DNA from: Alitta virens
Taxonomy: Eukaryota > Annelida > Polychaeta > Phyllodocida > Nereididae
Direction of reading: 5' to 3'
NCBI GenBank assembly: GCA_932294295.1
Contig: OW028584.1
Span: 4,287,907 to 4,351,906 of the forward strand
Length of the DNA stretch: 64,000 bases
Positions 1 to 64,000 of the stretch are shown here, piece by piece. The translations under genes were made by a program, and so were the position numbers. Each line of letters starts with the position of its first letter. Position 1 is the stretch's first letter. The notes under the pieces are model-generated. The model saw only the letters and a program-made list of their open reading frames with translations, searched no databases and was not told where the DNA came from.

Positions 1-865
1 ATTTTACACAAGTACCAGTTATTGAAAGACAAAATATTTCATGACATTATAAATGTAAACACCAGTTGTTTGGGCTAATTTAGAAAAATATGTGAAGGGC
101 TCCAATAAACATGATAAAACAAATAGTTTTGCGAAAGGAAATATCATCATTCAGGTGACTACTTATAATTAAATTAGATCAACACATAACCATATGATGA
201 CAAAACATTGTCCCAGGTCTGCTGCTGCTAGCATCCAAGTATTGACAAAAATAAAATTGGTATGTCCAAAATAATGGTATTGTACATGTTATTAATTTAT
301 GCATAACCATGACGTCTAATCAAATAATGTGTAACCATGGCAACCTTGTATACCTAGCTACACAAATGCCATGCACTCTCCATGCCAACACTGTGACAAC
401 AGTCAACTTATTTTGTCTGGGGTTTTTTGCTTTTCAAATATTTCAAACTGTTAATTGTTTGTTTACCATGGAAACAGTTGCTATGGGCAAAAATCAACAT
501 TTTGGGGAATTTATTAATATAAAAACTAGAATTTCAAATTGTAATTTCTGGACAGATTGTGTTCTTACCAGTGTCAAAATATTTTGGTAGTTAACTAGGA
601 ATTTGGCTTTTTTTTTAAACCTGCCATTTTACAATTGAAAAGTTTAATTAATATAAATGTATTTTATCAAAATTGTTTGGTTTCATAGCACTACACTCTA
701 CAGCAGTTGTGCATGCAATTTCAGGCCTGTTAGTGTTACATCTTGGCAAGTGGCAAAAAATAATGCTTGGCAGCCATCTTGGATTTGGTAGCCATCTTGG
801 ATTTTGGCAGCCATCTTGATTATTTTCTAAAATATTAATGAAATAAATAAAGTATATTCACTCAC
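1..865. other. non-coding left edge
   Basis: I see no supported exon here. It lies downstream of the last visible splice donor (864-865, minus strand) of the ankyrin/nucleotidyltransferase gene, so it should be intron, with any final exon beyond the window. Around 770-822 there are three near-tandem ~18-bp copies of a unit containing CCATCTTGGATTT. Confidence 0.5.
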
Positions 866-3009
866 CTGGACAAAGGCCTTGCTCACCACAATGGCCAACC
901 GGCAACTGGGTGGGAGGTAGTCGATCATGTTCCACTCAAATGCAAAATAAGTCGATTTAAATCTTTTTCTCCAATTCCAAGTTTCCAGTGTTGAGTATTC
1001 CATTCATTTGTGCAGAGGAAGACGATCACCCTCCAACATCTCTCCCCGATATCTCGCTGCTTCTTTTGGGGTGTATCTCTGATCAACGAGGACAGCGACT
1101 ACATCGAGAGAGACTTCCATTCCTTTGCAAGAACCGTTTCCTTCTCTGATTAACTTCCACGGACCTTTTACGACAACCGGTCTGAGGTCAATGCCCTCCC
1201 AGCTGATCTTGCCCAGGGCCTCAATCAGACTCAAGTTCAGTTCATAAAAGAATTCAAATAAATTCCACTTCACTCCTGCAATATATACACTTTCATCTCC
1301 ATCATAATATCCATCAAAACAAATCTGAACATCCCCCTCGTCCAGTCGTCCACTCTTCAACTTCTCTCTCATGCTCCCACAAATTCGAATTTTAGCAATT
1401 TCCTTGAATTTCGTCTTTTCTACCAAACGCTCAAAAAGTTTCACGAGTTCTTTACTTAAATCTTCCGCTTCTTTTTCCGATAAGACGAGCATCGGTTTCA
1501 TTTTCTCAAGAACTCCTTCATTTGCTTCTATTACTCCACGACAAAGTTCTTTATGTCTGACATCAGGGTGGGGTTCACTAGCGCGGCTTCCAAGATCTTG
1601 TGGGGTAAATCCAAACCGATCAACGACATTTTCATTATTCCTAAAACGTAATAGGAATTGAATTGCTCGTTCGTTGCGGTGAAACTCTGCCAGATGCAAA
1701 GGGGTGCACCCGTTCACGTCTCTTGCATCGATGTATTTCTCGATTATTTTAGGAGGAAGAAATTTGAGAGAGTCGAGGAATATAACGGCCAGATGAAGGG
1801 GACTTCTTTTCATCCAGTTATAGTAAACTAATGTTATATATCCCAATATTCCATATTTGTATTTCCTTGGCAGGCACATGTCTTTGAATGATTCTTCTAT
1901 TAATTCTTCACTGAATTTTTCTCGTTCATTTCCAATAAAAAGGAAGCAGTTTATCAGTTTTCCTGACTCCAAACATTCTTCCCATTTGTCGTACATCGAA
2001 TGCACCAGTTTCCTTCCTGAATGAATCATTTCCTCAGAAACTGAATGAAGTTCTCCCAGGAAATTCAGATCAAATTTAGATCTTTCAAATTTTAGATTTT
2101 TCCTGCTCATTGAAACAAGAATCTTCAAGTAAGACAAAGTCCACTCTTCACTCCTTGTTAATACTTTGGTCCTGTATAGAATCTCTTTCAGCTGTTTATC
2201 TGTGGGTTGTGCTCCACCCTCTGCACACACTCTCAGCATTTCCACAACAAACAATCTAACATTGTACCATTCACGTAAGTCTCCAGGGAATATCGCATCC
2301 CATTCATGTTGTGCTATTTGACGGTTTTTTGCAATAATCCTCACTATGTCCATCACAATGCCCATGAATCTTGGATGGTTTATCTCCTTCAAATTCTTCT
2401 CAGCTGTATCATTCAGTTTCATCTTGTACGAATGCGATTCCAGTTTCTCACAGTTTTTGTCAAACTCCGCAACTTCTCAAGTTTCTCCTGTGTCCATTTT
2501 CTTTCTCCAAATTCTTGCTCAATCCATTTCAGTCTGCAAAATAAATAATTATGCTTTAGATTACATCAAATAAAATAATTTTCAGTATCTAATTTTTCCC
2601 ACAGCTTTTTAATGATAAAGCTTATGTAACAATATACTAACATATCAATTAAAACTAAATACTAATTATGATCATATTCAGTCACTAAACTGTTTAAAGT
2701 AAATATATCAATATTTTACATGTTTATGCAAATTATGGTCATTTTAAATTTACTGAATATGTCAACTTGACTCAAAATTACCAAAAAAGGAAAAAAAATC
2801 AAATGCTATAATCTCAGTGGACAAATGATTTTCAGTTAGAATGACATAAAATTCATTTTCAACAACAATGTTAAATTTTTCTGATGACAGTGATGTGTTG
2901 CTTTGACATTTGTCTGTCATTCTCAATTTGTTGACAAAAATGTCAGGCATGTCCCATCTCACCTGTCAAGATTGCTCCTGAAATACTTGACACATTCACA
3001 AACATCCAT
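866..3009 (-). pseudogene. ankyrin-repeat / cGAS-Mab-21-like nucleotidyltransferase gene, disrupted
   Basis: Exon 1 (3009-2963) begins MDVCECVKYFRSNLDR and ends at the donor CAG|GTGAGA. Exon 2 starts at 2533 after TTTTGCAG, and the phases fit (2+1). The reading frame then breaks between about 2476 and 2420; one extra T near 2464 would restore it into the 472-codon ORF 2422-1004. That ORF has about two ankyrin repeats (residues ~205-280). It also has a nucleotidyltransferase core: GS at 349-350, E362-x-D364 at the spacing found in cGAS/Mab-21 proteins, and a third acidic residue D440 in EVSLDVVAVL. After the TGA at 1004-1006 the same frame stays open to a donor at 866. That stretch contains a Trp-rich segment and LPPSCRLAIVVSKAF, like the helical C-lobe of Mab-21 proteins. 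By family this would be a cyclic-dinucleotide-type sensor fused to ankyrins. Function is inferred. The two lesions may be real decay or assembly errors. Confidence 0.7.
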
Positions 3010-3066
3010 TTAACACTAAACAGCTAGATAACTTGAATAAATCTAAAAAAGCACAAACCACAACTT

Positions 3067-3105
3067 GTCACTGAGCCTGCTCTCTCCAAACAGCAGCTTT
3101 TTATA
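3067..3105 (-). promoter_or_regulatory. core promoter: TATA box plus TCAGT initiator
   Basis: On the minus strand TATAAAA (3105-3099) lies about 31-33 bp upstream of CTCAGTG, whose A is at 3072. This is the usual TATA-to-Inr spacing. The predicted first ATG at 3009 follows after a ~62-nt leader. It supports 3009 as the true start of the ankyrin/nucleotidyltransferase gene. Confidence 0.5.
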
Positions 3106-3109
3106 AAAT

Positions 3110-6100
3110 GTTCCACAGTGATGTCATCAAAACAAACAAGTGACGTCACCAAACCAACAGATGGCGTCACTGTACAGTCATTTTTATTTGCCTATTGGCA
3201 GCAGGCGCCACCTGAGGGAACAATCAGTAAAATGCCTGAGTTCAGAATCACATAACAAGATTTCTGCAATTCTGCTCAGGATATTTGTGTTATCACTAGT
3301 GCATGTGGCCAATTATGCAGAACTTACTTTTTTCTGTACATATTTTATTATATTACTTTTAATATTGTTTAGAAATATTTATCTTTATATGGAATACATT
3401 ATTTTTGTACTGTGTAGTACTACACTTGGGTTTACAATATGTCTATAAAATCTAATATTATGAATTGAAGGAAGTTCAATGTCATCTAATGTTATTTTGT
3501 ATCAATGATACATATTTCCAATATTTCAGAATAATGTCAAATGCAAAATATTTCATTGAGTTTCTTGCAACAGAGTTTTGCGCATATCATATAGGCTTAC
3601 ATGTTATGAATTCAATGAATATGAAGCTCCGCTAAAATAAAACATAGGCTGCTGCAGCAGCACACCCTCGGCAAATTTGAGAAAATTTAACAATGGAGGT
3701 CAGATTGTAGGCTGGTACACTGATTTGTGAGCACAACAGAGTATTGCCATATAATTTTGCTGTACCCCAGGTTGCATATATAGTGATTAGTGTGCCTATG
3801 ATGCGATGTAGGGTCGGAACGGCTTCCATGGCAATTTTTGGAAGTTGCCATTTATGACACATTTTTCTCAATAAACACGTTAGCATACCTTATTTTGTCG
3901 TTGTGTACATGAGGACTATCCTGTTTACTATCGCATCACCCCATATTGATGAGAAAGTCATTGGAAACATCTTTTTAAAGAGCATTTTCATAAATTCACA
4001 TTGGCTTGTTAAAGCATTGCCATAGCCACGCCCTCAAGTCAAGTGTCAGTATGTGCCACTGTTGCTGTAGTGGCGGAAAAGTGAGGATCCAAGCAGAGGA
4101 AGTACTCTGATCTCAGACAGAAGGGCTTTGAAGTGGGAAGTAAGTTACGATCAACAGGACAGGCAATTGGCTAAAGGTGTTGATTTTAATTTATTGATAT
4201 CAGAGTAGGCTCAATTATTTAAGTTCCTCCCCATGCAAATCGCTATTACATGAGGCAAATTGCAGAATTATTTTATGCAGAGCTTTTTAAAAATTAACTG
4301 TAATGCCCATCTCAAAGATTATATCAGTGCTTTGGCTATATAAATATAAACATATTATTTAAATATATATAAATATATTCTTTATTACAATGTAATATCA
4401 TTACATATGTTTTTAGACAACAAAGCATTAAAAAAATACAGATACATGTGTCACTACAGAAATGAACAACCACAAACATCTATCTGAATGAGAATATAGA
4501 GCTTTGTAAAAATTAACTGTAATGCCCATCTCAAATATTATATATATTATATATTTTCTACATTAAGATTTTTTAAGAAAATACTGCTGGTCAACAATCC
4601 CCCCCTCCCCCATATTATCAGTTTTCCCCAGACCACCCCCCCCCCCTTCCTGACATCTGTAGAATCTTCAGGTCCACCCCCCCCCCTCTTTTTTTAAATG
4701 GAAAAGCCCTTAGGGTCACGTTGTTGTCTAATCTGATAATTATTCTTATTATAACTTTTTATGTAGACACTAGACAGGTTATGATGACATTTCAGAGAAA
4801 TGCATTTCATAGACCCACTGATCTTGGCCAACCATTCGGTCCATGCAGTGTTCCAATTTATACAGGTTCTCCTTTATCATACCATAATATTAGTCTTGCT
4901 TAGTTATATACATGTACTTAATTTTGATATTCAAACAATCTCTGGTGTTTTACTGGAAATGCTCGAAATGGTACATCAATTGTACATAAAAATATAGTCA
5001 GCAATTAATGCTGCTGCCACAAAGCCACACTATGGATAAAATATCATAAATTAGGCTGTATCACTATCGGTGCAAGATCGTGAGTCAGTATTGCTTCTCA
5101 ATTTTGGCAGACATAGCAATTTGAAATGCTGCATGTTTCTAAGTAATTATTTAAGATGACCTTAGATAACCTGCCAAGCTGTATGAATGAATTTTGTTGG
5201 TTATTATGGAGGGAGTCTGGTTATATTGCATAGTGTTAAATCTTCTAGAAGATACCAAATGTTTGTCTCATAATTATGAGTGAAAAGTTTAGCACAGCCA
5301 ATTAATTAAATAATCAGGAGATAATTTATTGTCAAATTTATACACAAATCCAGCGATCTGTTTTTTTCGTCTTTTCAAATCATAATTTGTTATCAATCAT
5401 ACCTTCAGAATCATTCATTATAAACTTCAGACATCTAACATAAATGTTATCTAATCTTTGGACATAGTCAAGGTAGTAAAATACCACAACGGATGGAAAA
5501 TATTAAAAATTTAAAAATACAAATACTTTCATTAAAGCAATTCGGGCTTGTTCACATGTAACCTTATATAATATCCTTTGACTAAAAAGATTTTTTAGCA
5601 TCAATTGTAAATTTCTAATACCTAACAATTTAACCACATTTACAGAATTTGTAGTAATACAGTGTGTCACTGATAATAGTGATATCAATTTTGCTGCCTA
5701 TGAAACAATTGCTTTTGCGATCTTATATCATTAACTGGAAATTATTAGGATTTGTTTAAATATATAATAATATACATGCTTAATGATTGAGAAAGGTGAA
5801 TAGTTTACTCATTCTAAAACATTGCATGCTAAACTGTTAGGAATGAAAATTGATTCTTTGGATGTTGTCGCATTCTTGAAAGTTGCTAATTTTCTGACAT
5901 CAATTTAGCGATCTGTTGTTTCACAAGCTGTTTCACAGGTCAAAGTCATAGTATCCAAGGAGGTGTTTATTTCAGCTGAAACAATAAAACAATAAAGCAT
6001 TAAGAGACATTTTCTCTGTCAAATGAGGTTTGTTAATCAATTTTGCATATGTCTGTGTATAGCTCACTGAGCATCAGGGTCCTTTTCATAGCATCTGTAA

Positions 6101-7735
6101 ATTACACAGGAAAAAGACTGGATGTGGTGGTTACTCAAATGAAATGCCCTAAAATAACATGCAAATCCTATGGCATCAAGCTAGAACTGACCATTAAATA
6201 ACAGGGCCTGCAGAACTTACTAACAACCCATCATTAAAAAAAAGTAGGACGCTGACAGTTTCATTCCTTAACAATTGAGTGACTACAAACTGTGCAGAAA
6301 TACTTATATCATACCAGGTGCAGTGATGACTCCTCAGAATGTTGATGTTCAGTGGGCCAGACATGCCTCATACCATTTATTTCATTACAGGGTTGGTCCT
6401 CTGTTGCGGTCGCGGAACTTGATCAATATAACTATCACTGAAAATAGAACAAAAAATCATTAAAACCATGGTAAATACATAGTCACGACATACCATATGC
6501 AACATAAATGTCCCAGAAAAATAAAGGAATACAAAATAACTGATGCTCCATTCAATTTTAAACATTCCTTCCATCTTGAATAGAGCTACCCAGAGCCATA
6601 GGCAAATGTTATAACAAAATATTCTTCTATATGTGTACAAGTACCTCAACATACCTTATTATAGATATTTTGTCTGGTTTCTATTCTTCAAGATACGCAA
6701 ACGTGTTGGTTTCCATTCCACCCTACAGTTGCCTTGGGTACCTGAAATTTAAATCAAAATGCCCTGTTAACTATTCAGACCTGACTTGCATTTGACAGCA
6801 GCTGAGGGAACTTGTCACTTTAAAAGACTTGGACTGTAATCAAGACTTTTTAGTTACCTAATACCACAGGCACTTGTCGAACAATTTAGCACTTTCAGTA
6901 CTCTCTCCCAACCAACAATTGTTACATTATTGAGCACCTCAATGTCAATGTCTCAATGTTACAGGGTTCACAATGCATTCTTTTTTATATTTTTTTATGA
7001 CTGATTGATTTTATAATGTGATTTTATGTACCTGACAATTTAAAAAAATAAAAAACACATTTATTTTAATTAATTGTGACATTGAGTTTACTCCCAATTC
7101 AGTTTTTAATTTCTGTTTTATTTTTATTTTTCATTGCTACATGCAGCAGGCTAAATATAAGTCAAACAGGCAAGTTACAGTTCCCTTAAATTTCAATGAG
7201 GAAAATATTTTTGAGCAATAATATAGTAATTAAAATATTGCAATTGTTGTGGGTTTCAGTCCATAAAAGGGGTTTTGCTCTTTAAAATTACAAAAAAAAG
7301 AACATAATTATGAGACTACAATTATGATGATAGAATACAGACACAGATATCAGTGAACATTTTTTGTAGTATGCACTTTTTGGGTTGTGGCAGGGGGCTT
7401 TATGCGCAAGGGAGATGATCTTTTCACTTTTTTTTCCATGCCTAGCCCGAGAAACTGACTGACCACACGCCGCTGTTGGCTCTTATTCATATTGTGACGT
7501 TTATAGTGAGCTGTTACAAATATCAGATAGTAAACAAACTAAGCGTACATCAAATTTTTCACGCTAGGCTATGCCTAGTTCCGGTGTGTGGCTGCTCCGA
7601 CAGCTTTGATATGCAGCCAGGAGCTAGGCTTTCCTGTCTTTGAAGTCAATGTCAAATTGTCAATTGATTACACAATGCAACCCTTTTACTAGTTTTAGAA
7701 ATTTTGACAATGCCAGATAGCCAGATTATAGTGTA
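3110..7735. other. non-coding stretch
   Basis: No convincing exon. C-rich runs occur at 4600-4690. An isolated good donor-like site (GGGAA|GTAAGT, ~4139) follows a GC-richer patch at 4015-4140 that could be an untranslated first exon on the plus strand, but nothing downstream confirms it. The rest is AT-rich. Confidence 0.4.
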
Positions 7736-7738
7736 CAA

Positions 7739-7853
7739 ATATTGACTGACGCGAGGGCACTTGTACATTTTATTTGACTTGAGGGAGTGATAGTTGCAAC
7801 TATCACTCGAGGGGCAAATAAAATTTACTAGGGCCTGAAGTAACCAGTCAATA
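7739..7853. repeat. palindromic fold-back element
   Basis: Outer arms ATATTGACTG and CAGTCAATAT, middle arms around TTTTATTTG and CAAATAAAA, and a perfect 24-bp palindrome at 7785-7808 centred on GTTG|CAAC make one ~115-bp imperfect hairpin. It looks like a small fold-back MITE. No coding potential. Confidence 0.6.
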
Positions 7854-7859
7854 TCTGTT

Positions 7860-10775
7860 TTATTATACCCTCACAAACTGAAATTTAGGCCTATTATTTT
7901 TTTACTAATTGATGTGTAGGTAAGCAATGACAGAAAAAAGGTAAATTTAATGTTGTAGATTTGAACAAAATTAGGACCTCACAGAATTTAAAAAGAAAAA
8001 GTTTTTTAAATGACCTATTTGGTTTAAATTAGGCAAATGTATCGTAAATTTGGTTTTGACAAACTACTGAAAACTGAATAGAGCTTGTGTGCAATATAAA
8101 TTAATTGTTGTTTGAATTCAAACATAATTTTTGTTTCACAAGCACAAAATTATTTCAATTATTTATTTAGGCCTAGTACCTGTATGCCAAATATTAAGAC
8201 AAATTAGCGTGATGTGGTTATATAGCGCAGGCGCATACGTGATCGGCAAAAACACAATCCATGGGATTCACAATCATTGTCCCTTTCTCCCTTAATATTT
8301 GGTCTAAGTTTCGATCCGAAAACACGTGCAGAATCAGCATCATGTAAGATCACTTTCAAAGGTTTAATTGGGCGATGCTCTTCATGACATTTGCCATGAT
8401 GCTTGTGAAACTGCTTGTCTGCCTTCTCCTATTCATATCTCACTTAAGATTGGGTCTATTTTTGATCTGAAAACACACCATTACAGCTAATCACTGGATC
8501 TTTATGAAGGACCAGCATCGTGTCCAACAGCGCAAAGAGCGTCGTCATAAATATTTGCAGTCTCTACTTCACGCATTTTACTACCTCAGAGCTTGAATCG
8601 ACGACGCTCTTCATGATGTTGGCCATGACGCTGGTCACTATTCTTAACGAATAGTCAAGGAGGTAATGACGTCAGACTAGTGAGCATATCCATGCTAAAA
8701 GTTAAAACTGATCAGATACAGAAAGATAGCATATTATTTTATTTCATAGTGAAACAAATATTTGTTTTTTGCATGGTTATTTTTTGAGAAATCAATAAAT
8801 CAATGTTTAAAGTAGCAGGAGTCTTATTCTGTCCATGTGGAGGGTAAACCCGACCACCTAAAATGTATGCTCCTTGCAGATGCTTCAGCTGAATTATAGA
8901 TGGCAGCACTTATCCTTGCTTGAGAGAAGGGGTCATCTCAAAACTAACATTTAGCTTCTGATGAAATTAGCAGTGGGATTGCCTACATCTAATATTTTTG
9001 GATTGTTTTTTAATGTTTTGGCTGTATAATTTTATTGAAGTGGCTCTGTGGAGGAAAATGCATATTAATTTATGAATACATCAATAATTCATGCTAACTT
9101 ATTTTCCATTTAATTTAGAAAAATATAAAGACCATCTCCGCAGGCTAAATTGTTGTGCTTGCTGCAAAATTGATGGGTGGATGGCTGTCTCTGACCGGGA
9201 CCCTCAAACCGCGAGAGTTCCTAGAAACTGATTTAGACTAAAATTCTCACATAACTTAGAACCCAGCCACTATTGACCTATGGTCCTTGATTCAAAGTTA
9301 CCGCCAGAATTATGATATTATACACTCTCCAAAGCAATCTAGAGCACTGAATATAGAACAATTTTGTGTATCCGACAATAATTCGAAAATAATTAAGCAG
9401 TTTACGTGTAGACAGGGTGGACGGGATTAGCCTCCCAACATTTTCTGGCCTAATGAAAGGATGGTAATTTCGTTTACTCATAAATTGGTATTTATTTGCA
9501 GGCAATGTGTGTAACACACCTGTTTTTTTAACTTTGAAGTGTTTGCCATTTTCAGATGGTCCCTGATCACCAAGTCAGCTGAGGCTAAAAATCCCATTTC
9601 TGGAAAATTCCTGCTGATGACGTCATATTCGAAGGCAACAAGCAAATTAGTACAATGTTCATTTGTTTGTTTTAGATGCACAGAATTGAATTCTAATGCA
9701 TTTTTTCAAGCAATATGATGACAGCAGTCATTAAATGAATTGCAACGACTGTGGTATTTATAATACAAAATATCTTCAAAAACACAAAACTCCCAGTGCT
9801 GAACAAGCAAGTATACGAGATTAGCCTCCTGGACGAAATTACCCAACCGGACTCTGGTGCCCAAGTAGACCGATCCATCAGTCCCTACATGTAGATCTAT
9901 ACTGATTCCAAACCATAGGTTTTAGAATAATCCAAATTTTCAGACCCAATAACTTACGTCATAAATGTTGCCAAATATTTCTCTATAATTATGTGAAATT
10001 ACTAGCCACATAACTGACTTAATTACCTAGAAATAAGACATAGATCGTGAGGAAATCGTGCTAAAAAAAAAGTTGTGATTGTCACGCTGTTCTCAAAAAA
10101 TATCAGAGAAAAACTAATCGGCGTTAATGACGACACAGGCCATTCCTCATGATAACAAGTTGTGGCGTCAGAACCACAATCTGGCTTTAGCAAAGGCAAG
10201 AAGCTCCTGCTGGTCGGATTTGGATCAAATTTGGTTTGTAATAGCATTGACAGCACTTCTTGAAAAAAAAACCCAGAATTTTTGTTTTTGCTTCAAATCC
10301 ACTCCTAGGGACACCTAATATATAAAATAAATGTAAAAACTCTAATTTATTGCATAACTTTCCTCCTTTTTTAGATTTTGTAACTTAAGGCCGGCTTTTC
10401 AGCCATAAAATGGACAAAAAATTATCCAGTTCATTACCAATTATCTATGTAACCTATAATGAAAAATAAGGTGTCAAACGATTGGATATGTTTTTAACAT
10501 AATATCCCTGCAGTTTATTCAGCATAGAATTCATCATAATTCAACATATGGCATGTTAAAGGCCAAAAGTTGTGGCGAAAATGGACCCCGCCACCCTTTT
10601 CGCTGCTGCGCGAGTGCCTTGGCAAGCATGCAATACATGCCAAAGCAGCAGATTCATCACAACACAGGCCACTAAAATCGCCCTAACTCCTCTCCAAGTG
10701 CACAGAATTTCACAAAATAAAAGTTGTTATGTCCAAAGTGGTATCATCACGTTTCAACCTAAATTTGTGGAACAA
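7860..10775. other. non-coding stretch
   Basis: No supported gene. Two ~35-bp segments, about 8370-8406 and 8600-8636, are similar (both contain CGCTCTTCATGA-like words), suggesting an old local duplication. The rest is AT-rich. Confidence 0.4.
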
Positions 10776-10779
10776 AAAA

Positions 10780-11120
10780 CTTAAACGCAAAATTTGTCAA
10801 CAAAATCTAGCCGTTTCACTGCCAACGTGCACTATACTACTTCCTCATAACCTTGTCCCTTAATTTTATGTGTTTCCCCCATGATTCTTTGCTTTTTTCT
10901 ATGTCAAATCAGCTGTAATGTGTGGCAAGGTAAGCTGGATCAACTTTCTGCTAGGTCGCGGCGATTTTCGACACTAGCGCCCCTTGCGGGTGCAGTCATT
11001 GCTGTTTGTAATGGTGCCCTTTCTGATTCTAGTTCTAATGGAGTGAACATCATTAACGTACACCCAAAACTGAATTAAAGCGCAAGTTAAAACAGTTTTG
11101 GCAGAATTTCCCTATTATGT
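10780..11120 (+). repeat. dispersed repeat family C, copy 1
   Basis: It shares ordered blocks with 47150-47345: GCCAACGTGCACTATAC-like, then CCCTTAATT, then GGATCAACTTTCTGCTAGG and CGACACTAGCGC. Its right end (CGCAAGTTAAAAC ... TTTGGCAGAATTTCCC, 11077-11115) recurs in reverse at 15405-15452 and 60541-60585. It is probably a non-autonomous transposon; terminal repeats were not resolved. Confidence 0.55.
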
Positions 11121-11129
11121 GAAACCGCA

Positions 11130-13390
11130 CTGGTGCCCGAGGGCACTATTACATTCTAAGTCCAAAGTGAACCCAGTGAACTGGGTCAGAAACAATAGTC
11201 GGTTGTGAAATGGATCTGCAAATTACTCAGCCACTACCCCATAAACTGACATGAAACTTCACATACAGTCATTAAATGGCAATATCATGCTAAATACCTC
11301 GTTTTTGTGAATCATCGTCATTTTTGTTTTTTAAAAGAGATTTCTTAAATGTTATGTAACCAGACGTCACGCATGCTTCTGTGGTGTGGGCGGCGTAAAA
11401 TGCGGACCAGCAGTCATTTTTCCGCTGGCAAAGATCGTTTGCTTGTCATGTATAGTACTGTAGGTTAATGCTCTGATTAGCAAATTAATATATATATATT
11501 ATTATAGATTTTGATTCAGACACTTTTACATATATACGGCCTACAATATAAAAGATTTCGCATGATTTAAAAACAAATGGAAAAGTTAAAATGTAACAAT
11601 ATATGTGTCAGGAAAATGCATAAATATACAATATGTATATGTCAGGAAAAAAAAAGATAGAAAGATAGAAAAATGAAATGCAGGCCAAACAAAATTAAAG
11701 AGATCAATTACGCTAGTGATCTGCTGGTCTAGGTCTATTTGTTTATTATACCTTGCAATATCTAACTAGAGCGCATGGAAATGTGCACATGGTGCGTAGA
11801 GCGGAACAGCGTGATCTATTAAGTTAAGAGCAAGAAGCATATATTGTATAAACAATTGGAAAATATTCGCAGAAAACAATTAAACACCTTTTGACACGTA
11901 GAAATGCCAAGACATCCCATTCGGGTGAGTGTCATGCAAATGATTTGGCTGTCGCAAAGCGAGTATTTTCTATTATAATTTGCATCTCTCTTAATACCGC
12001 CTATGGCAACTCACCGCTCACCAGCTGTAGTCAAGTCACCGCCAAAGGCCTAGTCAGCTCACTGCCTGTTTTTAGAGATATAACTAGTCAAGTCACCACC
12101 CAAAATTTCGTTTAAACTACTGTAGTAGATCGTTTATGGTCTCCTGTCGTTTTCGTGGGTGAAGTCATGCACGTTGATCTCCACACTCTAAAGTGTGACT
12201 ATGCTCGCCAAATTATGCAGAGGTGTATGTTCGCTGGGGGCGCTGCGACAAGCTGATGCAGTACGCAGGTAGGGGCTGCCATTAGCCAGGAGGGATTCCT
12301 CCCGGTAGCGTGCGTGCGCATCCTAGGCTTTAGCATTGAAAACGCGTGGACCGGAACGTGTTCCCCGTTTACGCTTAGGCAGGTCCCAGCCAAGGGTGTA
12401 TGATGCAATGCTGACGACGTTTGTGGAGTAAATATTGGAGCTAAACAGCTGGAACTGGGCTTAAAAATGTAGCACTTTCAGTTGCCATCTGTACCAAATT
12501 TCTGTGCGACGAACAAGCTAAGCGCAATTCGATAGCAATCATGATAAGATTCAAACACGAGAGGGCAACACTGTATATTTCAGCATAACACAGTGGCGAC
12601 ACCTGGCGTTTAGTGGTGGCTTTGGCGGAGATACACGAAGATGAACGAGCGGCCAGCATGCACCCCATTGGATTAACATGTAAGTTAAAATTTACCGCCA
12701 GGAAATTGGAAGCATTACGCAAAATCACCAATCTAATATGGTGCGTAAGTAAGAATTCCCATAATGAGACTCAGTATTTGTCAGAGGGGCTAAAGATTTT
12801 AAGGTGCAAAATAGTTTACCTGTATTTAAAAAGAAAGTCAGGCAATATTTACTTAAAAAATTGAATGCAATACAATGCATACTGTATATGTACATATCAC
12901 ATGTCATAAATACAACAACATAATATGTAGAGCAGCTGTTAATTTCAAAATAAAATCTTTAATTGATTTATTAATCATTATTATATATTTTTTATAGTAT
13001 ATCTATTTGTTTTATCATTATACATATATGTAATTAAATTTCTTTTATTATTATAAAATAATTTATCATTTATACATGCATATAAACGGGCATAATATGC
13101 CAGTTGACATTATGTCCAGCAGGTTTGAAATAAAGAAAAAAAAATTGAATTGAAATATAGAGAATTATAACCTATGGTAGTCCTACAGCTACAACACTCA
13201 TATGAGGTCATTTATAAATTAATAAATCATACAGTTCACCATGTAGAAAAATATTGAAGTGCCTATCAAAGAAGAAATTGTAAAAGTGCATAAATAAAAC
13301 ATAAAATATTTTGCTAAATTTGTGTTGTAATTATAACTTCTATTATTTATTTACTATTTATTTTGGGGCAATTACTTGCCTGTCCACTGG
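11130..13390. other. non-coding stretch with a GC-richer patch
   Basis: No supported exon. At 11990-12110 short words such as GTCAAGTCACCGCC and AGTCAGCTCACTG recur. 12190-12740 is GC-richer and contains a donor-like CAT|GTAAGT at ~12680. It could be a promoter or first exon, but no downstream exon supports that. Confidence 0.35.
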
Positions 13391-13396
13391 GAATAT

Positions 13397-16300
13397 TCAA
13401 TCATCATCTCTAGTGCCAGCTAATGTGCATATTTGATCAAGTACACATATGATGGTGCTTTGTGATTGGTTGCAAATGACATAGCTGCCTCTTAAAATGA
13501 GAAGCCAATTAAGGCAGTCAGTAGTCTTGGTATTAGTTAAAGTATAAGTGCTGCCATCGCTAGGCAATGTTACATATGTTGGCAAACGCCTGTGGGATAA
13601 CTAATTAAATAAAAACTTATGTCGTTATTTTAAATTATCCATAACTTGATAATTCATAACATATCACTTACTTATCTTCATATAGATATAGGAGTGCATT
13701 AAAAACCACATAATCATATAACTATTGTATAATATAGTATTCAGGATTATTTCATCAGACATCACTCAGGAACCTTACCATAAATTCAGGGTCTTCTTTC
13801 GCAGACTTCTCAGTTGATCTGAAGTTCCATATGATTCAAGTGTCTGTCCAATGCAGTAATATTGCCACTTCTCGCTGAAAGAAAGAATACAGACAATTGG
13901 TTGTTTTTGCTTGTTTTTACTCTTCATGAGCTATATCCCAGCTGGATGTTGATCACTTGACATTAAATTGGAGGTGCCTTGTACTCTAGGTCTTTGCTGA
14001 GGCAAGTGAAAGATCCCACCCATTGGGAAAATGTGTGAAATGTTGTGGACTCCAAGCCTTATCATCTCATCATTATGTCTGCACCTGGCAACTCGTCACA
14101 TGACTTGAATAAGCTTAAGTAGCATTGATTTATTGAACATTTATACCAATTTATAAAGTATTTCATATGCTGAATTCTGGGGTGGTCTTACAGTTAAGTC
14201 TTTACTTAGTATTAAACTACAAAAGGATTTACTTTTAAATTTTTTTACCATAAAGTGCAAGGCTTCAGGTTGCAGTTGGTTCAACATTCCTTCGATGAAT
14301 GTGCCATCATCTGTTTGGAGAGTTTCCACTTTGTCTCGAATCACTTTCACATGAAAGGAAAACATAGGACAATTTTTTAAGGCAGAAAAACATTGATATT
14401 TACGAAATGAAAGGCAAATTATCTAAATTACAAGCTTCTATTGTTCAATATGTACCTAATAATTCTATCCCATATCACAATATGCTTACAGTTTCATCTT
14501 AAACTTAGTGGAATGGTATATAGTCGACCATCGTTAATCCGAACACCTTGGTCTCAAGCCATTCAACCGGATTAACGATGGATTTAGGTTACCGAATTTA
14601 GTGGCGCCCCTAGCGGCTGTTTTCGGAACTAACGATAGTGGCGACCTCTGGTGTTTTAATAGTCACTACCACGTGGGGTGGGAGGCCTGAGATTATCTAT
14701 CTATCTATTAAATCTATCTATATATCTACTATATATCTAATCCATCGATCTATCTATCTATCTATCTATCTATCTACTATCTATTTACTATCTATCTACT
14801 ATCTTTCTGTCAATCCATCTTAGATTAATAGGATGGATTTGAGTGTAATCGGTATAATTTGAAAGGAAAAAAAATGAAGAATTATAATAAAAATGGCAAT
14901 ATTATTTGTAAAATATGTGTGTAAAATATTTGAGCATTTATGGCTTTTAGTGATGTTGAAGGGCCCGAACTGATAAATTGGTTTTTTTGCAGAGGAAAAA
15001 TAAGGAATCACTCTATCTCTATCAGCTGCCAGAACTGTCTGAACACTACATCATCACTTCAATTTTTTATGCCAAATTGTGGACAATCTGAGCATAGTTG
15101 TGAGCTATTATAACCTCCTCAAATGTTAATATCTGTAAATTGAGTTGCAGACAACATTTTACTGCCATGCTTGATGGCGCTACACACAAACAAGTAGTTC
15201 CATGTTCACTAATTGTGATTTCATAAAATAAAAATTCATTGATATATATATATCAACATAATTATGTGCCATTCAAATCCATGAATGAAGAAATGAGCAT
15301 CTAAGGCAAGGCATTTTCATTGACGACCCAACAAGGTTATTGAGTGCGTATAGGAATTACACTGTGGTCCAAATTGGTCCAAATTAAGAAGAGCGGTTTC
15401 ACAACATAGGGAAATCCTGCCAAAACTTGTTTTAACTTGCGCTTTTGAAACAATATATATTGAAGAACAGCTATAAATGGCACACAGGCCTCTCAAAATG
15501 ATTTTTACAAATCGTCCATAAAGCCAATGATTGTTGGTCAAGTCGTCAACAGGCACAGTCGTCATCTGGTGAAGGCGTCCCCAAAAAAGTGAAGTCGTCC
15601 CTATTAGTTAGTAAACTCGTCAAAATTCCATAAATTCGTCACAATCAAACAAAGTGGTCAGCTTTCTTAGTTAAGTCGTCATCTAAGCTAGCAGAGTCGT
15701 AATCAAAGTTGGTAAACTCTTCAACAAACATGGTCATGTTGTCATCATTAATTAATGAGAAATTCTCTTTTATCTGACTCTCTATATCAGTTTGAATAGC
15801 AATTAGGGATAACCAATTATTGCGATCATACATGTATTGTAGTACCCCATGAGTGTACAACGAATACTAGTCAAAAAATCCTATGTCCGAAACCGAAACA
15901 TCCGAAAAACTCCAAACGTTTGAAAAATAACCGAAAAGTCTGATTGCATATTTAGATCGATATACAACATTACAGTTCAGATTTATCATAGATACTTATT
16001 GTTGCTTAAATGTTAAGTGCAATTGATTAATCAGTCAACTTGAGAGCAATGATAGCAATTGTAATGGATGATTACACCAGTGGTGTAGGCCTACGTCTCA
16101 TTGCAATTAATAATAATTATAAGACAGACCAATTAAAGAATATGTGTGAAGTGAAGTACAAAATAAATATATTATTATGCCACGGTTTTTTGATCTTATG
16201 TTTCTCGGAACTTTCTCGGACTGCTTTTCATGAGATGGTCGGTCGGAAAATAAAAAACAAATCCCGCAAACTTTTTTTTTTTCATAAATTTACACAGGTG

Positions 16301-19300
16301 ATGTGATACTTTGAGATGCAATACACATATATGAGCGGCACTGCAAAAGTTTGGCCGGCGGTGTCGAGAAACGAAAGATCAAAAAACCGTCGCCTTATGA
16401 AGATATGCAATTATTCTACAGATATTCCTATTGGTTATATGTGATTTACAAATCTGCTTTTAATGGTCATAAATTTCTGTGATTTGATGTCATCTGATGA
16501 TTATTATATATTTTTCGATTTTACATACGTCACTTGTACCAATTCCATGTTTACATATATAGATATTTTATGACAATTGTATTACCGGATTACATTGTAA
16601 TTATTAAGAGTTTTAATGACACACCCACACATGCACAAATACAAAGAGGCTGATATTTTATCCTGATTTTTTATTAAAATTATGAAAAATTATTATCTTC
16701 ACATAACTATATCAAAATTTTCCAAACAAATAAGATTCATATTTTTCAATGTGTTATTATATATACATATATATTCTAAATGCTTTAACATTTCTGTTGT
16801 GGGTTTACAGGAGCTCGCAAACAACACAACACCCTTGACCATACATGCTAGCAACTAAAATTAAGTAAACCTGCACACCTTAAAACCATGGAGACAAGAG
16901 TCTACTCTTTTCTCCAAAACTAAACATATATATATATTCATCTATAATTTCTATCAGGTCAAACTTTAGCTAGTACTTGAGATTTGCTTTTTTCGACCTA
17001 TATATACTCAATTAAATGTGCAAATTTTTTTTTCTAATTGATTCTTATGTTGTTCTAAGCCTCTTTAAACTTTCACTAGTAATAAATTTATATCAGAATA
17101 TCCCCAAAATATATTAATTAAATAATTAGTTTTTTGCTCTGTGAAACCATTACTATTGCCACTTAGAAATTGCTAGAAATTAAGTTTTTGTTCGAGTGAT
17201 TTGGCAGAGAAATTTAGGAAAAATCGTTCTTTTATTTTGGTGATAGTATATGTTTACACCAAATTGCCATATAACTTGGTATTCAACTAGGCCTATTCAT
17301 GAAAGATAAATTTTGTCTTATTCCAGTCTTCCTGAAGTTCAAGTGTCCTTTGCCGGACCAAATGTAAAAATGAGCCCCTGTCTTTATGAAATATCATTGT
17401 AAAGTAGGTTGTCTTTTGCCGGACCGAATGAAATTTTGCTGGTCAGGTCCGGCGGTCGGAAGATCTTCGGGAAGACTGTTATTCTGAGCATTCAGAATCT
17501 GTTTGAATTTTTGAAAAAAACATTAATTGGAAGTGAAGTTATTAGTAAAACCGTATTTGTTGACAAGTTTACATGTATGTTGACGAGATTGCTGTAGACC
17601 GTCCAAATTTCAACAAGCGACAAACTTGAATGATGTTTTGGGGTAATCAGGGCTTGTTTCTGATATTTGCCACTCTAAATTAATAAATGCTTTGCTTGTA
17701 CTGATTAACACATTTTACAGCTTAAATCATTTTTCGGGTTATTTAATGCTTGTGGTTGGATCAATCCTTGTATATAAAAGATCCCATTGCTGCACAAGTG
17801 CTTCTAGCACCAAATGACCCAGACTGCAGTATAAAAAACTCCAGACGTAGTGGACAGGCCAGACATTTGACTGGAGTGACAGACACACTTACTGACAACC
17901 CTGTGATAACTATGCAGACAGCAGACACTGATGACACTGTGACTGCCACACCAACTGAACATGACCTACCGACAATATCACACAAAAGGAAGGCTATATG
18001 TAAGGGGAAAGGGAAGGGGGGCTTGGGAAAATTAAAGTCTAAGGTAACCACAAGGACTGATAGACCGACTCTGACAAACAATGACATCAAATGCAAAAAA
18101 TGTAATAAGCCTGAGGCTGAGGGTATTGACATCACGAACCAATCTGGGTAGGCTGCGATAGTTGTGATGAATATTGGGTGCATTTGCACTGCCTTGAGAT
18201 CATTGTAAGATAAGATGAGTCAACATGTTAATCATGAACTCACTTGAAAATAATACAAAGGTGCATATTAACTAACAATTTAGAATCCAACTACATTGTA
18301 GGGGAGACAATCACTCAATTGACAGATTAGGCTTTCGGTCGAGGTTTAGAATTGTCACACTACTGATAACTTTTGTCGCCCACTGTAAGATCCCAACGAG
18401 CAATTAGTGCCAATCAATACCAAGTTTCAGAATTTCTGCATTTTCTCACCTCTTGTCAGTAAGCACATGACGGTGTGACGTATTGGCGTGAATATTTTTG
18501 ACAGCTGAGTTGAGAATTGAAATTGTTTATAATTATAACAGCCTGGGAATGGAGTTACAATAAATGACATAATAGGTCTTCAAAGTAATGTATTTTACAT
18601 TACATAGGCCTACATGAGTTAAAGTATGTCTGCAATTAGTCAAATTGTCTGTTATATGATAACTAGCATATTGTCATGAAATTGTTGAGTAAACTATATA
18701 AATTCCCATTAAATACAATTGTCAATGGAAATTAAATTATAATATTTGCACTTTTCATTGCAAAAAAAATAATTGATTTTTTTCTTAAACTTAAAAATGT
18801 TTATAATTTAACATTAATGTTATTCATGCTTTGCAGGTGGCGTAGAATAACATGCATATACCTTATTTATTCTCTGGAAATGGTTGCAATTGGCAAATCA
18901 TTGATATGGAAATTTAAGGCAGTAATGGTTGAACAAACCAGTACAGTGGCGTTCAAACTGTCACCTATATAGACCTACGTCTGACCACGGATGGCGAAAA
19001 TGGTCTATACATGCTCACTCATGGGTCTGTTAATCACGTATGAATGCTTTCTACGAGCATACGTGGGGCAGTCATAGATTTCTCGGCGGACGTCTGTCAA
19101 ACGGTCGCCGGATGTCCGTCGCCGAGCATCCATGAGGCACTCGTAGATCGCTCATAGATTGTCCATAGATCTGACTATGTATGGCCAAGTGTGGCCAAAT
19201 ATGGCCACGAACGTAAGTAGAACATATCTAGAACATACGTAGAAAAAGAGGCGAATATACACTTATGGTAAGTTAATGTGACAATACATGATCAAGCATT

Positions 19301-20467
19301 TAACATATATGTTTAAGGCTATGAGAATGCAAGAATGGAAGTTAAGGATGCAATACCTTCATATTTTTTTGTAATTTCCTGAACTCTTTGCAGAGTTGGC
19401 CTGGCATAACATAATGGCATTTGAGTATAACTGCTAAATTCGACATCTTTTAAGGACTGATTTTGATGAAACCTAACTGGCACAGTACATATTTTGATTC
19501 CTGGTGCTTGAACTGTGACACAACAACTACTAAATGACGTACAGGCATGTAAGATATGCACGGTGCTGCACTCTTTTCCAATTTCTTAGTTTTTCTTCAG
19601 TTATTAAATTCTGAGCCAATTTTGCTTGAGTTGGATTGAGATTATATACTATTGAAATAATATAGTAAGTAGTTAACTGAAAGTGATTTCTGAAAAACTG
19701 CATATGCGAGTTCATCAAGGTTTATTGATATTAGACATTTATCCAAAATTAAGCCTTGCAAGTTGCATTCTTTGCTACGCCTTTGCTCCTTCGCTTTGTG
19801 CCTAGTCTCGCGATCACGCGAGACGTCCGTATTATGTCATCAAGGGAATCCCCCAGTGGGGGATGCCCACCCTCGCCATCAACTTGCAGCATGCTCGCTT
19901 CAAAACTGGAATATCTTCACAACTAAACGTCGTAGGCGATGGTTTTTATATCTACTTTTTGGCCAAAGCATTTTCTGTTCTGTCCATCTCATTGCAACTC
20001 CGTCATTTGTACAAATATTGCCCAAAATTCCACAGCAAAATAATTACTGATTGCTATTGAATTTACCTATTTTATAACAGTCAATAACAGTGAGTATTTG
20101 TTTATCCCCTTTACCCTTATTTCCTTATAAAAATCTATTTATTCATTATTTCAGGCCCATGCTTGCTCAGTCAACTTAAGAAACATCTATATCTGGCCCC
20201 CCCCCCCCGCCTTCATTTCAATCCCTTTTAGACCTCTATGCTGCATTAATTGTTTTCTGGCCTATTGCAATTCTATATTCCGTACTAATGCCTGCCAACT
20301 TGACTTTCTTTACCTGAGCTGAGCTCTGCGCTTCCCATGTGCATTCTAGTTTTAAAATGATTTTCAGAAATATTACCATTGTCAATCAGAGAAGCTGTAC
20401 ATGCATGAAAGAATGGATGCTGAGAATTCTTAGCTTTGTCAACAATAGGTTCAGGTGCATGCATCAT
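13397..20467 (-). CDS. five-exon gene of unknown function (C-terminus complete)
   Basis: Five exons chain in phase: 20467-20314 (starts MMHAPEPIVDKAKN), 19512-19357 (contains APGIKICTVPVRFHQNQ), 14343-14249 (IRDKVETLQTDDGTFIEG), 13870-13779 (KWQYYCIGQTLESYGTSDQL) and 13589-13397 (ends AGTRDDD-stop). Junction phases are 1, 1, 0 and 2, and each matches its partner. For the fourth exon the phase requires acceptor CGAG|AAG rather than the stronger CAG four bases upstream. The product would be about 228 residues if 20467 is the true start; a more upstream exon is possible. A TTTATT (reverse of AATAAA) lies within ~60 bp of the stop. I see no signal peptide, membrane segment or domain that I recognise. 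The long intron (19356-14344) holds several MITEs, an ATCT microsatellite and an antisense PHD fragment. Confidence 0.6.
13918..14076 (+). mobile_element. SINE family A, copy 1 (headless)
   Basis: Body-only copy. It carries the sequence order TCATGAGCTA, CCCAGCTGGATG, CTTGACATTAAATT, GCTGAGGCAAGTG, AAGATCCCACCCA and TGTGGACTCCAAGCCT, shared with 34155-34230, 44457-44580 and 51268-51490. It lies inside an intron of the five-exon gene. Confidence 0.65.
14521..14640 (+). repeat. pogo/Tigger-like TIR fragment (hairpin)
   Basis: GTCGACCATCGTTAATCCG (14523-14541) is followed by its inverted partner CGGATTAACGATG (14568-14580). The word matches the GTCGACCCTCGTTAATCCG-type end of the element at 23150-23420, but the interior differs. 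It is probably a deleted non-autonomous copy. Confidence 0.5.
14696..14816 (+). repeat. (ATCT)n microsatellite
   Basis: Interrupted tandem ATCT/TATC units over about 120 bp. The ORF through it (runs of Ile-Tyr-Leu-Ser) is a repeat artefact. Confidence 0.9.
15405..15452 (-). repeat. dispersed repeat family C, end fragment
   Basis: ATAGGGAAATCCTGCCAAAA followed by TTTTAACTTGCGC is the reverse complement of the right end of the copy at 10780-11120. Confidence 0.5.
15540..15940. repeat. clusters of iterated short motifs (GTCGTCA; CCGAAA)
   Basis: GTCGTCA, TCGTCA and CGTCAAAAT recur irregularly from 15543 to 15705, and CCGAAA/TCCGAAAA recur from 15882 to 15935. They resemble the iterated terminal motifs of palindromic MITEs seen at 22015-22235 and 48704-49022. 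No coding function is seen. Confidence 0.4.
16183..16389. mobile_element. 207-bp MITE with exact 15-bp terminal inverted repeats
   Basis: CGGTTTTTTGATCTT at 16183-16197 is matched in reverse by AAGATCAAAAAACCG at 16375-16389. Similarity continues inward (TTTCTCG / CGAGAAA). The interior is non-coding and the superfamily is unclear. Confidence 0.65.
17750..18204 (+). pseudogene. PHD-finger ORF fragment with frameshift
   Basis: An open frame of 133 codons has a Ser/Thr-rich segment, a basic Lys/Gly stretch (KGKGKGGLGKLKSK) and the start of a zinc finger, KCKKCNKPEAEG, then hits TAG at 18149. In the next frame, from ~18130, the finger continues as WVGCDSCDEYWVHLHCLE, completing a PHD-like Cys4-His-Cys3 pattern. 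A possible donor follows (ATT|GTAAGA, 18204) and a possible acceptor precedes (TTTTACAG, ~17720). PHD fingers of this kind occur in chromatin proteins and in some retrotransposon ORF1 proteins. It lies antisense in an intron, so a mobile-element relic seems likelier than a host gene. Confidence 0.5.
18960..19260 (+). repeat. dispersed repeat family D, copy 1
   Basis: GC-richer block with words such as GTCCGTCGCCGAGCATCC, GAGGCACTCGTAGATCGCTC and TATGGCCA repeated three times, ending in iterated AGAACATA. The reverse complement of 20840-21395 carries the same words in the same order. Non-coding. Confidence 0.55.
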
Positions 20468-20840
20468 TGAGAAAGTATTATGTATCAAAACAATATAATA
20501 ATAATTCCGAAGAGATCCCACTAGTGTACATGTGATTATTCAGTTCATGGGTTCTTAAACACTTGCTACATGCATTTTAGAAAATGGGTACGTATGTGAA
20601 TTTTTTCATGTTGAGTCAAGTCACCAAGGGATGATTTTCGAAATGAATATTGTACCATCTATGGGCACAAATCCTATACCTTTTGAACCTAATTCGCCAC
20701 TCAGCAAATCATCAGCGTCAATTTATGTGACCTAATTTTGGCTGGCCGATCAGAGTATCTTCCTAGAGTGCAGTTACTGATTGTGCCCCCTATTGATTAT
20801 GTATTCGGTGATTACTTAGAACTCTAAAGGGGCATTCACA
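20468..20840. other. upstream flank of the five-exon gene
   Basis: No exon seen. Any promoter or 5' untranslated exon of the minus-strand gene should lie here or further right. I found no convincing TATA/Inr pair. Confidence 0.3.
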
Positions 20841-21395
20841 TTATCACGGATAAGACCTACATATGACGATGGTTGGAATTTTTTTATACTCTTGCTTATA
20901 CTTGTCTATACGTGATACGCCCGCCGAGCGTTTATGTGTACTCACGCTAATTTGTAGATCACTCCTGGTTGCGCTTGACCACTCACGTACATACTTGGGG
21001 AGGGCAAAAATTTAGACATGTTTAAAACTTTGGCGGACGTTCTACGAGTGAATTGTTTATATTAGTTACATAACTTGCTCAAGAGTCTGTCGGCGAGCAT
21101 CCTACGTATGTCCTATGTACGTCCTAAGTATGTCCTAAGTATGTCTTACGTACTTTCTACATATATTCTACGTACATTCTACGTACATTCTACCTATCTT
21201 CCACATACATCCGTGGCCATACGTAGCCACTGTTCATCATGTATATACTAGCCATCCACTCGCGTCCACTCGTAGAACGATCGTAAAACACTCAGCAGAC
21301 GTCCGTCGCCTGCCCGTCGTCTTCCGTGTGAGTGATCTACGAGCGGTTTTCGAGTGCCTCACATAAGCCTCACATATGCTTGGTGATGTGCCTTG
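20840..21395 (-). repeat. dispersed repeat family D, copy 2 (longer)
   Basis: Inverted relative to 18960-19260. It contains an internally iterated run of CGTCCTAAGTATGT and TTCTACGTACA units (21100-21200), flanked by CGGCGAGCATCC on one side and CACTCGTAGAACGATCG, ACGTCCGTCGCC on the other. The iterated centre looks like slippage expansion in a non-autonomous element. Confidence 0.5.
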
Positions 21396-22010
21396 TAGTT
21401 TGGATTGCTGGCAGTTGCACTTTGACTACGACTTTGTGCAAATACTGTTCAAAAATTTATTGATTTAAGAACGGAACAAATTTGTCAATAACCAGTAAAT
21501 AAAATGGCACATCTCAGATGAATCAAATGCTGCAACCTTCATTACATCTTCATGAAGAAAATTTTTACTTGCTGCTATTTTCAAGTTCTCTGTGCAGACA
21601 GAGACTTCATTTAACATCATTTGTGTGAAGTGATGCTTGTCAGATATCTATGTTTAAACTAGTCATAGTGCTTATACAGTCAACATGCGCAAGTAAAACT
21701 CAAATGCACCACAGCCACCACCTGTTATAATTTGAATGATTTGACTTCCACAAACTTTTATGATTCAATAAGAAAGTCTTTAGAAATAAATGTTCCTACA
21801 ACTGTATATGGTTCGATTTGTGTTTCAGTGTAGGCAAGTTCTACTTGGCAAGGCTTACTGTACATTGAATATGACAGTAAAATGTAAATGTATGACTTCT
21901 TATATACTACCCATAGGTGGCCTTAGAAATTGCTTAGCTTAAACAGCATGTAAATTTCATTAACATGGCCTGGGTTTACCTTATATCTTGTGTAAAAGGG
22001 TACAAGAAAA
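21396..22010. other. non-coding stretch
   Basis: Nothing supported. No exon, no clear repeat. Confidence 0.4.
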
Positions 22011-22014
22011 TTTT

Positions 22015-22235
22015 TGCCAGTCAACCCTGAGATGCGCCAACTTGGCGACATCCAACCTGTCGACAACTAACCAGGCAACAGTGAACTCGGTTACATGATG
22101 GGCAACTGCCGAGGTGCCCATGACACAATTCACACAACCCTTTTTTTTAGCGTTTTGATGGGTTATCACTGTCCCGTGCACTATCAAAACAGTTTGTCAA
22201 CGTTGTCGCCGGTTTAGCTTGTCGCCAGGTTGACT
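22015..22235. mobile_element. palindromic MITE with iterated GTCGCC/GTCGAC motifs
   Basis: The left arm (AGTCAACCCTGAGATG, CCAACTTGGCGACA, CTGTCGACAAC) and right arm (GTTGTCGCCGG, TTGTCGCCAGGTTGACT) are inverted relative to each other around a short centre with GTTTTGATGG. It is a short non-autonomous element or fold-back. Confidence 0.55.
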
Positions 22236-22239
22236 ACTC

Positions 22240-23145
22240 ACCCAAGAAAATATATGAAATGTTGTGGTAAAGGCACTATACTGACTGTCCATAAATTTCA
22301 TAAATGGCCACTGAAAATGCAGAGTCCTGATATTGCATGTGAATTTCATCAACGCCCCTAGTAGATAAAAAATTTAATTAAAAAAATATATATGGTCACT
22401 TTAAAATGCTTAGTTATGATATAGCATGTGAATGTTGAAAGTTCAACATTTTTATTCATCATATATGAGAGAAGATCATGGAAATTATTGTGTTGTATGA
22501 GTCATAGATGACAGGAGATCCTGCAAGGCATCTTTCTGATGCTGCTCTCGTACGATCACCCTGACAAATACATTTTGAATTGTTGACATTGATTTGAATC
22601 TTTAGTCCAAGTTTGAATGTTACAAAATATTTCTTTTCTTTAGATTTGGATAATATATGAAAATATTAAGAAACAATATTTTAGAGATATGTAAGAAAAA
22701 AAGTGTGACTCATGCAGTGGTCCTTTTCTTATTTTACCATGCTTATGTAAGCAATCTTTAAGAGGCCTTTATGTGAACATTAACATCAATAAACATTGGT
22801 TCAGACAAAGTCTAGCTGGCTTACATGATTGCAGTCCCACTGCGAAACTAAATTGTGATAAGAAGACAAACAGTGACCTCATCTCAGTTTCGTAACTAGT
22901 TATTGTCAGATTCTAGCTTTTTTACTTCTTATGGAAGTTTGAGCTTGCCTTGACTTTAAGTAAAGCAACAAGTGTGGTCAGCTTGAATCATAACAATATA
23001 AAATTGATAAATATCATTGTGCAGTGGTTGACTTGTAATAATAATAATACTATGCATGTAGATCTGTAAATTGCTATCAAGTATTGGAGTTAATAAAACT
23101 TTTTTAACCCTGCTAACGCGGCCTTATTGCAATGAGATGAAGGTT
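22240..23145. other. non-coding stretch
   Basis: AT-rich; I see nothing supported in it. Confidence 0.4.
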
Positions 23146-23149
23146 CAAT

Positions 23150-23420
23150 TCAGAAGTGAGACTTCCAATTCATTGGGTTATTAATTGCTATTCAAACACA
23201 TTGAAAACAAAGCAATGAGGTAGATAGAACGTTTGGATTAATGAATTGCTTAAGCATAGGAAAAAGCCATTCTGTGCCCAAAATGACCGTTCAGATTCGG
23301 AAACCGTGGGATTTGGTTTAACGAGTCCAATTAGCATTGTGGAGAACCGTTCCCAAGCATTTTTGTTCGGATGGCATGTGATTCGGTTTAACGAATTTCG
23401 GATTAACGAGGGTCGACTGT
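23150..23420 (-). mobile_element. pogo/Tigger-like MITE, copy 1
   Basis: The reverse complement begins CAGTCGACCCTCGTTAATCC after a TA, the insertion site used by Tc1/mariner/pogo elements. It aligns through its length (GAATTTCG, GTTTAACGAATC, CTTGGGAACGG, AATTGGACTCG, GTGGGATT words) with 29420-29700. No transposase. Confidence 0.65.
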
Positions 23421-24277
23421 ATTAGGAGTAGGGCCTAAAATAACTCCAGTTTTCATTACAGACTCAAGTACAGGGGAACCCCATCAGCCAAAGCGGTTGT
23501 ATCATTATTGATATTGACAAGTCACTTGTCACATGCATGTAACAATATGGAAAATAATTTTCTTTCAGGAAAAAAAGCCCCAGAAAAATTCATCACATGC
23601 TCACTTTGACAGTACTACTAAAATTATAATTATCATTACCATTAACATTTTAACAACTAGTCCTACCTGAAATGGTTGGGTTCTATACCAAATAACATTT
23701 ACTAATTCACTGCAAGCACATTGTTTCAGTAAACCAATTAATTTATGATACTGTAAACCCATAAATTTTTGTTAAATAACTGCACCTCAGGTTAAAGTTT
23801 ACTATTTTCATCAAAACTATAGATTATATAGATGAAATTATGTCTTACCTAGAAATGTTGGTATCTCCAAAATTCAAAATCATTAGGTCCACCAAAAGCA
23901 CCTGCTTATGTCCATAAGATTATCAAGTGCGTCATTAACACAAGAGTGCCACCTCAAACCTGATGAACACATCTGGTAAGTTAATTAAACATTATAATTA
24001 CAGACATAGCTAGACAGCGGCAACCACTGTTACACCATGCATGACACTTCAGGATCAATACTTCCGGTGAAGCATCGAAGAACCATTTCATAGAAATGCA
24101 TTTATTCTTCAATCAGGTTTTGTATTTCTGTTGCTGATGACTGCACATTGCTGGCCCTTGAGTTTTTGGTTATCAGTGTAACATGGACAACTGGCCTCCT
24201 CCAAAGCAAATTGCTGGAGTAGCCACTTGGTGTGAAAAAACATTCTGCTTGACATAATAAAGTGAGTAATTGAATAT

Positions 24278-27200
24278 TTACACAGGTTCTGCAGCCCTTG
24301 CAAGGTGAGCATCTGCACCCTTATGGAGGAATATCTCTTCAAGGTCTGAAAATGTCCTTTTCGTGCACGAGTCATTCTCCCATCTTATTCTTCCTGCTAA
24401 TATCCACCGTAGTGGAGTCATCAAATCTTTATCTCTGGCATTCACATTCTCAGTTGTAGTGAGATTCAGAAAGAGGGGCAATAGTTTGTCTGCTGCATCT
24501 GGATGTTCAGAAATGCCTTCTGATAGGATATGCAGAGGAGTCCTCCCATCACAGTCTATGGCATTCACATTCTCAATTGTAGTGAGATTAGGAAAGAGGG
24601 GCAATAGTTTGTCTGCTGCATCTTCATGTTCATAAATGCCTTTTGTTAGGATATGCAGAGGAGTCCTCCCATCACAGTCTATGGCATTCACATTCTCAGT
24701 TGTAGTGAGATTAGGAAAGAGGGGCAATAGTTTGTCTGCTGCATCTGAATGTTCAGAAATGCCTTTTGCTAGGATATGCAGAGGAGTCCTCCCATCACAG
24801 TCTATGGCATTCACATTCTCAGGTGTTGTGAGATTAGGAAAGAGGGGCAATAGTTTGTCTGCTGCATCTGGATGTTCAGAAATGCTTTTTGCTAGGATAT
24901 GCAGAGGAGTCCTCCCATCACAGTCTATGGCATTTACATTCTCAATTGTAGTGAGATTAGGAAAGAGGGGCAATAGTTTGTCTGCTGCATCTGAATGTTC
25001 AGAAATGCCTTTTGCTAGGATATGCAGAGGAGCCCTCCCGTGTTCATCAGTCACGTCAAGTAGGGTAGGCTTATACTCAATTACCATGGAAACAGTTCTG
25101 TGACATTGCTCAGAAAAGTCAGCTGGCACTTCTTCGGGGAAATATTTCCAATGGCAGCTGAGCAATGCATGCAACACAGTGCCGTGGGGTTCCCAGTGGT
25201 TGAGACATTTCTCAGTCAGCAATAATGGAAGGAAGTCCATCAATGCACTAGTTAGATGCTCTGTGTTTGCAATAAAAGGGAATATTCCCTGGAAAAAGTT
25301 GTGCAGAGTAGATTCAACTTGACCTTCTGGTATCCATGTTGGATCTGCCCCTTTATTAAGCAGCAATTTCAAAATATCGATCAGTTGGTGAGTCCATTGG
25401 AATGTCCACTCGTCCACTTCAAATATATACCTTGCATTCATAATGAGATGGCCAATACACTCTGTCCTGAATGTAAATAATTTTTGCTATTATCATGAAA
25501 AATAACAGATATTTAACTCTGAGCATGCAATGTTATTACATGTGACACCATCTATAGCTGTAGCAAATACACGAATGCTGAAAATTGTGGATATAAACTG
25601 ACTGAAATTATTGCAAGTATGGATTGATAATTTATTAAATGTCAACCATTTAATCAAATTGTTGACTGGGTTTGATATATTTCTTTTAAATTAATTGGAC
25701 TCATTCTGTTTTCATTGCAAAGAAATGGGATGTGCAGATAGTTGCAATAGTCCTAAAATAAATTTTAATAGTTTTGTGTGTAGCTATCTTCCAAAGAGAG
25801 TCAAAATCAAAACCAGATAAGGAGCAAAAACCAACATAGATTTGATTATAATTCAAGGTAATGCATGGCCATGGTGTATAATATATATTTTTACAGCATC
25901 ACAAGAAAGACATGTTAATAAAATAGCAGATAGTTTTGATAAGCTGATACATGACTATTGAGAAGAAGTATATTTTACAGATGAGAGGCCTATTTTGCAC
26001 CGAAAGTATAAATTTTGGCCAAATATTTTAAAATTTGAAATTTAGGTTCATCAAGAAAGAATGGCACTGAACAATGTTTGAATTTATTCTCTCTGGAAAA
26101 TTAACGTTTGCAAAAGTGAATTAATCAAATCATAGGAAAACCACAACCATCATAGGCACACAGATGAGTTACCTTATTGAAACGGATGCATCTGTTGTCA
26201 TCAATATCTGTAAAATAAATCAATTTATTTTTTTATTTTTTTTATTTTTATCTATTTTTTTCATAACCATTTCATAACTAAGTAAAAAGCAGAAGATAGT
26301 ATAAACCTGGAACACTTCTTATATATTTCCTTCATTACATTACATTAGATGTGCTGCAGAAATTCATCAGGAGCCAAATCATGAATAATTTACTTTTTGC
26401 ATAACCGAGAAAGCACCCCAAAAACCCATCATTTTTATCAGTAAAATTTCCAAAAAATAAAAGCACAAGTATCTGTTTGAATTTTTTTAAGTTTGTAGAA
26501 TGCAAATTTATAATGCACTCTCTACACAGTCATGTCTTGCTTTAATGGACTTCATTTTTTATGCGAACAGCTATTTTTGTCTCACTATGCAAACTGTGTG
26601 GGACACATAAGCCTATTTTGTCTATGTTATACTGCTGCATATGAGCAAAAGCCTTGGGAGCTTAGGTGTTTGGTATAGCCTGTAGAAAAATGTAATATTT
26701 TTTTTGTGTTTACCTTGAGTATTGCCATGAATTCTTCTTGATGCTTTGCAAATACTTTTAAACTCTCTACATCCCTCATTTGCTGCACTAAGTGAGTAAA
26801 AGGCCCATCATGTGCTGTGTGTGAAATTGTGTTGTATACATCTGACATAACCTGCAAATGACAAAATGAAAAATTATTAATATTTATACGGAAAATATAG
26901 AAATATGTAGATATGTAAATTGATTGATTGTTTTATTGAATAAAGCTACTCTACCCAAAGGCTAATGACATGCTGCTTTAGGTTACAAATGTAATGTAAT
27001 AAAAGGAAATTTGTGTAAGTGTAGAAGATAATGATAAGCAACTGTGATGTTTAGGCCTATTAAATTTACATGAGTAACAATTTGGCATATTGCATTCTTC
27101 AATATAAGCCTCAACTGTCTTCTTTTTCACATATAATTTAAAACCGTGGAAGCTATCGGTGTTTTTTTTTTTTCTTTAAAAATACTTGGCATATTGTTTA

Positions 27201-28808
27201 ATGTTTTAGAACAGTTGTAGGATATACTGTGTCTGGCAAATTCATGTCTCACAGCAGGTAGCTTTAAATGTTAATATATCGGGTTACATATATGTGGGTT
27301 TTATTTTCTAGATTTTTTTTTTCATTTCATATGTGAAGTAATGAGGTTACAATGAATTTTCAAATTTAAAGCAAAAATATATAGTCCTGCAGTGCACATA
27401 GATCTTTAATTTTTAACATATTTAAATTTTGAAACAGCTCAGTGATCAATGGTAATGGCTCTTTGAGATGATACACATTATATTAAGAAGTGGGTTCGAA
27501 GGAAGTAGTTGTTTAATCTTTGTCATGATTTGCGGGGTTTTAGATATTTTCTTGGATATAGCTTCAATGTGATGAGTTCATTTCAAATGTGTGTCTATAG
27601 CTACACTCGAAAAGTTAAATCTATCTACAAATTCTGTCTTCATGCCACTTATGAATAAGTCTGGATGCTGTATTTTCTTTTGTGGTGTGTGGAATAATAT
27701 TGCTTTGGTTTTTTCTACATTTAAAGAGAGTTTGTTTACTTTTAGCCAGTCAGATATTGATTGTAATTCATTATTCAATATTTCAAAATTGTTTGTAAAG
27801 TCTGAATTTATATGTGTGAATAGTGTAGTGTCGTCTGCATACAGTAAAGGTTTACATTTTTGAGTCACATTAACTAAGAGAAAGACAAACATATTTCATG
27901 TAATCTTAATGAAATGAACCACTGGGTAGCATTTGAAACATATCAAATCAAATCAAATCAAATCTATTCCACATCAAATTTAAATTTTGTTCATAGCCAG
28001 CAGATGTCACTGGCATATTCATATGCTCTAATGGACAGCCAATAATACAGATGATTAGAAGTATATCTTAGATTAAAAGGGGTACCTTCTGGAGCAAATT
28101 TGTAAAGTACAAAATACGTAAAGTTGCTTTGGGATCTTTTACAGCAATCCATGGTTTATTTTCAAAGTATTTTCAACACACAAAAAGCCTTTATTATTTC
28201 CCAAGAGAATTTTTTAGTTGTTTCAATGTGAAATTATAATGTGTTTCTCAACAACAACTCAGATGGTCTTACCTGAATTATTTCTACATAATAAGTAGAT
28301 TCAATCAAGAGACTTGCTTTGCCAACCATCTCCACCAACAGTTCAGGTTTCTGGCTGAGAATGTTATGCCCCTCTTCTCCCAGAATTTCCAATATTTTCT
28401 TGCCATGTTTGTTCAAGTGCTTCGGTTTTTTTCAGTTTTGATAATATCTTCTTGAACTTACCAGGCCTGCAGCACAACAATTATAAGAAGAACTATACTT
28501 CTTCAAAAGATTCAAGAAAATAATAAAATATCCAAATATCAATCATTATTATTCTAATGCACAATGTAACTGGAGGAAAATGAAACTCAATTATATCATA
28601 TAATGCCGTACTACAAATATTTGGCCAGTAAACATTGACAATACAATCAACAGATATTTTTATTTTCTGAGATACCTTCTGCCTTGTCTAGATTGTAGAA
28701 TCCCCATCTTTGCCAAGAACCACTTGAACCATCAACAGTGTGAATCAAAGTTGCTTGTGAAGTCTCCCTCTCACTGTGTGTTGCACTGCATGATTCACGC
28801 CATGTTCT
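24278..28808 (-). CDS. multi-exon ankyrin-repeat protein gene (3' end complete)
   Basis: The main exon, 25466-24278, encodes TECIGHLIMNARYIF, a helical region, one more divergent ankyrin unit (ADPTW; LLDVTDEHGRAPLHILAKG), five tandem 41-residue ankyrin repeats with DGRTPLHIL cores and a final unit ending ARAAEPV. Phase-matched upstream exons are 26207-26173 (35 nt, ILMTTDASVSI) and 26851-26714 (VMSDVYNTISHT...FMAILK). Next is 28466-28273 (HLNKHGKKILEILGEEG...), whose 5' part is in another frame: an A7 run (T7 on plus, 28426-28432) would need to be A6. A further exon, 28808-28676 (contains SWQRWGFYNLDKAE), has good splice sites but does not join in phase. The 5' end is not identified. The exon before the repeats is helical; I do not recognise a named domain. 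Ankyrins imply protein binding; function unknown. A LINE lies in the intron 28272-26852. Confidence 0.7.
24437..25051 (-). repeat. five 123-bp coding tandem repeats
   Basis: The word GGCATT(C/T)ACATTCTCA recurs at 24437, 24560, 24683, 24806 and 24929, exactly 123 bp apart. Each unit is one 41-residue ankyrin repeat. Units differ at only a few positions, far less than ankyrin repeats normally do. Confidence 0.85.
27300..27895 (-). mobile_element. non-LTR retrotransposon (LINE) reverse transcriptase fragment
   Basis: The reverse transcriptase active-site motif YADDTTLF is followed by the typical NELQSISDWLKVNKLSLNVE stretch and KTKAILF. Past a stop at 27578 come residues like THHIEAISKKISK and LPSNPLL, which are usual in CR1/Jockey-type C-termini. 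5'-truncated, with stops; clade not assigned. It sits in an intron of the ankyrin gene on the same strand. Confidence 0.75.
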
Positions 28809-28809
28809 C

Positions 28810-29419
28810 TGAAGGAAAAGTGTTCACCATCAGAATTTCATTACATGCCGTATATGACATTCCTTTTGCACCTTCTTAAAATGTCTCTATTCAGGAAAAG
28901 CCTTTTTTTCTGAAATAATAGAAAATTTACTTGTAATGTACGAAACAAATTTCCTCAATGAGGATAAAGTATTTTCTATCTTCTATCTGTCTTCTTATAC
29001 TGTAGCACAAGTGAGGCAAAAACATGAATATCTTATCATTCATGCTGTTAAGCAAAACCCAGATTAGTATTGGTTGAAGAATTATGGAAAAAAAACTACC
29101 AATGGAAAGCAGCCCATGATTCACTGTCAGAAAGTTAACTGTGAATCTCTAGAACAATGAACCTGTTACAACAGTTTATGGATTTTGTACCTTTCATTTA
29201 GCAGAATTTCCTACTCCAAGCCAATATGGATTTCGTACCTTATGCTCAACAGAATTTGCTACTCCTGAACTATTTGACAGGATTATTTTACTTAGATGTA
29301 AGAACAAACAGTCTACAGATATACACCTGGATATTTTAAAGGCTTTCGACACATCCCAGTGAAGAATTTGAGCTCAGAGTGAGTTCAGCGTGAGTTTAGG
29401 AAAAGAAGTATCGGTAAAT
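28810..29419. other. non-coding stretch
   Basis: No supported exon; the upstream part of the ankyrin gene may begin in or beyond this stretch. Confidence 0.35.
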
Positions 29420-29700
29420 ACAGTGGACCCTTGTAAATCTGAAATTCGTTAAACCGAATCCTGCGCTATCAGAACGAATCAGCTTGGGAACAGATCTTCA
29501 CAATGTTAATTGGACTCGACAATCCGAATCCCACGGCTTTATGGGCACCGATTACACTTTTCTATGCACAAGCAATTCACTAATCCGAACAGTTGTATTA
29601 AGTGAAATTGACCCGCATCACAGTTTGTGTTTACCCAATTGGTGTCAGTCAGTCTGGCTGTCCTCTTGATTTATTCCGTGCATTGTCTTTAATTTGTTTA
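29420..29700 (+). mobile_element. pogo/Tigger-like MITE, copy 2
   Basis: Starts CAGTGGACCCTTG after TA and aligns, in opposite orientation, with 23150-23420. The right terminal repeat is not clear, so this copy may be truncated. Confidence 0.6.
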
Positions 29701-30423
29701 AATAGCAATTTGACAACAATCGCTTTACAGTTCAATAACCCTTGAAAAGTTTCTTGACAATTAAAATCTGTATGCCAAAACTCTATAATTAGCTATTGTC
29801 TGCATTAAGTTAGGACCTATTGTGTAATACATCTGATGAATCTACTAATGATTGCAATAAATTTGTAAATAACATAGGTATTGGCATAATATGATGTGAT
29901 ATATATAATAATATATATTCATATGATGTATAATATTTATTTATTCATTTAGCTATTTTAAAGACCACACAGTGGGAGCTAGTGAGAAAACACAGGTTGC
30001 GCTGCAGGCATCATTAAAATTGTTTAGTGTCCATCTGACAGGCAGGAGGTGGAACACCCAATACTAATGCATTTACCCTAACAAAATTTCATACAGTAAT
30101 ACTCTATATGACCTAGTGGTACCTTTTGATAGTTACAGTACTAGGAGAATGCCTACTTAGTGTGTTACACAATGGCAATTAGAGTCCAAGATGTCCTTAT
30201 TTTTAACTCTTACATTTCTTCATTTGTTAATAGCATGTGGACAGGTGTGAATAGATTAACATCCATCCTGTTCAGATTAATGCCAAATTAGCATCAATAG
30301 TATTGTATATACAATCTGCTAAAAGCAAGCCCACCATCTTCGCATAGCTACGCTAGGCGGTCTTGCTAGATTTCATGGCAAAGAGGTGGTTTATGGTCTT
30401 TGCTATGGCCCTGTACTGGGGGG
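29701..30423. other. non-coding stretch
   Basis: AT-rich, nothing supported. Confidence 0.4.
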
Positions 30424-30605
30424 TGGGGGCCTAGCTCAGTGGTAGCGTACTGGGCTTCCAACCACTGGGTCCCGGGATAGGGTTCAATTCCCGGTCAGGC
30501 CTATGTTGGATGGCTGTTTCATCCTTCGTCTCATTGCCATGGTCCCTACCTGTCTTAATTAGCCCATCAGGTGCAGAAATACAGGACGTAAAACCCTAAT
30601 CCACC
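30424..30605 (+). mobile_element. tRNA-derived SINE family B, copy 1
   Basis: The head GGCCTAGCTCAGTGGTAGCG is an A-box-like start. It is followed by GGGCTTCCAACCACTGGG (CTTCCAA resembles a Gly-TCC anticodon loop) and a B-box-like GGTTCAATTCC. The body GTTGGATGGCTGTTTCATCC, AATTAGCCCA and ACAGGACGTAAA is shared with 36583-36775; it ends in CCACCAACACC. Paired stems are poor, so it is not a working tRNA. Confidence 0.75.
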
Positions 30606-30609
30606 AACA

Positions 30610-32505
30610 CCACCACCATGGCCCTGTAGTGGTAAATAGGCCCGACAACGCAAATGACGCACAATCGTTTGAAAAGATCCAACGGTCAATGCAAGCCACG
30701 TTGCTGTGCTAAATATAGATACATTTTGTAAACACTGGCGCTGATTTGGCGCTCCACAGATCATCGCGACCAATCAGACTGCTATGTATGAACCAGGTAA
30801 TTAGGCCTATTTCTAGCATGGCCGGATTGTGTGCCCAAATACATATACATGGGCTAAGACAATGCTTCCAAAGGATAAAATGAAACTCAGCTATTATACT
30901 ATATTATACTAACACATACATAACAGTGTTAAAGAAGATATCTTAAATGTGTTAGGTATTATAATTCAAAATAAACCTGTAAGACAAATTTGTATTTAAT
31001 GGGTATTTAAGGTGGCTCGTTACCCGCGAACTTTTGATAGGAATCCCTTTAAAATAGGTTTATTTTATGTGTTTTGTCGTATAAAGCACAAATATGGAAA
31101 AAATTGGGGGGTCACCATGCAATCTTTTGAATTATTAGAGGTTTTCCAATACGGTGCCTTAAGCCAACAGGCCCAAATAATTCAGCTTTTTCACGGCTCA
31201 TTCTGTCTCATATCCAGCCTAATTATTTAAGTGCTATTCTATAACTACAAAATAAGACAATGTTATTGCATGTGGTAGACATTCAGGGACATTTTGAGAC
31301 CACTAATCAATAGCAATTCATAAGAGAACAATAATTTCAGGGCATCCGAAGTAAAAGCAAGCCAATTCAAAAAGTCTTAATTTTTTCAGGAACATTTTCA
31401 CTAATCTTGACTGTAAATTATTATTGTAATCCGTATGAGACAATAAAAAAGGGGGGGGGGGGGTCACCACGCTTGTTTTCTAGAAAAACTGACCTTTTTG
31501 TGATGTCCCCTTATTCGATCGATCTAATACTCAAAGCATCATTTACTCATATACTGTTCTCGCTTTTCACAAATTTTAAAGATATTGACCAGCAAAGCCA
31601 TAGACTTATAATATATCTTTTGGGCTATCTTTTGGTATATTTGGCATAATTTTAGTATTAGATTCTAATGAGTGTCATCCCTTTTTAGCTCTCTATGCCT
31701 ACTGCCATGTTCTCCTGCTATCCAGTGAAATTAAGAATATTACTTAATTTTGTTAAACCTATTGCACCTAGAATTATGAAATTTATAAACTATTTAGATA
31801 ATGACCTTCAGAACACAAAGCCAGATTTTGGTAATAATTGGTTCATATAACAAATGAGGAAAAAAATAAAAACACAGAGGTTACTTTTACGTCTAAAACC
31901 AGCTTTTAATGAGCATAATTCAATGTAGATTTTTATGACAAGTAATTATTGTAGCAGTGTATACTTTTAGTAAAGTGTGGGCCAGTAAGTATATGATGAC
32001 AAAAGTTGCATGGGATTATACTTAAAGCACCAATATTAATACCCTTCATAAGTCAGAATATTTTTTGCGCACTGCTACACATTATCAATTGTCATTCCCT
32101 TCAACTGTTGAATAGTTACTGGATTGTTTGGTCACTGATTTGCATTAAATCTATGGAATTAGATTAGTTACAGATTTGTACCACTAAAAATGCTATCCAA
32201 ATGAAAGAAAATGCTTTTAACTAATGAATTCAATAAACCCAATCCTACAAAATTTGCAAATATCGCAGAAATTCACTGCATCGGCTTTGTTTACATTTTA
32301 GCTAATGCATGAGAACGTAATGAAGAACATCGCCAATTCACGATTTCAAGGTTATTTTACGAAAATGATAAAAATGTGACGAAAATTGAAGGCATTGAAT
32401 AAAAATGCATTACAAACAGACGATGCCAATGACATTCATTTATGCCTCATTTTCATGTCATTGACCACAAAGGTACAATGCAATGTAAAAAAATTTAAGA
32501 AGCGA
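30610..32505. other. non-coding stretch
   Basis: No supported gene. A G13-14 run lies at ~31450. Confidence 0.4.
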
Positions 32506-32509
32506 ATGG

Positions 32510-33630
32510 TCACAGCTCAGAACTGGCGTTCCCCGAGGATCTCTTTTAGGTCCGCTCCTCTTTAATATATTTATAAATGACTTTTTTGCTTGACCTTCAA
32601 ACCTCATGCAATGTATACTATTATGCAGATGATAATACCTTGTCATTCTCACACAGTAACCCTAGAATAATTAAAGAAAAACTTGAACAGGCCTCTACGC
32701 AAGCAGTTAAATGGTCCCATGTTAATTTTATGAAGGCTAACCCATCCAATTTTTAGGCAATATGTATAAGTAGAGATAATATTAACATTGACTTTGATTT
32801 TGGAGGACAGTTGATCAAATCAGAGACAAACGTTAAACTTTTAGGTATCAACATAGACAACAAGCTGAACTTTAATTACCATGTTTCAGTTATCTGTAAA
32901 AAAGCAGCTAGACAAATAAATGCACTTCAAAGGTTATGCAAATATATGGACCATACCAGCAAACTTAGGATATATGAATCATTTATATCATCAAATTTTG
33001 TATATTGCGCAATTGTATATAACACATTCACAGTAGGACAAGACAGGAAACTTGAGAAACTCAATGAAAGGGCAATACGCTTAGTATGCAATGACTATGA
33101 AAGTTTGTATAGTGATCTTTTAATGTAAAACAAGAAAAAGAATGCTTTATGTTATTAGGAAAATCACCTGAGGTGAATTTGTTTACAAGACCCTTCACAC
33201 TTTTTCACCACCTGTTGAAAGTCGGTTTTTTATGCGGCAAATTACACAGTACAATATGAGAGACAAGTCGAAATTAGTGAAGCCATCATACAATACTATA
33301 AAATATGGTATGAAATCTATATCAAGGTGCTTCAGTATGGAATGATTTACCTGTTCAAATTAAAGGAGTTGAAGAATATGCAAACTTTAGGCAATTGTTA
33401 AGAAACAGTAACTACTGCAAAAACTGTCAATATGTGGATCTTGTATTTTTTGTATACAAAATAACCTGTAATTTTACTAAGAACAATATATGTCATTTCT
33501 CATATCATTTGTAAATATTTGTCATCTTGTTTTTATTGTTATTTTATTTGCTGGTTAAAAGCTACTGTAGCTTATTTTCTTTGTTTTATTGTCACTACCG
33601 ACTGTAAAATAAAGTTTTATCTCATCTTAA
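32510..33630 (+). mobile_element. non-LTR retrotransposon 3' fragment, decayed
   Basis: Starts in reverse transcriptase (TGVPRGSLLGPLLFNIFIN in one frame, then YYADDNT in another) and continues in the open frame 32811-33128 (KLLGINIDNKLNFNYHVS, AARQINALQRL, IYESFISSNFVYC). It ends past stops with ASVWNDLPVQIKG near 33340. AATAAA at ~33609 marks the 3' end. Several stops and frameshifts; 5'-truncated as usual for LINEs. Confidence 0.8.
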
Positions 33631-33639
33631 CACAATTTT

Positions 33640-34140
33640 CAGCTTTTTCCATTATAATGAGACAAATAGAATGAAACAAATTTCAAAACGTAGCTTAAAA
33701 AGTGAAAGTACAATAATTAAGATATGTTATGCAAAATTTAACTTGCTGTATTTAAAGGGATTTGAAAGAGTACCATATTTTTGCCTTATTACAAAATTAT
33801 ATATCATTAAATGTGATGAAACACCAAAATTATCTCTGCATTATTTTAAACATATTATTACAGGCTTTTGTATAAATTTATGCAGAGCAGTGAGTGATTC
33901 TTGTCTGGGAATAGGATTTAAATTTTTGACTAGTTTATCTGCGATATGCCTATAGAATTCACAAGGGTTGCCATAAGTACCTGATGCTTTATTATTGTTA
34001 AGTTTTCTAATGTGTAAAGTTACTTCATCCTGTGTTATAACAGTCACATATAGATGAACTACAAAGGAATTTTGTGAATGAACATGGAAGGTATAATAAA
34101 ATAAGTATTCACTGGTTTTATTTGAGCCACATTGCATTCT
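33640..34140 (-). mobile_element. non-LTR reverse transcriptase N-terminal fragment
   Basis: The frame 34137-33841 contains VTLHIRKLNNNKASG, the conserved first motif of LINE reverse transcriptases (I..L.NNKA.G). It is in opposite orientation to the LINE at 32510-33630, so it is a separate insertion or a rearranged piece. Confidence 0.55.
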
Positions 34141-34154
34141 ATTTGGCCCTGATA

Positions 34155-34275
34155 ACCAGTCAGTGTCTACGCTGAGGCAAGTATATCCCCACCCATGGGG
34201 TAAATGTGTAAAATGGGTGGCTCTTTCTTTTTCTCTCTCAACTCATCAATCAACCCTCGGTAACGGTAAGAACTT
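34155..34275 (+). mobile_element. SINE family A, copy 2 (partial)
   Basis: CAGTGTCTACGCTGAGGCAAG, CCCCACCCATGGGGTAAATG match the body of the other family A copies; the head and the 3' third are missing or diverged. Confidence 0.55.
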
Positions 34276-34304
34276 GCCTTAGAGTGCTGCACTTCCCAAA
34301 TCAT

Positions 34305-35455
34305 ATATATATATATATAGATTTTATTGACATGTAAAATATCATAAATGATACATATGTCATTCAGTTAAAAGATAACATGAAAGAGACATTAATGTAA
34401 GTACAGAAAGCAATAAAATTTCAATAATCAAGGTTCCAGCCACCAAGTTAACTTATAATACGTGTTTAAAATCCACATACACAATAGAAAAAAATACAAG
34501 CCGCTAATAAAAACATTTCACTCTCAAAGTCCAAAACATGACAAGCACATCATAACTAATAAACTAATAAACTAAATTAATAACTGTGTGGATACAGGAG
34601 ATGGTTTTCTCTACACATCAGCTTGAAGGAGAAACTTTCCTAAACTAATTAATAACTCAGGTTCCTTGTTTGTCATTATTGCTGTAAACTTAGTTATATC
34701 ATCTAGAGACAAGAAGTTGTTAATAAATTTAGTTGCATTCAAAAAAAGGTTAACACGGTGTTGCTCATTACCAGGACAGACAATCAAACAGTGAATTTCG
34801 TCTTCTACAAAGTTTAACGTACACTTTTCACATATTCTATTTGGAGCAGGAATTATTGGTTTATGGTGTCGACCTGTTTCAATCTTCAGGCTATGTGAAC
34901 TTGTCCTAAATCTAGCTATTTTAGTTAACACTTTGCGAATTTGTTGCAATTCAAGATAAGGTTCTATTCTACAATCAGTTTTAAATAGTTTATATGTCCT
35001 AAGTTTTGGTTGTTGTGAACTGTCATTTATTGCATTTATAAGTCGCTCATGTTCGGCTTCATAGAGTCTTAGTTTCACTGTGTTAGAGATATTATCAATG
35101 TCAAAGTTTCTGAGGTTACTAATATCATATTCAATGTTGCAGTTATTTAATACATGACACACTTTACTGAACCAGTTATTTCCATTTACTGCATTCACAT
35201 AAATTTCCTTCTGAAAATTTAAACATTTCTTAAGTAAACTGTCATCAGGTGCTCTTTCCAATCTTATCCAGTAATTCACCATTCTAATTTTCTGTCTGAC
35301 ATGCAATGGGAATCTACCTGTTTCACCATAGACTGCTAAAGATGGTGTTTGTTTTCTAACTCCTAATATGTTTTTAAGATATGCAAGTTGCAAATTTTCT
35401 AATTCAGGCATAGATTTTTCACTTGTCCATATTTCACTATTGTACTCCAGGATAG
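34305..35455 (-). mobile_element. non-LTR retrotransposon C-terminal fragment with 266-codon ORF
   Basis: The open frame 35411-34611 follows in-frame EYNSEIWTSEKS, the usual (Y/N)(G/S)xEIW motif after a LINE reverse transcriptase. It contains NLQLAYLKNILGVRK, AVYGETGRFPL and, near the C-terminus, a zinc-knuckle-like ICEKC...DEIHCLIVC. AATAAA (reverse TTTATT at ~34324) and a TA-rich tail mark the 3' end at ~34305. The left break falls in a TATA/TTTA microsatellite. The ORF is intact over 266 codons, so this copy is younger than its neighbours. Confidence 0.75.
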
Positions 35456-35525
35456 GTATATATATATATATTTATTTATTTATCTATATTATTTATTTAT
35501 TTATCTATTTATCTATCTGTCTATT
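35456..35525 (+). repeat. TA/TTTA/ATCT microsatellite
   Basis: Tandem TA, then TTTA, then ATCT units; abuts the truncated end of the LINE. Confidence 0.85.
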
Positions 35526-35567
35526 ACTGTGGAATATATGGCCATTGAGTTTTGCTAATATGTTTCA

Positions 35568-35690
35568 ATATTATGAACAACACCCACAGAATTGATTTCA
35601 CAGTTGTTATCTAACCGGACATGAAATTAAAGATAAAACTATTTTGGGAGTAGTTTCATTTTATATGAGTTGTAATGACTTCTAACTCAT
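35568..35690 (+). repeat. dispersed repeat family E, copy 1
   Basis: GAACAACACCCACAGA, TTATCTAACCGGACATG and TAGTTTCATTTTAT match the two units at 39358-39725. Confidence 0.45.
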
Positions 35691-35907
35691 CCCAGTTGCA
35701 TTTGATCTGGATTTTATACTATGTAATTTGATGTCAAAGACTGGTTTATTTAAAAGCGAACAATTGAACTGAGATTTAAATGTAAAATTGTGATTTTGCA
35801 GAATTGATTACAGTTTGACTGATTTTTGTATTCATTAATGCATGCATATGTATTAACGTTTGTTGCAATAGAATTATTTATTTATTAATTTTAATAAGAG
35901 TCTTCAG

Positions 35908-36976
35908 TTATGAGACACACAGACCCTGAGGACTTAGCAATTATACCCTTGGTAGACCTGTTCAAGAATGAGCTTTCCAGGGAGAAAATTACCAAACTCT
36001 ACGGTACAGTTATTCTTTTTTCCATTGTTTCTTTTCACATAATACATAAGTACTAGTCAGGAAGAAGATATCCTTAGGTTTCAGAAAATGTTTTAATGTT
36101 AAAAACCGGATGAAAATTGGCACAGTTATTAAAGAAAGTGTACTAGTAAGTCAGATCATTAGAATTGCCTGCACTTGCTGTATTCGAGTGGCAATGGCTA
36201 CGCTGCTTCAGGCCCGATCACTTTTGGCTGCCTATCAATCCCAGCACAGTACGGCTCATATGCAATGGCTAAATGCTGTATGAGGATTTGTACTGTAGCT
36301 CACTAAATTAGCACTGAGTGGTATAAAGCTCATTACACAATTATCTGCATGGGGCTGAGCACTCAACAGTCACTGTGGACAAGTACCCATTTACACCTGG
36401 GTGGAGTGGAGTTGTGGTTTTAGGAGGATCTAAACAGTTCCTCCATGTCATGGCTCAGTTCGAACCCATAGCCATGCCCATCCACACCTTATCAACTTAT
36501 TTACTAGTTTTACATGATATGACACATAATATTATATATCTACTGCACCTTTTATCATGTATATACCATAACCTAACTGGGCAGAGGCCTAACTCAGAGG
36601 TAGCGCTCTGGGCTTCCAACCACTGGGTCCCGGGTTCGATTCCCGGTCGAGCCTAAGTTGGATGGCTGTTTCATCCTTCGTCTCATTGCCATGGTCTCTG
36701 CCTGTCCTAATTAGCCCAATTGGTACAGAAATACAGGACGTAAAGCCCTAATCACCCACCCCCACCCACCATAACATAACTAACAGAGAGTTACTTAGCA
36801 ATATTTATAGATGCTTTTCTGTAATATAATATGGAAAGGTACTCACAGAAACAGTGACGCAGATCAACTTCAATGCAGGAGTGAGAGAGCTTGAACTATT
36901 GTGTTCCAGGAAGTTATTTGATGCTCACATGACTGGTGGATACATTAACATAAGTGTATGGCGACTGGATTGGCAG
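35908..36976 (+). CDS. two phase-matched exons of an unknown gene (internal fragment)
   Basis: Exon 35908-36003 (after CTTCAG, ending TACG|GTACAG) encodes MRHTDPEDLAIIPLVDLF followed by KNELSREKITKLY. Exon 36855-36976 (after AAACAG, ending CAG|GTATTA) encodes TQINFNAGVRELELL, then LFDAHMTGGYINISVWRLDW. The join is phase 1 to 2 and leaves an open frame of about 72 codons ending in phase 0. The ATG at 35910 could be a start or internal. No domain recognised. I could not find the next exon to the right. The intron carries SINE family B copy 2. This is a prediction from splice signals and phase only. Confidence 0.45.
36583..36780 (+). mobile_element. tRNA-derived SINE family B, copy 2
   Basis: GGCCTAACTCAGAGGTAGCG, CTTCCAACCACTGGG, GGGTTCGATTCCCGG (clean B box) and the same body as 30424-30605, ending in a CCCACC-type tail. 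It is the better-preserved copy. A further repeat-like patch with TTCGAACCCAT lies just upstream (36380-36480). Confidence 0.8.
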
Positions 36977-37139
36977 GTATTAATGAGGCCAACATTAACA
37001 TCATTTTGTCAAGCCTGGCCTTATAAGGAGTGCAGCAAAGGGACGTGGTTAGGTCATGGTTAAGCATTAATTAAGCAGTAATTTGACACATAGGGAGTAG
37101 GTGGGAGTAGGGAAATGAGATATCAGGAACACTGAGACA

Positions 37140-37442
37140 AACCCCTTAGTGTCAAACCCCAGTAAAGTTTAGAATACAGGCCTTTAGAGATTTAGCCCTC
37201 TAAGGTCCTGGGCCTCCACGCGGCGAGGGTGGAAACACTTGGGGTGAAGTCCTCTATCCCCAGTGGCTAAAACAGGACAGTGCGCATTGCACAAGCTGCT
37301 CCAGCTATCCAACGCAGACAATTATTGATTTTTAACATGCTTCTGGTTTCTACTACCAACTATAGATAATCAATCTTACCTCTACATAGCCCACTCAGGT
37401 GCTGATGAGGCGTTAAACAATAACACTAACTAACTAACTAAC
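37140..37442 (+). mobile_element. SINE-like repeat with (ACTA)n tail
   Basis: A GC-richer body with GGTGCTGATGAGGCGTTAAA near the 3' end is followed directly by five tandem ACTA units. This tail layout is common in SINEs mobilised by LINEs with short tandem tails. No clear tRNA head was seen. Confidence 0.55.
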
Positions 37443-37502
37443 TTAGCCTTTAGAGATTTAGGCCAACACAACATGACCAACAGAATATTGCATTACAATA
37501 TG

Positions 37503-37852
37503 AAATTAAAAGAGATTGGTTTCACTTTTGAATCATGAGGACTGAGTATTTATTATGTGTTGCTGCATTATGATTGTTATAGCAATCATCTACTGCATTG
37601 CCCTACTGAAGTTCACTTAGTTTGGCACAGGCAGGCTTTTGCGTGGTCATACTGTGTGCATTGACGTATAATATGTCCATGCTGTATGTACCCACATGTA
37701 TATATAAATAATCCAATGTCACGTTATGACATTCATATGTACGGTGATAATCAGAACTAAAAATGTAAACTCTTCCACTATAATCATGTGTTATATTTGT
37801 AATAAATACTCAGTCCTCATGATTCAAAAGTGAAACCAATCTCTTTTAATTT
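37503..37852. repeat. perfect ~53-bp inverted repeat, 350 bp outer span
   Basis: 37503-37555 and 37800-37852 are exact reverse complements (arms run from AAATTAAAAGAGATTGG to TGAGTATTTATTA). The right arm also belongs to the duplicated unit described next, whereas the left arm does not, so the left arm looks like a local inverted copy. Confidence 0.85.
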
Positions 37853-38845
37853 GTTGCACTATGTCCTTGTTGTATTTTATACAATCAAACTTTGAGTGGG
37901 TGATGTATTTGCAGTGTATAAAAATAGGATATCCTGGATTAAGCATGAAATCAGTATTTGTTTCATTTTAGTTTCATGTGTGGTCACACATCTTTACACC
38001 TCGTGTTTTGAAAAGAGGGTCAAAATATCTCAAATGATATGTGGTAAATTAAGTATATATTATATATCTGGAAAATTAGGTACTGTGCAGACATCTATAC
38101 TTACTTGTGTTAAATAATGCTGACCATACATAAGGTAGGGACCCGAAACTGCTGTAAGGTATGCACAACTATAATATATATATCCTATATCTGATGTGGG
38201 AAACCAGTTATGCCCTGCTTTTAGAATTTTTGTTAAATGAAAAGAGTGTCTATAATTGTTCCCCATCCTCCCCTTTATCTCTACAATATATCGTGTCTAA
38301 TATGGTACAGTATACTTCATTCAGAACTACCGTGCAAGACATTAAATTTTGTTGTGATTATGTGTTCCTGCATTAGCATTTATTATATTGTTACTGCAAT
38401 CACCTACTGCATTGCTCTACTGAAATTGATTTAGTTTGGCATATTTGTGCATGGTCATACTGTGTTCATGGATGTATAATATGTCCCTGCCGTATGAACC
38501 TTAATATACACAATATATATAAATAATCAAACAACACTTTATGACATTCGTATGTATGGTAATATGCAGAATCATGCTTTATGAAAGTGAAACCAATCTG
38601 TTTTCATCAAACACTCTATCCTAATTTGTTGCACTATATCCTTGTTGTGCGATATTATACAATCACAATTGGAGTGGGTGATAGGACATAACTGCAGTTT
38701 TTAACAAAGAGGATATGCTGGACTAAAAATGAAATCATTATTCCTTTCATTCTGAAATATTGGACCTGGCTTCATTCATGTATGCACACCTCTACCCCAT
38801 GTTTGAAAAGAGGGTCAATATATCTATAAAACGATATGTAAATTA
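37545..38845 (+). repeat. diverged tandem duplication (units ~37545-38040 and ~38355-38845)
   Basis: Both units share in order: CTACTGCATTGC(C/T)CTACTGAA, TAGTTTGGCA, GGTCATACTGTGT, TATAATATGTCC, TTATGACATTC, AAGTGAAACCAATCT, TTTGTTGCACTAT(A/G)TCC, GAGTGGGTGAT and GAAAAGAGGGTCAA. No open frame is conserved between the units. Confidence 0.65.
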
Positions 38846-39357
38846 AAATGATATGCAAATTAAATAGATATGTTGTAGGGACGTTGTTAAAACACTACTG
38901 GAAATAATATCAGCAATGTTTCGGCAATGTTGCAGAAATGTTTGGGTAATCTACTCTGCATTTCATGACATTCTTACAACTTCTGTGTAATGGAACAGCA
39001 ACAAATTTGCAAGCTGAAAATGACCTAAAACACACCAGGGCAGCAGTGTTTCAGTTCAGCTCCTCAACTAGGGCAAAGGATTTAGTTTTTGTCTTATTTC
39101 ATAAAACATTTCTGAAATATGTCAACATGACAAACAAAACATGCAATTAGATTATAAAAAATTTGAAATTTATTAATTTATTTGGGTGAGGGCATTGTGT
39201 TCATGTTCTGCTCCAGAAATTTTATTTTTCAATTATCCACCCACTCATTGGATACATAATACTTTCCAACTTTTTGTTGTTGAGGATGATTAATATTATT
39301 GAGATAAAACTATTTTTTACTGTATTATCACTATACTTCTGCACATTGCTTAATTAC

Positions 39358-39725
39358 ATCTGACATCCAACATTGATATCCTGGTTAGTTCATGTTGAAC
39401 ACCCACAGAGTTGGTGATAAAGTTATCTATAAAAAGGACATGTGACTGTTAAGCTTATCAAAGTGGTTCCATTTTATGTATTGTATTCAATTATAATTCA
39501 TGTGACTCATGCACCAGCCTTAGTCCTTTTTCTACTATATAGTCTGACATCATACATTGATATTCTGGTTAGAGTATGTTGAACACTCACAGAATAATCA
39601 TTGCTATTTGTATATCTAATAGGATAAGAAATAATTTGACTTGTGAGTTTTCAGAGTGGTTCCATTTTATGTATTGTATTCAATTATTAATCACTGTGAC
39701 AACTGCATTGGTTAGTCCTATACTA
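39358..39725 (+). repeat. ~185-bp tandem duplication (repeat family E)
   Basis: TCTGACATC, ACATTGATAT(C/T)CTGGTTAG, ATGTTGAACAC(C/T)CACAGA and GTGGTTCCATTTTATGTATT occur twice, about 185 bp apart; a third, more diverged copy is at 35568-35690. Confidence 0.65.
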
Positions 39726-39984
39726 ATAATGGTTATTAATGGCGCAGATCACGATAGGATTAGACAGACTTAATGAAGAGTATATAATGCATACATCCTC
39801 CTAAAATGGACTTGCAGGCTGCTGTATCATGGTAGGCAATGGCGAGCAAGTCATGTGGTCACGTCCGCCCCCTCTCATGCAGCGCGCAAATATATTTTAT
39901 CAGTTATGAAATAAATCAGTTAGTTCAGAGTCTTGTTCAGTACTATCAGTAATTACAATTGAGCATTGAACTAAGCCCTTTGGG

Positions 39985-40095
39985 TTCTATCTATATATCT
40001 ACCTATATATATCTATCTATCTATCTATCTATCTTCCTATCTATATATCTATTTATCCTTTCTTTCTTTCTTTCTTTCTTTCTTTCATTTCTTCT
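39985..40095 (+). repeat. (ATCT)n and (TTTC)n microsatellite
   Basis: Interrupted ATCT units followed by TTTC units. Confidence 0.9.
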
Positions 40096-40099
40096 TTTT

Positions 40100-41500
40100 T
40101 TTTCTACACAAAATTACTTCCATGCAGTTATAAAGCAATGTTAAGTGGTTTTGACAACAGTTCACTTGACACTGGTGGTTTGTTCACAATTGACGCAATT
40201 ACATATTAGAAAAAATTGCGTTAAAAACTTAACTTCATGCGCTTCCAACACACTTTTTATTCTTTACCACACAATAACAATTGGTTTATTTTCCACAGTT
40301 GGACAAGTAGGTACGTGCATTTTTGACAACAAATCATTAATTTACTCTTAAATTATTATTTGGATTTCCATTGTCTACCATGGAGGATGGCATGCAGCAG
40401 CATACCCATGGCAGATTACAGAAATTACACTGTGAACTTTTGACTATAGACTTGTGAACTTATGTTTTCACAAAATCTGAAGTGCAGTGCATTATAATTT
40501 GGCAAACACTATTTATAGTGATTGGTGATGTACCCAAAGATAGTCTCAGTAACAATACAATTTGGTCCAGAACTTTTTAAAACATGCACATAAACAGTTT
40601 CTGCAACATTTTATGGATATCATCATAACAATATAGCACCAGGGTTTGTGGAACGTAGCAATACAGCAATTTTAATTTAGCAATTTATAGTTATTATTAT
40701 TATCCAAAACTGACACATCTCAACCATTATTATCATACAGGTCCACAAGCACGAAATGTAGATTTCTAAATTTCTAAATCATTGTACTTTCAACCCTTTG
40801 CCATGACAGTTAGTTCGTACTTTTCCCATAATAATGGAAAACATGAAAAAATTGCTATTCAACTTTTGAGGGCCACTGCCTCTCCCTAGCCAGTGCGACG
40901 CTGATTGTCCATGGAAGGGGTTTTATTTCACTGTTACTTAATTGCTTAATAAGACGATTTCAAAGTCAAGCTCTTCCAAAACCTTTGAAATCTGAATAAA
41001 TTCAGACTTTCATTAGAGCTTGGATGAACTAGAGAAGGATTGGACAATTCGATACTTCAAAGGTTCACACTGCGTTTCGCTACCGTCCTAATGACGGTAA
41101 TGTAATTGACCCAAGTTTTATAACTACCCCTCACTGATTTCACTGGGAAACAATGGAAAGGGGTGCTAAATATGTATTCATATCGGCTGACATGCATATA
41201 TTTCCTCTGCACACAGTATAAACTTGACATTTTTTTCCTTTGTTTTTCAGACTTAAATTGTATGTCTGTAGGCAACTAAGTTTTTGGAAAGATCTTTATC
41301 AAAATGTTAAGACACTTGTGCAAATCTGCTGAAAATTAGGCATCTTTAAAGGTCTGTATTTCCGTTCGACAACTTACGACGATTAAGGCATAATAACCAG
41401 CATGAAGTAAAGGTTTTCATCTTATCAAAATGAATATTGTCTGAACTTACATGATTAAGATAACATATTTCATAAAAATATTTGTTCTAATTGCCTTGAG
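40100..41500. other. non-coding stretch
   Basis: I see no exon or recognisable repeat. Confidence 0.4.
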
Positions 41501-41504
41501 TATA

Positions 41505-42310
41505 CAATGCCATCAAAGATACAGAAGCTGAAGCCAAACTAGTGATTGTTGGCTCTGATGGCACCACCGTAATGACTGGCAAGCATTCTTGTGCACTGAG
41601 ATGTTTAGAAGAGCTTCTTAATAAACTTTTACAGTGGTGCATTTGCTTGCTCCATACGAATGAGATGCCATTGCGGTATGTTTTTCAAGAGATATATGCA
41701 CTACCAGTGGCCCTGATAGCTTTTCAGGCCTACAATTGTGGGTAGTCTCAGACTGCAGTGTTGTTAAATTCAAACGTATCAAAACCCTGACTTTCCTCAT
41801 CTTCCAGATGATGTATTGAATGATCTAAGTAGTGACCAGTATTATGGATATAGGATTTGCTGGGCACTGATAACAGGTTCTGTTGAGGAAGATCTCCAAC
41901 TTCTTGAAGTAGGTCCTTTTGTTCACTCAAGATGGTTAACTCTGGCATGCAGAATCCTGAGATTGTATGTTTCCCAGCAAAAACCTAGCACAGTGTTAAC
42001 GACCATAGCAGAATTTTGTGTCAGGATATATTTCCCAGGCTGGTTTGTGATCAAAATTAATCCTAAAATCACTAATGGCCAAAGAATTTTTTCTCACTTA
42101 TTCAATCCATAATCCAGTTTCCAAACAAGCAAGTTCGTGCAATTGCTATTGAAACTTTGGAAAGAAATGCTTTTTTTTCACATCCTGAAAACATCCTCAT
42201 GGCAATGCTAGCAGATAGCAACCAGTCAGTCCGACAAAGAGCCATTGTTAAATGGAAAATGCATGGTTTTCAGCTTATTAAAATGAGGCAAAAACCAAGG
42301 CCAGTCAAGT
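41505..42310 (+). pseudogene. decayed coding relic of an uncharacterised invertebrate family
   Basis: Three frames together read as one degraded protein. Frame 1 (from ~41540) is IVGSDGTTVMTGKHS followed by LQWCICLLHTNEMPLRYVF. Frame 2 (41816-42112) is LSSDQYYGYRICWAL then VHSRWLTLACRILRLYVS and YFPGWFVIK. Frame 3 (from ~42110) is VRAIAIETLERNAFF then SNQSVRQRAIVKW. At least two frameshifts and a stop (41743) break it, and no introns are evident. I recall similar unnamed, often multi-copy proteins (CLLHxNELPLRH motif) in invertebrate genomes, possibly of mobile origin. Function unknown. Confidence 0.5.
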
Positions 42311-42419
42311 TCATTGGATATTGGATATTGGACATTCGTTGAATATTCAACGAACAGTAAAGTTCATTTGATATTGAAGATTCGTTGAATATTCAATGAA
42401 CAGTAAAGTTCATTGAATA

Positions 42420-43067
42420 TTCAATGATTGAATATTCGCCAGGGGGGCAAGGGAGAAGGGTCAGTGCCTGGGGAAAAGGGTCACCGCGGCCTCCCAATGG
42501 CCTAACTATAACCCCCCCCCCGGCCCCCTTAACCGAATATCAAATGAATGTCAAATGGTTGAAGATTCGCCAGGGGGGCTAGTGAGAAGGGTCGGTGCCT
42601 GGGGGAGAGGGTCACCTTGGCCCCCCAATGGCCTAACTATCATCCTCTGCCCCTCTTGACCGAATATCAAATGAATGTCAAACGGTTGAAGATTCGCCAG
42701 GGGGGCAAGGGAGAAGGGTCTGTGCCTGGGGAAGAGGGTCACCGTGGCCCCCCAATGGCCTAAGTATCATCCCTCTGCCCCCCTTGACTTAATATCAAAG
42801 GAATGTCAAATGGTTGAAGATTCGCCAGGGGGGCAAGTGAAAAGGGTCGGTGCCTGGGGAAGAGGTCACTGCGGCCCCCCAATGGCCAAAATATTATCCC
42901 CCTGCCCCCCTTGACCGAATATCACATGAATGTCAAATGGTTCAAGATTCACCAGGGGGGCAAGGGAGAAGAGGTGGTGTCTAGGGGAGAGGGTCACCGC
43001 AGCCCCCCAATGGCATAAAGAATCATCTTTCATTTGATATTGGAGATTCGTTGAATATTCAACGTAC
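42420..43067 (+). repeat. ~128-bp tandem array, about five copies
   Basis: C(G/A)CCAGGGGGGC recurs at 42438, 42568, 42695, 42823 and 42950 (spacing 127-130). Units are G/C-skewed (GGGGGG then CCCCCCAATGGCC). The array is bracketed on both sides by AT-rich DNA with the palindrome CGTTGAATATTCAACG (about 42331-42346 and 43049-43064). Confidence 0.85.
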
Positions 43068-44456
43068 ATCATACTTAATATATAGGCCCAAATGGATTAC
43101 ACAAGGTCCAGATGGGGGATAGGCCAGGCCTAGATGGGTGATAGGTCTGTCTCGGACATCATACTTAATATATAGGCCCAAATGGATTACACAACAGGTA
43201 TGTATGGGTGGTAGTAATTTAGGTCCAGATAGGGGATAGGCCAGGCCTAGATGGGTGATAGGTCTGTCTCGGACATCATACTTAATATATAGGCCCAAAT
43301 GGGTAACACAAGGCGTATGGATGAGTGGTACATACTCCCAGTATGTATCATCTCCTGCTAACATAGGTCCAGATAGGCTATATAGGTCTAGATAGGTGAT
43401 AGATTGGTGTCGGGCATTGACTCCTGCTAACATGAGTCCAGATAGGGGATGGGACAGGTGTAGATAGGTGATAGGTCTGTCTCTGACATCATACTTAATA
43501 TATAGGCCCAAATAGGTGACACAAGGGGTATGGATGGGTGGTAAATACAACTAGTATATCACTCCTGCTAACCTAGGTCCAGATAGGTGATGGGACAGGC
43601 CTAGATAGGTGATAGATCTGTCTCGGACATAATACTTAATAAATAGGCATGGATGGGTGATACTAGGGGTATGCATTGGTGGTTTATTCTCCTAGTTTAT
43701 CACTCATGCTAATCTAGGTCCAGATAGGGGATAGGACAGGCCTAGATAGGTGATAGATCTGTCTCGGACATAATACTTAATACATAGGCATGAATGGGTG
43801 ATACTAGGGGTATGGATGGGTGGTAGATACTCCTAGTATATAATTCCTGCTAACCTAGGTCCTGATAGGTGATGGGATAGGCCTAGATAGTTGATAGATC
43901 GGTCTCGGACATCATACTTAATAAATAGTCCCAGATGGGTGATACTAGGGGTATGGATGGGTGGTAGATACTCCTAGTATATCACTCCTGCTAACCTCGG
44001 TCCAGATAGGTGATGGGACAGGCCTAGATAAGTGATAGATCTGTCTCGGACATCATACTTAACATATAGGCCAGGATGGGTGACACTATGGGGATGACTG
44101 GCTAGTAGATACTCACTCCTGGTAATATGGGGCCAGATAGGGGATAGGACGGGCCTAGATAGGTGATAGATCTTTCTGGAGATCATACCTTGTATATAGG
44201 TCCAGATGGGTGACACAAGCAGTATGGATGGGTGGTAGATACCCCTAGTATATCACTCCTGCTAACATAGGTCCAGATAGGGGATAGTACAGGCCTAGAT
44301 GGGTGATAGATCATACTCGGACTTCATACTTAATATATAGGCCAAGATAGGTGACACTAGGGGGATAAATGGCTGGTAGATACTGCTAGTATATCACTCC
44401 TGCTAATGTTTGTCCAGATAGGGGATAGGACAGGCCTGGATGGGTGAAACATATTC
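43068..44456 (-). repeat. ~140-bp satellite array, first orientation
   Basis: About ten units, each with CTGTCTCGGACATCATACTT, AATATATAGGCC, GGTGACAC, GGATGGGTGGTAGATA and CCTGCTAAC, AGATAGGGGATAGGACAGGCCT words. Late units are spaced 132-143 bp. The minus-strand ORFs through it (IKYDVRDRPITHLGL) are repeat artefacts. Confidence 0.85.
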
Positions 44457-44580
44457 ATAGTTTGTGGCTTTATGAGCTACATCCCTGCTGGTTGTCGATT
44501 ACATGAGACATTAAATTAAAGGTGCTTTAATTGTGTTCTGTGTCTATGCTTAGGCGAGTAAAAGACCCCATACCCCTTGT
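44457..44580 (+). mobile_element. SINE family A, copy 3, at the satellite inversion point
   Basis: TTTATGAGCTACATCCCTGC, ATTACATGAGACATTAAATT, GTCTATGCTTAGGCGAGTAA, AAGACCCCA match the SINE A body. The SINE sequence ends exactly where the satellite resumes in the opposite orientation. Confidence 0.7.
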
Positions 44581-45960
44581 ATCATCCATCTGTGCCAATA
44601 TATTAAGTATGATGTCTGAGACAGACCTATCACCCATCTAGGCCTTTCCCATCCCCTATCTGGACCTAAGTTACTACCACCCATCCATACTGCTTGTGTC
44701 ACCCATTTGGGCCTATATATTAAGTATGATGTCCGAGACAGACCTATCTCCCATCTAGGCCTGTCCCATCCCCTATCTGGACCTAAGTTACTACCACCCA
44801 TCCATACCCCTTGTGTCACCCATTTATGGCCTATATATTAAGTATGATGTCCGAGACAGACCTATCACCCATCTAGGCCTGTCCCATCCCCTATCTGGAC
44901 CTAGCTAGGTTAGCAGGAATGATATACTATAGGAGTATCTACCACCCCTTGTGTCACCCATTTGGGCGTATATATTAAATATGATGTCCAAGACAGACCT
45001 ATCACCCATCTAGGCCTGTCCCATCCCCTATCTGGACCTAGCTAGGTTAGCAGGAATGATATACTATAGGAGTATCTACCACCCCTTGTGTCACCCATTT
45101 GGGCGTATATATTAAGTATGATGTCCGAGACAGACCTATCACCCATCTAGGCCTGGCCTATCCCCTATCTGGACCTAAGTTACTACCACCCATCCATACT
45201 GCTTGTGTCACCCATTTGGGCCTATATATTAAGTATGATGTCCGAGACAGATCTATCACCCATCTAGGCCTGTCCCATCCCCTATCTGGACCTTGGTTAG
45301 CAGGGATATACTATAGGAGTATCTACCACACATCCATACCCATTTGGGCCTATATATAAAGTATGATGTCCAAGACAGACCTATCACCCATCTAAGCCTG
45401 TCCCATCCCCTATCTGGACCTAAGTTACTACCACCCATCCATACCCTTGTGTAATCCATTTGGGCCTATATATTAAGTATGATGTCCGAGACAAACCTAT
45501 CACCCATCTAGGCCTGTCCGCTCCCCTATCTGGACCTAAGTTAGCAGGAGTGATATACTATAGGAGTATCTATGTGGGCGTATATATTAAGCATGATGTC
45601 CGAGACAGATCTACACCCATCTGGGACTGTCCTATCCCCTTTTTGGACCTAGGTTAGCAGGAGTGATATACTAGGAGTATCTACCACCCATGCATGCCAC
45701 TTGTGTCACCCATATGGGCCTATATTGGCATATATAGTATAATTTCCTGTCTGAATAAGCTAGATATATCCCCATCTAGGCCTATAATATCCCCTATCTG
45801 GACCTTTGTTCACGTAAGTCTAAAAATATCTACATACTTGTCATGCATCCATACAACTTATCTGGGTCTAGATATTATGATTATCTGAGATAGATCTGTC
45901 ATCCATCTAATTATGATCTGTGCCCGTAATATTCCCTATCTTGATGTTTCATTGTTTCAC
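44581..45960 (+). repeat. ~120-140-bp satellite array, inverted orientation
   Basis: The same monomer as 43068-44456 but reverse-complemented: TTAAGTATGATGTCCGAGAC recurs near 44601, 44721, 44841, 45113, 45231 and 45475. Monomers are 113-137 bp, slightly shorter and more uniform than in the left array; they decay toward 45960. Confidence 0.85.
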
Positions 45961-47149
45961 ATACTATAAATATCTACCCACCACCATATAATAATCTATC
46001 ACCCCATTAGTATGACTCTATACAGGCAAAATTTAAATATTAATAATAAGACAAAATAAATGGTAACTAGAAATAGTAATGATGTTGCTTATCTTTTAAT
46101 GAAATAAAAAAGAAAACTGTATGCAACATCTGAAAGGGAAATGCTGGTAATATTACCAAAGTTTCCATTTTATTTGGAAATATTGGAGTGCTTTCAGAAT
46201 TTATTGTAAGCTTTTTTTCTGTGTGTGGTGATAAATAGCTCCCTTGTAGACTTGGTAACAGGAATGACGCGCATATATAAGTTACCCCCTGGCAATACAA
46301 ACTCTTTTCTTTAAATATCGAGAAATATTAATTGAAATGATTAATATAACTTATGGTAACAGAGTGACATTGATTCTGTGGACAAACTTTAACATGGAAA
46401 ATTTTAAACTGCAAATATTTCACAATTTTCTTTGCAAATTGAAAATTCAACTTCTCCTGATTATAATTATGCGAATATCAAATGATATTTAACTTACATT
46501 CATTGAGCCGGATAAAGAGATATATAAAATGGGATGTGGGACATACTTTTTTGTTGCCTTTTACAGCAAAAAGAGCCATAATAGTTATGACAGACTGAAG
46601 AAATTTATTTTTGATTTTATATCTTAATATTGGTCTGCCCATCCTCATACAACATAAATATATGCAATGTTCACCTTGTAGGATAAAGTGCACAGGATAA
46701 ACGTGATCCAATAAAATAAAAACATAGGATACAAGGACCACAGCCACAGGCCCAACTGTTCGCCTACTTCTGCACTCAATGTATAATAACCTAATAATCA
46801 AGTCAATTCAATATCTTAATAAATACAAATAGAAAAGTTCATCATACTTGTCTCAAACCACCAATATGGTCTAATTATCACAGAAACGGTGCCCCCCTGT
46901 CCCTCAACTTTCAAATGTGTTTATTTTAACATGCAAAATGGTTTTAATTATACTGTAATAAACTTCAAAGGGTTTTAAAATGTCAGGCAAAAAGCCTACT
47001 GCTTGTGTTTTGAATGCAACCTATTTAACATGCTGGGCCTCACGGAGTCACATTGACGGGAAAACCCTGCGGGGCCTCATACCTGGGGAAAACCTTTCCA
47101 TATAAGGAAGTTATACAGGTTGACGAGAGCGCCCCAACGCGAATTTGCG
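45961..47149. other. non-coding stretch
   Basis: No supported gene. A 107-codon minus-strand ORF (46801-46478) lacks splice or family support. Confidence 0.35.
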
Positions 47150-47345
47150 AAAGGAAAAATGTACACGCAAAATTTTGATGTTTCAGCACCAACGTGTGCT
47201 ATACCATCTCCCAATAAACTCATTCCTTAATTATATGTTAAAACACCCGTAATGTAAGTCAATGTTGACCGAGGTAAACGGGATCAACTTTTCTGCTAGG
47301 TGGCAGCGATTTCGACACTAGCGCAGTGCTGTCAATTCTAGATTA
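47150..47345 (+). repeat. dispersed repeat family C, copy 2
   Basis: Homologous to 10780-11010 in the same orientation (CACCAACGTGTGCTATACCA, CGGGATCAACTTTTCTGCTAGG, CGACACTAGCGC). The right end is missing. Confidence 0.55.
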
Positions 47346-48031
47346 ACAAAATAGATTCAAACTGTCATTAAATGACAATTTCTTTTGGAGATCAATAACC
47401 CCATAAAATTTGGATTTTTGTCTTTGCAAGATTTTGCACTGCCATTTAAAATCACCCTACAGGATGAAATTAAATACTGCCAGTAGATAGTCAATTGGAA
47501 CACTAGGTTGTTGTCAATCAGGGTGAAAGCTCATTTTAGGTGAAAAATAAACATTATCACACGGGAATTTGTCTGCATTACAGCATATTTTCAGATATAT
47601 ATAAGGGTGTGTACTTTATTATTTTAATGCATGATATATCATTATTTGGTTAATTTTGCTATACAAGGTTTTGTCGCATAAGCACCAAAATCATTCTATA
47701 TCCTTTATGTTGGGATTTTCTGCATTCCCATACATTTGTTTTTTCTCTTTCATGTAATCTAGTCAAACATCTTACGTGTACATCCTGCGAAAGTGTGTGG
47801 AAGCTTTTTCAGAAGTTTGCAATTTCATATCATTTCAGAAATCTTTGTTATGCAAGAAGATGGACAACACTTAGATAACATCTCTGACAACTGGGTCCAA
47901 TTGAAAAATTCTTTTAACTTCTTGACTTTTTTCTAATTTTAATGTGAACAAGTAATATTTGCAAAATTATATACCTCATGTTATGCAGAATCAAATAATA
48001 AATGATATTAGACAGTTTAGTGGCTCAGTAT
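47346..48031. other. non-coding stretch left of the composite element
   Basis: Nothing supported; this is the outer left flank in which a target-site duplication would be sought. Confidence 0.35.
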
Positions 48032-48306
48032 TCCTAGCCTCACTGTGCGTGTGGGCGATAGTGTATATTTATAGAGGATAAGAAACAACATTCAAATCAT
48101 CGCTGGCTAACAAGTGCTTACCCCATGCAATGAAGACTATCTTTGACACATATGTCCGTATGATTTCAATAAAGTTTTTACAGTGAAAGAACTGCTGTCC
48201 AATGCGTTATATTTGCAAAAACAGACAATTTGTTCATTGTATACAAATGATCAATCCTTAGCGAACGTTGTCTCGCACATAACGCCTTCGTGCATTCTGA
48301 TTGGTC
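48032..48306 (+). repeat. left inverted repeat of composite element
   Basis: Contains the 18-mer TATAGAGGATAAGAAACA (48070-48087), the block beginning TTGTATACAAATGATCAATC (48238-48277) and a CCAAT-type box. The middle (~48120-48237) is poorly conserved with the right side. Confidence 0.6.
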
Positions 48307-48703
48307 AATCAATTTTTTTTAGTATTTGGTGTAAAAAATCATTGTAAAAGAAATCAAACACTGGTTGTTGTTTATATTAAAAGATAAAAAACATTTGTGC
48401 TGGTCGTGATTTTATAATTTAGTTTTTGCAAGTTTTAATAAAATATTTAAATGAGGTCACGTGACAACTGTCAAAACAACAATCAGCTGATCGACACCAG
48501 CTGGGATGGCGGAGTCACAACTTAAACAGTATCCTGGCAGGACATCACTGCTTAATTCAAGGATCGGTAAGTGTATGAAAATGTACATATGTTATGATTG
48601 AATTGTACAGTCCTATCCATAAAATTAAATAAAAATTTATAAATAAATAAAAATTTATGACAATTGTCAAGTCCAAGTCAAATGTAAACAAAACGGGGTC
48701 TGG

Positions 48704-49022
48704 TCAAAACGGCCAAATACAAAACGGCCAAAGGATAAAACGGCCACCTACCAAAACGGCCAATTGTACTATTTGAAGCTTTATATGCTTTCTCATCCAT
48801 CTATCTTATTCTGTACTATATATACATCTAGCCTATATGAATTACTTAATTGTATATATTTCATTAAATTATTAATATTTCGTTGTTGTTGTTTCTAAAA
48901 ATAATCCAACTGGGATTAAAATTGCATGTTCCATATGCTTTCTCATACATCTATCTTATTCTAACCTGTATATACATCAAGCCTATATGAATTAATTGTT
49001 ATGGTCGTTGGCCGTTTTGACT
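48704..49022. mobile_element. nested MITE with iterated AAAACGGCCA ends
   Basis: TCAAAACGGCCAA and three further ACGGCCA copies at the left are mirrored by TTGGCCGTTTTGA at 49009-49021. Two ~65-bp direct repeats (48787-48855, 48936-49000; TATGCTTTCTCAT, CATCTATCTTATTCT) fill the interior. It interrupts the 5' part of the helicase gene. Confidence 0.6.
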
Positions 49023-51267
49023 CTACTCCAACAAAACTATACATTGGTCAACATACATCGGGAGGTATATTTATGACATATTAAAATATGGACATATGTT
49101 TAAGTTTAAACAGAACTGCAGATCAGGGCTAAAATTTGACATTGAACAATATCTGAGGCGGATGCAAAATTGGTGAAAGGGGGGGGGGGGCGTGGATAAT
49201 TTATTTGCTATTGCCTTTTTTTTTTTACCTTTTTTTTCACAAACATAATGATGTTTATGATCATGGTTGCTACCTGCAATTAATACCATTTAGTCTGTAC
49301 AAAATAGTTCAATTCAATTTTTTTTTGCATGTCTAGACTGCTACATGTGCTGTCCATGGCAGGCAGATATGTGTCAATGTCTTTATCTAACTATAACTAA
49401 ATTTTAAAAAATCATTACATGTCAAAAGAAATTAATTTAATAAGAAAATGAACATGTTAATGATAAATTTGATCATAAAATCCATTTTTCATGATTAGAA
49501 GTTGTTTAACATATCACAATTTGACAAAGCAAAATGTATGACACAGAACATAAAATATTATTGTTAAACATCACAATACTAAGTATACCAAAATATTCAC
49601 ATAAAGAAGGTATTTTAACTGCATTATTATTTCACAGACCATTCTTTTTTGGATAGATATTATTTTTATTGTTGCATTTTAATCATTATTACAGGCTGGC
49701 ACAGGGAAAACCACTATTATTAAAAGTGTAGTTGATCACATGAAATCATCAGGTAAAAAAATTCTAGTGTGCGCTACAACAGGGATAGCAGCCCTTCAAA
49801 TTGGTGGCAAAACCGTGCATACTACATTTGCATTAGGTATGTATGTTCCTAAATTAAACGCAAAAATTTTGTACAAAAATGCTATTGATAGTTTTTTAGT
49901 GAAAAATACAACTGCGCATTGTATTTGTTAAAATTTATTGTAAAATTACTTATTATTATATGTAATATATGATCAATATTTCGGGGATGGTAATGGGTTT
50001 ATACAAATGTAAGAGGGAAAAATTAAAAATATGTATGTATATGTAATTATGTATGGTTTACACTGAATAAGGTTAGGTGAATATTTTAGGTGATGGATTA
50101 AGGTCTGCAGAGGACATAATGGGAAACATGCCTGAAAGTGTGGCCAATGATCTGGTCACAGCAGAAGCTGTGATCATTGAAGAATACAGTATGATGTCCG
50201 CATATCTCATTTGCAAGGTAATTAACTATATTGCATTATATTTCTCTTTGCACATATATGCAATAAAAGTTTTTAATATTTCATAACATACGTTTTATTC
50301 ACTGAATAGCAATATGTTATATTTGATTCCTTCCCATACAGATTGAAAAACTTCTGAGAAAAATCAAAAATAATGAGTCTGTATTTGGAGGAGTACAAAT
50401 GGTAAGTGCAATCAAGTATGTCTAAAGAAAGTGTCAAAAGTAAAATTGATTTAAATTTACACACTCCAGTTAAACCTAATAAACTCAGTTAATTTAATTT
50501 TCTCCCGTTGTAGATCATGGTTGGGGATATCCTTCAAGTAAGTTTACTAAAATTATAATTCTTAACTGTTCGCATAAAATTAACTGTAAAATAATAAAAC
50601 TTAATAATCGTGTGGTTCAGGGCAATGAACCTCATGAGTGATGAGGTTCTGGCAAATTAATTCATTGAGGAATTAATATTAAACTACAATTTAACTTCCC
50701 CGCCGGTAGTAACATACAGTTCTTTTTAACAGCTCCCACCAGTGGCCAATGGGGATGATAACGGTGAACTATGCATCTCATCTCCAGTCATTAGGTCATT
50801 TCATGTGTTTCATCTTCATCAAGTTCACCGTTTTACTTGCAACCGACTCCAGAAAGGTATGTATTGTGATCAAGAGCCAAAATGTTACAAAAATTCATGT
50901 AATTATTGTTATGTGCCACTGAAGAGTAGCTAAAAGCATGGTAGATATTTGAAAAATTTCATATTCATAATATGCGTTATTATTTTCAGTATGTACTACA
51001 TAATACATTGTGTTTGGCCTCTAAATTTTATTTTGATACATATATTGACAGCTGTGCAAGAAACAGCCTTGGGCCATGTTTCTAAGGAAACGGAAAATTT
51101 TATCGGATGTCTGGGCAGGCGGGTGGAGGGAGGCATATGTGTATTTGCAACACAATATGAAGTGCGCATTCATAACTGCAGGGAATTAAAGGTAATTAGC
51201 CTGAAATTTATGGTGCATGTTAGGAGAGATAATATATGAATTAAAGAAAAAATATAAATATGCTACA

Positions 51268-51490
51268 TGGTAGTTAGGTGGTCTAGTGGTAAGGAAACTG
51301 GCTTGTTCTTCTGGGGGTCCCAGGCACTCTTTATGAGCAGCAAAGTCCCAGCTGCATGTCGCTGGGATTAGTTAATTTGCAGTCCCTTGTAGTTGATGTC
51401 TATGTTAGGGCAAGTACGAGATCCAACACAGGGGGTAAATGTGTTACCTGGTGTGGACTCCAAGCCTAACCATCTTATTAACATCTCACA
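51268..51490 (+). mobile_element. SINE family A, copy 4 (with tRNA-like head)
   Basis: The head GGTGGTCTAGTGGTAAGGAA has an A-box like many Glu-tRNA-derived SINEs; a degenerate B box (GGGTCCCAGGCAC) follows, then the family body ending TGTGGACTCCAAGCCTAAC. It lies within a helicase intron (51192-51617), so it inserted into the composite element. Confidence 0.7.
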
Positions 51491-54400
51491 TTATTAACTT
51501 AAATTTACTATTACATAACACTAGTTTGCGCGACCCAGTGTCATTCAATTTCATGTATAGACATGTAACCAAGCATAACAATTTATAGAAAACTTACTTT
51601 GTGTATTATATTTCTAGCAACTACAAGGACAATCATATACCTTTGAGGCCATCGACAAGGGTGTTCCAATTCCTAAGATGGAGAATCGTGTGCCAAAAGT
51701 AAGCATTACATTCAAGAATAATATTTTAACGCCGATATGCCAGTATGCACTCAGCAGTTTTGTAACATTTTTGCTTTTGAGTATGAATGATATTTTTAGC
51801 TATTAGTATTATAGCAATCACTTAAACAACTTATACTAATTAAATAACTTTGAAACATTGTGAAAAAAGAGTCCAAGTTGTTTCATTATAACTATCTTAA
51901 CAGGAATATATTTCTTAACACATAAAATGTTAATAAATAATAACAAAAAAAAGAATTAATCTATTTTCCTAATGCATGAAATGTTACTGCAGGTACTACA
52001 TTTGAAAATTGGGGCACCAATAATCTTCACCAAAAATATTGATGAGAACCTTGTCAATGGGCAACTTGGAATTGTGAAAGAAATATCAACTAATAAAATC
52101 GGAGTGCAGTTGAAGACAACAAAGAGAGAGGTTGATATAGCAAGAACTACATTTCGAGAGTGAGTAAAAGTCACTTTATCTCAATACTTGCTCACAATAT
52201 AATATATACATTTTTTATTTATGAGAGATAACCATTAGTTATGACATTAAGCAATAAATGGAGACATGCACTTAGTTGAAACTTTTACTAATCAGCTGTT
52301 ATTTGATACTAAGTAACAATTACTAATGACAGTCAGAGCTGGGCAAGTACTGAATTACTAGTATAAGTATGAGCACAAGTACCGAGTAAACGTACAGCAT
52401 ATAAATGATGAATAAACTGTCCCCTATGCAAATGTTTTTTAGCAATACTGCCACTCAACTTTTCTGGTGACCACAAGTTTAAAAACAATTGTCCAAGTCC
52501 CATAAAGTACAAGTATTATACTTCTTGAAACCTAAAAGTAACAGTATGCCAAACTTTACTGGAGTACCAACGAGTATGCATACTTTGGCCCCAGCTCTGA
52601 TTACAATTATATACTTCTTGTTGAGAGATTAAAGAATTGCATGCAATGAGCCAAAACTGTTTACTAACAACCATACCTGTTTAATACTAATTAGTAATCA
52701 CTATTAACTTAATATTTCAAACACAGGTCTAGAGTTGACAAGTCAGTAATGGAGCGCCTACAATTTCCCCTGCAACTAGCATATGCGCTAACAATTCATA
52801 AAGTTCAGGGTCTTACATTAGAAAAGCTAACTGTGGACGCCAAGTGTATTTTTCAATCTGGGCAATTGAGTGTTGCGCTATCTAGAGTGCGAGATCCGGA
52901 AAATTTGGCTGTTATAAATTTTTCAAAGTATCGGTGCCTAGAACAGCCACAAATTGTTCAACAATTCCTCAGCGAACCCCAATTACAAGTAGTTCATGAT
53001 TTGTCTTGCTGCCGAAAGAAATTGGATTTGCCACAATGTTATACACTGGAAGGATGTGAAAGCGAAGAGGATGATGATGACTCAGACTTTGAAAATGATG
53101 AATCAATGGAAGAAATTAATGCAATTATGGAAGACATTGAAAGCAAACACCTTGAGGAAATAAGAAGTTCTCTCAGCTTTATTGAAGAAGTGGACACTTT
53201 GAAATGTCGTTTGAATACAGATGAAATCACTACGATCCTGAAAGACCTTTACTCATCACACAAATCTTGCAAATCACTTTTGATGGAGAAAATTCACCAA
53301 TCGCCTAATGATTTGATCAGTAAAACTGAAAACTGTATGGATTTCACAGTGTACACATGGAACATCTGTGCTCAGCTGTGAGAAAAATTTTGCAAGTGTG
53401 ATTACTCCCAGATTGACACGATTAATGCAACCAAACAACGTCTTTTCACAGGAAAATGGAGACAATATACCAATTCCAAACATTTCATTTCTGCCACCAA
53501 ATCACTATTTTCAACAACCAATCCATCCCAAGCAGAGTTGACAATTGCCAGATCATTTGCTGAAGAAATTAAGAAAATTGTCATTAATCAAGTGTTGAAT
53601 GAAGTGAAATCAAATTTCCAAATTCCTTGTGATTCAATTAAACCAATCACATCTGCAGGAGAATCAATGATAAGGAAATTAGGTGGACGTGCAATTTCTA
53701 AATCAAGAAAGAAGCTCTTCACCAAATCCAAATCAACACTAAAGAAAGGAAATGTCGACGAATCAACAGATGTATCAATCAACCTATTGAGATCAATGGA
53801 AGCAAATTACAATGAATTAATGGAAACATCAAATCAGATTCCAAGTTTAAGAGCCACTGAACGATCACAAGGCCCCAGTCGAGGATTAACCCACATCACG
53901 TACAAAGCTTTCAATTTTTTTTTGAAAATTGAAGAAAAACGCCGTAATTTCCAATCATACCAGAATCTATCGAAATATAAAAGCCAAATTCTCATCGAAA
54001 CAAACAATCACATAATAGACAATGACAAACTGATTGTTTACTGGAACTCAATAGTCGTATCTCCTGAATCATTCCAATCACCTGAAATTAACTTCAATGA
54101 AATCAAACATAATTTGTACAGAATGATCATCAACTCCTTCCTCAGAGTTTCCAATAGTGGCTATCGCAAATACCTACGAGACAAAATTTACAATAGAGAA
54201 AAACAACATGCGCACCGAATCAACATTTTAACTGATCCATCAGCAACAAATCCTGAAGTACCAAGAACTTCTTCCACAACAACCAATAATCAGCCCAATC
54301 CAAGGGACATCACCGCCTCCTCATCATCATCATCATCACCAGCATCACCAATGGACATTGATCTGTCCCCAGAACCGTCAATGGACACTGACCCCTCTCT

Positions 54401-55350
54401 GGTACCATCAGCACCATCAGGGCATGCCCCTTCTTCAAAGGAAATAATTTTCAATAAACCAAGACGGCGCATAATACTACCGGCAAGGTTTTGCTGTGGC
54501 GCCACTGACAATGAACTAAAAGAATACGAATAAATGCTAGGGTAAAGACCAGGCTATATTCACTAATTTATAATATTTTTAAGTTATAGAACCCGCCTGT
54601 TGATGTTTGGTTTATTTTGTATTCAATCAAGAAAAAAATTGAGTATTCACAGATTAAACGTTGGTTGAATGTTCTTATTACTTTATGTTCTCACATACTG
54701 ACTCAAATCAATATTTTTTGGAAATAGATCAAAATAATTTATTAACACCAGACACCAGTAAACTTTCAAAGTATGTACATATGAGTAAAAATCATAAATA
54801 TCACAACATTAATAATTGTTTCAAAATTTATGAAAGAATACATGTCACTTCAAATTTAAAACAACTATAATTAACCATAACATCGTACAGTTATGAAAAA
54901 ACATCAAGTGTTACAATTTGTTAGTTACTACAGATGTAAAAGGAAAACAAAATCGTACATATATGTAATTGATACTATTTTATTTATACTTGCAGGGATG
55001 GCCTACATGGTAATGTATTTTATACATTTTACCAATTTATACATTTGAGTTATATTATGTAATGTAAATAATGAGTGAAAATAAAACTATTTTTGATACA
55101 ATTTTGTCTTTTTATTTGGAGAGTCTATTGTCAGACATACCAAACTGTTATATCTGCAGAATAACTATCATAACTGCATAGCTTATAATTTATTATTCCA
55201 TTATTTTTTACATTGTGGAATTTTGTCGTTTTTTACCTATATTGAAAAAGTATACTTTTTAGAGTGCTTACACAACAGTCAGTAGACCTACTTGTCATAG
55301 GCTAATAATACAGTGCTGTTTTGTCATAATTTTTATTTATTTAAGTTCAG

Positions 55351-58300
55351 TTATTTACTGGTTAATGTACGATTAGGATTTAAAGGCCCCGGGACAGCAA
55401 ACTTGAAAAGCATTGCAGACAAGGAATTGCTTCCTGCATTGCTGTTTTTTTTTACTAATCCTGCTGAGAGGAGAACGGTATTTAGTGAATATTGGTACTG
55501 CAAATATGTAGGGTTATTATTAGCACCATTGTGTACAGATCTCACCTGACAGAAAATATTTTCAACACAATCTGAATTGATGTATACTGGCTTGATGGAG
55601 TGCCCTGGGAAAGATTGGTTTCTTATTTCCACTAGCTGCTTGATACCCACTACAGCTGACTCCAAATCCTCCCGACATTCCCAGCTAAGTAGAGAACGAT
55701 ACTTCTCCTTTTTTTGTCAGGCTTTCGTCACTGTTGACTTCAGTCTCCCACTGTTGGAACCACTCCAAAGCATATTCTGCATTTTTCATTAGCGGGTCAA
55801 CTGTACTGCTGATAGGTCTTGCAGATTGATATAGTTCACAGAGGCTTGCTGTATGTTGCAACAGTGTCACAGTCATGTTGAGGTGCTCCCCATTTTCCAA
55901 ATAGCATTGGTATTCCTGAAACAGAGTGATGTTTTATGATTTATAGGAATTTCACTTTTATTCGCTCATTACTTTCCTTTAACAATTATTATGCAGAAAA
56001 TAATACGCCCATGGACATGCTTGAGATGAAGGGCTCTCTTGGATAGTGCTTATTCGCATTGACACATATATTCTGGTAATTATATATTGGTCAATAATTG
56101 TATGTTACACGCTAGTTGGTACACTAATTGAGCCCAATCGATAAAACTGCTCACAATAATATCCATTACATCTCTTTCTTCAAAATTATTACCTTCATAA
56201 GATTCCACATGTTGCTATTCAGTGCTTCAAATGCAAAGCTGTTCCTCATTTTGGAAGCCTTATTGACATCAACGGCTGATTCAGTGAGTTTATGGTGAAG
56301 TCGGTGGCCTGAAATTGTTCATTTAAAGTTATGAATTTTATACATTGAAAATTATTATTTCTATACACGTACATTGAAACAATTAGACAATAGCTGTGTG
56401 TTATTGTGCATATATCCTGTTATTGCAATTTTGATATAGCTAAGGTCTCTACTGACAAAGCTGTCTACCGATAAATGAAAAAAAAAAAAAAATTTATTTT
56501 TCATTAATGTATATCAGTAATGGGCTTGATCATGCCTAAATTTGTTAAAAACTCATCAAGGTTTATAGTTACCCATATTATATTCTGAATCCCATGATTC
56601 GGCATCCTGCTATTGGTGCCAAAATACATATTCCCCTTTCAATTGTAAAAATCGAGTTCCTTCTCCACTGGACTGACTTTTTAATAGGCTATTGCGTATT
56701 TTTTTAATTAGATGCTGAAAATGGAAAGGAGATACATTTTTACAGTTACAAAGAAACTTTTCCCCGACTTTAAACATCATAATTAACATGCATTTTAGAT
56801 GAGAAAAAACCATAGAATTTTGATAGTTTTATATGGATCTCACCGATGGATCACTGATGAATACCCTTCTGTGACCATTAATTATCGGGTCTGGAATCGT
56901 GAATTTGTTATTCCTAGGATGGCCTTCGAAGTACAGTTTCACTAAGGCAAGATTGTTGCAGGCCCCATCCATTAATATTGCATCGACCTGCAATTCATTA
57001 CACAAAAGAAACATTATCAATTAGAAAAAAAAATAATGCAATTTAAACAGCTAGATCAAAAGGTTTCTTATCTTAATTATTTTAGGCCAAAAAGGCAATA
57101 CAAGTCTGACTTTCTCTGTATACTCCTTTTCAAGAGCATGGACTTTATTTAAATAATTGGTGTGGGATATAACAAATGATATATATTCAAGGACACTCAA
57201 TACTTTTAATTATCTTACCACAAAGTCATATAGTTGTAACGTTGCCAACACCTCTTCCAGGTATGAGTCCAGCTCAGCAGCCGATGCCTCATTTGTTGGC
57301 CAATGGGCTACAGGAAACCTGAAGCCTGTATGACCAACAAATACAAACTGCAGCACAAATTGTGCCATTTGTGGCAGTACTAGACCTGTAAATTTGTGAA
57401 GTACCAATATATCATCTTCAAATAATAATTTACATATGAATTAATGTACACGGATGTTGTTCAATGTACAATGTTTCTCAAATTTCTTTTAAAATATAGA
57501 TTTCGTTGTATTATTCCAGTGAAACAACAACACTGATTGTGTATCTAATACAAACAATATATTTCAATAATGACTATAAATAATATGATGCACTCAATTA
57601 CCTGTTTTTAAGTACTGAAGGTCATCACAATACGATCCGGCTTCGATGAATCCCACTAGCCTAAAATTCTGACCCTCAGGCTGCATCATGATGTCATTCT
57701 GAATAAGTAAATATTCTACATGAGTGTGAATATAAGGTATATTTAATTAGGGAACATAAGTTATATTTATTTATGCAATTAAACAGGAATGCAATTAGCC
57801 TTTATTTTTTAACCTGTATTTTCATTTCATCCAGTGCCAAACAGCCAGAACGACCTGCTGTTGCTATTTTTTTGGCCTCCGCTTCATTAGCCATCCATAA
57901 AAATAAATCTGGATTGATTCTGGGGGTCTGATGTATGGAATTTTTGTAGTATTGCAACAGGCGACCTGATGGTAGTACAAGGAAGTCTTGTTTGGCCATG
58001 CTGCTGTAACATGCTGGGCTTGTTGCCCAGTAATGAAGGCAATACTGAATGAAGCTGAAAAAATAATAATTTCAATTTCTGCAACTAAAATTTTCAATAT
58101 TTTCTGTAAAATCATCTCTTATCACGTAATTCAGGATGCATGTGATCTTCTATTGGGTGCTTATGTTAGCTGATCTTCAGATGCTATGATGCTGTTTAAA
58201 GAATAAATATATAGGCAATGGTGGAAGTTGATGAGGAGGCCATCATAGAGTTATGTGGGACAAGGAAAAATTATATTGGATGCGGACGACTCAATTCATA

Positions 58301-60094
58301 CACTATTGATATAATATTTAATGCAGCATACCTCAAAGGCCAGCGGCGTCTGCGTGTTTCTTTCTTTAAATGATTAGTCATCTGTATTTTCATGAAATCA
58401 ACCATATTATTTTCTTTAAATTTAGGATTCTCTTTTAATTGGGTAAGGATGTCAAATAGGTCTCGGTGATCTTCTGGAATAATTTCTATGGAATCATCTT
58501 CATCTTCTTGATCATCAATCATGTCATCATCATCATCAACTTCTTCAACCTTTGCATCCCTCTGCCTGTTCCACATACAAAATATTATAAAAGAAACACA
58601 TAATGAAATAGTGTTCTCAAACTTGAGCTAGAATTTAGAAAGGGGACGGCGAAATGGAAGACCATTACCACAACAATATATTATTTATAGTTTCACATCT
58701 TTTCGGATAACTAGGCAATTTGCAATTTCTCATGTTTGAAATTTATTAATTACCTTTTGACAAACATTTTTGGCATAACAGGCCACACAGCAATTTCTTG
58801 ACCTTGTTCTATATGCTCCTTTCATCTCTCCCCCTGCAACAGACTCCCAAAATTCGGCTCCATCCCTCTTCTCACTGGCATATCCCTCACACATCTTCAT
58901 GTCCATCACTTGCTTTACCAACACCTTCCATGACGATATCTCATCCCTGCATATCTTCCTTGGTATCTCATCAGATACAGGCAACAGTCTTCCATCAAAC
59001 TTTATCAAAACAACCCCTTCTCATCTACCTCAACCTCTTAACAAACTCTCTTTCCATTGACAATTATTTCAGTTGGTAAACATGCATTGACACAAGAGTT
59101 CTTATCTCCCAATAAAGTGAAACCAGCTTCCTTCAGTATTTGTTCATAATTGTCTGACACTTCAACACTGTATTTTCTGCACAAGTTGACATAGCTGGTT
59201 GACAGCTTTTGCCAATTATCTTTAGATCTACTTCGTTTAGTATCAACCGTGGGGAATTGAAACTTCATTAATTTTGTTAAAACACGGGGCTGTATCGCAC
59301 ATCCTAAATTATCCTCAATGCATCTGATGATCTCTGGTTGTTCAACCACTTCACCATCCTTGCACTGGTAGGATTCAAACAACCTGCAAGAATAATAATT
59401 ATTATTTCAATTATTTGACAATACTCAAGAGTTTATTCAATACACAATGCACCTGTTTTACTCAAGGCAGTATCACACTTGGAACATAGGCATCCTCACC
59501 CCAGCTTTTGAGATAGAGGAATACTGCCCCCCCCCCCCCGAGCTCATTCATAGGCTGTATGACAACCCCCCCCCCCCCCCCCCCCCAATTGTCATAGTAC
59601 TGAGGGTATGCTGCTGCCCAAACTAAATTATTAGCTACAAATATCCTACAGATGGCATGAGTAATGACGTAATAACCTATTAATTTAAATACCAGTTATG
59701 ACAACAACTAAAATTCAACCTTATAACAGACTGGTGTCTCGATCATTCTCTCTTTTTAAAAGATTATTTAAGTATCATAAATATAACAGCACCATACCCA
59801 AATTGCCTTTATGTGCTCAATACATATATATGTCCTTCAATAAAACAGCTTAATTGCATTTTTGATTGACACCTTCATGTCCGATGTCATGTCCACTTGA
59901 ACATCTACTTTGTGACATAATTGCTATTAAAACCCTTAAGGTCGTAGGATGACTCAATGCAATTGATCGCTGACAATAGAAATATATCATGTATTGTATT
60001 ATACTCACCATTTTCTAATTGTGTGGGTGTCACCTGGCTTCATCTTGAAAATGAAGATCAAAACAACCGCGAAAACGAGCACTTGTTTACGCAT
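55351..60094 (-). pseudogene. P-element-superfamily transposase (RFX-like N-terminus), disrupted
   Basis: Ten phase-matched exons: 60043 (or 60094)-60009, 59383-58754, 58561-58332, 58054-57814, 57698-57602, 57385-57219, 56987-56844, 56714-56573, 56308-56193, 55915-55351. Exon 2 begins WLFESYQCKDGEVV and has LTKLMKFQFPTVDTKRSR, resembling an RFX winged helix; no THAP C2CH is present. Exon 3 is acidic. Then come P-type landmarks: SPACYSSM...LVLPSGRLLQYY, catalytic-type Asp in LALDEMKIQ, FVFVGHTGFRFPVAHWPTNE, second Asp in ILMDGACNN, ISDPSHLIKKIRN (split by an intron), HHKL...SKMRNSFA, and the acidic SDCVENIFCQVR with NNNPTYLQY. Lesions: TAA (59040-59038), TAG (56612-56610) and a frameshift at A7 (T7 on plus, 55709-55715). 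Splice sites are intact. Confidence 0.85.
59526..59587. repeat. poly-C runs
   Basis: Two long C homopolymers (~14 and ~22) in the first intron of the transposase gene; likely length-unstable. Confidence 0.85.
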
Positions 60095-60115
60095 GGCGTC
60101 ACCATAGAAACGCCT

Positions 60116-60427
60116 AACCAATCATATTTCAGCTAGATCGTCAGTGCGGGATGACGTTTGCTAAACATTGATCTTTGTAAACAAGAGTTCAGTAAGAGCT
60201 TTAATCTTCATTTATGCTAGATTTATGAGGAAATCTAACTTGAACACACGTGTGTATGATGAGAAATATTGTACAGTGTAAGGAAAGTTTGGCAGCTTAT
60301 ATGTCACAGACTTTATTCATACAAAAAAACAACTCAGAAGCACGAGAAGTCTAGCCTACTCCAGGTCACCTGTTTCTTATCCTCTATATAATATAGTCTA
60401 AATAGCACACTATAGTGAGACTAGGGT
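60116..60427 (-). repeat. right inverted repeat of composite element
   Basis: Mirror of the left repeat: ACCAATCA, then GTGCGGGATGACGTTTGC... (60144-60184), then TGTTTCTTATCCTCTATA (60371-60388) and AGTGAGACTAGG (60414-60425). Confidence 0.6.
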
Positions 60428-60540
60428 CCGTGACTAGATGTCGGACTTCATCATTCACAGTGTCATCAGTGCTGCTGTCTGCATAGTTATCACAAGAGGA
60501 TGGATACGCTATCTAGCCTGTGACTAGCAGTGTAGCACAT

Positions 60541-60600
60541 AATTGGGAAATTCTTGCCAAAATCGTATTAACTTGCGCTTTGCTACAGTTTTTTGTTGAC
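60541..60600 (-). repeat. dispersed repeat family C, end fragment
   Basis: GGGAAATTCTTGCCAAAAT, then ATTAACTTGCGC is the reverse complement of the right end at 11077-11115. Confidence 0.45.
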
Positions 60601-60815
60601 GGGTTTAGTGCAGTATAGCGGACCCAAATTTATGCCCTAATTTGGCGGCCATTAAAATTAAATTTTATCAAATATTTAAGTTTTAATTTCTAGCACAAAA
60701 ATAACATTTGGTGTAGAAAAGCAGGAGTTTGGCGTGGAAGCCCCCAAGAAAAAGCAAAAATAAACGCTGTCTTTAATGTGACGATGAAACCGCCGTCATA
60801 ACTACATTCGGCAAC

Positions 60816-61204
60816 TGTAACTGGTGTAGTTCAAAACTTGACACCAGAGGGCTCTTCTCCTGTGAAGAGCATTAATACTCCTAATTATCAACAGAGGGCA
60901 CTTTTTCCCTCTGTATATTAAGTTGAGCTGCCAAGTAAACTGACAGTTGGCAGAGAATCATATAGTACAAAGAGGTCAATATAAGGTCAGTAATTGTGTA
61001 TTATACTCTACAATGTTATGTATTTGTATAGTCTGTTGATAGTCTGTTGATAGTATGTTAATATGTACTTGCAGTGTCACAGACAGATTGAATCAGAGAG
61101 ATGTATATGGATGGATCATAAAGAGGAATAAACGATCAACTTCTGTCTTGTAACACTTGAGACTTAGTTTTACATATTCAGGCTACAGGAAGTAGCTTCT
61201 AACA
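60816..61204 (+). repeat. putative 5' LTR of the BEL/Pao element
   Basis: Begins TGTAAC and ends CTAACA (TG...CA form). TATA-like ATATAAGG is at ~60980 and AATAAA at ~61128. A TGG that could start a primer-binding site follows at ~61211. The matching 3' LTR lies outside the window, so the boundaries are provisional. Confidence 0.45.
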
Positions 61205-61515
61205 GTCATTGGCATTGGGGCTGTTATAGTGACACTTATAAGGTATCAATAGAAACTCTTTTTGGAACCATGGTAATTGAGTTGTACCTTAAAGCTCCAG
61301 TGATCATGTAGACAACATAATTGATATTTGAACATTTCATTAACCCACAAATTCACTGAAATTCAGTCACACCTGAGTGACTATCAAATGGACTTGACAT
61401 TTCCTACCCAGGAAGTCTTCAACAGCTTTCACACCTTCAGCATCGGTGTTAATTTGTGTGAACAGCAACTCAACTGCCAACTTTTATTGACAAATGATCA
61501 CAACATTGCTATTGT

Positions 61516-64000
61516 ATGATGAATATGAATAGCATGACATCTGAGCTTCATGGGCTGCATGATCCTAATCCTGCAGATGCGCTTCCAAACATGCATGGAA
61601 CTGATCAAGCCCAGGTGGAGAATTCACACACTTCAATAACTACAGTGGAGCATCTTACGGAGAACAATCTGCACTCATCATATGTCCCAACGAATACAAC
61701 TGTTGATAGAGACTCACCAGTTCCTTACATTCAGAGATATGGAACACTACATCAAGATTCTTCACAAGTATCCAAAGAGACTAGTAATGTTGCAAATACT
61801 AGCACAAGAGAAAGAACTCTAACAGAAAAGGGCTTGGCCTACATGATAGACACTGCAACCAATCAACTCAAATCAGCTTTGGTAGGTCACAGGCAGATTT
61901 GTTTTAAATTTGAAAATCTAACTTTAAGTAGAGATCTCAAAATTACAGAACTTAGTGAATTTCTTGACATGCTTGAAAGGTCAATGTTTAATGTTTCAGA
62001 AAAGTATCACAAGTTGGGCAATATGTCAATTGAAGCATATGATGAGTATACACAAAGGTTTGAAGACTATCCCAATTTAAATCAAAAGGTTATGCTTACA
62101 ATCTCTCAAGCTATTAGGAAAATTGAACATAATGAAACAGGAAGTATTGTTTCAAAGCACAGTCATAAAAGCAAATCTTCAAAAGGTTCAACTGGTCACA
62201 GTAGTAGGTCCTCAAAGAGTAGTACTTCAAGGTATGTGCGTTCTCATAGCTCACTTTCTTCCATGAAACTTGCAGCTGCACCTAAAGCTATTGATTTAAA
62301 AACACAACTTAAATATCTTGAACAACAGAATCTGGCTCAGTCTGAATTGCAAAAGATTGATATGTTTTGCAAAATTGAAGCAGAAGAAGCAAAACTTAAA
62401 ATTGCTCAAGATATTGAACTTGAATCAGTGCATTCTGTACAGAGTATGGGTAGTGATGTACATCAGATAAGCAATGGCATGATTGAAGATACCAGCAAAA
62501 GAAGGGTTCTTACTAGTGCTACTGTAAATATACTTGTACTGAAGCATGATGCATGAGTTGTCAATGATGAACCTAAAAGCTGTAAGAAGGATAAATTAAA
62601 TTCCCGAGCTCCTGAGTTCATCCCAAAATCTGTTGGTACTGAGTTAATTTCAATGCAGTCTGCTGATCCAGACTGTGCCTAGGAGTTGATTCCAGCTATG
62701 GAACAAGAACAACCTGCTGTGTCAAGTAACCTGAATTATGTGCAGCCAAGTAATAATGTGAATTCACAGATGTGCGACTTAGTTAGATCGTTCAGCGAAT
62801 TTGTAATATTAGCCGACTTCCAGTTCCTGAGCTGGGGATATTCTCTGGAGATCCATTAACATATCCTGAAAAGAGCATTTGTAACTCTAATAGACAGTCG
62901 AAATATTCCTGCAGCTGACAAGGTATATTATCTACAAAGGTATCTTGGGAGTACAGTTCAAAAATGTGTACAAGGTTATCTTCTGATGCCAACATCAGAT
63001 TCCTACAGTGAAGCAACTAGACTCATTGAAAGACGGTATGGTGACCCATTTATAATAGCACAAGCTTTCAAATCCAAAATTGAAGCTTGGCCTAAAGTAC
63101 CTTCTCGTGATTCTGAAGCTTTACGCCAATTTAGTGACTTCCTCTGTCAGTGTGAAGTTGCTGCTCGGGCCAATCAGAGTCTCAGAGTTCTCGATGATGA
63201 TATGCAGAACAAAATGATGTTATCAAAATTACCTGATTGGTTGGTAACAAGATGGGGCAGAAAGGTTCATGAGAATTACAGAGCAACTGGTATTTATCCT
63301 CCATTTAAAGTGTTCGTCAAATTTCTTGTGGAAGAAGCTGACATAGCATGTAACCCAGTCACTTCAGTAATTCCTAGTAAACAAGCTGGGGTTAGTCCGC
63401 AGGCAGGAGTCAAAACTCAAGGTAACAATAATGTAGCCATAGGGAGAACATTGAATACTGCAGGGTTAGTCAGGTGTTTCTATTGTGATAAAACAAACCA
63501 TTACATGGATAAATGTTTTGCATTCTCGTCGCTTTCTGTTGATGACCGAAAGAGATTCATCAATGAAAATCGACTTTGTTTTGGTTGTCTCCAATCGGGA
63601 CATATTGCAAGTAATTGTAAGTACAGAGCTCAATGTGATAAATGTTCCAAGCGTCATCCAACGTCTCTTCACAGGGACATGAGTGAACAAGCACCTGAGA
63701 GTAATAGTCAAAGGTCCAGTTTTAATGGTAACATGATTCACAAGGACACAGGTGAAACGAGTTATGGTCCTAATGGTCAAAAGGGTTTATCTGTGTCTGA
63801 AGTGAAGAAAAATGGGCCATCATATGGTAATGGTGCAATTGCAAAAGGTTCAATATCACATTTTGCGTGCAAAGGTAGTTCGAGCAAAAGCACGATGATC
63901 TTGCCTGTTTATGTGTCTCATGAGCAAAATCAAGGTAAAGAAGTCCTAGCTTATGCTTTGTTGGACACTCAGTCAGATACCACATTTGTAAAAGAAAGTC
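61516..64000 (+). pseudogene. BEL/Pao LTR retrotransposon gag-protease region, decayed and cut by window end
   Basis: A 346-codon frame (61516-62556) has a Ser/His/Lys-rich region and a coiled segment near its end, as in BEL/Pao Gag N-termini. The same frame then meets stops at 62554 and 62689. After frameshifts near 62790 and 62865 come a DUF1759-like Gag domain (LPVPELGIFSGDP; QRYLGSTVQKCVQGYL; RRYGDP), two Cys-rich knuckles (CFYCDKTNHYMDKC and CFGCLQSGHIASNC) and the start of a retropepsin-like aspartic protease (ALLDTQSDTTF). Reverse transcriptase and integrase would lie beyond 64000. Several stops and frameshifts make this copy non-autonomous. Confidence 0.8.

Follow-up and report, generated by a model that had tools for sequence, protein, structure and literature searches.

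A candidate P-superfamily transposon with a PIF1 helicase gene and an RFX-type transposase domain in the annelid Alitta virens

The region analyzed here (the window) is a stretch of 64,000 nucleotides from the annelid Alitta virens, and its positions 48033 to 60425 are likely to represent a single cut-and-paste transposon of the P superfamily, old and now broken, with two genes; we give this reading a probability of about 0.7. Inside one pair of inverted repeats lie two convergent genes, a PIF1 helicase on the forward strand (nine exons) and a P-type transposase on the reverse strand (eleven coding segments), which fill most of the space, and this arrangement favours a single two-gene element. 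An earlier note on this DNA had proposed two convergent multi-exon genes of these two families, and both points hold, with Pfam matches to TNP-like RNaseH_N in the transposase (E 1.3e-9) and to PIF1 in the helicase (5.4e-28). That both belong to one P-type element, as it also proposed, agrees with their common enclosure; the expected 8-bp target duplication was not seen at the ends of this decayed copy. Beyond that note, we describe an RFX-type domain in the transposase, a C-terminal extension of the helicase and the decay of both genes. Weighing against a single element are the single known copy, with no relative seen that has both genes, the modest likeness of the ends (about 79%), the lack of a recognizable target duplication and the missing start of the helicase.

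Element ends, insertions and neighbourhood

The outer terminal inverted repeat was delimited with BLASTN, local alignment and shuffles. Its left arm (CCTAG...ATAGAGGATAAGAAACA) occupies 48033-48087 (+) and its right arm 60371-60425 (-); the arms are imperfect, with 44 of 56 columns identical by BLASTN. A subterminal pair, identified by local alignment and shuffles at 48237-48305 (+) and 60117-60184 (-), mirrors the outer pair in order, with slightly unequal spacing at the two ends. An initial repeat scan with 12-base seeds overlooked both pairs, and local alignment recovered them. Three mirrored blocks had been claimed earlier; two pairs in mirrored order are confirmed, and the claim of three probably arose because the outer repeat, conserved well in each of its halves, was counted as two blocks beside the subterminal one.

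The local-alignment scores are 50 for the outer repeat and 44 for the subterminal one. When segments of the window were paired at random, the score of the outer repeat was reached by 3 of 2936 pairs (500-base segments) and that of the subterminal repeat by 4 of 2972 (200-base segments); the highest scores in these sets, 330 and 198, suggest genuine repeats elsewhere in the window. The first of these counts gives some room to the view that chance inverted repeats flank two genes of another kind, for example domesticated ones. We consider this highly improbable, given two colinear repeat blocks, each with a score that 1000 dinucleotide shuffles of its arms never reached, and given that both genes are broken.

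No target duplication of 8 bp was found at the element ends when lengths from 3 to 10 were examined in this one decayed copy. The short matches present there (3-mers, the repeat's own CTAG, and a single mismatched 6-mer that appears when the limits are shifted) were judged to be chance. Directly outside the right end, window positions 60426-60433 read GTCCGTGA, which is near GTCCGGAC, the target preference of the Drosophila P element; the left flank shows no match to it.

The absent duplication would also fit two unrelated mobile units, a separate helicase-bearing unit having landed in or beside a P-type transposon, with the shared ends accidental or belonging to the P-type part only. The same reading draws on the further insertions visible within the element, on the portion of a P element review available to us, in which a transposase gene is described and a helicase appears solely among the host factors (PMC7776569), and on an AT-rich inverted pair (48640-48663 and about 55321-55343) that flanks the helicase part. 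Among 400 random pairs, two score at least as high; we judged the AT-rich pair to be low-complexity sequence, although a pair of this kind might also mark a separate helicase unit. Apart from it, the intervals tested revealed neither ends that a separate unit would have nor boundaries of the transposase part by itself that exceed chance, and the gene models and the six of nine reading frames scanned contained neither a second transposase nor a Rep domain. The left end is followed by the helicase and then by the transposase, and this convergent layout takes in both ends. We therefore regard two independent units as unlikely, and prefer the single two-gene element.

Two repeats lie within the element. 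A small insert-like unit at 48702-49022 (approximate limits, set by eye), near the 5' part of the helicase, has inverted ends around GTCAAAACGGCCAA and contains a pair of 65-nt direct repeats; it is probably a later nested insertion. An interspersed repeat in a helicase intron (51326-51478) is about 72% identical to window positions 13919-14070, and ARAGORN predicted no tRNA gene at either place. Rfam and tRNA scans of the whole window returned nothing. In a tblastn search of the window with 26 relatives (P0001-P0024, P0042 and P0145), there was no match outside the element at E 1e-3.

In the surrounding DNA, a large block of minisatellite arrays with many units of about 116-141 nt spans 42320-45685. 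Ankyrin-repeat reading frames occur at 24278-25486 (-), overlapping a 123-nt tandem array with 94% matches, and at 1004-2476 (-). Two other long reading frames, at 34611-35471 (-) and 61498-62556 (+), resemble by eye a retrotransposon polymerase tail and a gag protein, respectively, and neither has a Pfam match at E 0.01.

The transposase and its RFX-type N-terminus

The transposase gene was modelled by eye as eleven coding segments on the reverse strand, from 60043 down to 55354. The predicted first exon (60009-60043, MKPGDTHTIRK) is followed by the exon with most of the RFX-type domain (59041-59383, also placed by Pfam and profiles), by the segment following a frame break (58754-59014) and by the exon for an acidic linker region (58332-58561). 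The presumed first catalytic D (ALDEM) lies in 57814-58054 and the presumed second (MDGACNN) in 56844-56987, both located by alignment, with two exons between them (57602-57698 and 57219-57385). An in-frame TAG falls in the exon at 56573-56714; after the exon at 56193-56308, the last one (55354-55915, also recognized by Pfam) contains the presumed catalytic E (SDCVENIF) and an internal frame break. This copy of the gene thus has two frame breaks and one in-frame TAG, and retains the ALDEM, MDGACNN and CVENIF motifs.

The protein is homologous to P transposase, with a DDE RNase H core, and belongs to the P superfamily. In addition to the N-terminal RNase H match, Pfam finds the C-terminal RNase H part with E 1.1e-4 in the full model, which narrowly misses the cut-off, and with 1.1e-5, which passes it, when the last reading frame is scanned by itself. 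Among 23 relatives, 6 show the GTP-binding insertion (TNP-like_GBD) at E up to 0.05; it is not listed for the window model. By sequence, relatives are known in pearl oyster (Pinctada imbricata), mussel (Mytilus galloprovincialis), coral (Oculina patagonica), hemichordate (Ptychodera flava) and others, in each case as protein sequences seen apart from their genomic surroundings.

By sequence profile and by fold, this transposase family bears an N-terminal winged helix of the RFX type. Pfam RFX is found in 2 of the 23 relatives at E up to 0.05, of which P0001 alone passes the cut-off, and the N-terminus of the window copy taken alone gives a weak match, below cut-off (E 0.012), and none in a search of the PDB. 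When the fold of the N-terminal domain was compared, Foldseek returned E 0.065 for RFX1 (1dp7) and 0.10 for RFX5; a second structure aligner scored the RFX match more strongly, with a warning that parts outside residues 339-829 were barely tested by it. A THAP domain is absent both from the families listed for the window N-terminus (Pfam, E up to 1) and from the 23 relatives (Pfam, E up to 0.05), several of which come without their N-terminus. In P0023, a more distant P-type protein, the N-terminal part resembles an RFX-type domain by eye and has zinc-finger-like stretches.

From the RFX-type N-terminus it would seem that P transposases are able to exchange their DNA-binding front end. This domain also raises the question of whether RFX transcription factors and RFX-bearing transposases have a common source; a shared source of THAP-domain genes and P transposase is noted in the part of PMC7776569 available to us.

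The helicase gene and its origin

The helicase gene spans nine exons on the forward strand (49695-54533) that encode 890 residues, and all eight introns are GT-AG and in phase. The first recognizable exon (49695-49836) contains the Walker A motif (AGTGKT), and the second (50090-50217) the Walker B region (IIEEYSMM), whose acidic pair is EE where solved PIF1 has DE in the alignment. Five further exons (50342-50401, 50514-50537, 50733-50856, 51052-51191 and 51618-51698) precede the one for the Pif1 2B domain region (51993-52159, also placed by Pfam). The last exon (52727-54533) carries what we take to be motifs V and VI, then the C-terminal extension, which is interrupted by the only in-frame TGA of the gene (53379-53381). 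Upstream of the Walker A exon no helicase exon was recognizable, the longest stop-free stretch there on the forward strand being 83 residues; an ATG at 48506 was tried as a first exon and rejected because its splicing was out of phase.

From its sequence, the predicted protein belongs to the PIF1 family, with a helicase domain and a 2B domain (Pif1_2B, E 3.9e-8, in addition to the PIF1 match). In a search of the PDB the best scores, 161 and 153 bits, went to PIF1 chains, presumably those of yeast and human, and the one solved Helitron protein, Helraiser, scored 83. The helicase thus scores nearer to cellular PIF1, and a Helitron source is not indicated. Derivation from a Helitron or Helentron remnant would fit the PIF1-like helicases that Helitrons bear (PMC8504770, as partly available); set against it are the absent Rep domain in the frames and models scanned, the short stop-free stretches upstream of Walker A and element ends made of inverted repeats, and we consider such an origin extremely doubtful.

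Pfam gives no convincing match for the region that follows the helicase core, and the structure predicted for this region (mean pLDDT 37) was left unused. The region is common to the protein P0145, with 234 of 579 columns identical and the alignment colinear through the TGA, so that the stop looks like damage. P0042 aligns at 25% identity, starting at the Walker A motif and ending at residue 725 of 890; it came from the search with the whole helicase, its extension was noticed on alignment, and it was not returned by the search with the extension. Each of these protein searches scored the best 8000 candidates, chosen in the whole-helicase search by shared words and within length limits that left out long Helitron proteins; low-complexity stretches in the extension query mean that its relatives may have been missed. 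A tree was built from 61 sequences (the window copy and the first 60 of 120 listed hits); in it the window helicase has a long branch and joins no other sequence with support, and long-branch joining with P0042 has to be kept in mind.

The extension common to P0145 and P0042 indicates that the helicase represents a family with its own C-terminal region. This sets it apart from plain PIF1, and it makes us regard as quite improbable that the P-type element acquired the gene once, as a passenger that it never used, even though a single locus is known and the transposase relatives are seen without neighbours. No relatives were confirmed in the viral or the bacterial and archaeal contigs searched, which says little about animal genomes.

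Proposed mechanism and comparison with known systems

In the mechanism that we propose for a single two-gene element, the RFX-type domain would take the role of a THAP domain and bind the terminal or subterminal repeats, and the DDE core would pair and cut the element ends and join them to the target. The element-encoded PIF1 would then drive long repair synthesis at the donor break, so that the 12-kb element could be copied back whole. Given one element with both genes, this role of the helicase is a tentative proposal, somewhat less probable than even, and is made by analogy with yeast Pif1, which acts in break-induced replication. According to the accessible part of PMC7776569, P transposase uses its THAP domain to bind internal sites, and its cuts leave 3' extensions of 17 nucleotides; repair of the donor break proceeds by homologous recombination or end joining and involves a host homologue of Bloom's helicase. 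Since a host helicase takes part there, a role of the element's helicase in repair of the excised transposon, as the earlier note suggested, seems a reasonable proposal.

More broadly, we think it quite possible, if short of an even chance, that an undescribed branch of the P superfamily, including the relatives in pearl oyster, mussel, coral, hemichordate and others, recognizes its ends by an RFX-type domain; that at least some of its members have, as a second and functional gene, a dedicated PIF1 helicase whose C-terminal region is peculiar to it; and that the RFX folds of animal transcription factors and of these transposases go back to a common ancestor, one of them perhaps having given rise to the other. 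If a P-type element does have its own helicase, a cut-and-paste transposon can encode a repair or copying step that is usually the host's, and the need of large elements for a helicase becomes testable.

A helicase as cargo is not in itself new to cut-and-paste elements. AcademH and KolobokH are DNA transposons that also encode one, and in the available text of PMC10799480 they stand beside Helitron as sources of transposon helicases; the principle is therefore already known. That text ties DEAD and Helicase_C domains to AcademH and KolobokH, and PIF1 jointly to AcademH, KolobokH or Helitron, and its descriptions are the source of what we say of their helicases; the one in the window is PIF1 family by Pfam. 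Their names refer to Academ and Kolobok transposases, with which the comparison is by name; the window transposase matches P transposase. What appears to be new is the combination: in open-licence papers, which are weak evidence of absence, we found no P-type element with a helicase, no RFX-bearing P transposase and no joining of P-type transposase, PIF1 and RFX. For the pearl-oyster genome, the portion of the report available to us notes that non-syntenic regions are enriched in domains of PIF1-like helicases and of transposons, without linking them into one element.

With Helitrons and Helentrons the window element shares a helicase of the PIF1 superfamily; it differs in its inverted repeats, its DDE transposase and, in what was scanned, the absence of a Rep domain, and its helicase scores nearer to cellular PIF1 than to the Helitron protein. 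The winged helix is shared with the RFX-type domains of RFX1, RFX5 and ARID2, and in the window family it is fused to a transposase. The closest likeness is to the Drosophila P element and zebrafish Pdre2 (PMC7776569 and PMC10983969, in the parts available), which have the same transposase core, fold and aligned DDE motifs and likewise possess terminal and subterminal inverted repeats. The window copy shows no 8-bp duplication and no GTP-binding insertion recognized by Pfam; the element, at 12.4 kb compared with 2.9 kb for P, differs from both in having an RFX-type rather than a THAP N-terminus and a second gene.
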